From NCBI RefSeq assembly GCF_013035425.1, contig NZ_WQHX01000003.1:385001-449000 (forward strand): a stretch of 64,000 nucleotides of DNA, read 5' to 3'. The position numbers and the translations under genes are program-made. The stretch comes from Ruegeria arenilitoris (lineage in GTDB: Bacteria > Pseudomonadota > Alphaproteobacteria > Rhodobacterales > Rhodobacteraceae). The notes below the pieces were generated by a model, which searched no databases, was not told where the DNA came from, and was given only the letters and a program-made list of their open reading frames with translations. Each line of letters begins with the position of its first letter. Positions within the stretch are counted from its first letter, which is position 1. Of this stretch, positions 1 to 64,000 are shown piece by piece.

Positions 1-496
1 GATAAAAGTCATTTTGCAGGAACAGGGAAATCACACCTGGCGAGGCTGCATTCATGAAACCTCGATCTGCCCCATGTTGTGCCATTGCGGCCTTGAGGTT
101 GGCGATGTCCTTCTGCAACTCACCTTGCCCCTTTGAACGCACCTCACCGGTGCACATAGGTCGAGCATACTGAGGAGTGCCTCCATCGTTTGCCAACCGC
201 TGAAGGAAGCCTGGAAACATCTTCAGATCTGCGGGCGCGTTGCGCGGGCTATCTCCCGAGAAACCGGTGTAACGATCTTTGACATACGTAGCGTATGAAA
301 TCTTTGAAGTTTCACCGTCGCTAACGATATCGATCCCGGCTTCAACCTGTTTGCGCACCGTCTCTGAAACTGCATCAGCCATGCAACCGTCAAAGGCATC
401 AATATCGTAGGACTCCTCATTTTCCCGGGCGAAGATGAAATCCACCACCTCTTGAGTTCGGGGCAGGGACCCTACATGTGTGGTCTTTATGGTCAT
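1..496 (-). CDS. MetE-like (cobalamin-independent methionine synthase family) protein, 3' end beyond window
   Basis: The first 165 residues of a protein that continues past the left edge are visible. It begins MTIKTTHVGSLPR, the N-terminal signature of stand-alone MetE C-terminal-domain proteins (COG0620 type, (beta/alpha)8 barrel). These use zinc and move a methyl or other alkyl group between a folate or organic donor and a thiol. The start at 494-496 follows an AAGGAGA ribosome site that overlaps the end of the methyltransferase gene 10 bp upstream, so it belongs to the same operon. In a catabolic operon it may act as a C1/alkyl transferase rather than in methionine synthesis; that is inference. 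The zinc ligands lie outside the window. Confidence 0.85.
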   Translation of the reverse strand, partial: MTIKTTHVGSLPRTQEVVDFIFARENEESYDIDAFDGCMADAVSETVRKQVEAGIDIVSDGETSKISYATYVKDRYTGFSGDSPRNAPADLKMFPGFLQRLANDGGTPQYARPMCTGEVRSKGQGELQKDIANLKAAMAQHGADRGFMNAASPGVISLFLQNDFY

Positions 497-506
497 AAGA
501 GTCTCC

Positions 507-1109
507 TTAAATTTTGCACGCCATAAGAACAGTACGGCTTTGGGTTTCAGGGTCCTCGGCCAGAAAACCGGTCATTCGTAATTCGTTTTCTTCCAAACAA
601 ATGGCGTAGTCTGCTGGTGACAAAGACGCATGATATACAAGCTCTTCCCCAACAGTGCCGCTTACCTCTCCAGCACGAGGACCAACCGTCAGCATCAGCA
701 TCCCACCCGGCCGCAAATGGTGCGCCATACGAGCTATGCAGTTCTTTTGTTCATCTGCCGTCAGGTGGAAAAAGCTGTCCCATGCGATGATGCCGTCGAA
801 CTGCTGTTCCAACTCAAACTCACGCATATCTGCATGTCGCCAATCGCCATCAGGCCAACGTTCCCGAGCTATGGCTAGCATCGCCTCTGAGAAGTCGACG
901 CCTGTGACAGCAAAACCCTCTGCCATGAACCAGCGCGCGATCGGATCTCCCGAGCCACAGCCAAGGTCCAATACGTGATCACCCGGTTTCAGGCTGGCGG
1001 TGAAACGCGCCAGCCAACGCGCTTCGAACAGAGCTTTGGAACGTCGCTTGTCGAATTCTGTGGCTTGCCGTTCGTACACGGCGTGCGTGTCTTTCGGGTT
1101 TACATTCAT
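507..1109 (-). CDS. Class I SAM-dependent methyltransferase
   Basis: A 200-residue class I methyltransferase. Motif I (VLDLGCGSGDP) is at residues 46-56 and the acidic post-I strand (GVDFSEAM) at 70-77, with the rest of the Rossmann fold following. The ATG at 1107-1109 is preferred because it overlaps the stop of the upstream cupin gene in an ATGA junction; an in-frame TTG lies three codons further upstream. The substrate is not visible. It lies between a cupin and a MetE-like gene, so the three may form a methyl-handling end of the operon (inference). Confidence 0.85.
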   Translation of the reverse strand: MNVNPKDTHAVYERQATEFDKRRSKALFEARWLARFTASLKPGDHVLDLGCGSGDPIARWFMAEGFAVTGVDFSEAMLAIARERWPDGDWRHADMREFELEQQFDGIIAWDSFFHLTADEQKNCIARMAHHLRPGGMLMLTVGPRAGEVSGTVGEELVYHASLSPADYAICLEENELRMTGFLAEDPETQSRTVLMACKI

Positions 1110-2065
1110 TCTGTCCAAGTAGCTCCAGCCGGGTCGTCAGTAGCCGAAATCCGGTACAAACCTGCCTGTCCCGTCATTGACGGTTGAACGCTATAAGACT
1201 CACCGGGCAAGACCAAAGCGGTATCACCAGTGGACAACGTTGTCTCGTAACCATCCACCGAAATACGCCAGTGGCCACTCGCGGGCATCAGAACTACTGG
1301 TTTTTCGGCCGTGACTGGTTCGGTTACCGAGGAACCCCGACCAAGGAAATCGACTTCGAACCCCGGTTTGTCTTTGATCAGAGCATTTTCGCCGATCACC
1401 CGAGCGGGTTTGTTCGCCGACAGCGCCATCAGGTCCCAATAACGCGCAACATACTTTCCGACTACATCCTCGACCGGCACCTCTGGGTACTCTTTTAGTT
1501 GCTCTTCGGTCAGAAGAGGCATCGGTCGTACGTTGTGCGGCAATTCCTGACCCTTTTTTTTGTCATACAAAACGCCATTGTCACCAAGCATCAGCCCATG
1601 CTCCTGCGCGTCTTCGATTACCTGCGGCGCCCAGGTGACGCCGCCCCCCGCATCGTCGCCGCCCAGGATCGCCATGATCATTCCATAGTCTTGGCCGACA
1701 TTTTCGAACCCTCGGAAAATGCCGGTTGGGATATTGAAGATATCGCCCTCTTCGGCAATGAACTCGCCGGCTGTGCCATAACGGCCCCAAAAAAACCGCC
1801 ATCGCCCTTTGGCGACAAAGAAAACTTCGGCAGTTGTGTGGCTGTGCAAAGAGTTGCGACATTTCGGAGGTTGCCCAGCTGCCCCAATGTTGAAGCCTAT
1901 CTTATCGGTGATGTGCACATGCTGGTCTGGCGACTCGGAAACGCCACCGCCGATGATGGTGAAGTTTTCCTTTTGATCGCTGCCCGGTGTGTGGGCGTCA
2001 ATAAACGCCGTTTTGCAGGGCTGGAGTTCGCCATAGCGGACGATACGTTGTGTGATGGTGCTCAT
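1106..2065 (-). CDS. Two-domain cupin protein
   Basis: A 319-residue protein. The N-terminal cupin has a metal-type motif 1 (H74, H76, E80 in HSHTTAEVFF), but its second motif (IPTGIFRGFEN, 113-122) has no clear histidine. A second, degenerate beta-barrel runs from about residue 240 to the end. The size and fold resemble the gentisate dioxygenase/quercetinase-like bicupins, but no specific activity is indicated. The ATG follows a good AAGGAGA site. A 152 bp gap separates it from the upstream SnoaL gene, and its stop is coupled to the methyltransferase start. Confidence 0.75.
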   Translation of the reverse strand: MSTITQRIVRYGELQPCKTAFIDAHTPGSDQKENFTIIGGGVSESPDQHVHITDKIGFNIGAAGQPPKCRNSLHSHTTAEVFFVAKGRWRFFWGRYGTAGEFIAEEGDIFNIPTGIFRGFENVGQDYGMIMAILGGDDAGGGVTWAPQVIEDAQEHGLMLGDNGVLYDKKKGQELPHNVRPMPLLTEEQLKEYPEVPVEDVVGKYVARYWDLMALSANKPARVIGENALIKDKPGFEVDFLGRGSSVTEPVTAEKPVVLMPASGHWRISVDGYETTLSTGDTALVLPGESYSVQPSMTGQAGLYRISATDDPAGATWTE

Positions 2066-2217
2066 TAGATTGTCTCCTTGGAAATTGGGGCGATGGGATC
2101 AACTCCCGCCCCTCCCGGAGGACGATTGTTCAGCCGACGTGCACGCAGTGATGCGCGATGCGTATGAAATCGCCGCGCCGCTCGACTGTTATTCAGAGAT
2201 GAAACGATTACGGTCAC

Positions 2218-3207
2218 TCAGCTTTCTCCACCCTGCAGCAGAATTTGTTTCCAGACCGAAGTTTCGTCGAACAGCGTATATTCGCGACGCAGCAGCGGGT
2301 GGCCGGCGATCAACTCGCCAAATTCGGCGTGGCTGATGCCAAGCACATAGACCTGTGCGCCAGTCGGTACGCCAAAAACCCCCCAGCCGTCATGCTTACC
2401 CCAAAGGCTCCAGCGCAAAGCAGCACGAGGGGCCATGTTCGTGTCATCGCGGCCAATCTGGTGTTCGATCTTGAACTCCGCATTCGGGAAAGAGGCCCGA
2501 AGTCCCATCCAAAACCGGTCTACTGCACCCCAACCGTGGCCAGTGACACCGCCCACATATTCGGATTGCACGGCGCGGTCATACTCTGCTTCGATCGCAC
2601 CCATATCGGCGTTCATGATCCGGGTCAGAATGTCGGCGTAACGTTGTCCCCAATCGTTGTCGTTGCCTCGTCCTTCATAAGGTCCGGGCTGATCGGTTTC
2701 CGGGGTCAGTGGCCTGACGCAGTTATCCGCCCCGCCCTCACGTTCAATGAGGTCGGCCGCATATTCCTTTGGGTCCCAACCCATCTGACGCACAATTGCA
2801 CCTTGATCGCGGATCAGCCATTCGTCGTTGATCTGATTGTTGATTGCGTGACAATCGGCAAGAATCCGGTACCGCAGCTTGGTACCCGTTGGCTTACCGT
2901 ATACGCCTTCGGCCAGATGCGTAGCGGTTGAAATGATCCGGTGCGAGCTTAGCATGCCCTGTTCCGGTGTACCTGACCAGATTACATCCTCGCCCAAAAG
3001 CTGCCGGTCCGGAAACTCGGCCAGCGTCGCCATTGTTGCGCCGATAACGTTCTGATTACCCAGAACAACCGACCCGGGTGAACGAACGACGATATCGTCA
3101 CTGTAATACTCATGCAGGGTCGAGATACCCCGGTCTTCCCAGATCACCTTTGTGATACCAATGATATAGTCGGGAAAATCCCGAAATTTGGGATCAAAGC
3201 CTTTCAT
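2218..3207 (-). CDS. Two-domain SnoaL-like (NTF2-fold) protein
   Basis: A 329-residue protein made of two SnoaL/NTF2-like domains, about residues 1-150 and 170-329. Members of this fold are small cone-shaped cyclases, isomerases, hydratases or hydrolases. It is one of four relatives in this locus (others at 5011-6063, 7403-7933 and 12797-13816). The ATG at 3205-3207 overlaps the TGA of the LacI gene in an ATGA junction and has an AAAGGACA site, so it is co-translated with the repressor. No catalytic residues can be assigned with certainty. Confidence 0.8.
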   Translation of the reverse strand: MKGFDPKFRDFPDYIIGITKVIWEDRGISTLHEYYSDDIVVRSPGSVVLGNQNVIGATMATLAEFPDRQLLGEDVIWSGTPEQGMLSSHRIISTATHLAEGVYGKPTGTKLRYRILADCHAINNQINDEWLIRDQGAIVRQMGWDPKEYAADLIEREGGADNCVRPLTPETDQPGPYEGRGNDNDWGQRYADILTRIMNADMGAIEAEYDRAVQSEYVGGVTGHGWGAVDRFWMGLRASFPNAEFKIEHQIGRDDTNMAPRAALRWSLWGKHDGWGVFGVPTGAQVYVLGISHAEFGELIAGHPLLRREYTLFDETSVWKQILLQGGES

Positions 3208-4247
3208 GTTTCTGTCCTTTGTGGGGCCCACCCTTTTGGCAAACGGGCCGAGGTTCGCACGACCAGTGGCCCATCAATGGCCACCTTGCGAGGCTCGGCC
3301 ATTTCCGGGGTGTCGATATGTTCAAAAAGCGCGTCAACAGTTTCGGTCACCATTAGATTGGCCCGCTGTCGGATTGTAGTCAGATTGTAGGCGGGCCACC
3401 CGGCAGGCGGTACATCGTCATAACCCACGACTGAGATATCCTCGGGTACGTTTAGGCCAAGTTCAAAACGTATGACGTCCATCACAGCCAGTGCCATGTG
3501 ATCGTTGGCGACGAAGACGGCATCGGGTCGTTTGTCTGGTGCAACATCAAACATTCGTCGGGTCGCAGCGCGGGCGTTTTCGGTGTGAAAATCACCGACC
3601 TCATGAGCGAAAAGGTCTCGCCCGGCCTCTGTAAGCGCGGCTCGGAAACCAGCTTCGCGGTCGCGTTGGGTCGAAGCACCTTGCCAACCCGCGATATAGG
3701 CTATCCTTTCATGCCCCCCATCAATAAGGAACTCGGCCACTTTGCGACCCCCAGCGTAGTTGTCGGAAGTAACAGTGGTGATGCCTTCGATATCCTGACT
3801 GCGGTTAAACAACACAACCGGAACCCCAGCCTGCTGGCAGCGCATCGCTATGTCCGACGACATCGGGACCGACGCCAAAATAACCCCGTCGACCTGATAA
3901 TCGAGGATTTCGTCCATCACATTGTCGATATTCCCAGCCGAGCGAGAAGCCATGAAGATCAAAACGTGATAGCCTTGTTCCTGCAGCGCGTTCGACAGTT
4001 TTTCGAGCGCTTCGGGATAGAAGTAGTTGTCCAGATAGCCGACAACCAATCCGATGATACGGCTTTTGCCGGATACCATCGCGCGGGCTAAAACATTGGG
4101 GCGATACCCCAACTTAGCGGCCGCCTTCCGCACTTTATCTTCGGTTTTTTTACTGACCGAAGCACCGGGTGTGAACACCCTGCTGACGGCGGATTGGCTG
4201 ACGCCGGCAAGTTGGGCAACTTGAAGTGATGTCACCTTTTCAACCAT
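3204..4247 (-). CDS. LacI-family transcriptional repressor
   Basis: A 347-residue LacI/GalR-type regulator. A helix-turn-helix (TSLQVAQLAGVSQSAVSRVF, residues 6-25) and hinge are followed by a periplasmic-binding-protein-like effector domain. The start at 4245-4247 shares one base with the SDR stop (TGATG), and the end overlaps the next SnoaL start. The two palindromes with central CG at 12667-12684 and 12722-12737 have the form of LacI-family operators and are its most likely sites. The effector is probably a sugar, polyol or acid imported by the linked ABC system (inference). Confidence 0.93.
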   Translation of the reverse strand: MVEKVTSLQVAQLAGVSQSAVSRVFTPGASVSKKTEDKVRKAAAKLGYRPNVLARAMVSGKSRIIGLVVGYLDNYFYPEALEKLSNALQEQGYHVLIFMASRSAGNIDNVMDEILDYQVDGVILASVPMSSDIAMRCQQAGVPVVLFNRSQDIEGITTVTSDNYAGGRKVAEFLIDGGHERIAYIAGWQGASTQRDREAGFRAALTEAGRDLFAHEVGDFHTENARAATRRMFDVAPDKRPDAVFVANDHMALAVMDVIRFELGLNVPEDISVVGYDDVPPAGWPAYNLTTIRQRANLMVTETVDALFEHIDTPEMAEPRKVAIDGPLVVRTSARLPKGWAPQRTET

Positions 4248-5011
4248 CAGTCCGCCGTCCAACCTCCGTCGATCAGCATCGAAGTGCCTGTAACCAAAGC
4301 AGAAGCGTCGGAAGCAAGATAAGTGACTGCACCCATGATATCTTCGACCTCGCCCACGCGATCCAGCTTGATCTTCTCCATAATCCACGCAGCGCGTTCA
4401 GGATTTTCAAACGTGGATTGCGTCAAGGGTGTGCGAATAAATGTCGGGCAAATTGTGTTGATGCGAATTCGCTGCTTGCCCCATTCAATGGCCATAGCTT
4501 TGACCATACCTTCGAGGCCATGCTTGGTTGCGCAATAAAGCGCCCGGTCAACCCCGCCCACATGGCCCATCTGACTTGAGATGTGAATGATTGACCCTGG
4601 CTTTTCTGCTGCCATCAAGGCCTTGGCGGCATAAGCCGACAGGAAATAGGCTGATCGCAGATTAACGTCCGCGACGGCGTCAAAATCCTCGGGCGTAGTC
4701 TCAATCGCCGGACTATGTCGTGCGATACCAGCAGAGTTCACTACCACGTCGAATACACGGCCCTCAAAAATCCGATTTAGGGCAATAAGATCACCCTGAT
4801 CTACGACCGCAGCCTCGGACGACCAGCCCTGCCTTTGCAATGCCGCAACGGTTTCATCTAATCGCTCCTTGCCTCTGGCGGCGCAAACGACGTGAGCACC
4901 TGCTTCGGCAAGAGCTACCGCGCAGCCCTGACCGATGCCCGACGAAGCGCCGGTTACTAAGGCGGTCTTTCCGCTAAGGGAAAACGAAGGGGTACGTGGC
5001 AATTCGGTCAT
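4247..5011 (-). CDS. Short-chain dehydrogenase/reductase
   Basis: A classical SDR of 254 residues: cofactor motif TGASSGIG (20-27), NSAG (92-95), catalytic Ser145, Tyr159 and Lys163 (YCATK), and a C-terminal IDGGW. It should oxidise or reduce an alcohol/ketone with NAD(P). The nearest functional groups are sugar-acid and polyol dehydrogenases (KduD/gluconate 5-dehydrogenase-like), but the substrate is not determined. Start and stop both share one base with the neighbouring genes (TGATG at each end), which shows tight translational coupling with the SnoaL gene before it and the repressor after it. Confidence 0.92.
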   Translation of the reverse strand: MTELPRTPSFSLSGKTALVTGASSGIGQGCAVALAEAGAHVVCAARGKERLDETVAALQRQGWSSEAAVVDQGDLIALNRIFEGRVFDVVVNSAGIARHSPAIETTPEDFDAVADVNLRSAYFLSAYAAKALMAAEKPGSIIHISSQMGHVGGVDRALYCATKHGLEGMVKAMAIEWGKQRIRINTICPTFIRTPLTQSTFENPERAAWIMEKIKLDRVGEVEDIMGAVTYLASDASALVTGTSMLIDGGWTAD

Positions 5012-6063
5012 CAGTGCATTCCATCGGGAACATCGATGCGACCTATGTTGCGAGCCTTGTTGAATTCTCGCAATCGGGCAAAGACGTCGACACCAAGCTG
5101 TCGGTAGGCGTCAAGAAGGTCGACCAGAACCCAATTCTCGCGGATCTTGCCGTTTTCAAGTCGCCAGAAATCGAGACTCCGCATGGTGATCATTTTTCCT
5201 GAAGGAACAATCCCCATCCAGCCGTCACCAGTAACCGTCTGAATCATGTTAGGCCAGCCGGTCACAGCGGCATATTCGCCATCACCGAAGAAATGGTAGA
5301 TTATGTCATCAACGTACTGCCCGCGGTCCGGCATGCCATTCAAGAATGGAATTTGGTGCCAGTTTCGAAAGCCAGCGTAACCACGGCCGGTCCCTATACC
5401 CGAAGGGCCGTACCAGTTCATGCGAGGGTGCCAGAACCGTTCCATCTCCATCACCTCGGGGCCACCTTGGGATGGATGTCTTTTTAGAAATTCAAGCATT
5501 TCTATTATGTGTTGACAGGTCTTGGTGCCCTTAGCTTCATCGTAGGGCCCCGGAACAAAACCGTCTTGAGTGGCTGGACCGGGCACATGCCATTCGAGAC
5601 CCAGGCTCGGGGACATTGGCCAGGCTTTGGCCTGTATCATTACTTCGGGGATGTCCCAAAGTGCCTGAAACTCAACGACTTTGCCATCTACAAAACGGTA
5701 GAATTCGTGAAACCGCATGGTTGCCTGATGACCGGTGGGCGGGATATCCAGCCAAGGCCCGATGAAGGTACCCGTATAGTAGCCACCACAGCCGACCCAG
5801 TCAGCTCCACCGTCGTCCGGTCCGGCCATGACAATGTAGTCACGACGTTCTAAATCAGGCCAGGCATCCAAAAGGTTCTTATAGGCGCAATCGAAAAAAG
5901 CATCACTGCCTGTGCTGTCGCCAAAAGGATGGCACAGGTGGAACGCGGCGTCTGAGCTTGTCACTTCGGCCAACGCTTTGCGTACACCGGCCTCGGAAAA
6001 GTCGTACATCGCCGCCCTGAGTGGTGCGATCAGGGCTTTGTGTTGTGTGTGCTTGTCACTCAT
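5011..6063 (-). CDS. Two-domain SnoaL-like (NTF2-fold) protein
   Basis: A 350-residue paralogue with two SnoaL domains. Domain 1 carries [10 protein letters not shown] and an FYR-VDGKV strand; domain 2 carries WYGPSGIG, the SGK-RSLDFWR strand and [19 protein letters not shown]. The same segments recur in the proteins at 12797-13816 and 7403-7933. The ATG at 6061-6063 forms an ATGA overlap with the HpsN-like gene, which excludes the longer reading. Paralogues of the SnoaL class can be ester cyclases, lactonizing or dehydrating enzymes; here the role is unknown but must serve the dehydrogenase it is coupled to. Confidence 0.82.
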
Positions 6064-7391
6064 TCTGCGGCGTCCCGGTAGGGGGCGGGTTCGCCGTAGG
6101 GTACGTTGATACCGCCATAGCGACGCACGCGAACGTTGCACTGTTCGGCATGGCCAACAAAACCTTCCAGCATGCACAAGCGCGAGCCATACTCACCAAT
6201 AAGCGTCGCCGCTTCATCGGTCAGTACTTTCTGATAGCTGTGAGTTTTCAGATACTTTCCCACCCAAAGCCCACCGGTATAGCGCCCGGCTTTTTTTGTT
6301 GGCAATGTATGGTTTGTTCCGATCACTTTGTCGCCATTTGAAACATTTGTACGCGGACCAAGAAACAGAGCACCGTAGCAAGTCATGTTCTCAAGGAACC
6401 AGTCGTCGCGGTCGGTCATTACCTGAACATGTTCCGAGGCGATGTCATCGGCGACCTTCAGCATCTCGTCATACGTGTCGCAGACGATCACTTCGCCATA
6501 CTCGTCCCATGACACTTTCGCGGTGCCAGCTGTAGGCAGGATACCCAGCAAACGGTCGACTTCGGACATGGTATCTTCGGCCAATTTGCGTGAGTTGGTC
6601 AGCAGAACGCAGGGGCTGTTATAGCCATGCTCAGCCTGACCAAGCAGATCGGTCGCGCAGAGTTCCGCATCAGCTGCTGTCTCATCCGCAATAACCATTG
6701 TCTCGGTTGGCCCCGCGAACAGGTCTATACCGACGCGACCAAACAATTGGCGTTTGGCCTCTGCGACAAAAGCGTTGCCGGGACCCACCAGCATGTGAAC
6801 GGGATTAATGGTCTCGGTTCCCAAAGCCATTGCGCCGATCGCCTGAATGCCGCCCATAACGTAGATTTCATGCGCACCGCCGAGATGCATGGCTGCAATC
6901 ACCGCCGGGTTTGGCTTGCCTTGGAAGGGAGGTGTACAAGCGATGATCCGAGGAACACCAGCAACTGAGGCGGTAGCCACGGACATGTGGGCAGAGGCCA
7001 CCATTGGAAACTTTCCACCAGGCACATAACATCCAACAGATTGTACAGGGATGTTCTTATGACCCAATATGACGCCAGGCAGAGTTTCAACCTCGATGTC
7101 CAACATTGAATCCCGCTGCGCCTGCGCAAAATTACGTACCTGTTCTTGCGCGAATTTGATATCGGCAATTTCACGATCCGTCAGTTGTCCAATAAGACTA
7201 TCGATTTCCTTCTGGCTGAGACGGAATGACACCGGCGAATAGTTGTCAAACTTCTCGCTCAACTCACGCACGGCTGCGTCGCCGCGGGCTTCGATGTCTT
7301 TCAGCGTTGCTTCAACCACAGCGCGGGTCTTGGCGTCATCTTCTGCCCGGTCCTCGTCGGATTTGCCGCGTTTCAAATATTCGATTGCCAT
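6060..7391 (-). CDS. HisD/HpsN-family dehydrogenase (zinc, NAD-dependent, alcohol to acid)
   Basis: A 443-residue histidinol-dehydrogenase-family enzyme. By alignment with E. coli HisD the zinc ligands would be Gln252, His255, Asp354 and His414, and the catalytic pair Glu320-His321 (SEH). It is not in a his operon. Stand-alone Roseobacter members resemble HpsN, the sulfopropanediol 3-dehydrogenase that oxidises an alcohol in two steps to the acid. HpsO, HpsP and the sulfonate transporter genes are absent here, so sulfopropanediol is only one possible substrate. A TGAGGA site overlaps the preceding stop; the stop overlaps the next SnoaL start. Confidence 0.88.
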
Positions 7392-7402
7392 GGTGCTAAT
7401 CC

Positions 7403-7933
7403 TCAGTTGTCGGGCCGGGGCGGAGCTTTCTCTCCCCGGTCAAATGCTTCCCAGCCTTCACCTTTGAATACATCCACGCCTAGCTGCGCGGCGACATGGG
7501 CGAAATCCACATTCACCCAGTTGTCGACGATCTTGCCGTCGACGACTTTCCAAAAGTCCATATATCGGATCTCGACCCGCTTGCCGGTGGGCGCGATGCC
7601 TAGGAACTCGCCGGAATGAGTGGCTTCCTGACGGCCAAAGGCTGCCGCCCACTCGCCCATGTACAGGCGTGCCTCGTCAATGCAGGTCTTGTCAGAGAAT
7701 GCGGCCTGAAACGGGCGCTGCCAGTTGTCCTGAAATTCCTGCAGGCCCACCTTTGTGCCGCAGCCCTGATTGCCCATCCAGCGGAAGCCTTGGGCGAAGA
7801 ATTCTCCGATGTCGTCAATGCGGTGGTCGTTTAAACCGTCGACCATGGTTTCAATAACGCGGCGCGTGTCTTCGGTTTTGCTCATGTCCGTTTCGCGGGT
7901 CAGAACCGCTTGTTCAGGACGGGAACCTTTCAT
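7403..7933 (-). CDS. Single-domain SnoaL-like (NTF2-fold) protein
   Basis: A 176-residue protein that matches only the C-terminal domain of the two-domain relatives: MGNQGCGT, the [13 protein letters not shown] strand and [20 protein letters not shown]. It may represent the ancestral unit whose duplication gave the longer paralogues (inference). The ATG at 7931-7933 has an AAAGGACA site with good spacing. It is the first gene of the catabolic half of the operon; two short hairpins lie in the 127 bp between it and the transporter genes. Confidence 0.85.
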
Positions 7934-8015
7934 GTCTTTGTCCTTTCAGGTTGCCAGTAGGAGGGATTGGGATGTTTGACCCCAAATCTCAGAAAATCCC
8001 TCGGCATCCTGTTCA

Positions 8016-8045
8016 GCGCCGGATGGCGCGACATAGCGTTATGTC
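8016..8045 (-). other. Tandem small hairpins between transporter and enzyme genes
   Basis: Two perfect inverted repeats follow each other: GCGCC/GGCGC (8016-8029) and GACATA/TATGTC (8030-8045). They sit just downstream of the second permease on the transcribed minus strand. There is no T-tract, so they look more like mRNA-stabilising or processing hairpins than a terminator. Confidence 0.4.
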
Positions 8046-8060
8046 TTGCATTCTTGCTCA

Positions 8061-9215
8061 TCAACCTTTGACCGCCCCAGCCGTCAGGCCGCTCACGATC
8101 TGGCGCTGGAATATCAGTACAAGGAAGATCAGTGGCGCGGTGATCGATACCGCAGCGGCCACAGCAACAACCTGATCTGTTGTAGTCGTCTCACGGTTGA
8201 ACATTCCCACAATTGCCGGAACCATGGTTTGGTTTTGTGCGTCCAGTAGAAGCGCGGTTACAAGAAAATCGTTATAAGCCAGCAGAAAGCTAAACAAACC
8301 GGTCGTAATAACGCCAGGCCACATCACAGGCATGATGACCCTGCGAAAGGCCTGAAAGTGGCTGCAACCATCAACACGGGCGGCCTCGTCCAATTCAGCC
8401 GGAATGTTCTGGAAGAATGACCTCAGCATCCAAATCGTAAACGGTTGGTTGATGGCGACAAGCACGGCGATCACGGCGAACGGCTTGCCATATAGGGTTG
8501 GCGCATTGTCGCCCAGTATCGGGCTAAGCCATTCGGCAGAGTTGATAAAGACCGGAAGATAACCTGCGACAAGCACGGAATGGGGCAGTGCGCGGAACAC
8601 CAGAGCGACGATAAGAATCCAGAAAGCTAGCGTGGACCCAGACCGGGCCAGACCATAACCCGCCAAAGTTCCAACAGTCAGTGAAACCGTTACAACTCCA
8701 GTGGTGACAATAAGTGAATTCTTAAAGTTGTTCGAGAACCCTCGGTCTATCCAGACAGTTTTGTAGTGCTCGGTTGTTAGGCCAAGAATGTCGCGTCCAA
8801 GCGGGCCAAACAACGGATTGAGCAAGGCAAGAAACGTTGGCAAAATAACAAAGAAAACCAGTAGAAAACCCAATAGCAAAGTCAGCACACCAATCAGCCA
8901 ACCAAACCATTCTTGCCCAGGTTTAGTGTAGGATTTCACCAAAGATGGAAGGGTCCTGGTTGCGACAATGATCGTTGCCCAAATAACCGCCACACCAAAA
9001 ATAATGTCCAAAAGTGACAGACCTTTGCCGACACCCAAGGTTGCCGGGCCGAAAATAACGTTCAGCGCATTACTATCGAAGGCGTCCACTGGTGACTTGA
9101 AGCTCATCACAACGATCCAAAAGATCGGGAAGGACGCAATCAGACACCAAAGCGCCAGACAAACGTTCGAAGTCAGGCGTAAGCTGAATGGCTGGCGAAG
9201 TGCGCGAGAGGACAT
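8061..9215 (-). CDS. ABC transporter permease, MalG-like with extra membrane segments
   Basis: A 384-residue inner-membrane permease of the carbohydrate-uptake class. The EAA loop that docks the ATPase is visible (ELDEAARVDGCSHFQAFRRV), followed by the MalG-type C-terminus. It is about 100 residues longer than a normal MalG: after the first membrane helix there is an inserted segment with about two or three further hydrophobic stretches before the usual periplasmic loop. The ATG at 9213-9215 follows an AAGGGGG site, two bases after the upstream permease stop. Partner of the permease at 9217-10239. Confidence 0.9.
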   Translation of the reverse strand: MSSRALRQPFSLRLTSNVCLALWCLIASFPIFWIVVMSFKSPVDAFDSNALNVIFGPATLGVGKGLSLLDIIFGVAVIWATIIVATRTLPSLVKSYTKPGQEWFGWLIGVLTLLLGFLLVFFVILPTFLALLNPLFGPLGRDILGLTTEHYKTVWIDRGFSNNFKNSLIVTTGVVTVSLTVGTLAGYGLARSGSTLAFWILIVALVFRALPHSVLVAGYLPVFINSAEWLSPILGDNAPTLYGKPFAVIAVLVAINQPFTIWMLRSFFQNIPAELDEAARVDGCSHFQAFRRVIMPVMWPGVITTGLFSFLLAYNDFLVTALLLDAQNQTMVPAIVGMFNRETTTTDQVVAVAAAVSITAPLIFLVLIFQRQIVSGLTAGAVKG

Positions 9216-9216
9216 A

Positions 9217-10239
9217 TTAATGACCCCCTTTATGATCACGCCAAGTGCGGCGCAGCGGTAGGATAAGTAGGATAACAACACCGATCATGGTTAGCATCGA
9301 GTTGGCCGAAGCCCGGCTGATCGACCGGTTGCCTGCCTGATCCGGGGTCAGGTAGTCGAAAGTCAGCCACTGCAATGAGATGACATAGCCTTGGCTCGAG
9401 AAACCTACGATTTCTTCGAAAACGCGGTAGCTGTCCATCAAATGGATCATCGACACGAAGATAATCAAAGGCATCAGGTGGGGGATGACTATGTATTTCA
9501 AACGCTGCCAACGGGTTGCGCCGTCGATCACCGCGCTTTCCAGACTGTCCTGATTGACGGTTTGTAGACCCGCATAGAAAACGATGGCGGCGAAAGGCGC
9601 CACGTGCCAAACGCGATAAAGCATCATCAGAATTTCGATTGTCCAAGCCTGCGCAAACAGAGCGATATCGCGGTTTAGCCACCATTCAATCAGTGCGGTC
9701 AGAATGCCATCACCACGGAACAGCCAATTGATCGACAGCACACCGATCACAGGCGTGATGATGAAGGGCAAGAGCGAAATGAATATCACCGGTCCACGTA
9801 TTGATTTGGCCGCGTTGTTGATCAAAATTGCTATCCCCAGCCCACAACCAACAACCAAAGGCAGTGTGATCAAGGTGAAGGTCAGAGTGAAACGCAGCGC
9901 TTTCCAAAAGTTTATCGTCGACAAAACGTGCCAATTACCGTCGCTTATCGCGCGCCATGCCCGTTCCGGTTCCAGAACATTGCGATAGCTTTGCAGCCCG
10001 ACATATTGGGTTTGCGTGATCACCTCACCATGCTCATCCAATTTCGGCTGCGAAACTTGTTCCGTCACGCAAGTTTGTTTCAGAAAACCGGGTGTACAGG
10101 TTTCCTTTTCGACCGTCTCGTAGATTGGTTGAGTGACATAGAAACTTTGTTTGAACACGCTGACCAGTGGGAAAGCGATAAAGAGAAGCATCATAAAGAC
10201 AGAAGGGCCGACAAAGGCGGCAAATGTCCGGAAATTCAT
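9217..10239 (-). CDS. ABC transporter permease, MalF-like
   Basis: A 340-residue permease with about six membrane helices, a large periplasmic loop after the first helix (residues about 35-105, with two Cys) and an EAA-type loop (ESAVIDGATRWQRLKYI). It forms the heterodimeric channel with the next gene. Uptake of a sugar-like compound is expected from its class. The gap to the binding-protein gene is only 67 bp, so it is in the same operon. Confidence 0.9.
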   Translation of the reverse strand: MNFRTFAAFVGPSVFMMLLFIAFPLVSVFKQSFYVTQPIYETVEKETCTPGFLKQTCVTEQVSQPKLDEHGEVITQTQYVGLQSYRNVLEPERAWRAISDGNWHVLSTINFWKALRFTLTFTLITLPLVVGCGLGIAILINNAAKSIRGPVIFISLLPFIITPVIGVLSINWLFRGDGILTALIEWWLNRDIALFAQAWTIEILMMLYRVWHVAPFAAIVFYAGLQTVNQDSLESAVIDGATRWQRLKYIVIPHLMPLIIFVSMIHLMDSYRVFEEIVGFSSQGYVISLQWLTFDYLTPDQAGNRSISRASANSMLTMIGVVILLILPLRRTWRDHKGGH

Positions 10240-10306
10240 GGCTCTGCCTTTCTCATGGTTCTCAGGAACAGGGCGAGGGAGGACCGAAGCCCTCCCCGTG
10301 GAAGGA

Positions 10307-11518
10307 TCAGTTGCTGATCAAGCCAGCTTCCTTTGCAGCGGTAACATAATCCGCCTCGATATCGGCCAATGTAGTCTGCGCGTCCTTTGCGCCAGTGAGA
10401 TAATCGGCCAGACCGTTACCCAACGCTGTGTGCATTATGCCCATCGGACCAGATGCCGGATATGGCTTGGCACCGGCTTCAGCAGATGCTGCAGCTCCTG
10501 CTGCCAGCGGACCAGCCGCGTAAGCCGGGTTAAGCCACACCGCCGCATCATTGTTGGCGCTGACCATATCACCGTCGATACCTTCCATAGCTACGCGGAA
10601 GGCAGCGTCAGCCTCTTCATCGCTCATGTTCGATGCCAGGACGATACCGTCCCACCAAATTGTGGTCGCTGGTACTGCAGAACCCATAGGGGCCGCTGAC
10701 ATAGTCACCTTGCCAACGACCTGGCTTTCAGCCTCATCATTCATGGCAGCCGCGCGGCTGGCCCAAAGATTTGCAATGGCAATCTTGCCCTGCTGAAACT
10801 GCTGCTGCACGTAGGTTGAGTCGGAGACTAGATATTCCGGGTCCATGTACTCGGTCATCGATTTAAGCGTCTCAAGGGCCGCAACTCCCTGTTCGTTGTT
10901 GATAGCCGGCATATTGCCATCCCCAAAGAACGAACCACCTTCACCCAAGTACATGTTGACGAATTCCTGGCCCAAGTTCCAACCGGTCTTGAAGGTTCCG
11001 CCGATTGGGTATTCCATCACTCCAGCATCTTTGATCTTGGCTGCTGCGGCCAGAACGTCAGCGTAGGTTTTGGGTTCCTCTATGCCCAATTCTGCCAGAA
11101 CATCGTCCCGGTACATCAGGTGCTGCGCGTTCACCATCATGGCTATCGCCATGGTTTTGCCATCCACTTTGATCAGCTGGTTTGGCAGCAAGTCCTGGCC
11201 GTATTTCTCAACCAGATCATCCAGCGGCCGGATCGTTCCCGCGTTCAGCAAAGGCACCAGAGTGGCGTTCGATACGCCGCCGATCTGGTAAAGTGCTGGG
11301 TCAGCCGCAAAAGCTTCGGGTTGTTTTTCGCGGAATTCCTGGTCCAGCGAGGCGCTGAAATTACCACACTCTGCCATCGCATCTGTGACGGCTTTCCACG
11401 CTTCAAAGCCAGCCGAAAGCGATTTCAGCGGCACTTCGTTTTCAAAGGTGCAATCGGCCCATGCACCACCAGCGGCGATGGACACAGCACCTGCCAATAG
11501 GATCGTCTTGATTTTCAT
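10307..11518 (-). CDS. ABC transporter substrate-binding protein (sugar type, cluster B)
   Basis: A 403-residue periplasmic solute-binding protein of the UgpB/MalE class. A signal peptide (cleavage near AWA-D, residue 21) is followed by the two-lobed fold; aromatic residues of a likely binding cleft (Trp267-Trp268 in the TIWWDG segment) are visible. The start has a GGGAGAA site. It is encoded between the ATPase and the permeases, the normal order for this transporter class. The ligand is unknown. Confidence 0.92.
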   Translation of the reverse strand: MKIKTILLAGAVSIAAGGAWADCTFENEVPLKSLSAGFEAWKAVTDAMAECGNFSASLDQEFREKQPEAFAADPALYQIGGVSNATLVPLLNAGTIRPLDDLVEKYGQDLLPNQLIKVDGKTMAIAMMVNAQHLMYRDDVLAELGIEEPKTYADVLAAAAKIKDAGVMEYPIGGTFKTGWNLGQEFVNMYLGEGGSFFGDGNMPAINNEQGVAALETLKSMTEYMDPEYLVSDSTYVQQQFQQGKIAIANLWASRAAAMNDEAESQVVGKVTMSAAPMGSAVPATTIWWDGIVLASNMSDEEADAAFRVAMEGIDGDMVSANNDAAVWLNPAYAAGPLAAGAAASAEAGAKPYPASGPMGIMHTALGNGLADYLTGAKDAQTTLADIEADYVTAAKEAGLISN

Positions 11519-11593
11519 GCGTTTCTCCCTGTCAGGATCGGTCCGTCGTCGACGTCCGGACCGGTGTTTTGCCCGTGAGGACAGTTTATGGGG

Positions 11594-12640
11594 CTAGTCC
11601 CCGATCCGCGCACCGCTTCCAGCTTTGAAGAGGTGACAGATTTCTGTCGGCACCGAGAAAGAGACTGTTTCGCCAATCTCGGCGCGAAATGCTTTGTCAG
11701 CCTTGACTGAAACCAGCGCGCCGCCAACACGCACCGAGATCATGGTCGCATCGCCCAGTAACTCCAGTGTATAGATCGGAGCCGTGATCTGACCTTGACT
11801 ATCGGCAAGGCTTGCATCTTCGGCGCGAAATCCGAGCGTCAGCGGTCCGTCCGGAGCATTTACCGGAATTTCGACATGTTCGGTACGGAACACACTGCCG
11901 CTTACCTCGCCCTCCATCAGGTTCATCGCAGGCGACCCGATGAAGCTGGCCACAAAAGTGTTTGCAGGGCGGTCGTAAATCTCGGTCGGGCTTCCGACCT
12001 GTTGCACCACCCCCTGCTTCATGACTACTACGCGATCAGCAAGGGTCATGGCCTCGATTTGATCATGGGTCACGTAGATCGTTGTCACTGCCAGTTCATG
12101 GCTGAGATTTTTGATTTGCGCCCGGGTAGATACCCTTAACTTGGCGTCCAGGTTGGACAACGGCTCATCCATCAGGAACACGTTAGGTTCGCGGACAATT
12201 GCGCGGGCCAGTGCCACACGCTGCCGCTGACCACCCGACAACTCCGCAGGCTTGCGGTGGAGGAAGTCGTCTAACTCGACCATAGCGCTGGCGCGGCGCA
12301 CCTTTTCATCGTGGGTCGAAGGGTCGATACCGCGAACCTTCAACGGGAAGCGGATGTTTTCATAAACGTTCATGTTTGGGTAAAGAGCGTAACTCTGAAA
12401 CACCATCGCTACGTCTCTGTCCTTGGGTTCCAGATCGTTAACTACATTGCCGTCAATCATGATGTCGCCTTCGGTCACATCTTCCAAGCCGGCTATCATC
12501 CGCATGGTAGTAGTCTTGCCGCAACCGGAGGGACCCAGAAGAACCAGAAACTCTCTATCCGCAATTGTCAGGTCGAAATTGTGGACCCCGACAAAAGAGC
12601 CCCAGCGTTTACCGACATTGCGCAGTTGAATTTCTGCCAT
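11594..12640 (-). CDS. ABC transporter ATPase (MalK/UgpC/MsmK class)
   Basis: A 348-residue ATPase: Walker A GPSGCGKTT (36-44), signature LSGGQ (134-138), Walker B VFLMDEP (154-160), H-loop His192, then a C-terminal TOBE/OB regulatory region typical of carbohydrate importers. The ATG at 12638-12640 is chosen because the family starts MAEIQLRNV; upstream in-frame codons fall in the operator region. It is the first gene of the long minus-strand operon, directly downstream of the two LacI-type palindromes. Confidence 0.95.
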   Translation of the reverse strand: MAEIQLRNVGKRWGSFVGVHNFDLTIADREFLVLLGPSGCGKTTTMRMIAGLEDVTEGDIMIDGNVVNDLEPKDRDVAMVFQSYALYPNMNVYENIRFPLKVRGIDPSTHDEKVRRASAMVELDDFLHRKPAELSGGQRQRVALARAIVREPNVFLMDEPLSNLDAKLRVSTRAQIKNLSHELAVTTIYVTHDQIEAMTLADRVVVMKQGVVQQVGSPTEIYDRPANTFVASFIGSPAMNLMEGEVSGSVFRTEHVEIPVNAPDGPLTLGFRAEDASLADSQGQITAPIYTLELLGDATMISVRVGGALVSVKADKAFRAEIGETVSFSVPTEICHLFKAGSGARIGD

Positions 12641-12666
12641 AGTGCCTACTCCCGGGAAGGATTCGT

Positions 12667-12684
12667 TTTGCATACGTTTGCAAA
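12667..12684. promoter_or_regulatory. LacI-type operator, promoter-proximal
   Basis: TTTGCATACGTTTGCAAA is a near-perfect palindrome around a central CG, the standard form of a LacI-family operator. It lies 27 bp upstream of the ATPase start codon and would cover the promoter or transcription start of the minus operon. A possible minus-strand promoter (TTGCCA near 12710 and TATTAC near 12690) lies between this site and the next; the promoter call is weak. Confidence 0.75.
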
Positions 12685-12721
12685 ACTGTAATATTGCCTC
12701 ATCATTTCTGGCAAGACATTT

Positions 12722-12737
12722 TTGCATACGTATGCAA
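12722..12737. promoter_or_regulatory. LacI-type operator, promoter-distal
   Basis: TTGCATACGTATGCAA is a perfect 16 bp palindrome with central CG. It shares its sequence with the operator at 12667-12684, and the centres are 54 bp apart, close to five helical turns. It lies 60 bp upstream of the divergent SnoaL gene at 12797, so one repressor could control both directions. Confidence 0.8.
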
Positions 12738-12796
12738 GAATGTTGTTTGTGGCCGACTCAATTCGATAGCCCGCCGTTCGTAAAGCGCTGATTAAA

Positions 12797-13816
12797 ATGG
12801 TAAATACCGTGAGTTTTCAATCGGAAAAAAAACTGGTTTCGGCGTTTCACGCCGCCTTGGACTCTGCCAAAGAGCAGGAAGTTCAATTTGTAATGTCACA
12901 ATTCTGCGCTTCTGATTTGGTGTGGCATGGCTTTCAGCCATTCAACCAAATCAACGGGGCGGAACAGGTGGCTCTGCAATTCTGGCAGCCGCTCAAAAGC
13001 AGTATTACGAATCTCCAGAACCGTATAGATATCATGTTCGCCGGACAAAACTCGCTGAGCGATGATGCTGACATCTGGGTCGTGTCCATGGGGAATTTAA
13101 TGGGGCTGTTCGACCAACCGTGGTTGGATATTCGTCCAACAGGCAAATTGGCATTCCTGCGCTATTGCGCATTCTACAAAATAGTCGAAGAACGGATCGT
13201 TGAGACGGCGATGTACTTCGATATACCACACCTGATGGTGCAAGCAGGGCAAAACCCGTTTCCCCCTCAGACCGCAGCGCATTTGCTGCAACCCGGCCCG
13301 AGAACCCACGACGGCTTGTTATTTAGTGAGCAACCCGTTGAAGAGGGCAAGAAGACCATGGCCGTAATAAATGCGATGATCGCAGATCTGGGTCAGTGGG
13401 ACAGTGGGTTGTCGCTTGAAGACGAGTTAGCCCGAAGCTGGCATGATGACATGATCTGGTGGGGGCCAGAAGGAATTGGCGCGACTTACACGATTGAACG
13501 CTATTCCATGCAACATTCCGGCCCTTTTCGCGCCTCTTTCAAAGACCGGACAAAGACAAAACATGTCTGCCGCCTTGCCGAGGGTCGCTATGGCGGCTTT
13601 TTCGGATGGCCTAACTTCACGGCCGTTCCCACCGGTGGGTTCATGGGTATGCCAGCGACGGGTAAAGCAAGTGAATTCAGAGTGATCGACATCTATCGTC
13701 GCGCCGGTGACAAACTTGCCGAAAATTGGATTTTCATAGATCTTCTACACTTCTGGAAGGGGCAAGGCGTCGATATTCTGGCACGCACCACTGGGATCGA
13801 AACGCCATGCGGATAG
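12797..13816 (+). CDS. Two-domain SnoaL-like (NTF2-fold) protein
   Basis: A 339-residue paralogue of the protein at 5011-6063: domain 1 has QPWLDIRPTGK and the FYK-VEERI strand, domain 2 has WWGPEGIG, the TGKASEFRVIDIYRR strand and ENWIFIDLLHFWKGQGVDI. It is divergent from the transporter operon, across the shared operators. No clear ribosome site precedes the ATG at 12797; a GTG four codons downstream is an alternative. Its end overlaps the amidohydrolase start by 10 bp. Confidence 0.82.
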   Translation: MVNTVSFQSEKKLVSAFHAALDSAKEQEVQFVMSQFCASDLVWHGFQPFNQINGAEQVALQFWQPLKSSITNLQNRIDIMFAGQNSLSDDADIWVVSMGNLMGLFDQPWLDIRPTGKLAFLRYCAFYKIVEERIVETAMYFDIPHLMVQAGQNPFPPQTAAHLLQPGPRTHDGLLFSEQPVEEGKKTMAVINAMIADLGQWDSGLSLEDELARSWHDDMIWWGPEGIGATYTIERYSMQHSGPFRASFKDRTKTKHVCRLAEGRYGGFFGWPNFTAVPTGGFMGMPATGKASEFRVIDIYRRAGDKLAENWIFIDLLHFWKGQGVDILARTTGIETPCG

Positions 13817-14676
13817 ATGCACATCACCACTTATGGGATTTGTCTGCAGTGAATTATCCTTGGCTAATGGAGAAAGGTGTCATTCGCTTTTTTGGCGACC
13901 CCTCTTCGATCCAACGGGACTACTTGCTGCCGGAATTCCGGGTTGACGCCGAAGCTCAAGGCGTCGCGGCATCGGTGCATATCCAAGTCGGCGCAGTCGA
14001 TCCATGGGCCGAAGCTCAATGGGTGCAGTCCATAGCCGAACAGTTCCAGGATTGGCCGTTAGTTCAAGTTGCGTATTGCGATTTGACCGCTGATGATTCG
14101 GAGGAACAACTCGATCGTCTTCAAACCTTATCGTCGGTACGCGGCGTTCGCCAGATTATCGGTCGCGCTCCGGGTGAAGATGCAAAAACAGGTACGAACG
14201 CGCTGCTCCACAATCCAAAGTTTTTGTCCGGCCTTAGACAATTGGGTTCACGCGGTCTTTCATTTGACCTTCAATTGTTGCCTGAACTCATGGATCAAAC
14301 GGCGGACGTTCTTGCGAATGCTCCTGATACTCAGGTCGCGCTTTGCCATGCCGGATCCCCATATGACCGGACATCATCTGGGCTTCTTAAGTGGGCCGAA
14401 GCTTTGAAATCTTTGTCTGACTTGCCGCAGGTCTACTGCAAGCTTTCTGGCCTCGGAATGTTCGACCAAAACTGGAACGCCAAAAGTGTTTCGCCAATCT
14501 TTTCAACTTGCTTATCGCAGTTCGGCGCCGATCGCTGCATGTTTGGATCGAATTTTCCTGTCGATAGCCTCAGTTCCACTTATGAAGAAGTTGTTTCAAG
14601 GCATTTTGAACTGACCCCAAGCTCTTTACAGGACGATGTTTTCCGAAAAACTTCGAAACGCTTTTATCGCATCTAA
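13807..14676 (+). CDS. Amidohydrolase-family lactonase-like protein (COG3618 type)
   Basis: A 289-residue metal-dependent hydrolase of the amidohydrolase-2 family. It begins MRIDAHHHLWD (the HxH metal pair) and ends with the conserved GSNFPVD segment. Relatives include L-fucono-/L-rhamnono-lactonases and 2-pyrone-4,6-dicarboxylate lactonase, so opening of a lactone made by one of the locus dehydrogenases is likely (inference). The ATG at 13807 overlaps the SnoaL gene by 10 bp, showing coupling; a longer in-frame reading from 13726 would add 27 non-homologous residues. Confidence 0.88.
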   Translation: MRIDAHHHLWDLSAVNYPWLMEKGVIRFFGDPSSIQRDYLLPEFRVDAEAQGVAASVHIQVGAVDPWAEAQWVQSIAEQFQDWPLVQVAYCDLTADDSEEQLDRLQTLSSVRGVRQIIGRAPGEDAKTGTNALLHNPKFLSGLRQLGSRGLSFDLQLLPELMDQTADVLANAPDTQVALCHAGSPYDRTSSGLLKWAEALKSLSDLPQVYCKLSGLGMFDQNWNAKSVSPIFSTCLSQFGADRCMFGSNFPVDSLSSTYEEVVSRHFELTPSSLQDDVFRKTSKRFYRI

Positions 14677-14859
14677 TGGCGGAACATTGCTTGAAGGTAT
14701 TTTCAAATGTCAAAATTGCCATCTCGGTGAGTGTAGGTGATCTGCCGTTCTTATGCTTCGCTATCTGAAATACAGCGCTGCGCTGGGTTCGATATCGCTT
14801 CATTCCTATGCCCGGTTGCAGGTCTGGGGTGTCGTTAGATTTTGACCCAAGTCGAGGGT

Positions 14860-16044
14860 CTAGCGCGCTTGCAATATTGCGGTCTCGGTGAGGGCGCGGA
14901 TCTCATCCACGCTGGCTGTTCGGGGATTTGTCGCTGCCGCGCTGTCCATTTTTGCTTTTCCCGCAATGCGCTGGGAACAATCCAAGGGAACGTTAATAGC
15001 ACTCAGAGACTTTGGTATTCCAATGTCATCCAATATGCGTTCAACCTCCGCTATGAAGGCTTCTATGGAGTGGTCGTTAAGCCCCATCGCATATGCCATC
15101 CTTTTCACTTTTGGTTCCATGCCGGGGAGATTAAACCGCAACACGACTGGCAGGATGATCGCATTTGTCAGCCCATGTTGCGTGTTAAATTCTGCCCCAA
15201 CCATGTGCGAAATGGCATGGACAAGGCCGAGACCTTTTAAAAACGAAATCCCGGCCAGGCATGAACCCATGAGCATTCCTCCACGGGCGGCCATGTTCTC
15301 GGGTTCACGTACGGCAATCGGAAGCCAGGCGGACACAAGCGCCAAACCCTCCAATGCAAGTCCATCGCACAGTGGATGGAACCCGGGGACCAGATAAGCC
15401 TCTATCGCATGTGTCATCGCGTCTGCGCCCGTCCAAGCCGTCAAATCTGGTGGAAGGCTGATTGTCAATTCTGGATCCAGAAGTGCAAGAGACGGTTTTA
15501 AGTCCGGGTGCCAGACGCAGAACTTCATACCTTTTTTGACATGCGTGACCATTGCGGTGCTTTCGGTCTCGGCACCAGTCCCTGCCGTTGTCGGAACGGT
15601 TATTAGGGTCGGGAAGGGCTTGCTTGATGCAATCTCGGGAACAGGTTGTTCAAACTCGAAAGCCCATAGATCAATCTCGTTGTTTGCAGTCAGGCATATG
15701 GACTTTCCGCCGTCCATTGCGCTGCCGCCTCCAATCGCAATAATCGCGTCGTGACCGCCGTTCCTGAACAAATCACGACCAGCACCGATTTCGTCATCGC
15801 GTGGGTTAGGCGAAATGTCGAAGAACACATCCGAAGATATGCCGGAGTCAGTCAGTGAGCCTTGTAACTTAGAAAGAAAGGGTAAGGTCTGGCTTCCGCG
15901 ATCGGTGACAATCAACGGCCTTGCGACACCAAGCGCGACGCACCTTTCGCCAATCTCCGCTAATCGACCTGGGCCGTAGGCGATCGGCACGGGAAAGGTC
16001 CAGTCCTGAGGTTGTAGGATTTCAGCGTCTTTCTGAATTTGCAT
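14860..16044 (-). CDS. Iron-containing alcohol dehydrogenase / maleylacetate-reductase family
   Basis: A 394-residue group III dehydrogenase. The NAD motif GGGSAMDGGK, TTAGTGAE, the DAMTHAIEAY metal segment and the later His residues in VHAISHMVGAEFNTQHG give the expected Asp/His/His/His metal site. It likely reduces or oxidises a small alcohol/aldehyde in the locus. The ATG at 16042-16044 is preferred over an upstream TTG. It converges with the amidohydrolase at 14676. The protein also serves as an internal full-length reference for the shortened relative at 36858-37931. Confidence 0.92.
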   Translation of the reverse strand: MQIQKDAEILQPQDWTFPVPIAYGPGRLAEIGERCVALGVARPLIVTDRGSQTLPFLSKLQGSLTDSGISSDVFFDISPNPRDDEIGAGRDLFRNGGHDAIIAIGGGSAMDGGKSICLTANNEIDLWAFEFEQPVPEIASSKPFPTLITVPTTAGTGAETESTAMVTHVKKGMKFCVWHPDLKPSLALLDPELTISLPPDLTAWTGADAMTHAIEAYLVPGFHPLCDGLALEGLALVSAWLPIAVREPENMAARGGMLMGSCLAGISFLKGLGLVHAISHMVGAEFNTQHGLTNAIILPVVLRFNLPGMEPKVKRMAYAMGLNDHSIEAFIAEVERILDDIGIPKSLSAINVPLDCSQRIAGKAKMDSAAATNPRTASVDEIRALTETAILQAR

Positions 16045-16305
16045 CGCATTATCTTTCAATATGATAGGTCCGCGGGCAAATGGTCCTTGGTGTTCCAAAT
16101 CGGACCGACACGCGGCTTTTTAGAACACCTTAACAAAATTCCTGCACGAGAAATTTATGAATTCCGAAGGCACCCATAACTGTGGGCCTTGCCGATAACA
16201 GCGGCGATCCAAGGTCGCGTGTTACCTTCAACGCTTGCGGTAAAAAGCGAAACAGTCAAAATAACTTCTCATCTGCAATGATGTGCGAAAAAGAACGATT
16301 TGAAT

Positions 16306-16509
16306 ATGATCTTGGAAAGTAAAATTACTTGCCCAAAGTGCGGCCACTCGGCAGTCGAAGCAATGCCGACAAATGCGTGTCAGTGGTTTTACGAGTGTAA
16401 GTCTTGCAAGACTATTTTGAAGCCATTGACCGGAGACTGCTGTGTTTACTGTTCCTATGGAACTGTTGCTTGTCCACCTATCCAAGAGGGTAAAAGTTGC
16501 TGCGGATGA
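16306..16509 (+). CDS. GDCCVxC-domain small cysteine-rich protein
   Basis: A 67-residue protein with ten Cys: CPKCGH near the N-terminus, a central CKSCK, then GDCCVYCSYGTVACPPIQ and a final CC. This matches the small family called GDCCVxC-domain proteins, some of which are selenoproteins; here the codons are ordinary Cys codons. A metal-binding or redox role is probable from the paired cysteines, but the function is unknown. The ATG at 16306 is preferred over a TTG two codons upstream. It stands alone, with about 200 bp free on each side. Confidence 0.8.
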   Translation: MILESKITCPKCGHSAVEAMPTNACQWFYECKSCKTILKPLTGDCCVYCSYGTVACPPIQEGKSCCG

Positions 16510-16702
16510 TGCAGTTGTGGGCAATAGATTTCGTGGATCAAACCTTTGGCTGAAAGATCAACCAACTTACCCGGTTTCTCTTTGATGTCACAAACCAGTC
16601 AGAGCCTTTGGGACAGAAGAACCCATCTTCTTTGCTTACTATCAGGATTGCCAAGCACACTTGTTCCGCGATCCAAGCCAGCTCTGACTGATTTATGTCC
16701 CT

Positions 16703-17140
16703 TCAAACTGAGCAAGTTTCGCGGATCAGGGTATTTTCCAACCCAAGTTTATCCAATTGATCTGTTATCTTGTCCCTCGAGGACTTAGCTGCGATCTCAA
16801 ATGCCTGTTTGTCGGCCCAAGTATTCTCTGGGTGAAGAAATCGTGCTGCCTCGTCTGGACCATTCGACGGAATTCGAGTGGTCCAGACGCTGCCATTGAC
16901 AAAAGGACCATCTGACAGCGTGCCGTCCATGGCGGCCTGCAACAATGCCCGTGTCGCCGCGATAGGCATCCAGTGCCCAGTATCGGCTCCACCACCGGTC
17001 CAGCCCGTGTTTATCAGCCATGCGCGCGCCCCGCTTTTCTTCAGCCGAGATGCGAACATATCGGCATATACTTCCGGCTTACGGGTAAGAAATGGCGCTC
17101 CGAAGCAGGTCAAAATGTAGGAGTGGGGCGCGCGTAACTC
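16703..17140 (-). pseudogene. C-terminal remnant of PEP carboxykinase (ATP), pckA
   Basis: The open frame gives about 140 residues that match only the last quarter of ATP-type PEP carboxykinase: TCFGAPFL, LINTGWTGG, MPIAATRALLQAAMDGTL, and ENTWADK near the end. A full enzyme has about 530 residues with its P-loop and metal site upstream; none of that is present. The frame is closed upstream by a TAG at 17141-17143, and no further similarity is seen beyond it. Some conserved positions are changed (GGGADTGHW where GGAYGTG is usual), as expected for decay. Confidence 0.85.
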
Positions 17141-17143
17141 CTA

Positions 17144-17554
17144 AGCGGCACAGTAATCTTGTCGCGCCGTCAACTCCGTTTTTACAGGGCGCGGAGCCAA
17201 TAAAAGCTTCTTGGGATTGTTCGAATTTTGCAACTCCATAAAGGTAAATTTGGGATTGGCTGCAACCATATCGCCCTCGTGGGAGACAAGATTACCGAAC
17301 GTGGACCGCTTGCCAGATGACTGCGCAAGCCATTGATGCTGAGATTTGAAAAGTCTGCGATCCGCTGCTCGTTGACAGTATGTGGGCACCGAGAGCTTTG
17401 AGACAGAGCTTGTACGGTTTGAAGCTGGCGAACGCAGAAATTCGCGTCACGCCAGCTTGGTCATTCGTCGAATGTCGTGCAGTAAATTGGACTTGTTTAT
17501 CAGAAGTTGCTCGAGCAACATTGATGAATGTCCTGAGCCGTTGGGGAGGTTGGC
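17144..17554. other. Gene-free stretch between pckA remnant and aldo/keto reductase
   Basis: Short open frames here have no recognisable domain and no ribosome sites. Nothing from the missing part of pckA could be found. The only clear signal is the GGGGAGG ribosome site directly before the aldo/keto reductase. Confidence 0.5.
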
Positions 17555-18499
17555 ATGGCACAGTTGCGTGAAATTGGAACGACAGGAATAAAAATTCCTC
17601 GCATAGGGTTTGGGTCGACCGGCCTGGGAAGTATTCCCGAAATATACGGCTACGAAGTCGATGAAGATCGCGCGATTGATACAATTCGGGCAATACTTTC
17701 TGTACCCAATGCATTTCTGGACACATCGCGATGCTATGCGATGGGGCGCAGTGAGGAGCGTATTGGAAAAGTCATTCGCGAACTTGGTGGGTGGCCGGAT
17801 GGTCGAGTTCTTTCCACCAAATTGGATAGGAATATGGAAACAGGTGCTTTCGATGCATCTCAAGCTCGGAGATCATTCGAGGAGAGTCTGGAGGCGCTGG
17901 GTGTCAACCGCGTTGATATTCTTCACATTCACGATATCGAGTATTCCAACGATCTATCCGAGGTTACGGCAAGCGGTGGCGCTATCGACGAGTTATTCCG
18001 TATCAAAGAGGAAGGCTTGGCAACAGCGGTTGGGATCGCTGCGGGGCGGATCGATGTCATGATGCCAATTTTGAAGGACAGGGATTTCGACGTTGTCTTA
18101 ACACACAATAGGCACACTCTCGTAAACGATAACGCGGAACCATTGATCAAACTCGCAAGATCCCGGGGTGTTTCAGTCATAAATGCCGCACCTTTCTCTG
18201 GCGGTGCTTTGGCACGGGGGAGTGCGCTGCATCGGTTTTACGTTTATCGACCGGCGAATGACGAAATTCTTGAACCAATTCGCGCGGTTGAAGAGATTTG
18301 TGCGCGCCATGATATTCCAGCCGGCGCAGTGGCCCTGCAATATTCCTTGCAAGACGAAGATATTGCCTCGACCGTTTGCGGAGTCACGTGGCCTCAGCAC
18401 GTACAACAGGCAATGGAATGGGCGGAATGGCCAATCCCCGCAGCTGTTTGGGAAGAACTGGCAGAGCTCAACCGATCTTCGGCGGATCCGGAAGCTTAG
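17555..18499 (+). CDS. Aldo/keto reductase
   Basis: A 314-residue aldo/keto reductase with the catalytic tetrad Asp56, Tyr61, Lys89 and His126 in the usual spacing, and a length typical of the family. The closest named group is the D-threo-aldose/L-fucose/L-galactose 1-dehydrogenase type, which oxidises aldoses to lactones; the substrate here is not proven. A strong GGGGAGG site precedes the ATG. No operon partner is adjacent, though a lactone product would suit the amidohydrolase at 13807 (inference). Confidence 0.9.
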   Translation: MAQLREIGTTGIKIPRIGFGSTGLGSIPEIYGYEVDEDRAIDTIRAILSVPNAFLDTSRCYAMGRSEERIGKVIRELGGWPDGRVLSTKLDRNMETGAFDASQARRSFEESLEALGVNRVDILHIHDIEYSNDLSEVTASGGAIDELFRIKEEGLATAVGIAAGRIDVMMPILKDRDFDVVLTHNRHTLVNDNAEPLIKLARSRGVSVINAAPFSGGALARGSALHRFYVYRPANDEILEPIRAVEEICARHDIPAGAVALQYSLQDEDIASTVCGVTWPQHVQQAMEWAEWPIPAAVWEELAELNRSSADPEA

Positions 18500-18615
18500 A
18501 ACGAGATTCATCTGGGGCCGCTTTTTGAACAAAGCCACCTCTCAGTTAATTTCAAGCTCGGACAATTAGTCGACACGCCGAGGTAATCCGGCCACTGACC
18601 GAAAGGAAATTTACG

Positions 18616-19239
18616 ATGTTGAGGAAATGCTTATTGGTATTTGCCGTACTCCCCATGCCGGCTCTTTCAGATATCTCTGACGAGGCGAACGCTTGTATTG
18701 ATGAGTTAATATCCCGCTTCGGGAATGTCGGTGGAGAGGTTCTTGGTCAAGAATTCAGCGAAGCCGCCATTATGGTGCGGCTTCGCGATGGAAATGGTTT
18801 TGAATACGAATGCATCGTTTGGTCTGGGCCCGAAGTTGCTGATCTGCGGCGCGTTGATGAAAACGCCGAAAAGGGCGACGATGGAGAAGGCGCGATGGAC
18901 GGAGCGCCTGCGTCAGCGCTGACAGTATCTGGGGATCAGGTTGTAAAGTTCGACGCAGGCACAAGCGGCACCACCATAAGTGCGACACTACAAGCGGATA
19001 CCACGGTTCGCTACGTCCTGGGCGCAAGCGATGGTCAATTTCTGAACGTAAACGTCGGATCACGCGGCGGAGCTTTGGACTATAAAATATTTAATCCCGA
19101 CGGCTCTTTGCTGTTAGACCTGATTTCTTCGGACACTCCATATCAAGGCCAGCTATGGCAATCGGGCGAGCACGTAATTGAGGTTGTTAACGAGGGTTCT
19201 CAACCGGTTACCTTTGATATCGGGATCGGCATAAACTAG
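18616..19239 (+). CDS. Exported protein with C-terminal beta (PPC-like) domain, unknown function
   Basis: A 207-residue protein with an N-terminal signal peptide (about 18 residues, cleavage near ALS-D). An N-terminal part (20-85) with two Cys is followed by an acidic linker and a C-terminal beta-rich region (about 105-207) with GTSGTTISATL and LDYKIFNPDGSLL, which resembles bacterial pre-peptidase C-terminal domains. A GAAAGGAAA ribosome site supports the ATG. It is monocistronic, 116 bp after the aldo/keto reductase. No function is assigned. Confidence 0.7.
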   Translation: MLRKCLLVFAVLPMPALSDISDEANACIDELISRFGNVGGEVLGQEFSEAAIMVRLRDGNGFEYECIVWSGPEVADLRRVDENAEKGDDGEGAMDGAPASALTVSGDQVVKFDAGTSGTTISATLQADTTVRYVLGASDGQFLNVNVGSRGGALDYKIFNPDGSLLLDLISSDTPYQGQLWQSGEHVIEVVNEGSQPVTFDIGIGIN

Positions 19240-19339
19240 CGCGGATTGATTGTGTTTCTGCTCTAGCCATAGCGACATCTGCCGAGTTTGTTGGAACTTG
19301 TCAGATTAATCTTCCGAGAGAGCTCACACCGTAGATTAT

Positions 19340-19870
19340 ATGTCTATCAGTTTGGCTATATGCGGCTATCCGATGTGGGCCAAAGAACTCTACGGGTTTG
19401 CGGACCATGTTCCGGAAACCGAGGAATACGGGGTGAAAAGCTTCGTCTATCGAGCACGGCAACCTTTCGTGCCCGAGAAGATTATGGCCGTACTCAACGG
19501 TGAATTGCCCGGCGTGATCCGGGCCAAGGGGCATTTCTGGATTGCCACCCGCCCAGATTGGGTAGCGGAATTTTCACTTGCCGGCGCTCTGTCCTCGGTC
19601 AAACCGCTTGGCACTTGGTGGGCCACTGTTCCAGAGGATCGACGCCCTGATCACGAAAGCGCACGGGCGTACATGCAAGTACATTGGCAAGAACCCTGTG
19701 GTGACCAGCGCCAGGAAATCGTGTTTATCGGGACCGGTATCGATTGGCCCGCGTTGAAAGCCCGGCTGGACGCGGCATTGCTTCCTGCGCTTGTTGCGGG
19801 TCGACCAGATGATTTACCGGACCTGCCCGATCCCTTTCCAATGTGGCGTCGCGCCGAGGTGGCAGCATGA
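19340..19870 (+). pseudogene. C-terminal remnant of CobW/ZigA-type GTPase metallochaperone
   Basis: A 176-codon frame that matches only the C-terminal CobW_C part of COG0523 GTPases, from MWAKELYGFADHVPETEEYG (residue 12 on) through FWIATRPDW and QEIVFIGTG. The N-terminal GTPase with its P-loop and zinc-binding CxCC, about 250-290 residues, is missing, and the first 11 codons look unrelated. Intact members supply zinc to client enzymes under zinc limitation. The stop overlaps the DUF1826 start (ATGA), so the 3' part of an original two-gene operon has survived. It may still be translated as a domain fragment. Confidence 0.8.
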
Positions 19871-20520
19871 TTTATGCTCGAGAAGCCGTTAAGGACGCGG
19901 CAATCGGAGCTGGAGTCGCAGAAACGCCAGAGGGTCTGACAACGATTCATCATCCAGGTTGTGCCGCTGTGCTTTGGCGTCGAAAGCCTTTGAACCGCTT
20001 TCAATCTTGGATTGACGGCTTGCCATCAGAATACCTGCCCCAAGCACGATTGATCCTGCGCCCGAAAGCGGTTCGGCAGGCAGTTTCTGAGATATGCGAA
20101 GCAGCGGAAACTCCAAAGGGAACCAAATGTGATCGCCTGATTGAGGATGTGGATGCACTATCGGACATCTTCGCAAATGTAATGGTTACGGAATGGCTGC
20201 GCCTGCGCTTAGATGTCGTGACCACGAACGCCTGTCGCAGGTTTCACATTGATGCCGTAACTGCGCGTCTCGTTTGTACATACCGCGGGACGGGCACACA
20301 ATATGGTGTCTCCAGCAACGGAGCAGATCCGAGTCGCGTCTTCACTGTTCCTACTGCCACTCCAATTCTGTTGCGCGGAACGCGCTGGCCTGAGCAGCCG
20401 AAGTCGGGACTTTTGCACCGTTCGCCACCGATTGAAGGTTCCGGAGAAACCCGGCTTGTGCTTGTCCTGGACCCGGTCGTCGGGCCCAACAGCAAATTCG
20501 AACAAGTGTTGATTGATTAA
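19867..20520 (+). CDS. DUF1826 family protein
   Basis: A 217-residue protein of the DUF1826 family, which in proteobacteria is usually encoded directly after a COG0523/CobW GTPase and is often part of the Zur regulon. The ATG at 19867 overlaps the TGA of the CobW remnant by four bases. Conserved features include the central RFHID(A/V) and a C-terminal HRSPP segment, with His residues that could bind metal. The full length seems present, but its GTPase partner is truncated, so its expression and role are uncertain. Confidence 0.8.
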   Translation: MIYAREAVKDAAIGAGVAETPEGLTTIHHPGCAAVLWRRKPLNRFQSWIDGLPSEYLPQARLILRPKAVRQAVSEICEAAETPKGTKCDRLIEDVDALSDIFANVMVTEWLRLRLDVVTTNACRRFHIDAVTARLVCTYRGTGTQYGVSSNGADPSRVFTVPTATPILLRGTRWPEQPKSGLLHRSPPIEGSGETRLVLVLDPVVGPNSKFEQVLID

Positions 20521-20802
20521 CCCAGCAAAGCACTGCAAATCGCCAAGAAGTATGGCCGCGGTTGATATTAGGAAGGCACCGTTACTCGCACTAGTTAAAC
20601 AACTGATCAGCTTGTCCGCACAGCAGTCGTTGGGAGCACGTCCAGCAACCATCCTCTTGAGGTCCAAATTGCGCATCAAATTTGGAGGTGAGCTACGATC
20701 ATTGGCGCAGCCAAAATTCAAGAGATTTGGCCTCTATCAGCATACCATGCTAGCGTCCTTGAAAAGGATTGTTCAAAGTACGCTGGATACAAGAGGTGCA
20801 CT

Positions 20803-21162
20803 ATGACTGCCACGTTATACGATCGACTGGGTGGAACGGACGGTATACGACGAATAGCCGACGTTCTGGTCGACAATCACTCCAGAAACCCGGTTGTCGC
20901 AGCGCGATTTGCAGGAACCGATATGGTACATCTCAAACAAATGGCAGGAGACTTCTTCATAGCTGGTTCTGGCGGACCTGAGATTTATTCAGGAAAAGAC
21001 ATGATCACGGCGCATCAACATATGAACATTAGCGGAGATGAGTTTGTCGCGGTTCTAGACGACGCTATGAACGCCCTGAAAGAAAACAATGTTGGTCAGC
21101 GGGAACAAGAAGAGGTTTTGTATATTCTGTATAGCCTCAAGGACCAAGTTGTCGGAATCTGA
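20803..21162 (+). CDS. Group 1 truncated haemoglobin
   Basis: A 119-residue 2-on-2 globin. LYDRLGGTDGIRRI at the start and AHQHMNISGDEF around His71 (the proximal F8 haem ligand) are diagnostic. In the B helix the usual Phe-Tyr pair (B9/B10) is replaced by Leu-Val at residues 22-23, so the tyrosine that stabilises bound oxygen is absent. This points to different ligand handling, or to a haem or NO-sensing role (inference). AGAGGTG precedes the ATG. It is monocistronic. Confidence 0.88.
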   Translation: MTATLYDRLGGTDGIRRIADVLVDNHSRNPVVAARFAGTDMVHLKQMAGDFFIAGSGGPEIYSGKDMITAHQHMNISGDEFVAVLDDAMNALKENNVGQREQEEVLYILYSLKDQVVGI

Positions 21163-21531
21163 GCTTTGGGAAAACCGATAAGTTTTGGCGAAAATAGAAT
21201 CTTAACATTGCCTTCTCTTTTTACGAATCTTGCGTTCGCCAATACTGAATGATCGACTTCGCTGGGCTTGTTTCTAAAGCGCGTTGAAATTCCTGCTCGC
21301 GTTATCAGCAAGCCGGCAAGCAGTTAATGCTAGTCAATGGATCGAATTGAATTCAGCGGATGCATAGATATGCCGCCTGCGACGCAATATGCGCCTACAA
21401 ACAAGAACTTTTAAAAGAAGTTCTGAACAAAAAAATACATCCAAAGCATTATGCAAATTCCGAAAAACTCATTTGGAAGCATCTCTATAATCGATGGCAC
21501 CATGGATGGAGGTCACATCGAACTGCTTCTC
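21163..21531. other. Gene-free stretch, convergent region
   Basis: The gap lies between the haemoglobin gene (+) and the sulfotransferase (-), which converge. Composition becomes AT-richer. No open frame with domain similarity, and no strong hairpin with a T-tract, was seen. Confidence 0.5.
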
Positions 21532-22515
21532 CTAGTCATCAATCAAAAGACCAGATTCCTTTTCAACAAAGTACCTGTTCTCGACGTACAAGTTTGTAGC
21601 TTGATACTTATGCCGAAGTTTGACCCTATCGTGGTCATTCAGCAAACTGTGCGCACTGCTACTTTCAAAGCCAAGTTTTGTCATTGAACGATCAAGTCGC
21701 AAGGCCCAGCTACGAAATCGCGCTGATCCGAACGGCAAACAATTTGCGAGGCGTTGAAGGTTAATTGCTCGCGCCGATGCGGATTGCCTTTCTTTTTCTG
21801 CAAAGCTGAAGTCATCAGTAAAATCCACACCTAGTTCATCAAGAAAGGACTCAACGATGCTTGGTTTTTCTCTCTCGAACGATTTAACAATGAGGCGGTC
21901 AGATTCTATTACAGATTCTAATTTTTGTAGCCTGGCTTTATGATCCAGAGCATCAACACTTTCAGAATCTAGTATTGATTTAGGCCAAGGATTCCCCCCG
22001 CGCTTCAAGCCCTCGGTAAAAAGTGAAACTAGCAGATCATCTTGCCGCCGAAGGTATAGAACCCAAGACCGATCGGCATTGACAAATATGCGGCGCAAGT
22101 CCTGGTACACGAACGAGCCTGTTACGGCCGGTCGCGCAAGCACTTCAGAGGATATTACCACCAGATTGGGTTGATGTTCATCTATCTCGCTCTGAATCGC
22201 CTGGACGTGAGCAGTGACTTTATCCGTATTCTTGTCGAAGAGGTCCATTACCAAGGGATGATGAAAAATTAACAAACGACTTCGATCGCTAAGTTCAGGT
22301 CCGTTCAAAAACCTTCTGCCGCCGGTCGGATACAATATTCCTTGTTCTTTCAAAGAGCCTGAGTTTTTCTGCAGGAATGTCTGGATTGAGGTGGTTCCAG
22401 TTTTATGCGGGCCGATGTGAAAAAAAACATGGCCATCAAATCTAATTTGAGAGGGAGAGCCTGACTTCATAGTAAGATTTTGGTTTCCTATACCAAGTTG
22501 GCGTAACCCAAACAT
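21532..22515 (-). CDS. Sulfotransferase-family protein
   Basis: A 327-residue protein with the PAPS-binding 5'-phosphosulfate loop (GPHKTGTTSIQ, residues 35-45) near the N-terminus and a later SWVLYLRRQDD segment matching the 3'-phosphate site. Roseobacters use such enzymes to sulfate surface carbohydrates. No glycan cluster is adjacent, and the gene is more AT-rich than the operons around it, which suggests separate acquisition. Neither the ATG at 22515 nor the one at residue 16 (22470) has a clear ribosome site, so the start is uncertain. Confidence 0.82.
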   Translation of the reverse strand: MFGLRQLGIGNQNLTMKSGSPSQIRFDGHVFFHIGPHKTGTTSIQTFLQKNSGSLKEQGILYPTGGRRFLNGPELSDRSRLLIFHHPLVMDLFDKNTDKVTAHVQAIQSEIDEHQPNLVVISSEVLARPAVTGSFVYQDLRRIFVNADRSWVLYLRRQDDLLVSLFTEGLKRGGNPWPKSILDSESVDALDHKARLQKLESVIESDRLIVKSFEREKPSIVESFLDELGVDFTDDFSFAEKERQSASARAINLQRLANCLPFGSARFRSWALRLDRSMTKLGFESSSAHSLLNDHDRVKLRHKYQATNLYVENRYFVEKESGLLIDD

Positions 22516-22842
22516 ATGGCAATTTGCGCATGCAAAGAAGTGTGTTCAGTTCGATTACTGCATGCGATTTTGGTTAACGGTGAGCACTTTACGGTCGAAC
22601 TGGCAGAAAGCTTTCGTCCACTCAGGTTTCGCATCGAACCCCCGCTGTCATAAGTTGTTAGGCTGCGGTGCAGCCTTTCCTGTTATCAGTTGCGCGCGAA
22701 GTGCTTGGTTATCCGAAAAGTATGGAACGCGTCGAGAAATTGGTTAAATCCGCGTTGGATGCGTTCAACTGACACGTAAACGGGCCTCGGGACAGTAGAA
22801 TTCAATAGCTCCTTTTCAAAGGCTGCTCTATTGGAGTCTGTT
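22516..22842. promoter_or_regulatory. Divergent intergenic region
   Basis: This stretch separates the divergent sulfotransferase and DMT transporter genes and should hold both promoters. A short hairpin (AGGCTGC/GCAGCCT around 22662-22678) is the only structured element noticed. No coding signal is convincing. Confidence 0.35.
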
Positions 22843-23757
22843 ATGGCGATCACACCCATTATTCAGAAAAAAGAGGTTCTGCCTGAACGGCAAACGGACA
22901 GTGTGCGTGGCATCGCTTTAATGGCCTTTGGCATGTTTCTGTTCTCTGCCGTTGATACGATGGGAAAGTTCCTTACAGAAACTGTCCACCCCATACAGAT
23001 CGTGTGGTTCCGCCAACTCGGGTTGTTTCTGGGGGTTGTCGTTTTGATTTCAATTCAGGGCACGGGGGTTTTGTCTTCGAAAAACCCCAAACTTCAAATC
23101 GGACGTGGCGCTTTGGCGGCATGTTCTGCAACGCTATTCATTGTTGGTGTAAGCTATGTTCCCCTTGCGGACGCAGTTGCGATTACTTTCGTTGCGCCTT
23201 TCATCGTGACGGTAATGGGAGCGCTAATTCTGCGTGAGCAAGTGGGTATCCGCAGATGGTCTGCGGTCGTGATTGGTTTTCTTGGAACTTTAATCGTTAT
23301 CAGGCCCGGAATGGGTGTTATCCATCCAGCGTCGATTTTATTAATAGTTGCCGCGTCCGCTTTTGCCATGAGACAGGTATTATCGCGAATACTTGCTGGC
23401 GAAGACAGAACACGAACTACGGTTGCGTATACAGCCATCGTATCTTGGGGTCTTTTGACCCTTCCATTACCTTTTGTCTGGCAAACACCATCGAGCGGGT
23501 TGGATTTGGTTTTGCTGTTGGGCATGGCGGTCCTAGCAGCCGCAGCCGAAGTCCTCGTCATTATGGCGCTGGACGCTGCTCAGGCAGTCGTTGTGGCTCC
23601 TGTTCAATACAGCTTGCTCATTTGGGGCACCATTTATGGCTTCTTCGTATTCGGGCAACTGCCAGACTCATGGACCTGGCTGGGCGCAGCGATCATTGTT
23701 GCAACAGGTTTGTACACCCTGAACCGTGAAAGGCTTGCTTTGCGAACTCGTAGATAG
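22843..23757 (+). CDS. DMT-superfamily (EamA) transporter
   Basis: A 304-residue membrane protein with about ten hydrophobic helices and the two EamA repeats (about residues 25-155 and 170-300), typical of drug/metabolite exporters related to RhaT/YdcZ. The second repeat contains EVLVIMALDAAQAVVVAPVQY. The ATG at 22843 is preceded by TTGGAG with good spacing; an in-frame TTG four codons earlier is less likely. The substrate is unknown, and it is not linked to an operon. Confidence 0.88.
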   Translation: MAITPIIQKKEVLPERQTDSVRGIALMAFGMFLFSAVDTMGKFLTETVHPIQIVWFRQLGLFLGVVVLISIQGTGVLSSKNPKLQIGRGALAACSATLFIVGVSYVPLADAVAITFVAPFIVTVMGALILREQVGIRRWSAVVIGFLGTLIVIRPGMGVIHPASILLIVAASAFAMRQVLSRILAGEDRTRTTVAYTAIVSWGLLTLPLPFVWQTPSSGLDLVLLLGMAVLAAAAEVLVIMALDAAQAVVVAPVQYSLLIWGTIYGFFVFGQLPDSWTWLGAAIIVATGLYTLNRERLALRTRR

Positions 23758-24015
23758 GTCATTAAGATTTTAGGAGTTTCAAAGATCGATCATGGGATGG
23801 CTTGTTACATAAGTCGAAAGCGTGATGGGCAATGCGCCTGATTTGCGACGACGCAACTGTATCTCGTCCATTTTTGGAAAACCGAGCGCTGCCGAGCAAA
23901 GACTGTCCGTTAGTTTGTTTCAAAAATGAAATGCAGTATAAAAGCTCCAAAACCGCTTAGGCGTTTTTCCAAGCTGTTTAAGAGGCTGCGCTTACACCGT
24001 TCGAAGGCTCAGCGG

Positions 24016-24189
24016 TCAACGATTTTTCCCGAACCTCGTGACCAGTGAAAAGCAAATGGCGGCGAAAACCCCCATTAGGATACTGAAGCCCAGATTTGGC
24101 AGAAATGAACCACCCATTCCAGTAATCCAGCCTACAAAAAATACTGCCGCAAATACCACAGCTCCATAGATAAGCGATTTATGTTTCAC
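24016..24189 (-). CDS. Small two-helix membrane protein, unknown
   Basis: A 57-codon frame starting GTG at 24187-24189 and ending TGA at 24016. The product VKHKSLIYGAVVFAAVFFVG continues with WITGMGG, a second hydrophobic helix (NLGFSILMGVFAAICFSLV) and a basic tail (TRFGKNR). The clean pair of membrane helices flanked by charged ends makes it look like a real small protein. An AAGGCGGG sequence 7-14 bp upstream is a fair ribosome site. No family was recognised. Confidence 0.5.
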   Translation of the reverse strand: MKHKSLIYGAVVFAAVFFVGWITGMGGSFLPNLGFSILMGVFAAICFSLVTRFGKNR

Positions 24190-24523
24190 TGGAAGCCCGC
24201 CTTGTTAAAGGATTCTTTCAAAACAATTCACCATAAACCATTAGATCATTCGATATAAGCCGTTGTAAAGGTTCCGGGTCGGGCACGTGTTGGGTCAGTT
24301 CAGAATGCGAGGCATTGTGTAAGCTCTCGACGAATGGATCCTGCAATAAACTCGCGCGGATTTCTCCAGGGTCCGCTGCTTCAATGGTCTGAAAAAAAGA
24401 GCATTCTCGAACGAACTAGTCAGCTAAATGCTTTGGGTGGAAAACAATTATTTAAAGGTGGCCCGTTATTTCCAACGGCATTTTTTGAATGTCAAGAGCC
24501 TATTTTGGATTTAGACTTACATA
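24190..24523. other. Gene-free stretch
   Basis: Between the small membrane protein (-) and the CBU_0592-like gene (+), so it is a divergent upstream region. Open frames here show no recognisable domain. No palindrome or clear promoter was found. Confidence 0.4.
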
Positions 24524-24775
24524 ATGATTGCCGAACTTACCCTAATCGACTGGATTGGCGTGCTTGGATCGCTTTTGATTGCAGGCGCTTATTTAGCTGT
24601 CTCTCGTGGCTGGGTCGATGCGCGCAAGCCGGGGTTCAATCTCCTCAACCTTTCAGGAGCTCTGCTCATTCTTTTGTCGCTCTGGTATCGACCTAATGCG
24701 GGAGCAATTTTGATTGAAGTGCTTTGGGTCGGCATTGCGATCACGGCTCTTGTGCGTTGGACCTTTAGACGTTGA
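24524..24775 (+). CDS. CBU_0592-like small membrane protein
   Basis: An 83-residue protein with three hydrophobic helices (about residues 7-27, 40-56 and 59-76) and the GFNLLNLSGALLILLSL core typical of the small CBU_0592-type inner-membrane family. Its function is unknown. It converges with the amidohydrolase that ends 77 bp downstream. No strong ribosome site is seen before the ATG. Confidence 0.7.
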   Translation: MIAELTLIDWIGVLGSLLIAGAYLAVSRGWVDARKPGFNLLNLSGALLILLSLWYRPNAGAILIEVLWVGIAITALVRWTFRR

Positions 24776-24852
24776 AAATGTGATCTATGGGATTGGACTT
24801 CCGCAGTGTCCACAGGGCGGTCACCGAAGATTCAATCGCATCTTGAATTGAA

Positions 24853-26205
24853 TCAGCCTCCGAACGCGTTTTTGTAAATAATGCCATCCTTCATGATAAT
24901 CAGAAAGTTCGCTTCTGGGTCGACCAACAGATTGATGTCCTCAACCGGATTGCCTTCAACAAGTATCAAATCTGCATATGCTCCCGCTTTAATCACGCCA
25001 AGCGGGCCTTGCTGATATGGGTTTCGCGGTCCTGACATCTCCACAAGTTTTGCCGTGTTATATGTGGCCTGTTGCAAGACTTCTGCCCCAGACCACCAAC
25101 GACCACGGCGCTCGAACTCAAGGTTTTGCATTGCCATCAACTCCGGAGCTCCGAACAGGTCCACACCGAAAGCAATCGGAAGGTCGTACTTTTTGATCAA
25201 AGCCACATAGTTTTCGACATTATCGCGCAGTGGCGCTCCCTTTTCGATAGTAGCGGGATCGCCTGCAGCCAACATGTTCTCATCCGGTGTGAAGATCAGA
25301 AACTGCGGATTGAGGATGGCCCCGGCGTCGCGTATGGCGCGAATGGTCTCCTCCTCAAAAATCATGTTGCCGTGATCGATGCTTTTTACCCCGCCTTCAA
25401 GTGCCCGGATGACAGACTCATCAGTGTAAGCGTGAACGATGACGTATGTGTTCCAGTCCTCAGCAGCTTCCACAGCGGCGCGAATTTCTTCGGGACTGTA
25501 GTGGGTTGTATCCAGAGGATCATATGGAGTCGAGTTGCCTCCACCCAGACTGATCTTAACCTGAGTTGCCCCGAGGCGCAGCACCTCGCGAGTGGCCGCC
25601 CGTACCTCAGATACTCCGTCGGCAATGAACGACCACTCCCGCTCAAAAACAGTACGATCACTTCGTTGTCTGTGGTGGGTGTCATTGTATAAACGGAAAT
25701 CGAAGTGGCCGGACGTTTGACCGATCCAGTGTCCTGAACTAAAGATGCGCGGTCCGGGAACGATCCCCTCGTCTATGGCCTGGGCTATGCCGTAGGATGG
25801 GCCGCCCGCATCCCGCAACGTCGTAAAGCCCCGCATCAGCATTCGTTCCGCTTCGCGCGTTACCAGAGCGCCCGTGTATGACCAGTGAAGGTTATATGCT
25901 AAGGCCAAGGGCGAGGTCGGAAGCATGATGTGGTTGTGACCGTCTATCAGGCCTGGGATCAAAGTCCGTCCTTGACCGTCAATGACTACCGCATTGTTCG
26001 GTTCCATTGGATCGGTCGAGACCTTGGCTATCAAATTGCCCTCGACAAGGACGTTGGCGTTCTCAATGACCGCCGCATTTTCACTATCAAAAACGTCGAC
26101 ATTGACAAACAGGGTTCGCGGCTGGCTGTCTTGAGCGGACGCTCCGAAAGCCAACAAGGCTGTAAGCATAGCTGGGAGAAATGCCAGTACTGAAACTATA
26201 GTCAT
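24853..26205 (-). CDS. Exported amidohydrolase (imidazolonepropionase/prolidase-like, COG1228)
   Basis: A 450-residue metal-dependent hydrolase with a signal peptide (cleavage near ASA-Q, residue 24). Metal ligands visible: His90 and His92 (DGHNH), the Lys of VKISLGGG, the His of IVHAYTDE and SIDHGNM, and the Asp of FGVDLFG. Exported relatives cleave dipeptides such as Xaa-Pro or other amides, so peptide or amide hydrolysis in the periplasm is likely. It is clearly paralogous to the protein at 35088-36506, and both end KDG(I/V)(I/V)YKN. The start at 26203-26205 gives the signal peptide; further upstream codons would not. Confidence 0.88.
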   Translation of the reverse strand: MTIVSVLAFLPAMLTALLAFGASAQDSQPRTLFVNVDVFDSENAAVIENANVLVEGNLIAKVSTDPMEPNNAVVIDGQGRTLIPGLIDGHNHIMLPTSPLALAYNLHWSYTGALVTREAERMLMRGFTTLRDAGGPSYGIAQAIDEGIVPGPRIFSSGHWIGQTSGHFDFRLYNDTHHRQRSDRTVFEREWSFIADGVSEVRAATREVLRLGATQVKISLGGGNSTPYDPLDTTHYSPEEIRAAVEAAEDWNTYVIVHAYTDESVIRALEGGVKSIDHGNMIFEEETIRAIRDAGAILNPQFLIFTPDENMLAAGDPATIEKGAPLRDNVENYVALIKKYDLPIAFGVDLFGAPELMAMQNLEFERRGRWWSGAEVLQQATYNTAKLVEMSGPRNPYQQGPLGVIKAGAYADLILVEGNPVEDINLLVDPEANFLIIMKDGIIYKNAFGG

Positions 26206-26549
26206 TATTTGAAACCATTCGAATATGTTCGGCCAATCTGCAGCATTACCTGCGGGTTCCCCTGAGTCAAACTTGTCACTTGCTATGGCAGCTCTGCTCG
26301 AACGCACGTTTCCACTCTCTAAACCTGTCGCGTCCTCGACAACGTTCAATTTCTGTAAACGAACTTCCACCAGCCCTCGCAAGTTACTGTGAAGGTTTGC
26401 TTAGCGTCCATCGGGGAGTTTTAGCGACCAACACATCGACCTAGAAAACTACACCCTTTTTATGAGAGAGTTCCGTAAACGCCAAAGCGGGCGATGCATC
26501 CGGTTGAATCTGGCCGCGCTGGCGATCTAAATCGGAATTGGAGACGACA

Positions 26550-27014
26550 GTGAGTGGTGAAGAGAACAAACCCACCCCGGCACATGTGGAACTAGACCCC
26601 GATCACGAAGATGCCATCGTTCGATGGTGTAACCGCATGATCCGTCACGGCGTTAGGGCATTGTCAGTGCTAATGCTCGGCATCATCCTGCTGGCTATTA
26701 TTGACGCTGGTTTCACAACATTTCAGAAGTTGTTGGAACCACCTGTTTATATCTTAGAGGTCAGCGATCTTCTCGCGGTTTTCAGTGCTGTGCTGGTCGT
26801 TCTTATCGCGATAGAGATTTATACAAATATTACTCTCTATTTGACTGCCGACGTCATCCACATCAAGCTTGTTGTCGCGACAGCCTTAATGGCGGTAGCT
26901 CGAAAAATCATCACACTTGACGACAAAAATTTGGAGCCCCAATACTTTCTTGGTTACGCAGCGATTGGCCTTGCGTTGGGCGTAACTTACTGGCTGATAG
27001 ATAGAAAACCGTAA
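26550..27014 (+). CDS. PsiE-like phosphate-starvation-inducible membrane protein family
   Basis: A 154-residue protein with about four membrane helices and the RHGVRALSVLMLGIILLAI start and YTNITLY segment characteristic of PsiE-family proteins. Function in the family is unknown; E. coli psiE responds to phosphate and carbon supply. A GGAG six bases before the GTG at 26550 favours that start over the TTG at 26538. It is divergent from the amidohydrolase. Confidence 0.75.
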   Translation: MSGEENKPTPAHVELDPDHEDAIVRWCNRMIRHGVRALSVLMLGIILLAIIDAGFTTFQKLLEPPVYILEVSDLLAVFSAVLVVLIAIEIYTNITLYLTADVIHIKLVVATALMAVARKIITLDDKNLEPQYFLGYAAIGLALGVTYWLIDRKP

Positions 27015-27377
27015 GACGCAAATTGAAATGTGCGCAAAATTTCGCATCGGCGCCTTTGACTTAACGGAATTTAATCACCGGTTTGCGCGCATGGCAACTT
27101 GCTGCGCGAGCAAAGCAACCAAGAACGGTGAAGGTCTAGTAAACACTCGATACGAACCATGGCTGCACGTGGTATGAACGACTGCCCTGTGGACAAAGCC
27201 GCTATTCTTCCCGGTCGTTAAATGGTGACTGTTTTACGGGACATTTAAAGTTATGGCTTCGCTGCTGTTGGCGTAAACGTATTCCCCACGTGGCCCAAAA
27301 TACTTGATTCTGCACCGCAGCAAAGCTACCTTTTCAATATGGGAGGAAACCTAGTTCAACTGTGGAAAGGTTTCCAA
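27015..27377. other. Gene-free stretch upstream of DUF1127 gene
   Basis: No open frame with recognisable similarity. It presumably holds the promoter of the DUF1127 gene. No palindrome or terminator stood out. Confidence 0.4.
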
Positions 27378-27614
27378 ATGACTGATTACTCTGTCGCAGC
27401 CACAAATAATAAACCCAACACTGACCGCCTGATGCGAACCCTTGATGACTTCTTTGTGAAGCTAGGCCAAGGTTTCAACTCTTACTTGATGGTCCAGTCT
27501 CGCGCCGCTGAATTTGAAAGGCTAAACAATCTTTCGGACCATGAGTTGGCGGAAATAGAACTCAAACGAGATGACATTCCCAAGTATGTATTCAGGGACA
27601 TGATCCACATATAG
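27378..27614 (+). CDS. DUF1127 domain small protein
   Basis: A 78-residue protein whose C-terminal half (ERLNNLSDHELAEIELKRDDIPKYV) is the DUF1127/YjiS motif common in alphaproteobacteria. Some members bind RNA and affect phosphate and carbon metabolism; the role here is unknown. The ATG at 27378 has AAAGG at a good distance, better than the in-frame ATG at 27339. Confidence 0.82.
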   Translation: MTDYSVAATNNKPNTDRLMRTLDDFFVKLGQGFNSYLMVQSRAAEFERLNNLSDHELAEIELKRDDIPKYVFRDMIHI

Positions 27615-27886
27615 GGAAATACAAGCATGATCTTTCGCCCGCACTCGTCATATTTGTCACCAGGCAGTTGGGTGGGAGGTCAGCACGGTTCGCTGGAAAT
27701 CCTCTAATAATTCAATCATAATTGATGGCTATAACTTTTGTTCGTTGTGATAGCGTGAGCCGTGGACGGCAGTTGTGGCTTAGGGCTTTGAACCTTCGAT
27801 CCCACCGGTGAGGCGATCGCGTACTGATTGAAAAGCCGACGTGCGGACAGGAATGTGATCAAGCTCAAATAAGAAGAAAGATTGCA

Positions 27887-28300
27887 TTAATTAGGCACCA
27901 GTTTTTCAAGTTCTGGTAGCAGTACGACGCTTTCCTGCTCATTCGGATCAGTACGCGCAATAACCGCCACGGCTGGCTCTGCGCCATCGTTGTAAGGTAG
28001 ATGCGGAGCGCCGGCGGGTATGTAGATTAGGTCCCCTGCATTTGTTTCCATCACGTGCTCCAACTTTTCGCCCCAATACATCTTTGCCGAGCCGGAAATG
28101 ACATAAATAGCGGTTTCGTGGAATTCGTGTTTATGGGCTTTAGCTCGTCCACCCGGTGGAACTGTTAGCAGGTGCATGCATATTTTATTACTGCCGACGG
28201 TTTCCTTTGCGATTCCTTCGAAATAATTAAAGCCTTGTTTGCCAGAATATGTGTCGCCGGGGCGTAGTTTCACACATTTTTGCATAAGCCACTTTCCCAT
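27887..28300 (-). CDS. Small cupin protein
   Basis: A 137-residue single-domain cupin. Motif 1 is visible as HKHEFHETAIYVISG (metal His/His/Glu), and motif 2 as GDLIYIPAGAPHLPYN, so the metal site looks complete. A GAGGAAA site precedes the ATG. Small cupins of this type can be isomerases, dioxygenases or sensors; no function is assigned. It stands alone with long gaps on both sides. Confidence 0.85.
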   Translation of the reverse strand: MGKWLMQKCVKLRPGDTYSGKQGFNYFEGIAKETVGSNKICMHLLTVPPGGRAKAHKHEFHETAIYVISGSAKMYWGEKLEHVMETNAGDLIYIPAGAPHLPYNDGAEPAVAVIARTDPNEQESVVLLPELEKLVPN

Positions 28301-28660
28301 AAAGGTTTCCTCAACTTAGAAACTATAGACGAACTGCTCTCAGAGCGAGGAATATTGTTTGGCTGACAGTTTCGGGCTCAACGCAGGCTTCCAATAGATT
28401 TTGTCAAATGTCCGCTAAGGAACGGGTACTAGACCTAGCGTTTCGAAACACCAATGTCTGCTCTGCAGAAAAAGTTGCCTTTAGTTTACAACGGGTTTGC
28501 CAGAGTAGGTCCTGCCCACTTAGAAAAAGTTAATCCAGCTTACAAGAATGGGATGCAGTCAAAAAATGGGCAGAAACGCGGAAGGCGATCAATAACTTTG
28601 TGCGGCTGGAAAAGGAAAACGTTGATCGCATTTCAGAGAAACCGAAGCAGGTGCTTTGGC

Positions 28661-28701
28661 GGGTGCCGGATTCAGTGCATTTAATAACTGACCCGACACC
28701 C
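28661..28701. repeat. Inverted repeat (hairpin 1)
   Basis: GGGTGCCGG (28661-28669) pairs with CCGACACCC (28693-28701) with one mismatch, and an inner CAGT/ACTG extends the stem. It directly abuts the next hairpin. Confidence 0.6.
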
Positions 28702-28769
28702 TTTCCCGTGGGCTATCTCAACGGGCGGGGGCATCACTTGTTGAGGTTGCGTTACCGTCCCACGGGAAA
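28702..28769. repeat. Inverted repeat (hairpin 2)
   Basis: TTTCCCGTGGG (28702-28712) and CCCACGGGAAA (28759-28769) are perfect 11 bp arms, with a second perfect stem CTCAAC/GTTGAG inside (28717-28722 and 28740-28745). A two-tier stem this regular is unlikely by chance. It lacks a T-tract, so it is not a simple terminator. Confidence 0.65.
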
Positions 28770-29160
28770 TCCGATATAATTCAACGTGTTCAGGCCCCAG
28801 TTATTGGCCCTTCGTTTGTTCGGCTTGCTCTCAGACGACAAAGTCTTTTGAATACCTGCCAAATCTATGTGTCATCAGGCTGGTGAACGCTGCGCACATT
28901 ACCCATGGCTACTGGCCGCATGCACGGCATTGGGTGGGGATGACGCCGTGTTTTTAGATTGACCGCACAGTGTTGGGGAATTGCCCAAAATACGTGTTGG
29001 TCTAATTACCTGATTAAACTAGCTGACCTAAGTCACACTCCAAATGTGACATTTCCCATGCCGCTATCGGCGGCACTGTCAACTTGAACCCGCTTTTAAC
29101 CGTCCTTCGGTAACGCGGACTTTTTTTCTGGTCTATGTGTTCGGTTACTACCGCAGACAG

Positions 29161-29203
29161 CCCGTGTTGCCTTGTCCCCTGTAAAATTGGCAGCACGGGT
29201 TTT
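29161..29203 (+). terminator. Rho-independent terminator-like hairpin
   Basis: CCCGTGTTGCC (29161-29171) pairs with GGCAGCACGGG (29189-29199) with one G-T pair and is followed by TTTT. No annotated gene ends just upstream, so it may end an unannotated transcript. Confidence 0.5.
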
Positions 29204-29442
29204 ATATGTTCCGGAGCAGTCCATTCAATTGTGGTTCCCTACGCAATGAAAGCGCAGGTGCTTTCGCACCATTCGTCGCCAACCACTCAAGCAACGACGC
29301 CCACTGACACTGCAAACTGTTCATGGAAAGATAATCCCGCTGCTGTTCTGGCTTGCAATTTAGATGTGTGGGATTGTTCGGGGTCATTTGCGCATAGCAA
29401 ATGTTCAACTGATGATGCCTCGGTCAACGTTGAATATAAAAA

Positions 29443-29485
29443 CCCCACGCCTTCGCTTGGGTGGGACAGGAGGCGTGGGGCTTTT
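29443..29485. terminator. Strong Rho-independent terminator, probably bidirectional
   Basis: Perfect arms CCCCACGCC (29443-29451) and GGCGTGGGG (29472-29480) are followed by CTTTTT on the plus strand and preceded by an A-run (AAAAA), so it could act in both directions. It lies about 400 bp upstream of the fasciclin gene and belongs to no recognised gene. Confidence 0.75.
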
Positions 29486-29884
29486 TGAGGGGTGTTGGGT
29501 GTGAAACTCAAACACCCTAACACTCAGTCAAAACACAAAACTCATTACAACGTTTCCAGAACAAATTAGCGCTTGTTTAAAATGGGGGAAACGAAATTGG
29601 GATTTTGTCGAATTTACTGCGAATTTGGAATCGTCTTAGTGGACAAAACAACAATTTGCGTCTTCAATGTTACCCATAGCGAAACAGTTCCACGTCAGAA
29701 ATTCAGACACAAACCATAAAACTAGGACTGTCCGAATCTTGATTGGGTTAAACCAAGAACCAAAAGATCGTTGTTTGGCAACCGGGCCTATAGTGTGCCG
29801 TAAGAAATGGTTTAGCCGCGGAAATGATATCTACTGGCTCAATCGGTTCGTAGGACCGACTCGAGAACAAAAGGAGAAACACCC

Positions 29885-30367
29885 ATGAATCGTAGATTTG
29901 TTCTGAAATCAACCGTTGCTGCGGGCCTGATTGCCCTTGTTGCAGGATGCTCCACCGGAGGGGATGATATCGTCGATGTAGCCTCGTCCAGCGACCAGTT
30001 CTCGACACTTGTGGCGGCTGTTTCAGCTGCAGGATTGGTGGAAACATTGCAAGGTGACGGTCCATTTACAGTATTTGCTCCGACCAATGAAGCCTTTGCT
30101 GCCCTTCCAGCCGGTACTGTTGATGACCTTTTGAAACCGGAAAACAAGGACCAGCTTGTTTCTGTCCTAACGTATCACGTCGTTCCCGGTAACTTCCCCT
30201 CAAGTTCTCTGGCCGGGCAGAAGGGTTCGCTTACAACCGCTCAGGGTGGCTCCTTGACAGCTGATGGAACCGACGGCGTAAAAATTAATGGAGCAAACGT
30301 CATTTCTCCTGATATTACAGCTTCCAACGGCGTAATCCACGCAATCGACACGGTACTACTTCCCTAG
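29885..30367 (+). CDS. Fasciclin (FAS1) domain lipoprotein
   Basis: A 160-residue protein with a lipoprotein signal (lipobox LVAGC, lipidated Cys22) and one FAS1 domain (about residues 30-160) showing the conserved FTVFAPTNEAFAALP and the LTYHVVPG H-box. FAS1 proteins mediate surface adhesion. AAGGAG precedes the ATG. A hairpin (CCCCGG/CCGGGG, 30398-30414) lies 31 bp after the stop. It is monocistronic. Confidence 0.93.
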   Translation: MNRRFVLKSTVAAGLIALVAGCSTGGDDIVDVASSSDQFSTLVAAVSAAGLVETLQGDGPFTVFAPTNEAFAALPAGTVDDLLKPENKDQLVSVLTYHVVPGNFPSSSLAGQKGSLTTAQGGSLTADGTDGVKINGANVISPDITASNGVIHAIDTVLLP

Positions 30368-30767
30368 TTGGTACCGTGCATCGGGCGAAATTGAAGTCCC
30401 CGGTTAGTCCGGGGGCCAAATATTGCCAAGAAAAAGATTAAGGCCTTTCGAAGAAGACCAGATCTAAGAATCTGGTACTCGCCGTTTGCGGTCAATAATC
30501 GATATTTCGAAGTGATAGCCCTGTCGTTGGATTGGAAGGACCGCACTGCAGTAGACGGTCGCTTTGTTCTAAGAGTAGACCTTGGCGCTTTGAAAACCTA
30601 GGTCTGCTATCCACCCTTGAGCGGACATCTAACAAAATTGCGAGGATGAACGCATCGAGCCCAATTTGACCGGTCCTGCAACTTGCCTCCTTGCCCACTC
30701 GCACCTTAAGCTTTTCACCGAAACACATTGTTCCCTGGTTTTTATCTGAGCAGTATTTGGAGGTAAG
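30368..30767. other. Gene-free stretch
   Basis: It contains the CCCCGG-TTAGT-CCGGGG hairpin at 30398-30414 after the fasciclin gene. No coding similarity was found in the rest; it should contain the promoter of the PPOX gene. Confidence 0.45.
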
Positions 30768-31421
30768 ATGCCCAAAAACAGCAAACTCAATACTGCCTTC
30801 CTAGTTCGTAGTGAAAGTGATCTGAGGTCGCAATTCTCAGCAACGCAGGAAATTGCTGTCAAAAAGTGTTTAAAACATATCGATGATCACGCCCGGGTGT
30901 TTATTGAAAGATCTCCATTTGTTTGCATCGGAACGCAATCACCGGATGGGTCCGCAGACGTAAGTCCCAGAGGTGATCCCCGCGGATTCGTAAAGATATT
31001 GGATGACAAGACCCTCTTGATCCCCGACAGACCGGGTAACAATCGGCTAGATACGCTTTCAAATATTCTGACCAATTCCAAAGTTGGCCTGCTATTCTTA
31101 GTGCCCGGATTTGATGACACTATGCGGGTAAATGGTCACGCGGAACTCACGCGTGATCCCGACCTGCTTTCCACGATGGCCGTAAATGGACGTGTTCCCC
31201 AAATTGCCATCGCGGTGCATGTTGATGAAGTTTTTATTCATTGTGCGAAAGCCCTTCGCCGATCAAACCTTTGGGATCCAAGTCAGCATCAGAATCGTGA
31301 GGACGTTCCTTCTTTAATGAAGATCATACTGGATCAAACATCTGTCGCGCCTTCCGATCCCGAGGAGCAACTTAGGTTGGACGAAAATCTGGAGCGAGAG
31401 TACCGCCAGACAATGTACTGA
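30768..31421 (+). CDS. Pyridoxamine 5'-phosphate oxidase-like flavin/F420-type protein
   Basis: A 217-residue PPOX-class split-barrel protein. FVCIGTQSPDGSADVSPRGDPRG and the later LLIPDRPGNNRLDTLSNIL are the conserved FMN-binding parts, and the C-terminal half continues the MSMEG_1061-like subfamily (NGRVPQIAIAVHVDEVFIHCAKALRRSNLW). It probably binds FMN and reduces a small molecule or haem; the substrate is unknown. The ribosome site is a perfect GGAGGT. A long perfect hairpin follows the stop. Confidence 0.9.
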   Translation: MPKNSKLNTAFLVRSESDLRSQFSATQEIAVKKCLKHIDDHARVFIERSPFVCIGTQSPDGSADVSPRGDPRGFVKILDDKTLLIPDRPGNNRLDTLSNILTNSKVGLLFLVPGFDDTMRVNGHAELTRDPDLLSTMAVNGRVPQIAIAVHVDEVFIHCAKALRRSNLWDPSQHQNREDVPSLMKIILDQTSVAPSDPEEQLRLDENLEREYRQTMY

Positions 31422-31923
31422 CCTATATCGGTACGGTACTTGCTGTCCAAAGCAGTTACTTGTTGGACAGCAAACACGGTCCGCTTAGTTCGCAAAGCGG
31501 TCACTCGCCTTTGGTCCCAAAAACGAAGCCCAATGTTACGCGGAAATGGCTATGATCGAGCAGGGTGGAATATGCCGCAGCGAAGCGTGAACTTTTCGCC
31601 AGATGGTCCGACGCCTAAGTTGGCCGATACAGGAGCTCGTTTATGAAGAATCGCGACTGCCACCGCGATGCTGATCTGACTCAAGCGCGAATGCGCCCGG
31701 CTGAGATTTCAGGTTAAAATGAAGATTGCCGTGGTTGAAACGACTTGCGGTTCCTGTAGCGCAACGAATGGCGGCATCGTCCGAAAATTCAAAAATCCAT
31801 TGATCTTTGGGTTGGCTTAAAAAGGCTTTTGTTTAGCGGCTCGGTCAGCTAATTTTATGCCCATACAAGATTACAGAACATGCAGGGGTGCGGAACCTTC
31901 GGTTCAGTTCAAAGGTAATCCAG
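31422..31923. other. Gene-free stretch with hairpin
   Basis: A perfect inverted repeat TTGCTGTCCAA (31440-31450) / TTGGACAGCAA (31463-31473) lies 18 bp after the PPOX stop and may end or stabilise its mRNA; there is no T-tract. The rest shows no gene. Confidence 0.5.
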
Positions 31924-32202
31924 ATGCAAAAATACTCAGTTCCAGTTTACTACCGCGCAGTCTTGTCAGTTGATTGCATAGCCATCCTTGAAGTAGAAGC
32001 TAGCAGCCCAGAAAGGGCTCGCGAGATTGGCTTGGCTGAGGTTCAAAAGAACGACGACTTTGGACTTCCGAACGTAAAGGGGAAGTTTCAAGTCGATACT
32101 GATCTAAAGGTCGTCGCATCCGAAACCTTCGACGCGACAGATTGGGGCACAGAAGATGTTGCCGTCGAATTGTCAGACGTTGTTGAATTGGCCGACGCAT
32201 AG
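31924..32202 (+). CDS. Small protein, possibly DpnD/PcfM-like
   Basis: A 92-residue acidic protein starting MQKYSVPVYYRAVLSVDCIA. The pattern of an N-terminal strand followed by VEASSPERAREIGLAEV resembles the small DpnD/PcfM-type fold, but the similarity is weak. No catalytic residues can be named. The in-frame codon at 31888 is less likely as start. A short terminator-like hairpin lies about 100 bp downstream. Confidence 0.55.
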   Translation: MQKYSVPVYYRAVLSVDCIAILEVEASSPERAREIGLAEVQKNDDFGLPNVKGKFQVDTDLKVVASETFDATDWGTEDVAVELSDVVELADA

Positions 32203-32302
32203 ATTGGCCTCGGTAGCCCGCTATGGTGCGTGATACTGCCTGTTTTGTCATATCCTTTGCGGTCGTATCGGCGCGGAACCGATAAATTGCTTGGCGAGTT
32301 GG

Positions 32303-32324
32303 TCCACGCTTGGTGTGGATTTTT
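32303..32324 (+). terminator. Putative Rho-independent terminator
   Basis: TCCAC (32303-32307) and GTGGA (32315-32319) form a short stem followed directly by TTTTT. It could end transcripts from the gene at 31924. Confidence 0.45.
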
Positions 32325-32659
32325 AGGGTATACTTACCGGCGACCTACAAACCACTGGCCTTTGATTTCATCAGGAGTATGTGAGATGTTTTGTTGCATT
32401 TTTTTGCATGAGTAGGTGCAAATAATCTCTTACCATTTTCAAGCTTGTTGCGTAGTCGCATGTGCAACTCTTCTGAAAATTAAACAGTATCAGTTTTTTT
32501 CTATCGCGCAATAGTTTTTCAATATGTTTCTTTTAACTACTAAGCCAAATTCTGAATTGCGTAAAAAAGTACTGGGTGTTACGGCGACTTGATAAACAAA
32601 AAAATTCTGTCTCAAATTAGAGAGCCAACAAAACTTTTAAATGACCACTTCGAACTGAA
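32325..32659. other. AT-rich gene-free stretch
   Basis: Composition is much more AT-rich than in the operons of this window and matches the broken FkbM-type gene next to it. No gene was seen. Confidence 0.5.
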
Positions 32660-33413
32660 TCAGATATTATCACTTATTAGCAGTTCGTATTCTGGTGAAT
32701 TTTTATTGTTTGGTATGTCTAATTTGTGAGGCAACGTGCAAGAGTTTGAAAGTTCTGCGTGTTTACTAAAAGTTAGCTCGAGAACTAATGGTAAATTGTC
32801 ATCCAATCTAATTGGGGCGTAATTATTTGCGTTTATATGAACTAAACTTAGTCCACATTTTCTTATAAATTCTTGAATTTCATTCAGATGAATGTCGCAA
32901 TCATGCAACTCTATAACCATACCGGTAACTCTGTCTTCATTATTCAAGATGTCACTCAAGAATCGGTACTCAGAGCCTTCAACATCAATTTTTAGAAAAA
33001 CGTTTTTATTACCTGCTTCATTTAAAACTTCGAAAAATGTGCAATGAGATTCATTAAGTGTTGATAGCCAAAAAAATTTCTTTATGTGCCTACGCTTTCC
33101 TTGAAAAACTTCCTATATGAAATCACTTTTTTACGCCATAAAGGCTAAATGAGTTTTTTATAGTCTCGACAAATACACGCTTGAGCCAAAAGCGAAAATT
33201 TACGGAAGCGTCGTAGGCAATGACTTCAACATCTTTATGTCTTATGAAATCATTTTCAAAGCTCCAGTCATCACAAATTCCTAACCCAATTAATAAATCG
33301 GATTTTTCAATATCTGACATTGAAACCAGATAACCTCCATCGTTCTGCCTTCCAATTCTCACCAAGTCATTTGCTTGACTAAATGAAAAATAGTTTGGCA
33401 GACGCGCTTTCAT
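32660..33413 (-). pseudogene. FkbM-type methyltransferase gene broken by two frameshifts
   Basis: The N-terminal piece (ATG at 33411-33413: MKARLPNYFSFSQAN, then GGYLVSMSDIEKSDLLIGLGI, CDDWSFE) ends at a TGA near 33119. The C-terminal piece (FLKIDVEGSEYRFLSDI, residues before MVIELHDCD) is in another frame, ending at 32660. Both match one FkbM-domain protein. Reading one extra A in the A6 run at 33126-33131 and one extra G in the GG near 33102 would restore a continuous frame through YRKFFKGKRRHIKKFFW. The gene is strongly AT-rich, as often seen for horizontally acquired surface-glycan genes. It is either a true pseudogene or carries two homopolymer errors. Confidence 0.75.
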
Positions 33414-33942
33414 GGTTTTCTCTTTTACTGTACTAACTGCTGTTGTTTTATGTTTTTCTAAAATCATAGTCAAAAATGGGGCGGAGCAAAGCTTAAAATA
33501 AATTCCTATTTTATTTGTGGCTAAAAAAATACACATATCAAAATTTTTCAAAATTATGGCTATTTCACACTCTGTGAGCGGTGCTGAGTTACTCAATGGA
33601 TTTTCTTAAAAATACAAAAACTCTTTCCTAAATTTTCCTAGTGAAATCGTCCGGCGTCTTCGAGTCGTTCTTGGCGCGAAAGAATTTCGCAGCTAGTTCG
33701 GGATCGACAGATAATTTCCGTTAATCAATCTGTAATTTACAGAATAAATGGTGTCACGTTTCATTGCCAATCATTCTTTGAATTAAGTTTCTGGTGTTAT
33801 TTGTATTGCATTAATGCTAACGGACATGGGTGAGAACTCAATAACTAGATCACCCCGAACGGCCTCAATGTCTGCCCGCTGTGTGGAACCGGACACCTGA
33901 CCAAATGACACAGGTGTCCGAGTTGAACCCTAAGTAACCAGT
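33414..33942. other. Gene-free stretch with inverted repeat
   Basis: AT-rich up to about 33840. Near the end of the AraC-type gene a perfect 10 bp inverted repeat CGGACACCTG (33890-33899) / CAGGTGTCCG (33911-33920) may act as its terminator hairpin (no T-tract). No gene was recognised. Confidence 0.45.
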
Positions 33943-34968
33943 TCAGAAAGGTGCAAACTGCTCCTGCGCCACTGGAGCATACCGCCGCCTCAGTTTCTCA
34001 GGAGAGGCGCCAAACCAGCGATGACAGGCGCGCGTGAATGCGCTGGCATTCTTGTACCCCAGGTCCCGTCCGATTTGAGTGATGGTGCGTATTTCTTCTC
34101 TCAACCAAAGATCAGCGAGATGCTCCTTTGCGCGATCAATGAGTTCCGCGCCGTTGGTGCCGTGTTGGGCGAGTTCTCTCTGCAGCGCCTTCGGATGCGT
34201 CCCCGCGAACTCGGCTAGCCCGTCCAAACCGGGCCAATCAGAATAGTCAAACACCCGAAACAGCGCAACCAAGTCCAGCGGTTGTTGCTGCATGGAAGTA
34301 TTATCCGGCTCAGTGTTTCTGGGAAACGGGGATTGTTGCATAAGCCAAGCTGCTGGGAATGACATCCTCAGCCCCCAAGCATCGCCTTTCTTCACATTGG
34401 ATGACGGCACCAATTCTTCTGGGATAGCGTGAGGATCAAACACATGAATTTCAACGTCGCTTTGATCCCAAACTGTTCCTAATCTCGTTTTCAGCATTTC
34501 CGACCATGCAACAACATCCCAAGCGTCGGCTTGCCCGGGCGGTTGCGACGCCTTGAGGAAGCGTTTGCCGACTAAATTGGCGCGCTCTGCATCAACTATG
34601 AGCTGGTAGCGCATCGAGACTTGTACTGTCTCAACAAAATGCATCCAGGCCACCAGCAGATCACCCAAGCTGGGCGTGTTGCTCATGGTGGTCGGAGGCA
34701 CGAAGCCGATGCTCCACTCATACTCTCGTCCGATCTCCGCGCAAAGGTAAGGATTTCCCGACAGAACCGCTGCCTGCGTTGAGGCCAGATAGACGCAGGC
34801 GCTCGGAATGGATTGGCTCGGCTCATCAAAGACTGTCGGTCGCAGCAAACACCCCTTCAATATTTGATTGCGATCCGCACCCAACTTACAGGCTCGGTCA
34901 ATGACCTCGGCCAGAAACTTCGACTGCATCACAGGAAGCGTCGTTAGTGCAGTCTTGGATTTGTTCAA
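33943..34968 (-). CDS. AraC-family transcriptional regulator
   Basis: A 341-residue regulator. The N-terminal two thirds is the arabinose-binding-type/OruR-like ligand region (about 20-210), and the C-terminal AraC helix-turn-helix pair ends TQIGRDLGYKNASAFTRACHRWFGASPEKLRRRY (about 290-330, shown in part). The start is probably the TTG at 34966-34968, which has an AAGGA site; the ATG at 34929 lacks one. It is divergent from the exported amidohydrolase at 35088 with 119 bp between, so it likely controls that gene. Confidence 0.9.
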   Translation of the reverse strand: MNKSKTALTTLPVMQSKFLAEVIDRACKLGADRNQILKGCLLRPTVFDEPSQSIPSACVYLASTQAAVLSGNPYLCAEIGREYEWSIGFVPPTTMSNTPSLGDLLVAWMHFVETVQVSMRYQLIVDAERANLVGKRFLKASQPPGQADAWDVVAWSEMLKTRLGTVWDQSDVEIHVFDPHAIPEELVPSSNVKKGDAWGLRMSFPAAWLMQQSPFPRNTEPDNTSMQQQPLDLVALFRVFDYSDWPGLDGLAEFAGTHPKALQRELAQHGTNGAELIDRAKEHLADLWLREEIRTITQIGRDLGYKNASAFTRACHRWFGASPEKLRRRYAPVAQEQFAPF

Positions 34969-35087
34969 TGAGTTATCCTTACTGGACTGAGAAATTCGGA
35001 ATTGTCCAAAAATGACAACACGTGAATTCTCTACTTTCTGCTAACCTACACTCAAGGTCAGAATTTACAAATCAGGGAGATATATTG

Positions 35088-36506
35088 ATGGGCGTCCAAT
35101 TCCATCCATCTGCATCACTCAAGACCGTTGCGGCCGCCTCGGCGTTTGTCATTGTGGGACTTTCGGCGTCACAAGGCGTTGCGCAAGAAGAAGACTTTCC
35201 GATCCTTTTCACGAACGTCCACGTCTTCGATGGTGTCAATGAGCAGCGGATCGAGAATGCCAACGTTCTTGTTGTGGACAACCTCATCGCGGAGGTATCC
35301 GCTGAGCCGCTTGCGGTCGCAAATGCGCGGATCATCGACGGCGGCGGTCGAACGCTGATGCCGGGATTGATCGATAGTCATACGCATATCTATGCTACTG
35401 GCGTCTTTCAGACTTTTGCCGGACTGCAGGCTGCAAAATGGGACCAAATCGGTGCCGTTGCGACAGAGAACGCTGCCGACTACCTGTATGATGGGTACAC
35501 GACGATACGCGATACGGGCGGAATGGGGAGTGGTCTGCGTGAATTGATCGATCAAGGCGTCGTTGAGGGACCTCGCATCTACACGGCGGGTGCTGCGATT
35601 GGGCCGACATCTGGACACGGCGACTGGCGCAACCCGGTTCAAAGGTCGTTTGAAACAATTCCTGAGGATATGGGCGCTAGGCTCAACATGTCATACGTTG
35701 CGGATGGGATTGACGAAATACGCAAGGCTTCGCGACTGAATTTTGCTCATGGCGCTAGCTTTTTGAAACTCATGGCAGGTGGCGGGGTTTCCTCTGAACT
35801 CGACCCGTTGTGGTCAATTGCCTATGGCGTCGACGAGATTGCTGCAGCGGTAGAAGCAGCGTCTTTCTTTGACACCTACGTCACAGTGCATGCCTATACG
35901 GATGAAACCGTGTCCATGGCATTGGACGCAGGGGTCAAATCTCTGGAACACGGCCAGATGGTTACCGAGGAAACCGTGAAGCGGATCGCGGATGAAGGTA
36001 TTTTCTGGGCGTTGAATGTCGCGGGAATGGACCCGCAACTTTTGGGCCATCCAAACTATGCGATGCCGACAGTAAAACCGAAACTTGAAGCGTATCTTGA
36101 AGGATCGGAGAATCTCGTCTCTTACATCAAGAAGTACAATCCGAAGATCGTGCATAACGTCGACACGGTTTTGTCGACGATCGGGTTTGGACGGGCACAT
36201 CGAGACTTCGAGAAATACTATTTTGCCGAGTTGTTCGGAAATCATGGGTTCCTCGTTGCCGCGACTTCGACGGGCGGCGAACTCGCGCAACTGACGGGAA
36301 GACGCAATCCGTACCCAAACAAGTTGGGCGTCATTGAAGCCGGTGCCTACGCAGATATTCTGCTTGTAGATGGCAACCCGCTAGAGGATTTGTCAGTCTT
36401 GGGCGCCAACCCGCAATGGTTTGATGCCGCTCCTCGAGATCGCGGCTTTGATACCATCCGTCTGATCATGAAAGATGGCGTGGTCTACAAGAATACACTC
36501 GATTGA
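35088..36506 (+). CDS. Exported amidohydrolase (COG1228), paralogue of 24853-26205
   Basis: A 472-residue hydrolase with a signal peptide (about 32 residues, cleavage near GVA-Q). Metal ligands visible: His98 and His100 (DSHTH), the Lys of LKLMAGGG, the His of TVHAYTDE and SLEHGQM. The Asp position is in HNVDTVL. It shares domain order and many segments with the protein at 24853-26205 (ENANVLV, VADGI/VSE(I/V)R, KDGVVYKN). Periplasmic peptide/amide cleavage is likely. AGGGAGA precedes the ATG at 35088. A GCGGGGTG/CACCCCGC hairpin follows the stop. Confidence 0.9.
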   Translation: MGVQFHPSASLKTVAAASAFVIVGLSASQGVAQEEDFPILFTNVHVFDGVNEQRIENANVLVVDNLIAEVSAEPLAVANARIIDGGGRTLMPGLIDSHTHIYATGVFQTFAGLQAAKWDQIGAVATENAADYLYDGYTTIRDTGGMGSGLRELIDQGVVEGPRIYTAGAAIGPTSGHGDWRNPVQRSFETIPEDMGARLNMSYVADGIDEIRKASRLNFAHGASFLKLMAGGGVSSELDPLWSIAYGVDEIAAAVEAASFFDTYVTVHAYTDETVSMALDAGVKSLEHGQMVTEETVKRIADEGIFWALNVAGMDPQLLGHPNYAMPTVKPKLEAYLEGSENLVSYIKKYNPKIVHNVDTVLSTIGFGRAHRDFEKYYFAELFGNHGFLVAATSTGGELAQLTGRRNPYPNKLGVIEAGAYADILLVDGNPLEDLSVLGANPQWFDAAPRDRGFDTIRLIMKDGVVYKNTLD

Positions 36507-36513
36507 GTGTTGC

Positions 36514-36550
36514 GCGGGGTGAAACAACCTCGGCACCCCGCCATCTATTT
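36514..36550 (+). terminator. Rho-independent terminator-like hairpin
   Basis: GCGGGGTG (36514-36521) and CACCCCGC (36534-36541) form a perfect 8 bp stem followed by CATCTATTTT. It sits 8 bp after the amidohydrolase stop. Confidence 0.6.
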
Positions 36551-36857
36551 TCTGAAGTCGAAGTAGTGGCTGGTTTCGCTTCGTCGGCGACGTCCGTTTC
36601 GTCCGCAAGGCAGTTGTTGGCATTGTCAGCATTAAGGTCTTGTAATCGTTCTTAAACAGTCAGCTGAACGGGATTTATCGCGCTATAACGCTTAGCCGCT
36701 ACGAATCCGATCAAGAACTTTCTTTTTTGAACCGGCTATTGCGCAATAGGTCGGAGAATTTGGTCTAAATGCGTAAGGAGGAATGGCCGTTGCCCGGCCT
36801 CGAATTTTCTTGTTCGCTTTGAACGCTCAGGTTTCTGTGGTTACAGGGGAGCTTCTT
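36551..36857. other. Gene-free stretch upstream of dehydrogenase
   Basis: No gene was recognised. An AAGGAGG directly before an ATG at 36783 is too close (two bases) to serve it well. Confidence 0.4.
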
Positions 36858-37931
36858 ATGGTCACCGGTACCCTCGGGCGAGTGCAATCGCCTCGCATTA
36901 TTCGGATTGGCGGCGCGGCCAAAGAAACTGCAGAGGTTCTTGAACAACTGGGGTTGTCGCGACCGTTGATTATTACCGACGCCAAGGTGGCGAACTTGCA
37001 TCTGTCGACACTTACCGATGTTTTGGACGGCGCAGGCATGGTGTGGGGTCTCTTTGATCAGGTCGTTGAAGACCCGACAGATGTGTGCGTCGACGCCGGG
37101 CTCGCCGCCCTACAGTCGGGTGACTACGACTGTGTAGTCGGTTTTGGGGGCGGCAGTCCTATGGAAACGGCGAAGGCGGTTTCGTTCATGAGCGTGAACT
37201 CAGAGCATGTGCGGGATTATAAAGAGCCTGCTCAAATCGACCGCTGCGGCGTGCCCATCATCTTAATACCTACAACGGGTGGCACCGGTTCTGTGTTAAC
37301 GCGTTGGTGTGTCATCACGGACACCGAGAGCCCGGAGAATTATTACCTTTCAGGGCTAGCCTGCGTCGCGACAGCGGCAATCATCGACTGGAGCTTCAGC
37401 CTGACAAAACCTGCAAGAATCACAGCCAACACAGCGGTCGATAGTCTGACCCACGCAATTGAAGCCTATGTCAGCCGCCGTGCCTTTCCCTATACCGATG
37501 CCTTTGCACTGTCGGCGGCTCAGGCGGGAATGGCATTTTCCAACGCTTCAGTTGCTTTGGTGCACGGAATGAGCCGTCCGATAGGCGCCCACTTTCATGT
37601 GGCCCATGGACTTTCAAATGCAATGCTTTTGCCGACCGTAACATCTTTTTCAGTAGCTGCTGCACCTGCACGCTATTCGGCCCGCGCGCGGATTATGGAC
37701 ATGGCCGAAGATGGGGATACAGATGCCACCGCTTGCGCCAAATTGGTCGACGGATTACGCAGCCTGAACACCGATCTAGCGGTGCCGTCGCCGAGAGCGT
37801 TGGGGCATGACGCCGATGAGGCCATGTTGGAGATAATGGCGCAGCAAGCTCTTGAAACAGGATCGCCGAACAACAACCCTCGTGTTCCGACAAAAGAAGA
37901 AATTGGTGGTCTCCACAAAGAAATATGGTGA
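36858..37931 (+). CDS. Iron-containing alcohol dehydrogenase with internal deletion
   Basis: A 357-residue relative of the dehydrogenase at 14860-16044, with GGGSPMETAK, TTGGTGS, the SLTHAIEAY segment and VHGMSRPIGAHFHVAHG, so the Asp/His/His/His metal site is kept. Between HAIEAY and AGMAF it has 17 residues where the other protein has 45, an in-frame loss of about 28 residues covering a helix pair of the C-terminal domain. Activity is therefore doubtful. GGGGAGC precedes the ATG at 36858; a longer start at 36783 is possible. Confidence 0.85.
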   Translation: MVTGTLGRVQSPRIIRIGGAAKETAEVLEQLGLSRPLIITDAKVANLHLSTLTDVLDGAGMVWGLFDQVVEDPTDVCVDAGLAALQSGDYDCVVGFGGGSPMETAKAVSFMSVNSEHVRDYKEPAQIDRCGVPIILIPTTGGTGSVLTRWCVITDTESPENYYLSGLACVATAAIIDWSFSLTKPARITANTAVDSLTHAIEAYVSRRAFPYTDAFALSAAQAGMAFSNASVALVHGMSRPIGAHFHVAHGLSNAMLLPTVTSFSVAAAPARYSARARIMDMAEDGDTDATACAKLVDGLRSLNTDLAVPSPRALGHDADEAMLEIMAQQALETGSPNNNPRVPTKEEIGGLHKEIW

Positions 37932-38258
37932 GCTCGCTAACGTTCGAGCGCATTCGCGACACCGCTGTGCAGCGAATGGCTGCTTTGTCCGCAAGCTGGC
38001 AATTGTCGAATTCTTGGCTAGCGTCTGAAGTCTCGCGAGGCGGTTATTCAAGACTGAATTAGGTTTTCTTTGATAAACGACCATTCGGCGGCATTCACCA
38101 GCCACAAGGGAAAAATAGTCAAACGACTCAGTTGAGTTCAGAATGGACACTCTTTCAGGTCCAAAGTGATGCCCGCGGGGTGTCATGGATGAATTGAATG
38201 CCAAAGCAATCGCGGTTACCCTTCCAATAGGCGCTATCTCGGTACTAAACTAACCAGA
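37932..38258. other. Gene-free stretch
   Basis: No recognisable gene, hairpin with T-tract, or repeat was seen. Confidence 0.4.
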
Positions 38259-38603
38259 ATGAAAACCTCTCTTCGAAACCCATATGCTTCGCGAAAGTTT
38301 GCTAAAATTCCTGACGACATGGTGGCGATCTCTCGGGTACTGGCGGTAAAAGCTGGGCTGTTCGAGCTCGCACGCGGCGGAAATACGGTGGATGGGCACC
38401 TTCTGATTCCTGCGGTTTGTGACTTCTCTTGTTTGCTTTCGTCACGAAAAAAACAAAACCTAATATCTATTCAACTTGTCCACACTATCAGCGACGCGAA
38501 GTCGATAATTGCAAAGTCCATTTTATTGGCTGATCGCTTGCGAGCGTTCCGATCCGAACTCTTCACAGCCGCTAAAGCTGGTCTGAGTGACGCCACAACA
38601 TGA
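38259..38603 (+). CDS. Hypothetical protein, weakly supported
   Basis: A 114-codon frame (start MKTSLRNPYASRKFAK). The product is basic, with no signal peptide, membrane helix or known motif. No ribosome site precedes the ATG. It is listed because no other gene occupies the interval and it runs in the same direction as the better supported gene 56 bp downstream. Confidence 0.3.
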   Translation: MKTSLRNPYASRKFAKIPDDMVAISRVLAVKAGLFELARGGNTVDGHLLIPAVCDFSCLLSSRKKQNLISIQLVHTISDAKSIIAKSILLADRLRAFRSELFTAAKAGLSDATT

Positions 38604-38659
38604 GGTAAGCATAGCGGTACTGAGTGTCGCCTTGATCAGATCCAAAAGGAGAATTCGAC

Positions 38660-39247
38660 ATGACGCCGGCCCAATTGGAGTTTACCGTTGTCGAACGCAT
38701 GTGGTCTATGCTCCCGAGCGTGCGCCGTGATTACGAATTGACGCAAACCTTCACGCTGTTCTCTTCGATCATCATTCGAGTCCATCAAAGCTTACATGCC
38801 CGACACGGCAGTAACGAACTCTTGGAGTACATCGAAAGATATCTTGTTTGGCTCGCGGAAACGCCGTTTGACGTTGCCTTTAGTCTAAATGGAACCCCGC
38901 GTCGTCCACTCGAACGACCTTCTGAGTTTGACGACATGTCTATGCTGAAAGATGCTAATGGTTCTTGGTCTGCGTACGAGTTTGTCGCGGCCCTGCACCG
39001 CGCAATATCCGAATGCGATGGCAGATTTGTTTTACCCATTCTGCACAATGATTCTCTGTGCGCTTTCAACTTCCTGCTTCGTTCTAGCGTCGGAAACCAG
39101 TTGCAAGACGGCTTTCATGTTCGTCTCAGTCAGGCCGCGCTACGCAGTATCGCCGATCAGGTCGCCAGCACTTACTGCGGCGCTCTCTCAAGCACTTTCA
39201 ACGAAAACGAGATGCGCCGAGCCATGCATCTAAGGGAAGGTATCTAG
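38660..39247 (+). CDS. Hypothetical cytoplasmic protein
   Basis: A 195-residue protein with no recognised domain. It looks soluble and mostly helical, with no signal peptide. An AAAAGGAG ribosome site nine bases before the ATG supports it as a real gene. It may belong to the accessory segment that includes the terminase gene 900 bp downstream. Confidence 0.65.
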   Translation: MTPAQLEFTVVERMWSMLPSVRRDYELTQTFTLFSSIIIRVHQSLHARHGSNELLEYIERYLVWLAETPFDVAFSLNGTPRRPLERPSEFDDMSMLKDANGSWSAYEFVAALHRAISECDGRFVLPILHNDSLCAFNFLLRSSVGNQLQDGFHVRLSQAALRSIADQVASTYCGALSSTFNENEMRRAMHLREGI

Positions 39248-39611
39248 TTGCATTGCAGCCCATGCACGGCCCGGATCGGTATTCAATTGGGGAGTTGCCG
39301 CGAAACAAAGTTTAATGCCGCGCGCCTCTGTATATCGCGTCAGAAATGTAAATCAGACAAAGGCGCAAGCGGATATTTGTGCGCCTAGACTAGGTGGAAC
39401 AGCGTAGTGCAAAGAATGTTGTAGCCTGCAATCATCAAGTCACGTTTGTTTTAAGGACGTGAATGTAGGTAATTTCAAGGGCGCTGGTGGGAAGAATTTC
39501 GAGAAGGAAAAGTCGCGCGGGGGTTTTAGCTATTTAGTTTCAGCAAGTTTTATGGATTTTATTGCTAGGGTGGTAAGATTGGAGGTGGATTGAAAATATT
39601 TTAATAACAGC
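39248..39611. other. Gene-free stretch with small hairpin
   Basis: AGGCGCA (39361-39367) and TGCGCCT (39380-39386) form a perfect 7 bp inverted repeat. From about 39500 the composition is AT-rich. No att-like duplication was found on the other side of the terminase gene by eye. Confidence 0.4.
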
Positions 39612-40073
39612 ATGTTGCTTGAAACTTTGTGGAGAAGGGTTGAGTCATGGAATCGGCGCGATTCCCTGTTGGGTTTCGTGCAATCTAGAATTGAATGGCG
39701 GGTCTCGCGAACGGAAGTCATATCACTTGTTGAACTGCTTAAGGGCGCCAGGGAACTTGCAGATCTCGCACGGGTCGATTCGGCTCAGCGAAGTGATCAA
39801 CGCCAGCAAAAAAGGATTCGTGATTTAATCAGTACGCTGAGGCTGATTTACTTTTCTCCGCGAGGCGTTCTCTCTTTGTTAAAGATCATCGCGGAGGGCA
39901 GTTACCCAACCCAAGATCAGATCGTGTTGGTCTTAACTGACTTCAATGATGCCGAGCCGTTTGTGTATCGTGCAAGGCACCACCTTGATCCTGACTTTGA
40001 TCGAAATGACCAAGCTCTGACGCTCAAGGCTCAACGTGTGCTCAACCGCCGCGGTGGCAGAGGTTCCGTTTGA
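39612..40073 (+). CDS. Hypothetical protein upstream of terminase
   Basis: A 153-residue basic, helical protein (start MLLETLWRRVESWNRR) with no recognised domain. Its position directly before a terminase large subunit is where a phage small subunit is often found, but no DNA-binding motif is evident. No good ribosome site precedes the ATG. The end overlaps a short acidic frame at 40054. Confidence 0.45.
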   Translation: MLLETLWRRVESWNRRDSLLGFVQSRIEWRVSRTEVISLVELLKGARELADLARVDSAQRSDQRQQKRIRDLISTLRLIYFSPRGVLSLLKIIAEGSYPTQDQIVLVLTDFNDAEPFVYRARHHLDPDFDRNDQALTLKAQRVLNRRGGRGSV

Positions 40074-40167
40074 TGACGACGATTACGCGTCGTTGATGGA
40101 AGAACTCGACTGGCTGGATGAGGTCCGTCGGGCACATTCGGCAGGAGGCTCTGATGGTTCCGAATGA
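40054..40167 (+). CDS. Short acidic open frame overlapping the terminase start
   Basis: A 37-codon frame from GTG, VAEVPFDDDDYASLMEELDW and on to LDEVRRAHSAGG, ending TGA at 40165-40167. It overlaps the preceding gene by 20 bp and the terminase start by 14 bp. The amino-acid pattern looks protein-like, so it is either a small coupled gene or the displaced N-terminus of the terminase after a one-base shift. Confidence 0.35.
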   Translation: MAEVPFDDDDYASLMEELDWLDEVRRAHSAGGSDGSE

Positions 40168-41620
40168 TGTACACAGAGTGCTAATCCGGTCGCGGCTGAG
40201 GTCGTTTCTGGGCCGGTCGTTCCGAACTTTGAACCCGGGCCGATCGCTGTCTTCCGCGCATTACGTCCGAGCCTTGTGCTGTACTCTGGAGCGGGTGGCC
40301 AGAGGCGAAGTCCGCCGTCTGATTATCGAACTGCCGCCGCGACATCTGAAATCAACCATCGCCAGCGTTGCGTTTCCCGCGTGGGTCCTTGGGCGGGATC
40401 CGACAAAACGCATCGTGTGCATCAGCTACGGGCAGGATCTGGCTCAATCGTTCGGTCTGAAGTGCCGTAGTCTGATGCAGGAACCATTTTACCAGGCAAA
40501 CTTTCCGGGGCTTGCTCTGGACCCCGGGAAAAACGCTGTTGCCGAGTATCACACGACGCAGAAAGGGTTTCGGATTGCGACCTCGATGGGCGGCACGCTG
40601 ACTGGCAAAGGAGGCGACATCGTCATTCTTGACGATGTTCTGAAGGCCCAGGACACACATTCTCAGACAGCGCGAGACTCGGCCTGGCAAGTCTACAAGG
40701 AGACCATTGCAACACGATTGGACGATCCCAAAACCGGCGCAATTGTCGTGGTCGGTCAACGCCTGCATGAAGACGATCTTCTGGGACGTTTGCGGCAGAC
40801 CGGCAATTGGGAAGTCGTGAGCATGCCGGCGATCACTATCGAAGAGCAAACGTTCGACCTCGGCGATAACATGCAATACACCCGGTTTCCGGGTGAACCA
40901 CTGGACCCGGATCGCGTCGGTCTGGAGGAGCTTGCCGCGATCAAAGCAGAGATCGGAACGTTGGCTTTTGAAGCCGAATATCAGCAGCATCCCGTTCTGC
41001 CGGGCGGTAATCTCGTCAAACTGGAATGGTTCAAAACCTACGAAAAGCTGCTGCCTCGGGCGCAGTACGAGGCAGTGATTCAAAGCTGGGACACAGCGGC
41101 CATTCCAGGCGATTCGAACGACTATACCGTCTGCACAACCTGGGGCATCATTGGCAACTATGTCGACTTGCTAGACGTGCATCGCCAACAGTGTCTCTAC
41201 CCGGAAATCGTCGATGCCGCAGTTCTTTTGCGCAAGAAATGGAAGCCGAACCTGATCGTTATCGAGAAAGCTGTAACCGGACTGTCCCTCAAGCCTGATC
41301 TTGTGAAGAAGGGAGCCCCAGAGGCAAACTGGCTCTCACCGGAAAAAGGCAAGGTGGAGCGGATGATCGCCCAATCCGCAAAAATCGAGGCGGGTGAAGT
41401 GCGCCTGCCCAAGGCCGCGCATTGGTTGGAGGCCTTTAAAGCGGAAGTGGCAGCTTTTCCGAAAGGAAAATATGATGACCAGGTCGATAGTATGTCTCAG
41501 GCGCTCCGAGCATTGGACTATCGGCATCACACGATACGGCACTGTAGCAGGTTCAAGGGGTATGGTTTCACGTCTGGAAGCAAGAGTGCTGCTTTCTTAA
41601 GCAAAAATATGTGCGAATAG
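40154..41620 (+). CDS. Phage terminase large subunit (lone)
   Basis: A 488-residue terminase. The ATPase half has a deviant Walker A (LPPRHLKST), IVCISYGQDLAQ, and Walker B DIVILDD; the nuclease half has the acidic residues in QSWDTA and the C-terminal YDDQVDS. Terminases pump DNA into phage capsids. No portal, capsid, protease or tail gene is present within several kilobases, so it is a prophage remnant or a domesticated gene. The ATG at 40154 has an ideal AGGAGG; a longer in-frame start at 40118 is less likely. Confidence 0.88.
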   Translation: MVPNDVHRVLIRSRLRSFLGRSFRTLNPGRSLSSAHYVRALCCTLERVARGEVRRLIIELPPRHLKSTIASVAFPAWVLGRDPTKRIVCISYGQDLAQSFGLKCRSLMQEPFYQANFPGLALDPGKNAVAEYHTTQKGFRIATSMGGTLTGKGGDIVILDDVLKAQDTHSQTARDSAWQVYKETIATRLDDPKTGAIVVVGQRLHEDDLLGRLRQTGNWEVVSMPAITIEEQTFDLGDNMQYTRFPGEPLDPDRVGLEELAAIKAEIGTLAFEAEYQQHPVLPGGNLVKLEWFKTYEKLLPRAQYEAVIQSWDTAAIPGDSNDYTVCTTWGIIGNYVDLLDVHRQQCLYPEIVDAAVLLRKKWKPNLIVIEKAVTGLSLKPDLVKKGAPEANWLSPEKGKVERMIAQSAKIEAGEVRLPKAAHWLEAFKAEVAAFPKGKYDDQVDSMSQALRALDYRHHTIRHCSRFKGYGFTSGSKSAAFLSKNMCE

Positions 41621-42209
41621 AAAAGCTCGGCCTCACTCAGACCACGAGCTCACCTGCATCGGTTTTGTCACCAAATGAACCTTGTGTTTGTCGAAATATT
41701 GCTGCGCCGAGGCGAACGGCAGCTAAGTCCGCAACTCGGACATAGACCCTGTTATCTTGAACGTCCGGTCTTGGTGAAAGCAGACATCGCAAAACGTCGC
41801 CGCGATTTCGTAGGCTTGAACGTCTGCTTCTGCGGAAAGCGGTCATTCAAGAAAACTGCTGGAAGTTCCGCTTCGCGGACAAAGTTGCCGGTCATTTCCG
41901 TTTTCAGCGACTGGATTTCCAGAACCTTCACTTCGGATAACTGTACTTGGGCTGTTCGATTTACTTGTGTCTTGATTTCTTAAGCCATTCGATTGGCGAG
42001 GTGCCGTTCCATCTCCTAAAGCCGGGAAGGCAATAACATCCATTTCGACAGCAACTCACGACACCATCACGGTACGAAACCATGACCTAGCACACGAATT
42101 GATGGGCAGTGTAACTTTTACCGAGTACTTTTATTTGTTGACGACTGGGCGCAAACCGGCCTGACCCGCTCAAGCGAAGTTCTTCTGACAAGACCGTCCG
42201 AAATGGGGA
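41621..42209. other. Gene-free stretch downstream of terminase
   Basis: Only short frames without recognisable similarity. No further phage gene, repeat or terminator was recognised. The terminase and the PanE-like gene converge across it. Confidence 0.45.
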
Positions 42210-43187
42210 TTAATAAAGATCAGCAACTCGTGCTCTTAGCTTTATAAGGGATGCAACAGTGTCAATTGTGGGAGTTTGTGTGCCAGTGAGCTGCCCTAGT
42301 TCTTGCACTGAGGTGATCAAAGCGTCGATTTCCATTGGCCGACCCAAATCTAAATCCTGCCACATTGATGTCTTGTGGGCACCGACGGCAGCGCCACCAT
42401 CAATACGTTTTTCCACACTAATCGGAAATTTAACTCCTAGGGTTTCCGCAATTTCCTGCGCCTCTAGCATCATCTGACGCGCTACTGTTCGAGTTCCTTG
42501 GTCAGCACACAAAACATCAAGTGTTGCTTTCGTCAGCGCGGAAATGGGATTGAACGATAAGTTCCCCCAGAGTTTTAACCAAATTTCATCCCTTATGCGG
42601 GGGCGCACTGGCGCGCGAAGTTTTGCGCTAGCTAACGCAGCCGAAAGTCTAGTGGAGCGTTCGGACTTGGAGCCATCGGGCTCGCCCAAAGAGAAGCGAT
42701 TGCCTTCTACATGCTTGATTAAGCCAGGAGAGATGACCTCTGCCGCAGGATACACCACGCACCCCAAAACCCGGTCGGGCCCGAGACCATCCCATTGGGT
42801 ATTTTTTGGATCGACAGACTTAAGCCTGGTACCTTCGTACGGGCCATCCAGTTTGTGGAAATACCACCAGGGTATTCCGTTTACACCGCTTACAATGGTC
42901 GTGGTGTTTGATATCAGCGGCTGCATGGCCCCTACAACTGATGGAACCGAATGCGCTTTCAAAGTTACAAAAACATAGTCTTGTGGCCCGAAGTCCTCTG
43001 CGTTTTCGGAAGCGTTCACTTTTACATTTATCGGATTGTGCTCTTCCTCAAGAAGGGTCAGCCCATTTTCTTGTATCGCAGCCAAGTGTGCACCGCGAGC
43101 TACGACGCTCACATCAACGTCGGTCTGAGCGAGTTTTGCAGCTACATAACCTCCTATGGCACCGGCACCAAAGATACAAATCTTCAT
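42210..43187 (-). CDS. 2-dehydropantoate 2-reductase-family (PanE/ApbA) protein
   Basis: A 325-residue NADPH-dependent ketoacid reductase-like protein. The N-terminal Rossmann motif GAGAIGG (7-13) and the conserved KLWGNLSFNPISALT of the C-terminal helical domain are present. In this operon it probably reduces or oxidises a 2-keto/2-hydroxy acid intermediate rather than making pantoate (inference). The ATG overlaps the acyl-CoA ligase stop (ATGA). Confidence 0.9.
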   Translation of the reverse strand: MKICIFGAGAIGGYVAAKLAQTDVDVSVVARGAHLAAIQENGLTLLEEEHNPINVKVNASENAEDFGPQDYVFVTLKAHSVPSVVGAMQPLISNTTTIVSGVNGIPWWYFHKLDGPYEGTRLKSVDPKNTQWDGLGPDRVLGCVVYPAAEVISPGLIKHVEGNRFSLGEPDGSKSERSTRLSAALASAKLRAPVRPRIRDEIWLKLWGNLSFNPISALTKATLDVLCADQGTRTVARQMMLEAQEIAETLGVKFPISVEKRIDGGAAVGAHKTSMWQDLDLGRPMEIDALITSVQELGQLTGTQTPTIDTVASLIKLRARVADLY

Positions 43188-44725
43188 ATCTGAACCTTTG
43201 CAATTCCAAGTTTTTCAGCCAAACCAATCCTTTGGACTTTTCCGGTTGCGCCTTTTGGAATTTCATCGAGCACTATTACGATTGCCGGTACTTTGAATTT
43301 AGCAACGTGAAACCCAACAAAATCTTGAATATCTTTTTCCTTTACCATCGCACCCTCGGCAAGAACCACTGCCGCAGCAATGTCTTCACCCAATTTTTCG
43401 TGGGGAACGACAAAGCAAACGGCCTGAACAATATCGGGGTGACTTAGTAGTACTGCATCAACTTCAAGTGGACTGATTTTTTCGCCACCTCGATTGATTA
43501 TCTCCTTCAGTCGACCAGTTAGCCAAAGGTAGTTTTCTTGATCAAATGAACCTTGGTCGCCAGTACGGAACCACTGTTTTCCATCCGCTTCGAAGAAGTT
43601 TTCTGAATTTGCCTTAGGGTTGCTTTCGTAACCAAGTGTCACGTTCGTGCCACTTATTACTATTTCTCCGATTTCGTTTGAAGCAATCAGGATGTCTTCG
43701 ACCTCATCCGCGATTCTGACGTCGGGGCCAGCTGGTATTCCAACTGATCCGGGTTTTTGAAGCCGGGGGGGAAGCGGATTGCAGCACATTTGATGCGCGG
43801 CCTCAGTCATTCCATAAGCTTCGATTACTGGCGCACCAAAAGTTTCAACAAGCTCTTCCATCACTGGTGCCGGTAACGAAGCGGATGAAGAGCGCAAAAA
43901 GCGCAATCTCGAATTTTCAATGATACTTTGGTTGCGTTTGGATCGAGCAAGTATCGCTTGATGCATTGTCGGTACTGCCGTGTACCAAGTCGGTTTGACC
44001 TCTGCTACATGTGAAAAAAAAGTGAGCGCGTTGAAGCCATTAGTACAACTTATTTGAGCCCCAGAACCAACAGAAGCGGCGACAGCTGCAATTAGCCCAT
44101 GTATATGAAAAAGTGGCATAATACTGAGGCAACAATCGTCAGAATTCAGCTCCAAGGATGAAGCTACGTTTCGCGCCGAAGCGTAAATGTTGGCCTGTGT
44201 CAGCGGCACTATTTTCGGGCGTGAGGTTGTTCCAGAAGTGTGAAGGATAAGCGCGACATCGTCTTCATTTGGCGAAGATGTGTCCGCGATTCCAATAGGA
44301 TCGCTCGGCAATATGGAAAACTCTCCGGCCGGCTCGGATACGTCATGTGCGATCCGCAGGATACCAATTCCAAGTTCCTGTGCGGCGTAGACAGCGGGAC
44401 CGTCTTCCTTTTCGTCTACAAGGAGCACCTTGGCATTCAGGTCTTTAAGGTAAAAGGCATACTCTTCTTGGGTGTAGGCTGGGTTAAGTGGCGCCGTCGT
44501 AGTCACTTGTGAGATGGTTATGAAAGCGGTGGCCATCTCCGGGCCGTTTGGCAATACGATTGCCACGCGGTCTCCTCGACCCACTCCAATTTGGTGCAAA
44601 GCTTCGGCGATCCGGCTGCTTAGTTCCCTTAATCCTCGATAGCTCAACCAAGATCTACCGGGAGCGCCAATGGAATTGGCAGTATCTTCGTGCGGCGTGA
44701 TCAAATCAGCAATTAGTTGCGGCAT
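43184..44725 (-). CDS. AMP-dependent acyl-CoA ligase, Pcs60/AAE3 (oxalate-CoA ligase)-like
   Basis: A 513-residue adenylate-forming ligase: P-loop LHTSGTTSRPK, MPLFHIHGL, AYGMTEA, WFRTGDQG, and the final Lys of GATGKVQR. The SGTTSRPK and PLFHIHGL variants are those of the fungal/plant oxalyl-CoA synthetases (Pcs60/AAE3) and related bacterial ligases of small acids. It would activate a short carboxylic acid with ATP and CoA. Coupled to PanE-like and preceded by the FAH gene 60 bp upstream, it is the middle of a three-gene operon. Confidence 0.9.
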   Translation of the reverse strand: MPQLIADLITPHEDTANSIGAPGRSWLSYRGLRELSSRIAEALHQIGVGRGDRVAIVLPNGPEMATAFITISQVTTTAPLNPAYTQEEYAFYLKDLNAKVLLVDEKEDGPAVYAAQELGIGILRIAHDVSEPAGEFSILPSDPIGIADTSSPNEDDVALILHTSGTTSRPKIVPLTQANIYASARNVASSLELNSDDCCLSIMPLFHIHGLIAAVAASVGSGAQISCTNGFNALTFFSHVAEVKPTWYTAVPTMHQAILARSKRNQSIIENSRLRFLRSSSASLPAPVMEELVETFGAPVIEAYGMTEAAHQMCCNPLPPRLQKPGSVGIPAGPDVRIADEVEDILIASNEIGEIVISGTNVTLGYESNPKANSENFFEADGKQWFRTGDQGSFDQENYLWLTGRLKEIINRGGEKISPLEVDAVLLSHPDIVQAVCFVVPHEKLGEDIAAAVVLAEGAMVKEKDIQDFVGFHVAKFKVPAIVIVLDEIPKGATGKVQRIGLAEKLGIAKVQI

Positions 44726-44785
44726 CCTGGATCCGTTGTACTAGACTTTCAGTTCGTTTTTGGCACAAGTCCGGCAGGTACTTCG

Positions 44786-45472
44786 CTAAGTTACGGTCAC
44801 CGTCAGGCTGTCGAGCTCTTCAATGGTCAATACCATTACGTCGCCGCGCGTAACTGGACCAACGCCGGAAGGCGTTCCTGAAAGGATCACGTCGCCCGCC
44901 GCAAGTTCGAAGTATTCACTCAGGTAGGCAATCATTTCAGGGACCTTCCATATCATTTGGTTGAGGTCTCCTTCTTGCCGGGTTTCTCCGTTTACGGTGA
45001 GTTTCAATGCACCTTTGTCGAGGTGACCAACTTCTGATGCCCTGTGAACTGGTCCACATGGTGCGGAGCGCTCAAAGGCCTTACCAATTTCCCAGGGACG
45101 ACCCATTTTTTTCATCTGACCCTGAAGATCACGACGTGTCATGTCGAGGGAAAGCCCATAGCCAAAAACATGGTCCAACGCCCGATCAACAGAGATGTTT
45201 GTACCGCCTGATCTTAGCGCGACATACATTTCAGCCTCATGGTGTACGTCCGAGCTGTGCGGTGGATAAGGGAATTTACCCGAAGGATCGAGGTTATTCG
45301 GATTTTTTTGGAAGAAAAAAGGCGGTTCTCGGTCTGGATCATGCCCCATTTCGATAGCGTGTGCCGCGTAGTTTCTTCCAATGCAGTAAACCCGCCGAAC
45401 CGGGAAGAGTGCATCGGTGCCAGCAACTGGAAGGGCAACACTCTCGGGTGCATCGATCACAAAATTAGCCAT
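44786..45472 (-). CDS. Fumarylacetoacetate hydrolase-family protein (acylpyruvase-like)
   Basis: A 228-residue FAH-fold enzyme, the length of fumarylpyruvate hydrolase/acylpyruvase. The metal ligands Glu79, Glu81 (HHEAEMYVAL) and Asp110 are visible, as are KNPNNL and LSGTPSGVG. It would cleave or decarboxylate a 2,4-diketo acid, giving pyruvate plus a small acid that the linked ligase could activate (inference). It is the first gene of the minus operon, facing the GntR gene. Confidence 0.9.
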   Translation of the reverse strand: MANFVIDAPESVALPVAGTDALFPVRRVYCIGRNYAAHAIEMGHDPDREPPFFFQKNPNNLDPSGKFPYPPHSSDVHHEAEMYVALRSGGTNISVDRALDHVFGYGLSLDMTRRDLQGQMKKMGRPWEIGKAFERSAPCGPVHRASEVGHLDKGALKLTVNGETRQEGDLNQMIWKVPEMIAYLSEYFELAAGDVILSGTPSGVGPVTRGDVMVLTIEELDSLTVTVT

Positions 45473-45585
45473 AAATATCTCCGAATAGCAGCAGGTTTAA
45501 GTATGCATCTAACGTAGACCAATCTTGAAATCAATTCCAACCATTGCTAAAAATATCGATTTTTCATTGCTATATCGTCAAAAGT

Positions 45586-45618
45586 TTGGTTAATTCAGAC
45601 CAATTTAGGAAAATTGGT
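45586..45618. promoter_or_regulatory. Candidate GntR operator (palindromic half-sites)
   Basis: Three alternating half-sites occur: TTGGT at 45586-45590, ACCAATTT at 45599-45606 and AAATTGGT at 45611-45618. The last two form a perfect palindrome with 8 bp arms around AGGA. It overlaps the ribosome-site region of the GntR gene, in the divergent promoter interval, as expected for an autoregulatory operator. Confidence 0.55.
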
Positions 45619-45626
45619 TGCCCAAT

Positions 45627-46328
45627 ATGGAAGATGCGCCAGTCATGAAATTCGAATTGATCGAGATCAATGATACGGTCGCGGCCCTGCGCAAGTTCAT
45701 CGAAGAAGGCAATTATTCTCCAGGTGATCGTTTGCCATCTGAGAGAGATCTAATCGGTCGCTTGGGCATAAGCAGGTCGGCGCTCCGGAAGGCGCTCGGA
45801 ACGCTGGAAAACGAAGGGTCCATCTGGCGTCATGTCGGAAAAGGCACGTTTATTGCTGCCCGTGGCCTTCAGACCGGCAATAGCCAACTAAAGCATTTAA
45901 GCGAAGCAGTAACGCCTGTGCAATTGATGAGGGCGCGCCTTTCATTGGAACCCGCGCTTGCGAGAGAAGCGGCGGTCAATGCGTCCGAGAAATCGGTGAC
46001 TGGCCTCAAGGCAGCGCGCGATCGGGCTGCAGCCGCTGCAACTTGGGATGAATATGAAGCCGAGGATGATGCCTTTCACCGCGCCATTGCTGAGGCAACG
46101 GGGAATGGTCTGCTGTTGTCCTTGTTTGATCATTTGAATGGAGTCCGAAGGGCAGTTGCATGGAACACGGTTGTTCGAACTTCAGTTCGCCCGCCTGACA
46201 ACCATTCGAGTTTCGAAGAACACAATCAGATATTGACGGCCATTCAAGAACGGAACGCTTCTGCCGCTCATGCAGCCATGCGCGAGCATTTGAACTCCGT
46301 ATCAACCCGACTTTTTGGAGAGGAGTGA
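45627..46328 (+). CDS. GntR-family (FadR/FCD) transcriptional regulator
   Basis: A 233-residue regulator: winged helix at about residues 8-70 (RLPSERDLIGRLGISRSALRKAL) and an all-helical FCD effector domain to the end, with metal-site type residues in DDAFHRAI and the later EEHNQIL. It is divergent from the FAH/ligase/PanE operon and 80 bp before the ABC importer, so it likely controls both. The start could be the TTG at 45618, the ATG at 45627 or the ATG at 45645. Confidence 0.9.
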   Translation: MEDAPVMKFELIEINDTVAALRKFIEEGNYSPGDRLPSERDLIGRLGISRSALRKALGTLENEGSIWRHVGKGTFIAARGLQTGNSQLKHLSEAVTPVQLMRARLSLEPALAREAAVNASEKSVTGLKAARDRAAAAATWDEYEAEDDAFHRAIAEATGNGLLLSLFDHLNGVRRAVAWNTVVRTSVRPPDNHSSFEEHNQILTAIQERNASAAHAAMREHLNSVSTRLFGEE

Positions 46329-46408
46329 GCGAAAAACAACTGCCGGCAAAAGAGCATAACATCAAACGCCGGTTCAGAATTTACGACTAATTCTCAGGGA
46401 GGAGACAA

Positions 46409-47386
46409 ATGAAACGTTTTCTGAAAAGGTTAGCCTCAGCCGCATTGGCGTTGCCGCTAGCGGTGAGCATTTCGTCCGGCACTGCATATGCCGACAAAAT
46501 CAGGATCGCGTTGGCCGAAACTCCATCGGATGAGCTCGCTGCATTTTTTGTTGCTCTTGACCGAGCAAAAGCCAATGGCTTGGACTACGAATGGACCGCG
46601 TTCTCAGATGAGGAACTTGCGATTCAAGCGGTTCTAAGCGGTCAGATGGATATTGGTTTCGGCACGCCTTATTCTGCGATGCAACGCTCCAAGGCGCCGC
46701 TTCGCATAATCTTTCAGTTGTCCAAACTAAAGTTTTTCCCCGTCACAACCACAAAGTACTCATCGCTTGAGGACTTAAACGGCGAACCGATTTTGTTGCA
46801 CTCGCGAGGCGGTGGCACGGATTCAATTGCCAATGTGATTGAGGATCGGATGAACATCAAATTCGGTGAACGTTCCTATGTCCCGGGTTCGTCCAATCGA
46901 GTTGCAGCACTGCTTGGTGGTCGGGCAGATGCCACGATTATCGACCTGTCCAATAAAAACAAACTCATGCGCAGCGACGCCGCAGAAAACTTCAACGTGC
47001 TCGAAATGTTTGAAGTTGAAGCCAGCGACGAAGCCCTGTTTGCCAATCTGGACTGGATAAAAGAGAACGAAGAAGACGTTGCGATTTTCGTGAACGCATT
47101 GGTTAGCACATGGCGCGATATGCACGAAGATCCAACGGTTATCAGACGTGAAACCAATCCAGATGGACCAATTGGTCAGCTGCCTGAGGAAATTCTTGCG
47201 GAACTGGATGGCTTTTACACCGATGCAGTCGAAGGCGGTCTTTACGATCCTGATGGCGGGGGTCGAACCGCTGCCACGGCAGATATGGAGTGGTATTCCG
47301 CTGCTGGGCAGCTCGAGGGAACGCCAGACGAGTTGAACATCGAGGACTTTTGGTACCTTGCCCCGCTGGACGCGGCGACGAACTGA
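46409..47386 (+). CDS. ABC substrate-binding protein, NMT1/SsuA/TauA-like
   Basis: A 325-residue periplasmic binding protein with a signal peptide (cleavage near AYA-D, residue 28). The fold type is that of taurine/sulfonate/thiamine-precursor binding proteins: LSGQMDIGFG in lobe one, HSRGGGTDS and LLGGRADATI in lobe two. An optimal GGGAGGAG site precedes the ATG. The ligand is unknown but should be the substrate of the locus, probably an anionic organic acid (inference). Confidence 0.9.
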   Translation: MKRFLKRLASAALALPLAVSISSGTAYADKIRIALAETPSDELAAFFVALDRAKANGLDYEWTAFSDEELAIQAVLSGQMDIGFGTPYSAMQRSKAPLRIIFQLSKLKFFPVTTTKYSSLEDLNGEPILLHSRGGGTDSIANVIEDRMNIKFGERSYVPGSSNRVAALLGGRADATIIDLSNKNKLMRSDAAENFNVLEMFEVEASDEALFANLDWIKENEEDVAIFVNALVSTWRDMHEDPTVIRRETNPDGPIGQLPEEILAELDGFYTDAVEGGLYDPDGGGRTAATADMEWYSAAGQLEGTPDELNIEDFWYLAPLDAATN

Positions 47387-47400
47387 CATTCAGTCACATA

Positions 47401-47428
47401 GCACCACGCCCAAGTCAGGGCGTGGTGC
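47401..47428 (+). other. Intra-operon hairpin after binding-protein gene
   Basis: GCACCACGCCC (47401-47411) and GGGCGTGGTGC (47418-47428) form a perfect 11 bp stem with a 6 nt loop, without T-tract. Such hairpins after binding-protein genes protect the upstream mRNA or partly terminate, giving more binding protein than membrane parts. Confidence 0.75.
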
Positions 47429-47462
47429 ATACAAGTTTCTGACTATTGAGAGGCATCAGTAA

Positions 47463-48224
47463 ATGCCAAATCGTGCTCTGCAGTTAAAAATTCTCTCTGC
47501 ACTGATCTTGTGCGGCGCTTGGCAAATAGCAGGCCTAATCCCGGTAAGTTACGCATTTCCGACGTTCACAGAAACTATGGGCGCATTGTTCGATATGGCG
47601 CGTAGCGGTGTACTTTTTGAAGCCTACGCTGAAACCCTTCAGCCATTAGTTGTCGGCGTTGTAATTTCGGCTTTCATCGGAATAGCAGTCGGCCTCTGGG
47701 TTGGGTTGAGCAATTTCTTTGACTGGTTGTTTTCTCCAATCTTCATCGTAATGCAGGCAGCGCCACTTGCCGCATTGATACCTCTTTTGGTCCTTGCCTA
47801 TGGAATCGGGCTGACCTCAAAAGTCCTTGTCGTCTGCATTATGGCAATGCCAGTCATCGTTTTGAACACCAGCAGCGCCGTACGAAACACACCCGAGTCA
47901 TTCAAAGAGATGGGACGTTCCTTTCTTGCCCCGAAACATTCGATTTTGCTGCGTATTGTTATACCCGCTGCATCGCCAGTCATCTTCGCTGGTTTGCGTT
48001 TGGGGGTCTCAGCAGGCTTCATCGGTGCCATACTCGCTGAATTGAAAATCACGCCAACTGGCGTTGGCGATATCATCACTTATAGCCGTTCCATTGCCGA
48101 TTACCCCAGCATGTATGCGGCAATATTCTCGATCATCCTACTTGCGGTTCTGTTTTTGAATTTGTTGGAAAAAACAGAAACGGTTCTCTTCAAAGGAAAC
48201 CAACGTGGCTATGTCTCAGATTAA
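47463..48224 (+). CDS. ABC transporter permease, SsuC/TauC-like (first)
   Basis: A 253-residue permease with about six membrane helices and the EAA-type loop (FKEMGRSFLAPKHSILLRIVIPAASP). GAGAGG precedes the ATG. Its end overlaps the ATPase gene by 20 bp. It forms a heterodimer with the permease at 49019, since both are encoded with one ATPase. Confidence 0.9.
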   Translation: MPNRALQLKILSALILCGAWQIAGLIPVSYAFPTFTETMGALFDMARSGVLFEAYAETLQPLVVGVVISAFIGIAVGLWVGLSNFFDWLFSPIFIVMQAAPLAALIPLLVLAYGIGLTSKVLVVCIMAMPVIVLNTSSAVRNTPESFKEMGRSFLAPKHSILLRIVIPAASPVIFAGLRLGVSAGFIGAILAELKITPTGVGDIITYSRSIADYPSMYAAIFSIILLAVLFLNLLEKTETVLFKGNQRGYVSD

Positions 48225-49011
48225 AGAAGTAACCCCTCTTCCGGTGGCGGAATCCATCGAAAGCGCTGTTTCAGTTCGAAATATCTCAAAGAACTACGGT
48301 GCCGTAGAAGCGCTGCGAGATTTGTCTCTTGAGTTTCCAAAGGGACAATTAACATCCCTCTTGGGGCCATCAGGATGTGGCAAAACCACATTGCTGAAAA
48401 TAATCGCAGGATTATTGGAACCAACCTCAGGCGAAGTGTTTGTAAACGGCCAACCCGTTGCGTCACCTGGTCCAGACCGTGCCTTTGTGTTTCAGGACTT
48501 TGCCCTGTTGCCTTGGGCATCGGTTCTAAAAAACGTCACATTCGGGCTGGAGATGCGTGGTGTCGGGACATCCGAAAGAGAGGCTATCGCAGAAAAGTAC
48601 ATCAAGGATGTTGGACTCGCGGGCTTTGAACACAGCTATCCTCACGAACTGTCGGGGGGCATGCGTCAACGTGTGGGTTTGGCAAGGGCACTTGCCGTTG
48701 ACGCCGACGTTCTTTTGATGGACGAGCCATTTTCGGCAGTTGACGAACAGACCCGTCGTAAATTTCAAGAAGACCTCTTGGGTCTGGTGCAAAACGAAAA
48801 CAAGACATTCATTTTCGTGACCCACTCAATTGAAGAAGCAGTTTATGTGTCGGATCAGATTGCAATTCTGTTGCCCCGGCCAAGCCGCGTTTCGGAAGTG
48901 ATCAGACCATCGAACTTCCGGGACAAGGGCGTCGACAACATCCGCAGGGACCCAGAATACCTTGATATTGTAGACAATATTTGGGCATCCCTGCGCAGTT
49001 ACGTGGAATGA
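48205..49011 (+). CDS. ABC transporter ATPase, SsuB/TauB-like
   Basis: A 268-residue ATPase: Walker A LGPSGCGKTT, Q-loop VFQDFALLPW, signature LSGGMRQRVGLARA, Walker B VLLMDEPFSAVD and the H-loop in FVTHSIEEAV. The GTG at 48205 is seven bases after AAAGGAAA and fits better than the ATG two codons later. It is flanked by both permease genes, an order typical for this class. Confidence 0.93.
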   Translation: MAMSQIKEVTPLPVAESIESAVSVRNISKNYGAVEALRDLSLEFPKGQLTSLLGPSGCGKTTLLKIIAGLLEPTSGEVFVNGQPVASPGPDRAFVFQDFALLPWASVLKNVTFGLEMRGVGTSEREAIAEKYIKDVGLAGFEHSYPHELSGGMRQRVGLARALAVDADVLLMDEPFSAVDEQTRRKFQEDLLGLVQNENKTFIFVTHSIEEAVYVSDQIAILLPRPSRVSEVIRPSNFRDKGVDNIRRDPEYLDIVDNIWASLRSYVE

Positions 49012-49018
49012 GGCAAGT

Positions 49019-49771
49019 ATGATAGTTTTAGGATACCGGCTTCCAGGGATGTCATCCCTTATAATCTGGGGCTTGCTTTGGGAAATTGTCGGACAATCTG
49101 GATTAACCTTTTTTATCCCACCGCTCAGCGAAGTCGTCACGACACTGTTTTCGATGATTGGTACTACGGCATTTCAGACCGCTTTGGCTCAAACAGCCTA
49201 CGCGTTTTTGGTAGGGGTAGGTGCAGCCATTCTAATCGGCATACCAGTTGGAATACTTATGGGTAAAAGCCGATTGTTGGATGAACTCTTGCTCCCGTGG
49301 GTCAACGTTTTTCTTAGCGCTCCATTAACAGCTCTTGTGCCTGTTCTTATGGTACTTTTCGGTTTCGGAATGAAATCGATCATCATTACAACGGCACTTT
49401 TTGCAGTTTGGATCATTATCTTGAACTCTCGCGCGGGGGTAAAACAGATAAACCGCTCATTGGTAGAAATGGCGCAAAGTTTTGGAGCCTCGCCGTTTGA
49501 TGCGTTCTTCAAAATTTATTTTTGGGCCGCACTTCCTGAGATATTAGGAGGAGTTCGTATTGGAGTAATCCGAGCCGTGAAAGGTGTAATTATAGGACAA
49601 TTGCTAATTTCAATTGTCGGTTTCGGCGCCCTTTTCGAATTGTATTCGGCCAACTTCCTTATGGGACATTTCTGGGCAGTACTTATCGTGCTTTTCGCGC
49701 TGGCCTTTACTATCTCAGAATTCCTCGCCTACCTAGAACGCAAAGTTTCATACTACGCTGCCAAGAGGTAA
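49019..49771 (+). CDS. ABC transporter permease, SsuC/TauC-like (second)
   Basis: A 250-residue permease, six helices, with an EAA-type loop (LVEMAQSFGASPFDAFFKIYFWAALPE). It is distinct from the permease at 47463, so the channel is asymmetric, whereas SsuC/TauC systems normally use a homodimer. TGAGG precedes the ATG 7 bp after the ATPase stop. It is the last gene of the operon. Confidence 0.9.
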   Translation: MIVLGYRLPGMSSLIIWGLLWEIVGQSGLTFFIPPLSEVVTTLFSMIGTTAFQTALAQTAYAFLVGVGAAILIGIPVGILMGKSRLLDELLLPWVNVFLSAPLTALVPVLMVLFGFGMKSIIITTALFAVWIIILNSRAGVKQINRSLVEMAQSFGASPFDAFFKIYFWAALPEILGGVRIGVIRAVKGVIIGQLLISIVGFGALFELYSANFLMGHFWAVLIVLFALAFTISEFLAYLERKVSYYAAKR

Positions 49772-50065
49772 TGCCCTAACTTTTTTTGACCAAATCTCAA
49801 CTACACTAAAGGAACGGAAGTAGAAATGTTTGTCTTACTATCTCCGACAGCGACTCCGTGAGACCGTTTGCCAAATTTTCGACGATGACCGTTTTATGGA
49901 CAAACAGGTCTAGGTTTATGTCGAATCTGAAGCTTGAAACTCCGCTAGTAGCGCTTCGTCAATTGTCGAGGAGGTTTGCTGGCTTCCACTAGTGGTGACA
50001 AACTCGGCTGTATGATCAATGCCGACTCCATTATTCGCAATAGATTAAATCAAGGAGTAAAAACA

Positions 50066-50719
50066 ATGAATTTACGCGTATTGTCTACGGTGGCGTCAGC
50101 CGTTGGCCTCACAATTGGAGCAGCCTTTGCCCAAGGTACAAATGTTTCCCATCCGATGGGTTTCTTTGTTACGTCTACTGGCCTTGGCGACGGTGGAAAT
50201 CTTGGAGGCCTTGAAGGCGCAGACACCCATTGCCAGAGCCTCGCCGCGGCTGCCGGGGCCGGTGACCGTCAATGGCGTGCATATTTGTCAACACAGGAAG
50301 AAGGAGAACGCGGAATTTCCGCCAGAAGTCGCATCGGTCAAGGCCCTTGGTACAATGCAAATGGTGAATTGATAGCTTCTGACCTTGATCAGCTACACAT
50401 CTTGCCAAACATCTACTACCGGACTGCGGTTGACGAGAATGGAAACACAATCAAAGGTCGCGGCGATAGTCCTAACGAACACGACATTCTGACCGGTACT
50501 CAGGCAGATGGCACCGCCTACTTCCCCTGGCATGAAGGAGACAAGACATGCGCAAATTGGACATCGAATGGCGAGGGTTCGGCAACCGTAGGACATCACG
50601 ATCGCCATGGCGGGGGAAATACGTCTTGGAACGCAGCTCATGGTAGTCGCGGTTGTTCTCCTGACGCGCTTCGGGCCACCGGTGGAAATGGCTATTTCTA
50701 CTGTTTTGCGGCGGATTAA
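50066..50719 (+). CDS. Exported lectin-like protein
   Basis: A 217-residue protein with a signal peptide (about 22 residues, cleavage near AFA-Q). The mature part starts with FFVTSTGLGDGGNLGGLEGAD, has five Cys, and holds RQWRAYLST and a C-terminal GGNGYFYCFAAD. This pattern is found in small secreted proteins of the DUF1554/endostatin-lectin-like group; function is unknown. AAGGAG precedes the ATG at 50066. It is the first of a run of exported proteins reaching 53.8 kb. Confidence 0.75.
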   Translation: MNLRVLSTVASAVGLTIGAAFAQGTNVSHPMGFFVTSTGLGDGGNLGGLEGADTHCQSLAAAAGAGDRQWRAYLSTQEEGERGISARSRIGQGPWYNANGELIASDLDQLHILPNIYYRTAVDENGNTIKGRGDSPNEHDILTGTQADGTAYFPWHEGDKTCANWTSNGEGSATVGHHDRHGGGNTSWNAAHGSRGCSPDALRATGGNGYFYCFAAD

Positions 50720-50989
50720 CCTTTAGACAGATCAAATAGCTGCATCAAACACCTGATTTGTTTAAGTGCGATTTCTGTATAACCGACTCCACTGACAAAG
50801 CTTTAAAACCACTGACGAGGGTATTCTCTTTTTGTACCCGTCCGCCTGGGGTTCGTTGCAATCATTCGCTGCGGGGTGCATGAACGTCCGCTTTCGAGGC
50901 TGGGTGGCGTAGCGGTGAAAGACGCCCGTGTGGTTGAATGTGGGGGCTTGTGGTCGGAAAACGGGACTTAGGCTCACACCAATTGAAGC

Positions 50990-51481
50990 CTACTCCCAAT
51001 TGCCAGCTGACGAACGCCAAGTATTGGCTTCGGCATCCCAAACGCTGGCCGTGACGCATGGCGTCGGATTTATTCCGCCGCAATTGGATCCATGGATGTC
51101 CGCAACGACAACGCGTTGGTCTCCGAAGTCAACAACCTTCCAGCCTTGATTGAGCAGGGAGTGCACCTCTTCACTAACCCAAAAGTGCGACATGCATCCG
51201 CCGGTTCCGCAGTAAAGAGATGCAGCGCTCGAACATGCAAAACCGGACTCATTCAGAACCCAGTCGTGATGTAGATCTCCATCGAGGTCGACCCTTTCGA
51301 CCGCGCCCCAATCTAAGTCAAACTGACCGTCGTTGAACTTCGTGCAGGCTTTTACCGCCAGATCAACCTTTGCCCGCAAACCGGAGGGAAGTCGCGAGAT
51401 ATCAGCCGCGAAAGCTGGTGAAATCCAAACAAGACTCGAAACCAGAAAAATGCTGGCAAACAAGCCTTTCAGTTGACGCAT
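50990..51481 (-). CDS. Exported hypothetical protein
   Basis: A 163-residue protein. A signal peptide (MRQLKGLFASIFLVSSLVW, cleavage near AFA-A) is followed by a domain with five Cys, an acidic DLDGDLHHDW stretch and CGTGGCMSHFW. The family is not recognised by name. The ATG at 51479-51481 is chosen because it gives the signal peptide; a longer frame from 51541 would overlap the upstream gene by 32 bp. It probably forms an operon with that gene. Confidence 0.7.
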   Translation of the reverse strand: MRQLKGLFASIFLVSSLVWISPAFAADISRLPSGLRAKVDLAVKACTKFNDGQFDLDWGAVERVDLDGDLHHDWVLNESGFACSSAASLYCGTGGCMSHFWVSEEVHSLLNQGWKVVDFGDQRVVVADIHGSNCGGINPTPCVTASVWDAEANTWRSSAGNWE

Positions 51482-51509
51482 TTTTTGGGAAGCCAGTTGG
51501 AAGGCGGCA

Positions 51510-52280
51510 TCAATTGCACTTATCATATCTGTAGTCCCCATATTCCAGCCAATTTGCCGGGCCTTCGCTAAATATCAGAAACTCGGACCTGTCCTCTCCA
51601 AGCAGCGCCACGACAAATCCGGCCGGCGGCTTAGAGTTTCCGAAGTAACTGTAGGCGGTCATGGCTCTTATTGAATCGCCGTTGACCGTCACTCGCGCGT
51701 CCCACTCCCCATCCGGATTGTCCAGAATTACATATTCGATCTGGCGTTTTATCGCTCCACCACCACAATAGACGATGCCTTCGGGTACCTCGTAGGAAGC
51801 TCTGTCGCTGGCATCCGTATCACACGCAGAACGAAGCGACCGAATTGCCGCGCTAGAACCTTGTAAATCAATGATTCCATAGCTGACGTCTTGGTCAATC
51901 ATCGACAGATTGACCGACGCATTGGCCGCGAGCTGGTCCAGTACGAAATCATAGTCCTGCTGACTATTGAAATTGATCTCGACAGGATAATTGTCCACGA
52001 TCTGTAACGCAGCGTTATCAGCGCCAACCTGAAATGCACCAACTTCGGTTGCGCCGTTCTTCAAAAAACGAATGGAAAGCCCTTGTTTGTCCACAATGTC
52101 CTGGCTGTCCTCATATCCAGCCGGAGCAAACCGGATACGGTCACACTGAAGTTCCAGTGTCATGTTTCCGGTCTGAATAAATGCATTGGGGTTGGACCCG
52201 GAACTGAACGACCACTCCGCCGAGGCGGAAGATGCCACAGCCAGCAATAACGTTGTTGTGGCAATTGACTTGCTATTCAT
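51510..52280 (-). CDS. Exported hypothetical protein
   Basis: A 256-residue protein with a signal peptide (about 21 residues, ASA-E) and a beta-rich mature part with four Cys (LQCDRIRF, LRSACDT, VYCGGG, YDKCN). It resembles periplasmic proteins annotated only as hypothetical in roseobacters. AGGAGA precedes the ATG. The next gene starts 28 bp downstream, so the two are likely co-transcribed. Confidence 0.7.
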   Translation of the reverse strand: MNSKSIATTTLLLAVASSASAEWSFSSGSNPNAFIQTGNMTLELQCDRIRFAPAGYEDSQDIVDKQGLSIRFLKNGATEVGAFQVGADNAALQIVDNYPVEINFNSQQDYDFVLDQLAANASVNLSMIDQDVSYGIIDLQGSSAAIRSLRSACDTDASDRASYEVPEGIVYCGGGAIKRQIEYVILDNPDGEWDARVTVNGDSIRAMTAYSYFGNSKPPAGFVVALLGEDRSEFLIFSEGPANWLEYGDYRYDKCN

Positions 52281-52434
52281 GTGTTCTCCTCAGCTTTAAA
52301 AGTTGCGCGTTTTTAGTCCGCTTTTTTCTCGGTCCGGTCATTCATTGCAGATTGCACAAAGGCCCGCATTGGGTCCAAGACTTCCCGCCGTAGTATGCGA
52401 ACGCGACAAGAAACTTCGCTGGTTGCTTATAACC

Positions 52435-52947
52435 TTACAAACTGCAGAGCGTTGGAGTACCTGCGCTCCTTATTTCCCGGCCATAAAACATGTGACGAAC
52501 CCCAGCCCAAAAGGCCGCTGCTTCACACATGGGGCATGGCCTGGAAGATGAGTACATGACCGCTTGGCTCAAATCCCGGTCGTTGAGACGGCGCGCCGCG
52601 TCCCTGATCGCCGCCATTTCAGCATGGCCGGTGGGGTCTTGATCCAAGACGACCCTGCTCGATGATTGGCCAATAATAACGTTGTCACGCACCACAACTG
52701 CACCGTACTTCTGATCTCCGTGGTCAATTGCATACTGACGCATCTCGAAAGCGCGCTCCATGAATTTGGCATGGTTGGGATCACTAGGTTGTGGTATCGA
52801 GTCGTCCTCACTCGCAGAAGTTTGACCCACGAAGGAGCCACACAGTCCGACTGTCACTGCGCCAAAGCCTGACGCAGCAAGAAAACCACGCCTCGCGAAA
52901 ACGAATGTACTATGGCTGTCCTGCGCAATTTCACCAATCGTGTCCAT
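52435..52947 (-). CDS. Tat-exported nucleoside/guanine deaminase-like protein
   Basis: A 170-residue protein. The N-terminus carries a twin-arginine signal (ARRGFLAASGFG, Arg19-Arg20, then a hydrophobic stretch), and the body is a cytidine-deaminase-fold enzyme with zinc motifs HAE (108-110) and PCPMC (137-141). Cytosolic relatives deaminate guanine or adenosine; an exported one would act in the periplasm. The catalytic part is about 30-40 residues shorter at the C-terminus than usual guanine deaminases, so activity is uncertain. Confidence 0.85.
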   Translation of the reverse strand: MDTIGEIAQDSHSTFVFARRGFLAASGFGAVTVGLCGSFVGQTSASEDDSIPQPSDPNHAKFMERAFEMRQYAIDHGDQKYGAVVVRDNVIIGQSSSRVVLDQDPTGHAEMAAIRDAARRLNDRDLSQAVMYSSSRPCPMCEAAAFWAGVRHMFYGREIRSAGTPTLCSL

Positions 52948-53084
52948 CTTGCCAATATCCGTGGGATGTATTCATCTTTGTCACCACCCTACCACGAGAA
53001 GACATTGAAATCATGCCTGTTCTATCCAAGCTGCCATTGGCGCGTTTCAGGTGAAACTCGCTACTTCAGCCTGCTTGATTGATT

Positions 53085-53762
53085 TCAGTCCTTTTTTCTT
53101 AGCCGATCTGCCATCTCAGAAAATCCGCGCAGTTCGGCATGTTCGAGTGGCGTAGTTCCGTTTCGATCAGCAATCGATCGGTCAGCACCCGCTGCCAACA
53201 ACGCATCCAGAACTGCAAGATGATCCGAGCCGCCGTCACCAAGCACAACGGCTTCCATAACTGCCGTCCAGTGCAGATTGTTCACATGGTCCAAAGGCGC
53301 GCCAGCGGCGATTAGCCGTCGGACAATCTCTACATGACCGAGATGTGCGGCCGCTATGAGAGCCGTTCCGTCATAGGGGCTGGTTGTTAGGCCGGGATCG
53401 TTGCCTGACTCGATTGCGAGCGTCATCAATTCTGGATCGTTTGCAACGGCAGCAATAGTGACCACGTCGTAGGCCTGACCCTCAAGCGCATTCATGTCGG
53501 CACCGGCCTCAGCAAGTGCACGTAACGCTTCGTCCTCTGAAGCAAAGGCTGCCACATGAGCTGGCGTGCGTCCTCGCGAGTCCCGCGCGTTGACGTTTGC
53601 TCCCGCCGCTACGAGCTGCCGGATCACTTCTTCATTGCCGGTGTGAGCGGCTGAGAAGAGACCTTCGTAATTCGCGACCTCATCAACCGAAGGCGGCGTC
53701 TGCGCAGCGCTCGTGTTAGCGACGAGTCCTGTCACGAACGTAACTAGCAAAAGAAGAAACAT
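53085..53762 (-). CDS. Exported ankyrin-repeat protein
   Basis: A 225-residue protein with a signal peptide (cleavage near SAA-Q, residue 20) and about five ankyrin repeats from residue 35 to the end (for example GRTPAHVAAFASEDEALRAL and GTALIAAAHLGHVEIVRRLI). Ankyrin repeats bind proteins; periplasmic versions often work with catalases or act as inhibitors. The ATG at 53760-53762 follows AAGGA. No partner is evident. Confidence 0.88.
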   Translation of the reverse strand: MFLLLLVTFVTGLVANTSAAQTPPSVDEVANYEGLFSAAHTGNEEVIRQLVAAGANVNARDSRGRTPAHVAAFASEDEALRALAEAGADMNALEGQAYDVVTIAAVANDPELMTLAIESGNDPGLTTSPYDGTALIAAAHLGHVEIVRRLIAAGAPLDHVNNLHWTAVMEAVVLGDGGSDHLAVLDALLAAGADRSIADRNGTTPLEHAELRGFSEMADRLRKKD

Positions 53763-53866
53763 GGCCAATCCTTGTACTTTCGCTCGTCAGCGATCGCTGC
53801 GCCGCAGAACAGCGCTGCACCTATGATGAAGGTATGTCTCAGCGCATCAAACATCCACAATAACGG

Positions 53867-54733
53867 TCAGATTTTGGCAAGCCTCACGTCGAAAGACACG
53901 TGCAAGAAGGGTTCGGCAATCTTTCCGGAAAGTTCCATTCCATCGGGAAATTCTGAAGCTGGTCGTTCCACATAGGTCATCACCAGATCGTCCCGAACGC
54001 CAAACACCGTATCCTGATCCAGATAGGGATCGTTGTCGGGGAAAATCTCGGTCACCAAAGATCGGTGGCCGGGTGCCTTGACGATATAATGCAGGTGCGA
54101 GGGTCGCCACGGATGGCGGCCACATGCCCGCAGAATATCCCCGACGGGCCCATCTGACGGTACGGTATACTCGACTGGTTTCACAGTGGTGAACGCGTAC
54201 CGACCATCTTCACCAGTGGTCATCAGACCATGAAAAGAATATGTGTCCTGTTCTTCATCCTGACTGGCGTAAAGGCCATTCGGTGCCGTTTGCCAGATGT
54301 CGAGCTCAGCTCCGGCAATCGGATTGCCCTCTGTATCACGTACGACGCCTTCTGCAAGCAGCACCGTCCCACCGTAGTCGCGTTTCATGTCGCCACCGAT
54401 AGGCAAAGCAGGCGCGCCAGAGACGTGAAACGGCCCCAATACGGATGAGCTGGTCGCATCAGGGCTGGAGTGCAGCATATCCACCAGCGACGACAGGCCC
54501 AGAACGTCCGAGGCCAGCACAAATTCATGCCGGTCCTCTGTTTCCACTGCGGCACATCCTTCCAGAAACGCGATTCCGGCGCGCCATTCTTCATGCGTCA
54601 GGTTGGTTTCTCGCGCAAAATCATGGAGGTGTTTGACCAGAGATCCCATGATTTCACGCATCCTCGGATCGGTGTCTTTGGACAGGTATCCCATGAACAC
54701 GTCGGTGATATTGTCTTTGGTAACAGAGCGCAT
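53867..54733 (-). CDS. Intradiol ring-cleavage dioxygenase (hydroxyquinol/catechol 1,2-dioxygenase)
   Basis: A 288-residue non-haem iron(III) dioxygenase. The ligands Tyr155 (NGLYA), Tyr189 (EYTVP), His213 and His215 (HLHYIV) are all present, and the N-terminal helical dimer domain is the catechol/hydroxyquinol 1,2-dioxygenase type. It cleaves between the two hydroxyls of an aromatic diol; hydroxyquinol, giving maleylacetate, is the best guess. AAGGAGG precedes the ATG. It is the last gene of the minus operon, 10 bp after DctM. Confidence 0.9.
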   Translation of the reverse strand: MRSVTKDNITDVFMGYLSKDTDPRMREIMGSLVKHLHDFARETNLTHEEWRAGIAFLEGCAAVETEDRHEFVLASDVLGLSSLVDMLHSSPDATSSSVLGPFHVSGAPALPIGGDMKRDYGGTVLLAEGVVRDTEGNPIAGAELDIWQTAPNGLYASQDEEQDTYSFHGLMTTGEDGRYAFTTVKPVEYTVPSDGPVGDILRACGRHPWRPSHLHYIVKAPGHRSLVTEIFPDNDPYLDQDTVFGVRDDLVMTYVERPASEFPDGMELSGKIAEPFLHVSFDVRLAKI

Positions 54734-54743
54734 CTTGGCCTCC

Positions 54744-56048
54744 TTAAATCAGGGCAAGGCTGAGGATGGGGAATTCGATCAGAATGAACAGAACGATCAG
54801 CATCACAAACGCAAAGGGAAGTGCGCCCATGAACACGTCCTTGAGTGATATCCGGTCGTCGTTGATCGTGGATTTAATGACAAAACACGATATGCCCAAA
54901 GGTGGAGTCAAAAGCCCAATTTCAGCGCCGACAACGGTGACGATGCCAAACCAGATCAATGACATATCAAGGGCTTCAGCCATGGGCAGGAACAGCGGGA
55001 CAACGATCAGAATGATTGATGCCGTGTCCAGCAAAGTTCCCAGAAACAACATCAGCAGTACGTAAAGCAGCATGATCGCCCAGAAGGACGCCGAATTCCC
55101 CGCAAGCAAGTCCTGCAACTGATTGGGCAGCCCCGCCAGCCCCAGCATCCGGCTATAGATCGACGCGGCCGTGATTAGGAACAGGATCGCAGCCGTGATA
55201 TGACCGGTCTCTAAGAGCGCGTTCCAGAATGCCTTCGGAGACATGGACTTGCGCAATACTGCGATGATCAGCGCAACCAGCGCCCCGGCTGCACCTGCCT
55301 CAACCGCCGTTAGCCATCCTGTGTAGATCCCGCCAAGCACGATGGTGATGATGAACACTGTCGGCAGGGTCTTGGACGCGACCTCGCGCCCGGACATCCA
55401 TTCGGTGTCGTCGACGACCCGCCCTCCAACGAACGCCGGCGTGAATCGCCCCATGACCCAAATCGCGCCGACATAAGCGATTGCCAGCATAATCCCTGGA
55501 ATAACCCCCGCCAGGAACATATCCCCTACGGACTGTTCAGCGACGAAGGAATAGATAATCAGCATAGCAGAAGGCGGGATAATCATGCCTAAAACTGAGG
55601 ACCCAGCCACCACGCCGACGGCGAAGCGCGGATTGTAAGACTGCGCCATCATTTGAGGGACCGAGACTTTGGTGAATACGGATGCCGACGCAATTGACGA
55701 CCCTGTAACTGCGGCAAAGACGGCGTTGGCTCCAACGGTTGCCATTCCAATACCGCCTTTGACCTTGCGAAACCGCATTGTCATGACTTCATAGATGTCA
55801 CTGCCCAACCCGGCCTTTGAGACGATGAGCCCCATGAAGGTAAACAGGGGAATGGTCGCGAAACTGTATTCCATCGCACTGTCGCCGACCGCAACTTTCA
55901 GCAGGTTGAGCGCAAGCGTGAAGTTGTCCCGCATCAGCCAGATCGACACGAACGAAACCACGCCCAGAGCAATCGGAATGTATACGCCTGCGTAAATCAG
56001 AAAGACAATAGCGACGACCGAGATCAGGCCAATCTCAATCGGCGTCAT
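54744..56048 (-). CDS. TRAP transporter large permease, DctM family
   Basis: A 434-residue membrane protein with about 12 helices and the DctM signature (FATIPLFTFMG near the start, VLGMIIPPSAMLIIY, and LLTPPLGISCFV near the end). It carries substrate together with the small subunit, driven by a sodium gradient. Its start overlaps the DctQ stop (ATGA). Confidence 0.95.
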   Translation of the reverse strand: MTPIEIGLISVVAIVFLIYAGVYIPIALGVVSFVSIWLMRDNFTLALNLLKVAVGDSAMEYSFATIPLFTFMGLIVSKAGLGSDIYEVMTMRFRKVKGGIGMATVGANAVFAAVTGSSIASASVFTKVSVPQMMAQSYNPRFAVGVVAGSSVLGMIIPPSAMLIIYSFVAEQSVGDMFLAGVIPGIMLAIAYVGAIWVMGRFTPAFVGGRVVDDTEWMSGREVASKTLPTVFIITIVLGGIYTGWLTAVEAGAAGALVALIIAVLRKSMSPKAFWNALLETGHITAAILFLITAASIYSRMLGLAGLPNQLQDLLAGNSASFWAIMLLYVLLMLFLGTLLDTASIILIVVPLFLPMAEALDMSLIWFGIVTVVGAEIGLLTPPLGISCFVIKSTINDDRISLKDVFMGALPFAFVMLIVLFILIEFPILSLALI

Positions 56049-56596
56049 TCTGCAGCCTCATCATGTTCAGGGGTGCGGACAAGTTGCGGGCGGTCCTGCG
56101 CCGTGACGACCTTGAGCAGGAAAATCATGCAGGCAAGCGCAGTGCCGCACGCGATGACCAATTTGACCGGCCACCATGGGAGTGTGAAAAGACCCGGAAC
56201 TCCGAAGTAGTCCTGCGTCTCCCACATATGAAGAAATTCAGGGAAGGTCACATAGGCAATCAATGCCATGAAGATCGCTGAGATGGCGTTTATGATGCGC
56301 CTCAGGTTTGCTGTCAGGCCGGGGCGGCGGTGGTGCATCAGGTTCAGGAAACCGTCCGAACGTGTCAGCCGGTCCACTCTGACCACGTCGGCCAATTGCA
56401 GAAAAACAATCATCACGACCGAAAACTGCACCATTTCGTAAGTGCCTCGAAGCGGAGCCGAAAACAGCCCGCGCGCAACGACGTCGACATTCAGAATGAC
56501 CACCAATGCAAGGACGACGAGCGTGCCCAAGGCGTTGGCAGTGATTGCAAGCGAATTGGCGACCCGCGACAGGACGGCAACTGCGGTCTTCAGCAT
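56045..56596 (-). CDS. TRAP transporter small permease, DctQ family
   Basis: A 183-residue protein with four membrane helices; NVDVVARGLFSAPLRGTYEMVQFSVV is the usual DctQ core. It is encoded between the binding protein and the large permease, and coupled to the latter. Confidence 0.93.
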   Translation of the reverse strand: MLKTAVAVLSRVANSLAITANALGTLVVLALVVILNVDVVARGLFSAPLRGTYEMVQFSVVMIVFLQLADVVRVDRLTRSDGFLNLMHHRRPGLTANLRRIINAISAIFMALIAYVTFPEFLHMWETQDYFGVPGLFTLPWWPVKLVIACGTALACMIFLLKVVTAQDRPQLVRTPEHDEAAE

Positions 56597-56626
56597 GTCT
56601 GGTCCCTTTCTCGGGTCGCCGAACGA

Positions 56627-57700
56627 TTATTCGGCCGTCCAGTCGCGCACACCAGTGAAACCGGCATCCTGAAGCTTGCCGAGATAAGCGGCCAGCATAT
56701 CTGTACCCTGCTCGCCGTTCTCATTCAGCGTTGCTGCCCATTCCTGCGCAACATTGGGCATCGAATTTGCCCACGCAGCGCGGTCTTCGTCCGAGATTTC
56801 AATGATCGATCCGCCAGCTTCTACAAAGGCATCTCGTGACGCTGCGGCTCGATCCATTGCAATGCCTGCCACGTGGTCACGGTAATCGATAGCCACGGCC
56901 TGGAGTACGTCTTTGACCTCGTCGGGCAGATTTGCCCAGTAATCGGCGTTGACGGTGACTGTTTTTGTATTCACCGCGCCAAGGTCTGCCTTCAACATGT
57001 AAGGGGCTACTTCTACGATTTTGAACGTCTTGGAAGCTTCCGGCCAAATCATCACGCAATCGACAAGGCCGGTTTGAACCATGTTGTAGAAATCAGTGAG
57101 GCCTCCGCGAACACCAGCCGCGTCCTTGATACCCTCGAGATATCGCAGGTTCAGGCCGGCACCCGCGATCTTGCGTCCTTCAAGGTCTGCAACTTTCTCG
57201 ACCGGCTCTGAGCAGAACATCTGATATGTGTCGAGCACAACGCCCGTCGCCAGATAGACCTGATTTTGCGCAGCGAACTCATTCTGCATAGCCGGGTATT
57301 CTCGCGCGATCTCGTCAACTGCCTTGGCCACTGCGCGGGCATCCGACGCAACGAATGGTGTCGAGCCCGAGATCCCCTGGCTAGGCAGCTTGGATGAATG
57401 GAAGATGGTTGTGACGATGCCAATGTCCCCCAAACCCAGCTGTATGCCTTCCAGAACACCTTTGGGTTTCACGATTGAACCGCCATAGTTCTCCTGCCAG
57501 TTCATCTTGTAGTTGCCGGACTCGGCCAACCGCTTATCCACTTCGGGAATAAAAAAGTTTGTGAATTCTTTCACCCACAAGGCCCGATCCGGGTAACCAT
57601 CAATTACGACGGCTGAAATGGTCTCTTCTGCCGCAACTGACAATGCCATAGTGCTTGCCACGGCAACACCCAGCAGATTGCGCTTGGTCCAGTTTTTCAT
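56627..57700 (-). CDS. TRAP transporter substrate-binding protein, DctP family
   Basis: A 357-residue periplasmic binding protein with a signal peptide (about 24 residues). The DctP pattern is present: GVLEGIQLGLGDIGI, KVADLEGRKI with the downstream YNMVQTGLVDCVMIWPEA, and the Arg region GAGLNLRYLEGI that normally binds a carboxylate. The ligand is therefore likely an organic acid; malonate or an aromatic acid would fit the locus (inference). GGGAGGAGA precedes the ATG at 57698-57700. Confidence 0.93.
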   Translation of the reverse strand: MKNWTKRNLLGVAVASTMALSVAAEETISAVVIDGYPDRALWVKEFTNFFIPEVDKRLAESGNYKMNWQENYGGSIVKPKGVLEGIQLGLGDIGIVTTIFHSSKLPSQGISGSTPFVASDARAVAKAVDEIAREYPAMQNEFAAQNQVYLATGVVLDTYQMFCSEPVEKVADLEGRKIAGAGLNLRYLEGIKDAAGVRGGLTDFYNMVQTGLVDCVMIWPEASKTFKIVEVAPYMLKADLGAVNTKTVTVNADYWANLPDEVKDVLQAVAIDYRDHVAGIAMDRAAASRDAFVEAGGSIIEISDEDRAAWANSMPNVAQEWAATLNENGEQGTDMLAAYLGKLQDAGFTGVRDWTAE

Positions 57701-57738
57701 TGTCTCTCCTCCCAGAAAGATGGGTCTTTCAATTTCCA

Positions 57739-58197
57739 CTAGTTTGCTTTGACCCAGTTGACGGTCAGGTCGGTGCCTGCCGCTTCGAACAGTTTTGCGA
57801 TGGCGCAATACTTGGTTGTTTCGTTGCCCACACGTGTCAGCTCATCCTGACTGCTCGGCGTCTCACAATTCACGGTGAGTTCAATTTCGGGAAACGGAAC
57901 ATCAATCTCTTCTTCCATCAGGACACCGCGCCGATCCAGCCTGCATTTCGCGTCGATTGTCACAGTGCCAAGATCAATTCCCAAACGGCGCGCGTTTTTA
58001 TGCCCGATGACGTTGGTGCAGGCGATCAGCGCTACCATCGCGGTTTCAGTCGGAGACGGACCAAGATTTGTCCCGCCCCGCTCGACTGGTTCGTCGATAA
58101 CCATATCCAGATCGCGTATTGGTATCTCAGTGCGCGCATGTGTCGGGCACCGCGCTGTCGTGCGGTAAGTCACGACGGGTTTCACTTTCATACCCAC
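57739..58197 (-). CDS. OsmC-family protein
   Basis: A 152-residue OsmC/Ohr-fold protein. The two redox cysteines are visible at Cys60 (ALIACTNV) and Cys131 (KYCAIAK), although the CP of the usual second motif is replaced. Members reduce organic peroxides; the catabolic context suggests removal of reactive by-products. The start is GTG at 58197 with AGGAAG upstream, or the ATG two codons later. Confidence 0.85.
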   Translation of the reverse strand: MGMKVKPVVTYRTTARCPTHARTEIPIRDLDMVIDEPVERGGTNLGPSPTETAMVALIACTNVIGHKNARRLGIDLGTVTIDAKCRLDRRGVLMEEEIDVPFPEIELTVNCETPSSQDELTRVGNETTKYCAIAKLFEAAGTDLTVNWVKAN

Positions 58198-58209
58198 GGC
58201 AGCGCTTCC

Positions 58210-58875
58210 TCATGCATAAGAACAAACCTTTTCAAACGGAAATCGTGGAAGTTTGTGGAACAAACCTGTTTCATCGGCGTAGCCCAGATTGCAAAGAAAG
58301 TTCGACCTGAGCGTCGTGCCCGCGAAGAATTCCTCGTCGACGATCTTGTTTGAAAAACCCGACATGGCACCAACGTCCAGCCCGACGGCCCGGGCTGCGA
58401 TCATGAAATAGGCACCTTGCAGAGTACCATTGCGAAACGCAGTGTCGGCCACGTATTCCGGATTGTCCACAAACAGGGGCCGACGATCTTCGTGCGGGAA
58501 AAGAAAGGGCAGTTCCTTCCAGAACTCCATGTCATACGCAATGATGGCAGTAACCGGAGCGTCCATCATTTTAGGCACGTTCTTCTGTTTCAACGACTTG
58601 GCAAGCCGCTCTTTACCCTTGGCACTTTTCACGAAAACAAAGCGGGCAGGCAATGTGTTCATGCTGGTCGCGCCGTTGATCGCGATGTCGTATATCTCTT
58701 CAAGCAATTCGTCAGAAACTGGCTTGTCAGTCCATGCATAGTGGGACCTTGACTCGCGTAAGATCAGGGCGATCGCATCATCCGACAAACGGGGAATACG
58801 TTCGCGCAGATCGCGATGATCTTGCTGCGCTTTGGCGCGAAGTGCATCCAATTCTGCCCCGGTTGGTGCGCTCAT
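58210..58875 (-). CDS. Nitroreductase-family protein, RutE/HadB-like
   Basis: A 221-residue FMN-dependent oxidoreductase. The RutE-type motifs are present: SHYAWTDKPVSDELL, PARFVFVKS, TAFRNGTLQGAYFMIAARAVGLD and GAMSGF, FLCNLGY. RutE reduces malonic semialdehyde to 3-hydroxypropionate and is proposed in uracil degradation; that would link to the malonyl-CoA genes opposite, but no rut genes are present. The ATG overlaps the FAH stop (ATGA). Confidence 0.88.
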   Translation of the reverse strand: MSAPTGAELDALRAKAQQDHRDLRERIPRLSDDAIALILRESRSHYAWTDKPVSDELLEEIYDIAINGATSMNTLPARFVFVKSAKGKERLAKSLKQKNVPKMMDAPVTAIIAYDMEFWKELPFLFPHEDRRPLFVDNPEYVADTAFRNGTLQGAYFMIAARAVGLDVGAMSGFSNKIVDEEFFAGTTLRSNFLCNLGYADETGLFHKLPRFPFEKVCSYA

Positions 58876-59765
58876 GCTGCGGCCACTTTAGACTTGGCGT
58901 CCTTTTCGTCGATGACGGGGCTGGCGCATATGCCGATGCCCTCAATCTCGACCTCGACGGTTTCACCCGGCTTCAACCAACGTGGATTAGGCTTTTTGGC
59001 GTGACCAACACCTGGTGGCGTACCCAACGCAATCAGATCACCGGGCTCGAGAGTGGTATATTCCGAGATTGTCGCGATGACCTGAGGAACCCCCCAGATC
59101 ATGTTGGCGGTGTTCGAGCTTTGCAGGATTTCGTCCCCCACACGGCTTTCGATTTTCAGGCCGGATGCTCCTTCGGGCAAGTCTTTAGGCGTTACGGTGA
59201 AAGGGCCGATCGCACCCGTGTCATCGAAGTTTTTGCCGGGCGTCCATTGAACTGTTTTACGCTGATAATCCCGCAGCGACCCATCGTTAAACACGGTGTA
59301 GCCAAAAACATAATCCAGCGCGTCCGCTTCCGAGATATGGCGGCCACGTTTTCCAACGATCAACATAAGCTCGGCTTCGTAGTCGAGTTTCTCGGAACAG
59401 GCTGGCCTCACCATAGGCTGCCCTGCCGCCATGATTGAGTTTTTCCCTCGCATGAAAAGTGTCGGGTACTCCGGTATATCGTAGCCGCCCTCCTTGATGT
59501 GGTCGGTGTAGTTCAACCCCATGCAAATAATCGTGCCAGGTGCCGCCACGGGCAAGGCTGGCACAATAGAAGACACGGCCACTCTGTCTGCTTCGGCGAT
59601 TTTATCGGCCAGTGAGTCGGCCAGTTCCGGATTGGCTATCAAACCCATCAAATCGAAACCGACGGCGGGATCCAAAGCCGTTAAATTCACAGCGTTTTCA
59701 CCGCTCACGACAAAAACCGCTGTGCCTTCCGAAGTCTCTCCCACTAGGTATTTCATTTTCACCAT
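58872..59765 (-). CDS. Fumarylacetoacetate hydrolase-family protein
   Basis: A 297-residue FAH-fold enzyme with a short N-terminal domain and metal ligands Glu130, Glu132 (DYEAEL) and Asp161. Other conserved parts are MGLNYTDHIKE and ALGTPPGVGHA. Members hydrolyse or isomerise ring-cleavage products (2-hydroxyhepta-dienedioate, acylpyruvates), which fits the dioxygenase in the same operon. It is the first gene of the minus operon; starts at 59765 and at 59756 are both possible. Confidence 0.9.
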   Translation of the reverse strand: MVKMKYLVGETSEGTAVFVVSGENAVNLTALDPAVGFDLMGLIANPELADSLADKIAEADRVAVSSIVPALPVAAPGTIICMGLNYTDHIKEGGYDIPEYPTLFMRGKNSIMAAGQPMVRPACSEKLDYEAELMLIVGKRGRHISEADALDYVFGYTVFNDGSLRDYQRKTVQWTPGKNFDDTGAIGPFTVTPKDLPEGASGLKIESRVGDEILQSSNTANMIWGVPQVIATISEYTTLEPGDLIALGTPPGVGHAKKPNPRWLKPGETVEVEIEGIGICASPVIDEKDAKSKVAAA

Positions 59766-59797
59766 CCATGTCAGTTCGCTTGATTTTTGCCGACTAT

Positions 59798-59826
59798 TTT
59801 GTCATATGTCAAATAATATCGATATT
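59798..59826. promoter_or_regulatory. Two palindromes in divergent promoter, candidate GntR operator
   Basis: TTTGTCATATGTCAAA (59798-59813, one mismatched pair) is followed after one base by the perfect palindrome AATATCGATATT (59815-59826). They lie in the 75 bp between the FAH operon and the YciI gene, just before its GAGGAGA ribosome site. The GntR protein encoded at 60270 is the likely binder. Confidence 0.55.
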
Positions 59827-59840
59827 TTGAGGAGACGCCA

Positions 59841-60227
59841 ATGGTTGCTTGGGCAGACTACAAATCAGAAGCGAAAGGCCGGGGCGCACTTGCTTTGGAG
59901 CTTTACGTTGCGCACAGCACACCTGCCAAAGCGCCGGAAGACGTAAAGACATCTCTTCCAGATCATCTGGCATATCAGGCACAGCTTGAGCGTTCCGGGC
60001 AGTTGGCTTTTGCTGGGCCAATGTCAGATGAATCCGGTGAGCATATGCAGGGGATGGGTCTCATCATCTATAGGGCAGACTGTCTCGAAGCCGCCCGAAA
60101 GCTGGCAGAAGATGACCCGATGCACAAAAGCGGGGCGCGCAGCTTTGTGCTTCGGCGATGGATGATAAACGAAGGCTCACTGAACATCTCAGTCGGACTA
60201 TCGACTGGAATGAGCGCTCTTAGCTAA
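59841..60227 (+). CDS. YciI-like protein
   Basis: A 128-residue YCII-fold protein (dimeric ferredoxin-like). The His-Asp type active-site region is in SLPDHLAYQ, and LAFAGPMSDESGEHMQGMGL and EDDPMHKSGARSFVLRRW are family-typical. Muconolactone isomerase and the chloromuconolactone dehalogenase ClcF share this fold, so a role on ring-cleavage lactones is plausible (inference). GAGGAGA precedes the ATG. It is the first gene of the plus operon. Confidence 0.85.
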   Translation: MVAWADYKSEAKGRGALALELYVAHSTPAKAPEDVKTSLPDHLAYQAQLERSGQLAFAGPMSDESGEHMQGMGLIIYRADCLEAARKLAEDDPMHKSGARSFVLRRWMINEGSLNISVGLSTGMSALS

Positions 60228-60269
60228 GAGCTCCCATGAGATTGCGCCACGAAGAAGGGAAAGTCAGAC

Positions 60270-60935
60270 ATGGACGCCATGCTTGATACCGAGGGCAAAG
60301 AGACATCCGCCACTCATGGTGCGTATCGAAGGCTGAGAGCAATGATCCTGACTGGCGAGCTGCCGCCCGGTCAAAAGCTTAAGATCGAGCAGCTCCGCGG
60401 GCTGCTGGACACCGGCGCAAGCCCGGTTCGCGAAGCACTAAGCCTTTTGACATCGGACATGTTGGTGGAAAGAATTGACCAGCGCGGTTTCAGGGCGGCA
60501 CCGGTAAGCAAATGCAACTTCGAGGAAATCCTTCTGTTGCGATGCAATCTTGAAGAAACCGCGTTGCGCGCGTCCATCGCCAATGCAGACTCAGCCTGGG
60601 AAGATAGGCTAGTTTTGCGGCACTACCACATGAAAAAGGCGGGCCAAAAAGGGGCGCACGACTTTGAAGACGCACACAAGGCTTTTCATATGGCCTTGTT
60701 GGACAATGCGAGGCTTCCTTTATTGTTACGGTATTGCTCGCAGCTCTACGACCTGAACATCCGCTATCGTTATCTGGCGGCTGGTGTGTCGAGTTACAAA
60801 AAGCGCGATATCAACGCAGAGCATCAGGAAATTCTAGACGCGGCACTGGATCGCGACGCAGAAGGCGCTAAGCGGCATTTGCTCGATCACTACCGTCGAA
60901 CCGGTGAGTATCTGAGCAGTCAGATGGAGTCATGA
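60270..60935 (+). CDS. GntR-family (FCD) transcriptional regulator
   Basis: A 221-residue regulator with an N-terminal winged helix (GAYRRLRAMILTGELPPGQ, then GASPVREALSLL) and a C-terminal FCD domain (DAHKAFHMALLDNARL and AEHQEILDAALDRD). Its position directly before malonyl-CoA decarboxylase is that of MatR in malonate utilisation loci. It probably binds malonate or a malonyl compound and controls both divergent operons. Confidence 0.9.
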   Translation: MDAMLDTEGKETSATHGAYRRLRAMILTGELPPGQKLKIEQLRGLLDTGASPVREALSLLTSDMLVERIDQRGFRAAPVSKCNFEEILLLRCNLEETALRASIANADSAWEDRLVLRHYHMKKAGQKGAHDFEDAHKAFHMALLDNARLPLLLRYCSQLYDLNIRYRYLAAGVSSYKKRDINAEHQEILDAALDRDAEGAKRHLLDHYRRTGEYLSSQMES

Positions 60936-60936
60936 A

Positions 60937-62235
60937 ATGCAGCGGAACTGGTTTCTGGGCGATCTGCTTGATCAATTGTTCGACCGCCCCGGCAAGAAGC
61001 GGGGAAAAGATGACAAGCGATCCATATCAGAGCTGTGTGAAGCACTCTTGTCAGCAGAGGGTGAAGTATCGGGCTTCGTACTCGCATCCACGATCCTAGA
61101 TCGATACCAAACCTTAGACGACCCGGAAAAACTGGACTTCTTCACCTATTTGAATGACCAGCTTGAGTTAGACGCGGATCAGCTTTCTGAAATGGCGCGC
61201 CGCTATGCCAAAGATAGAAGTGTCGATCTTTATAAAAGGCTTAGCGAGGCCGCCGAACCCCGACGGCAAGAACTGCTGCGCCGGCTGAATCAACCTTCTG
61301 GCGCGACGCATGAGCTTGTGGCAATGCGCGTCGCCCTGTTGAGTTTTCTCAGATCCAACCCCGAACTCAAACGCACAGATGTAGATTTCGTGCATTTGCT
61401 GCGAAGTTGGTTCAACCGGGGTTTTCTTGTCCTCAAACAAATCAGTTGGGATACACCAGCCCGCGTTCTGGACAAGATCGTTGCGTATGAGGCGGTTCAT
61501 CAGATTAACGATCTAGACGACTTGCGGCGCAGGCTTTACCCGCCCGACCGTCGCTGTTTCGCGTTTTTTCATCCAGCAATGCCGGATGAGCCGCTGATTT
61601 TTGTCGAAGTTGCTTTGACGGCTGAGATTCCGAACGCGATTGATATACTTTTGTCCGAAGTTCGAGAACCGATCGAACCCGAACAGGCAAAAGTCGCAGC
61701 GTTCTACTCAATTTCAAACTGCCAACGAGGTCTATTGGGTATCAGCTTTGGAAACCTGTTGATCAAACAGGTTGTGACGGAACTCTCGCGCGAGCTTCCG
61801 GGCCTCGACACATTTGTGACCTTGTCTCCGATACCGGGGATGATCCGGTGGTTGGCTGGCGAAACAGGGCACCCCGAGCATGGCCATGCCGCTGAAGCCG
61901 TACTTGCGGGAACAGCCCCTCCGCAGGACGTTCGGGCGATGGCCGCCCGATACCTGTTATTCGCCAAGCGCGAAGATGGGATGCCGCTGGATCCCGTGGC
62001 TCGCTTCCACCTGGGTAATGGGGCCGAGCTTCATGAACTGCACGCCGAGGCCGATCTGTCGCAGAACGGACGATCCCAATCCGGCGGCGCAATGGTCAAT
62101 TACCTCTACGATTTGAACAAGACAGAACGTCACCACGAAGAATTTGCGACTCACGCCACCATCGAAACCTCGCGTTCCGTGCGCGCGGCTTCAACCGCAG
62201 CACTTGCGGTCAGACCAAAGGAAAATACAGCGTGA
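60937..62235 (+). CDS. matA: Malonyl-CoA decarboxylase
   Basis: A 432-residue malonyl-CoA decarboxylase with the N-terminal helical domain (about 1-150) and the GNAT-like catalytic domain. Conserved segments include CFAFFHPAMPDEPLIFVEVAL, YSISNCQRGLLGISFGNLLIK, TLSPIPGM and RFHLGNGAEL. It releases CO2 from malonyl-CoA to give acetyl-CoA. It starts one base after the GntR stop, and its TGA overlaps the GTG start of the ligase. Confidence 0.95.
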   Translation: MQRNWFLGDLLDQLFDRPGKKRGKDDKRSISELCEALLSAEGEVSGFVLASTILDRYQTLDDPEKLDFFTYLNDQLELDADQLSEMARRYAKDRSVDLYKRLSEAAEPRRQELLRRLNQPSGATHELVAMRVALLSFLRSNPELKRTDVDFVHLLRSWFNRGFLVLKQISWDTPARVLDKIVAYEAVHQINDLDDLRRRLYPPDRRCFAFFHPAMPDEPLIFVEVALTAEIPNAIDILLSEVREPIEPEQAKVAAFYSISNCQRGLLGISFGNLLIKQVVTELSRELPGLDTFVTLSPIPGMIRWLAGETGHPEHGHAAEAVLAGTAPPQDVRAMAARYLLFAKREDGMPLDPVARFHLGNGAELHELHAEADLSQNGRSQSGGAMVNYLYDLNKTERHHEEFATHATIETSRSVRAASTAALAVRPKENTA

Positions 62236-63755
62236 CTAACACTCTCTACGACAGCTTGTTTGCCAACCACGCGGGAAACAAGGCTCCGTTTCTTCAACTC
62301 GATGACGGTCAGTTGGTGTCATATGACGCGTTTCTGAACCGTGCCGCGCAGATCGCGCATGTTTTGAAGAACAGCGGAGTTTCTCCAGGAGACCGCATCC
62401 TTGTGCAGGCCCCAAAGCTGGCTGATACAATCGCGCTATACGCTGCTGCGGTTCAGGCAGGCGCTGTCTACCTGCCGCTTAATAATGCCTACACGTTGGC
62501 AGAATTGAAATATTTCACCGCCGATGCTCAACCTTCCATGATCGTTTGCGACAGCACCAACGAAATTGAGATCGGTAAACTGGCGACTCGCTTTGGCGCA
62601 AAGCTGCTGACCCTCGGCCGCGATACTTCGAGCCTGAGCCGCGAGGCTGACGCACAGCCCTGTGAGTTTGAAACCGTGGGTCGCGCCCCGGATGACCTTG
62701 CAGCTTTGCTTTATACGTCGGGAACCACGGGTCGCTCCAAGGGCGCAATGCTGAGCCATCAGAATCTTTTGTCTAATGCCCAAACTCTCGTGGAATTGTG
62801 GGGTATCACCAACACCGACCGTTTGATTCACGCGCTGCCGATCTTTCACACGCACGGACTTTTCGTAGCGATGAATACGTCGCTGCTCGCCGGTGCCAAA
62901 GTTCGGCTGATGGAAAAGTTCGACGCAAGCGCTATCGTGGAGGAATTGCCCAAGTCGACCCTTCTGATGGGGGTCCCAACTTTCTACACCAGATTACTGG
63001 CAGATGACGGTTTCACCAAACAGATCACACGAGGCATGCGCCTGTTCATTTCTGGTTCAGCCCCATTGCTGGCAGAAACCCATCTGGCGTTTGAAATGCG
63101 TACAGGCCACCGCATCCTAGAGCGCTACGGCATGACCGAAACGAATATGAACACCTCGAACCCCTATGGAGGTGAACGCCGCGCGGGAACCGTCGGCATG
63201 GCTCTGCCTGGCACCGAAGTGATTGTGACCAACCCTGAAACCGGGGACCCATTGCCACTGGGCGACGTAGGAATGATCGAAGTACGTGGGCCCAATGTAT
63301 TCAAAGGCTATTGGCAGATGCCCGAGAAAACGGCGGCGGAACTACGTGAAAACGGCTTTTTCATGACCGGTGATTTGGGTCAATACAGCGAGGATGGCTA
63401 CCTGTCGATTGTGGGCCGGTCAAAGGACCTTATCATTACCGGTGGTTACAACGTCTACCCCAAAGAAATCGAAGACGTCTTAAACGACATCGATGGCGTT
63501 CTGGAATCGGCGGTTTTCGGGATCCCCGACAACGACTTCGGGGAAAAGATCATCGCCACTCTGGTTGCTGAGCCAGGCGTAAAACTTGACACGGATCAGA
63601 TTGCGGCAACCATCAGGGAAAGGCTTTCGCGCTTCAAACATCCACGTCGCTACGAACTCGTCACGGAATTACCACGAAACACTATGGGGAAGGTTCAAAA
63701 AAACGTGCTGCGCGAACAGCACGCTAAGAAGGAACCGTTGCCGGCTGCATCCTAA
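62232..63755 (+). CDS. matB: Malonyl-CoA ligase (malonate-CoA ligase)
   Basis: A 507-residue AMP-forming ligase: LLYTSGTTGRSKGAML, LPIFHTHGLFVAMN, ERYGMTETNMN, FFMTGDLGQYSEDGYLSIVGRSKDLIITGGYNVYP (shown in two overlapping parts in the family) and the final Lys of NTMGKVQK. The order GntR-matA-matB and the ERYGMTETNMNTSNPY segment identify MatB. It makes malonyl-CoA from malonate, CoA and ATP for the decarboxylase. GTG start in a GTGA overlap with matA. Confidence 0.95.
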   Translation: MTNTLYDSLFANHAGNKAPFLQLDDGQLVSYDAFLNRAAQIAHVLKNSGVSPGDRILVQAPKLADTIALYAAAVQAGAVYLPLNNAYTLAELKYFTADAQPSMIVCDSTNEIEIGKLATRFGAKLLTLGRDTSSLSREADAQPCEFETVGRAPDDLAALLYTSGTTGRSKGAMLSHQNLLSNAQTLVELWGITNTDRLIHALPIFHTHGLFVAMNTSLLAGAKVRLMEKFDASAIVEELPKSTLLMGVPTFYTRLLADDGFTKQITRGMRLFISGSAPLLAETHLAFEMRTGHRILERYGMTETNMNTSNPYGGERRAGTVGMALPGTEVIVTNPETGDPLPLGDVGMIEVRGPNVFKGYWQMPEKTAAELRENGFFMTGDLGQYSEDGYLSIVGRSKDLIITGGYNVYPKEIEDVLNDIDGVLESAVFGIPDNDFGEKIIATLVAEPGVKLDTDQIAATIRERLSRFKHPRRYELVTELPRNTMGKVQKNVLREQHAKKEPLPAAS

Positions 63756-63812
63756 TAGACCTACCTAGAAACTCTAACAAACCAAGATGTTTTATACGGC
63801 AATACCACCCTT

Positions 63813-64000
63813 CGGACTGCCAAACTCGTTAAGAGATTCGCAATTGGTACGGGAACAGCAACATTAGGCCAAATCGGTTTTCAGGTTCGTCGCGATTATT
63901 CGACGATTGGACCTGCGTCGAATTTAGCTACGCGCCTATGTGAAGAAGCAAAAGATGATCAGATATTGATTTCTTAGGGGACTGCCCACCAGATTGATTT
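63813..64000 (+). pseudogene. Remnant of class III adenylate/guanylate cyclase domain, runs off the edge
   Basis: Translation from 63813 gives a piece of the cyclase catalytic domain: AIGTGTATLGQIGF, RRDYSTIGPASNLATRLCEE and KDDQILIS, which match the standard segments of alphaproteobacterial class III cyclases. The frame then meets TAG at 63975-63977, where family members continue with an Arg or Pro, and resumes GTAHQID. The start of the domain, with the metal Asp residues, is not found upstream, where matB lies. It is a 5'-truncated, interrupted fragment. Confidence 0.7.

Follow-up and report, generated by a model that had tools for sequence, protein, structure and literature searches.

A gene cluster within the 64,000-nucleotide stretch of Ruegeria arenilitoris DNA analysed here (the window) may be a LacI-repressed operon for the catabolism of a methoxylated polyhydroxylated cyclohexenone, most likely the mycosporine-like amino acids (MAAs) or gadusols. 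We put the probability of this reading at about 0.4. MAAs are natural sunscreens of algae and corals. A little more tentative is the fuller proposal that this is the first gene-level pathway for the mineralisation of MAAs and gadusols, in which tandem SnoaL proteins would be the sunscreen imine hydrolases, a HisD-type enzyme the gadusol dehydrogenase, and a bicupin would cleave the demethylated ring to 4-carboxy-4-hydroxy-2-oxoadipate. At the sequence level the evidence comprises a single gene group whose twin operator is conserved, an ABC importer of the sugar class and a HisD protein without the sulfonate residue of HpsN. Among the matches listed in literature searches, no paper gave genes for MAA breakdown and none assigned the gene set, in agreement with the suggestion of an earlier note on this DNA that the pathway may be undescribed.

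Gene organisation and conservation

The features of the locus are given in Table 1 (start codons were picked by eye). SnoaL proteins were assigned with Pfam SnoaL/SnoaL_2 (PF07366/PF12680), and the three two-domain and one single-domain proteins claimed by the earlier note all score above the curated cut-offs. The neighbours that it named (importer, HisD/HpsN-type dehydrogenase, SDR, amidohydrolase, iron-type dehydrogenase, bicupin and LacI) are likewise all present. Its ATGA/TGATG-type coupling was borne out by overlaps of four bases for HisD/SnoB, one for SnoB/SDR, one for SDR/LacI and four for LacI/SnoA; gaps of 127 and 152 bases precede SnoC and the cupin, respectively. A scan of the window with Rfam gave no match.

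Table 1. Features of the cluster and its flanks, in window positions
Feature	Position	Strand	Evidence and occurrence
SAM-dependent methyltransferase	507..1118	-	Pfam Methyltransf_25 2.3e-20; accessory; 17/80 loci
Bicupin, candidate ring-cleaving dioxygenase	1106..2065	-	Cupin_2; 67/80 loci
SnoA, two-domain SnoaL/NTF2	2218..3207	-	PF07366 + PF12680; 75/80 loci
LacI-family repressor	3204..4247	-	PF00356, PF13377; 73/80 loci; operator
SDR dehydrogenase	4247..5011	-	nearest NCBIfam model KduD, under its cut-off
SnoB, two-domain SnoaL	5011..6063	-	PF07366 in two stretches
HisD-family dehydrogenase, HpsN-related	6060..7391	-	PF00815 6.9e-131; GKFPM replaces GRY[AS]H
SnoC, single-domain SnoaL	7403..7933	-	PF07366 2.8e-22; 69/80 loci
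ABC permease B	8061..9215	-	PF00528
ABC permease A	9217..10239	-	PF00528
Solute-binding protein SBP_bac_1, sugar/polyol class	10307..11518	-	PF01547
ABC ATPase, MalK type	11594..12640	-	PF00005, OB_MalK, TOBE_2
Putative LacI-type operator site 1, TTTGCATACGTTTGCAAA	12667..12684	.	palindrome conserved across loci
Putative LacI-type operator site 2, TTTGCATACGTATGCAAG	12721..12738	.	54 bp from site 1
SnoD, two-domain SnoaL, divergent from importer	12797..13816	+	PF07366/PF12680
Amidohydrolase, overlaps SnoD end	13807..14676	+	PF04909; 36/80 loci
Iron-type dehydrogenase (Fe-ADH), not a cluster member	14860..16044

Most of 80 related loci carry the gene set, for the most part in the same order; it is common to many roseobacters and is found rearranged in other proteobacteria. 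Genes were counted by tblastn (at least 38-40% identity, more than 40% coverage and more than 80 bits), ORF-based synteny having under-counted them in GC-rich loci; genes truncated at contig ends were scored as missing (for example HisD in L049, L057 and L067) and diverged SnoD homologues (29-35%) were left out. An SSS symporter stands in place of the importer in relatives, and four loci (L042, L066, L074 and L082) hold only the importer and one or two SnoaL genes. The amidohydrolase, whose nearest NCBIfam model is L-fucono-1,5-lactonase with a score under the cut-off, had been taken for a member; it is present here but in fewer than half of the loci. The iron-type dehydrogenase, also taken for one, has to be removed from the cluster, as it had no match in the 80 loci, and in 32 of the 36 that have the amidohydrolase the sequence covers 600 bases or more of its expected place. 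An aldo-keto reductase at 17555 was also unmatched in the 80 loci, most of which end before its expected place.

Probable regulation by LacI

The twin palindromes lie between the importer and SnoD genes. The operator site is present in 68 of 71 loci, and none of the three without it (L042, L074 and L082) has a LacI gene. Its pattern, which was derived from these same loci, has 2 matches in the window against 0.16 expected. A LacI gene together with a conserved palindromic operator points to a LacI-controlled catabolic ABC operon. Both the single LacI regulon and the catabolic gene architecture proposed earlier are supported.

The SnoaL proteins

Half of the 12 PF07366 matches in the whole genome (4.79 Mb) lie within SnoA-SnoD. 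SnoD and SnoB are 32% identical across 326 positions. The predicted model of SnoB (pLDDT 82, pTM 0.87) has among its Foldseek matches PhzA/B, at rank 43. PhzA/B takes part in imine formation on an amino-cyclohexenone. It shares the NTF2 fold with SnoB, and we propose that the chemistry may be analogous, although PhzA/B is a low-ranked match, biosynthetic and of a single domain. The same fold is common to the SnoaL/AclR/IdmH cyclases and the Lsd19/MonB epoxide hydrolases. The latter have two NTF2 domains, as the two-domain Sno proteins do, but the likeness of SnoB to two-domain enzymes holds per domain only because the whole-protein rmsd is 16-18. Both groups differ from the Sno proteins, which are found here in a catabolic setting beside an importer. 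A role as polyketide methyl-ester cyclase was rejected: against the cut-off of 200 bits of NCBIfam SnoaL_meth_ester, SnoC scored 43.4 and SnoB 19.5, and SnoA and SnoD gave no match.

Proposed pathway

In the first of five steps, the SnoaL/NTF2 proteins would hydrolyse enamine or imine bonds, giving glycine, serine or threonine and 4-deoxygadusol. According to the excerpted text of a review (PMC3083659), bacteria form 4-deoxygadusol from shinorine and porphyra-334, and for Vibrio harveyi hydrolysis of the hydroxyamino acids in these compounds has been suggested, a release that is also the first step proposed here. That suggestion names no gene in the excerpt. SnoD and an L-serine ammonia-lyase are seen together in other Vibrio loci: five loci with a lone SnoD, from Vibrio or Vibrio-like, were read (the Vibrio matches H21 and H22 were left out), and the lyase gene adjoins the symporter in four of them (L127, L129, L138 and L166, not L136). 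Ser/Gly/Thr-type genes occur near some other relatives, and a dimethylglycine/sarcosine-dehydrogenase-like family recurs in three loci (by eye). No amino-acid-degrading gene conserved in the roseobacter clusters was recognised by eye.

In the second step the HisD enzyme, with NAD, would oxidise the CH2OH group that neighbours the ring C-OH, giving COOH. The nearest solved structures to this protein are those of HpsN (PDB 8v35, phmmer 4.5e-113), an R-DHPS-3-dehydrogenase of the same family with a GRY[AS]H motif that contains the sulfonate/zinc-binding His126, according to the excerpted text of PMC11382572. In 64 of 66 orthologues Asp352-Lys353 retains its GDK context, and by analogy the two-step alcohol-to-acid chemistry would be expected of the window protein as well. 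Nevertheless His126 is replaced by Met, the motif reads GKFPM in all 66 orthologues and GK[FY]P[ML] in 10 others examined, and the gene context is another one.

The third step would be removal of the ring O-methyl group, with a MetE-like protein as methyl acceptor or in folate regeneration. The operon extends beyond the window, where the MetE-like gene lies with those of an alpha/beta hydrolase (a PcaD-like match) and an RraA-type protein, and these three genes are the best clue to the end of the pathway. Of 299 genomes, 12 encode a MetE-like protein of at least 60% identity, and each of these belongs to the 15 in which the SnoB query gave matches below 1e-40. The gene is absent from 20 of the 80 loci, some truncated by contig ends; seven of these 20 retain both the hydrolase and the RraA-like genes. 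Nor did the Vibrio-like cluster L126/L161 yield one. The SnoaL cluster of Halobellus has as neighbours a MetE-like protein and one best matched by the syringate O-demethylase DesA (4.4e-141), which with 470 bits is the best family but stays under the NCBIfam cut-off of 800 bits. Across the loci gathered a full-length DesA-like gene was found in Halobellus only; other DesA-like matches (L119 and L047; 21-27%) coincide with sarcosine-oxidase/dehydrogenase-type genes.

In the fourth step the bicupin would add O2 across the resulting cyclic reductone. The product would be 4-carboxy-4-hydroxy-2-oxoadipate, since C7H8O6 + O2 = C7H8O8, and the mass balance of the proposed route is exact. A PTG-x-FRGF motif is found in 67 of 67 bicupins, and H74, H76 and E80 are invariant (24/24 aligned), with an arginine (R118) at the position of the third metal-binding His. 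The fold matches, loose ones with TM of about 0.4-0.5 and rmsd of about 8-12, are quercetin and 3-hydroxyanthranilate dioxygenases, oxalate decarboxylase and seed storage proteins, among others.

Finally the RraA-type protein, replaced in relatives by an HpaI-type aldolase, would split this acid into pyruvate and oxaloacetate. The RraA-like protein passes the Pfam RraA-like cut-off and has a weak LigK match (2.3e-8); its L012 orthologue scores 33.9 bits against the NCBIfam ligK (CHA aldolase) cut-off of 304.5 bits. Three clusters outside the family of the window (47-50% identical to each other) retain HisD, cupin, hydrolase and SnoaL with an HpcH/HpaI aldolase and RraA unmatched, therefore the end step is probably retro-aldol cleavage of a 4-hydroxy-2-oxo acid. 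The SDR, alpha/beta hydrolase, amidohydrolase and methyltransferase fall outside the five steps and may serve side-chain variants or lactones.

The MAA reading is favoured by synteny over the 80 loci, the operator, the aldolase swap, the Vibrio L-serine ammonia-lyase, the Halobellus DesA-like protein, the co-occurrence of the MetE-like gene and the cupin and PhzA/B folds. Against it, the clues are scattered over different organisms, with the DesA-like demethylase in one locus only, and there are the MetE-like gaps, distant MetE-like homologues partly near aromatic-degradation-like genes, HisD and SDR without SnoaL, loci with the importer and one or two SnoaL genes and no conserved amino-acid-degrading gene. 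The loose bicupin folds, the absence of the third metal His and an RraA-like protein far under the CHA-aldolase cut-off also count against it.

Other possible substrates

The sugar-class importer under LacI, with a binding protein whose solved relatives are mostly sugar-binding proteins, would suit another polyol, a branched sugar or a uronate. HisD would then form a sugar acid, the SDR, of which KduD is the nearest model, would act with the bicupin like KduD/KduI, the SnoaL proteins would dehydrate or isomerise, and an aldolase would cleave a 2-keto-3-deoxy acid. The HpaI-type aldolases of relatives match GarL too. Moreover, HisD+SDR pairs with the same motif are found without SnoaL beside polyol-type genes (L162 and L163), and HisD is therefore no marker of MAAs. 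Such a substrate is nevertheless somewhat less likely than MAAs: no sugar kinase, isomerase or Gfo/Idh protein was recognised among the 17 recurrent families (each in at least three loci; judged by eye, three Pfam-scanned), such routes are not known to involve four SnoaL proteins or a MetE-like protein, and the TonB-type receptors and DesA-like protein of relatives would be left unexplained.

The sphingomonad gallate/syringate route uses the LigK aldolase, LigI and DesA/LigM. The RraA-type protein with its weak LigK likeness, the PF04909 amidohydrolase, the PcaD-like hydrolase and, in Halobellus only, the DesA/LigM-like neighbour recall this route, and in seven genomes distant homologues of the MetE-like protein (39-49%) are partly found near aromatic-degradation-like genes (named by eye), an association that could speak for an aromatic compound. 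A methoxylated aromatic, or a glycoside of one, degraded through a gallate-like route to 4-carboxy-4-hydroxy-2-oxoadipate, is however improbable, as inspection of the recurrent families by eye revealed no extradiol dioxygenase, Lig-type ring-fission dioxygenase or ring hydroxylase. In addition the cluster has HisD and four SnoaL proteins, superfluous in such a route, as well as LacI and a sugar-class ABC importer.

A methylated, DMSP-like sulfonium compound, whose methyl group the MetE-like protein would accept, is even less probable. On a Marinovum plasmid the cluster lies next to DMSP genes, and an SBP56-type protein is encoded near the Marinovum and Phaeobacter relatives. This substrate was set aside because its support comes from one or two records only; a sugar-class importer also speaks against it, and the Halobellus protein fits DesA far better than DMSP demethylase (8e-14). 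Least credible is a variant of the sulfopropanediol (DHPS) pathway, the standard form of which was probably rightly discounted by the earlier note, because HisD, in spite of HpsN being its nearest solved relative, is without the sulfonate-sensing His. Looked over by eye, the recurrent families showed no sulfonate-lyase or sulfolactate-lyase and neither HpsO nor HpsP.

Significance

If the MAA route is true, the fate of MAAs in seawater, corals and salterns would be traceable by gene, SnoaL proteins would gain a catabolic role and a branch of HisD that is now recorded as histidinol dehydrogenase would be defined. Even with another substrate, such strong conservation of the set in roseobacters, and its partial retention in Vibrio and a haloarchaeon, would indicate a common nutrient awaiting assignment.

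Gene content, extent and conservation of the cluster

All of the genes named in the earlier note were found in the window, and the proposed ATGA/TGATG-type coupling was borne out by overlaps of 4, 1, 1 and 4 bases joining the genes from the HisD-family dehydrogenase to SnoA. The operon is truncated by the window edge, and its continuation in the organism's own genome (stretch L124) adds MetE-like, alpha/beta hydrolase and RraA-like genes. A sulfatase-like protein (L124:13394-14851, plus strand) is convergent with the operon end, and others lie near L127 and L129, two Vibrio-like SnoD loci (both by eye). In the window, a 136-aa fragment (16703-17113, minus strand) aligns with ATP-type PEP carboxykinase only in the latter's C-terminal part (376-459 of 465); lying between the iron-type dehydrogenase and an aldo-keto reductase, it appears to be a gene remnant.

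Features of the cluster, minus-strand genes in order of transcription
Feature	Position	Strand	Remark
ABC ATPase	11594-12640	-	first gene listed
Solute-binding protein	10307-11518	-	
Two ABC permeases		-	
SnoC	7403-7933	-	
HisD-family dehydrogenase	6060-7391	-	
SnoB	5011-6063	-	
SDR	4247-5011	-	
LacI	3204-4247	-	
SnoA	2218-3207	-	
Bicupin	1106-2065	-	
Methyltransferase	507-1118	-	last gene listed
SnoD	12797-13816	+	
Amidohydrolase	13807-14676	+	
MetE-like protein (PF01717), alpha/beta hydrolase, RraA-like protein (PF03737)	L124:14988-17496		families read from orthologues in relative L012

A genome scan with SnoB gave 191 relatives, the best 80 of which were used as loci (chiefly Ruegeria, Shimia and other roseobacters, with some Roseibium, Oceaniradius and others). 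Gene order is mostly constant. By tblastn, SnoB, being the query, is present in 80/80, SnoA in 75, SnoC in 69 and SnoD in 56; the permeases in 73 and 72, the binding protein in 72, the ATPase in 71 and LacI in 73; the cupin in 67, HisD and SDR in 66 each; the MetE-like gene in 60, the hydrolase and RraA-like genes in 56 each; and the amidohydrolase and methyltransferase in 36 and 17. The iron-type dehydrogenase, previously counted as a member, matched in 0/80 loci, though 32 extend at least 600 bases past the amidohydrolase, and it is dropped from the cluster.

The putative operator

The region separating the ATPase and SnoD genes contains two palindromes, TTTGCATACGTTTGCAAA and TTTGCATACGTATGCAAG, with a spacing of 54 bp. 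Searching for TTTGCANNCGNNTGCAAA with up to two mismatches gave operator-like sites in 68 of the 71 loci that include this region, 59 having two or more, spaced by 54-56 bp in 58 of these 59. The same loci contain five matching sites outside the region, and three more sites with two mismatches lie elsewhere in the organism's own genome. The three site-less loci (L042, L074, L082) also have no LacI gene within the locus; L066 has a two-mismatch site and no LacI gene. The conserved twin palindromes argue that SnoD/amidohydrolase and the importer operon very probably form one regulon, and the single LacI regulon proposed earlier, as predicted from this putative operator, is close to certain. L042, L066, L074 and L082 are LysR-linked mini-clusters in which the ABC importer is accompanied by just one or two SnoaL genes; they may represent a minimal unit for uptake and hydrolysis.

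SnoaL proteins, dehydrogenase and bicupin

Six of the 12 PF07366 matches in the whole genome fall within SnoA-SnoD. SnoB and SnoD share 32% identity over 326 positions and each has a C-terminal domain that SnoC matches; SnoA is remote. To judge from sequence, this looks like an old expansion rather than a recent duplication. The predicted SnoB structure (pLDDT 82, pTM 0.87) matches the single-domain cyclases IdmH, AclR, ChaU and SnoaL2, with PhzA/B at rank 43; the two-domain epoxide hydrolases Lsd19/MonB match per domain only (overall rmsd 16-18).

The solved structures nearest to the HisD-family dehydrogenase are those of HpsN, the R-sulfopropanediol dehydrogenase. HpsN is told from HisD (G-S-A-P-L) by the motif G-R-Y-A/S-H, whose His126 binds zinc or the sulfonate (PMC11382572). 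At this position GKFPM is found in 66/66 orthologues and GK[FY]P[ML] in 10 other homologues (64-89% identical); the GDK context of Asp352-Lys353 is retained in 64/66 orthologues. By motif the enzyme is thus neither HpsN nor HisD, in agreement with the earlier statement that this is not the standard sulfopropanediol route. We infer that it would oxidise a CH2OH adjoining C-OH to the carboxylate.

Of 398 genomes, 19 contain this motif pattern. G043 and G091, which do not belong to the window's family, have such a HisD without SnoaL; in genome G137 the stretch concerned (L164) shows no HisD, and a chance match is likely. In two polyol-like clusters without SnoaL (L162:8750-10856 and L163:9501-11569) a GKFPM-branch HisD is paired with an SDR beside Gfo/Idh or 3-hydroxyacyl-CoA-dehydrogenase-like genes; together the two may form a diol-oxidising module that can be reused. 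Two genomes carry an inserted GMC-family alcohol oxidase next to the importer ATPase/SnoC/HisD genes (L130:9576-11096, choline-dehydrogenase-like; L165:10741-12255, assigned by eye).

The predicted bicupin structure (pLDDT 77.5) has loose matches throughout (TM 0.4-0.5): quercetin 2,3-dioxygenase ranks first, followed by 3-hydroxyanthranilate 3,4-dioxygenase, oxalate decarboxylase and salicylate dioxygenase. A distant Vibrio-like cupin gives a weak hit (1.4e-6, below cut-off) to the 3-hydroxyanthranilate dioxygenase model. These matches agree with, rather than prove, a candidate ring-cleaving dioxygenase.

Relatives with exchanged parts

Outside the window's family, three clusters (L125+L167, L128+L160 and L126+L161) retain HisD (64-68%), cupin (42-47%), hydrolase, LacI and SnoaL. 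All have an SSS symporter, two also TonB-type receptors (by eye), and L126+L161 TRAP-type transporter genes as well; a MetE-like gene was searched for in this last cluster and not found. The symporters share 53-60% identity among themselves and 38-40% with that of the Vibrio SnoD loci. All three clusters have an HpcH/HpaI aldolase (47-50% among themselves, 25-29% to that of L162) and no RraA match. This exchange of aldolase family points to a retro-aldol step as the pathway's probable end.

In four of five lone-SnoD loci from Vibrio or Vibrio-like genomes (the genus in part judged from similarity to V. europaeus), L-serine ammonia-lyase adjoins the symporter (L127, L129, L138, L166; absent there in L136). 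On a Vibrio pelagius plasmid (L119:15821-21987) a four-subunit sarcosine oxidase and purU follow immediately on the SnoaL genes. A cluster on a Halobellus plasmid comprises five annotated ester cyclases together with a MetE-like protein and an aldehyde dehydrogenase; past an IclR gene lies a protein that scores best against the family of syringate O-demethylase DesA (4.4e-141; 470 bits, below the cut-off of 800).

At 60% identity or more, the MetE-like protein occurs in 12 of 299 Pseudomonadota genomes. All 12 belong to the 15 genomes that match the SnoB query below 1e-40, and the remaining three of these 15 are Vibrio-like. Homologues at 39-49% occur in seven further genomes, of which only G139 matches SnoB, and weakly (4e-6). 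These MetE-core homologues (L178-L185) lie partly near lignostilbene/carotenoid-oxygenase-like, PcaR-like and aromatic-transporter-like genes (by eye), hinting at methoxyaromatic breakdown.

Proposed pathway and substrate

The serine ammonia-lyase would indicate release of a hydroxyamino acid, and the DesA-like and MetE-like proteins an enol or aryl O-methyl group; the HisD-family enzyme would convert CH2OH to COOH, the bicupin would perform an O2-dependent cleavage and RraA/HpaI the closing retro-aldol reaction. Mycosporine-like amino acids (MAAs) have a cyclohexenone or imine ring with a 2-methoxy group, OH and CH2OH at C5 and amino acids at C1/C3. They carry every group these clues need and are therefore a candidate substrate. 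Hydrolysis would yield 4-deoxygadusol, and demethylation and oxidation C7H8O6; by our mass balance, one O2 would give C7H8O8, 4-carboxy-4-hydroxy-2-oxoadipate, provided that the ring is cleaved between C2 and C3. This compound is the substrate of RraA-fold CHA aldolases.

According to a review (PMC3083659), bacteria form 4-deoxygadusol from shinorine and porphyra-334, Vibrio harveyi is suggested to hydrolyse their hydroxyamino acids, and sulfated MAAs exist. The clues, however, are pooled across several organisms. Among all loci compared only that of Halobellus has the DesA-like gene, 20/80 loci have no MetE-like gene (seven of these keeping hydrolase and RraA-like genes), HisD+SDR also occurs in the polyol-like clusters, and distant MetE-like homologues lie partly near aromatic-degradation-like genes. 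MAAs or gadusols are a tentative assignment, somewhat short of an even chance.

No publication assigning the gene set or MAA breakdown was among the matches listed from the open-access literature, which fits the earlier suggestion that the set is undescribed. We put at about 0.75 the probability that the cluster encodes an undescribed catabolic pathway with an aldolase end.
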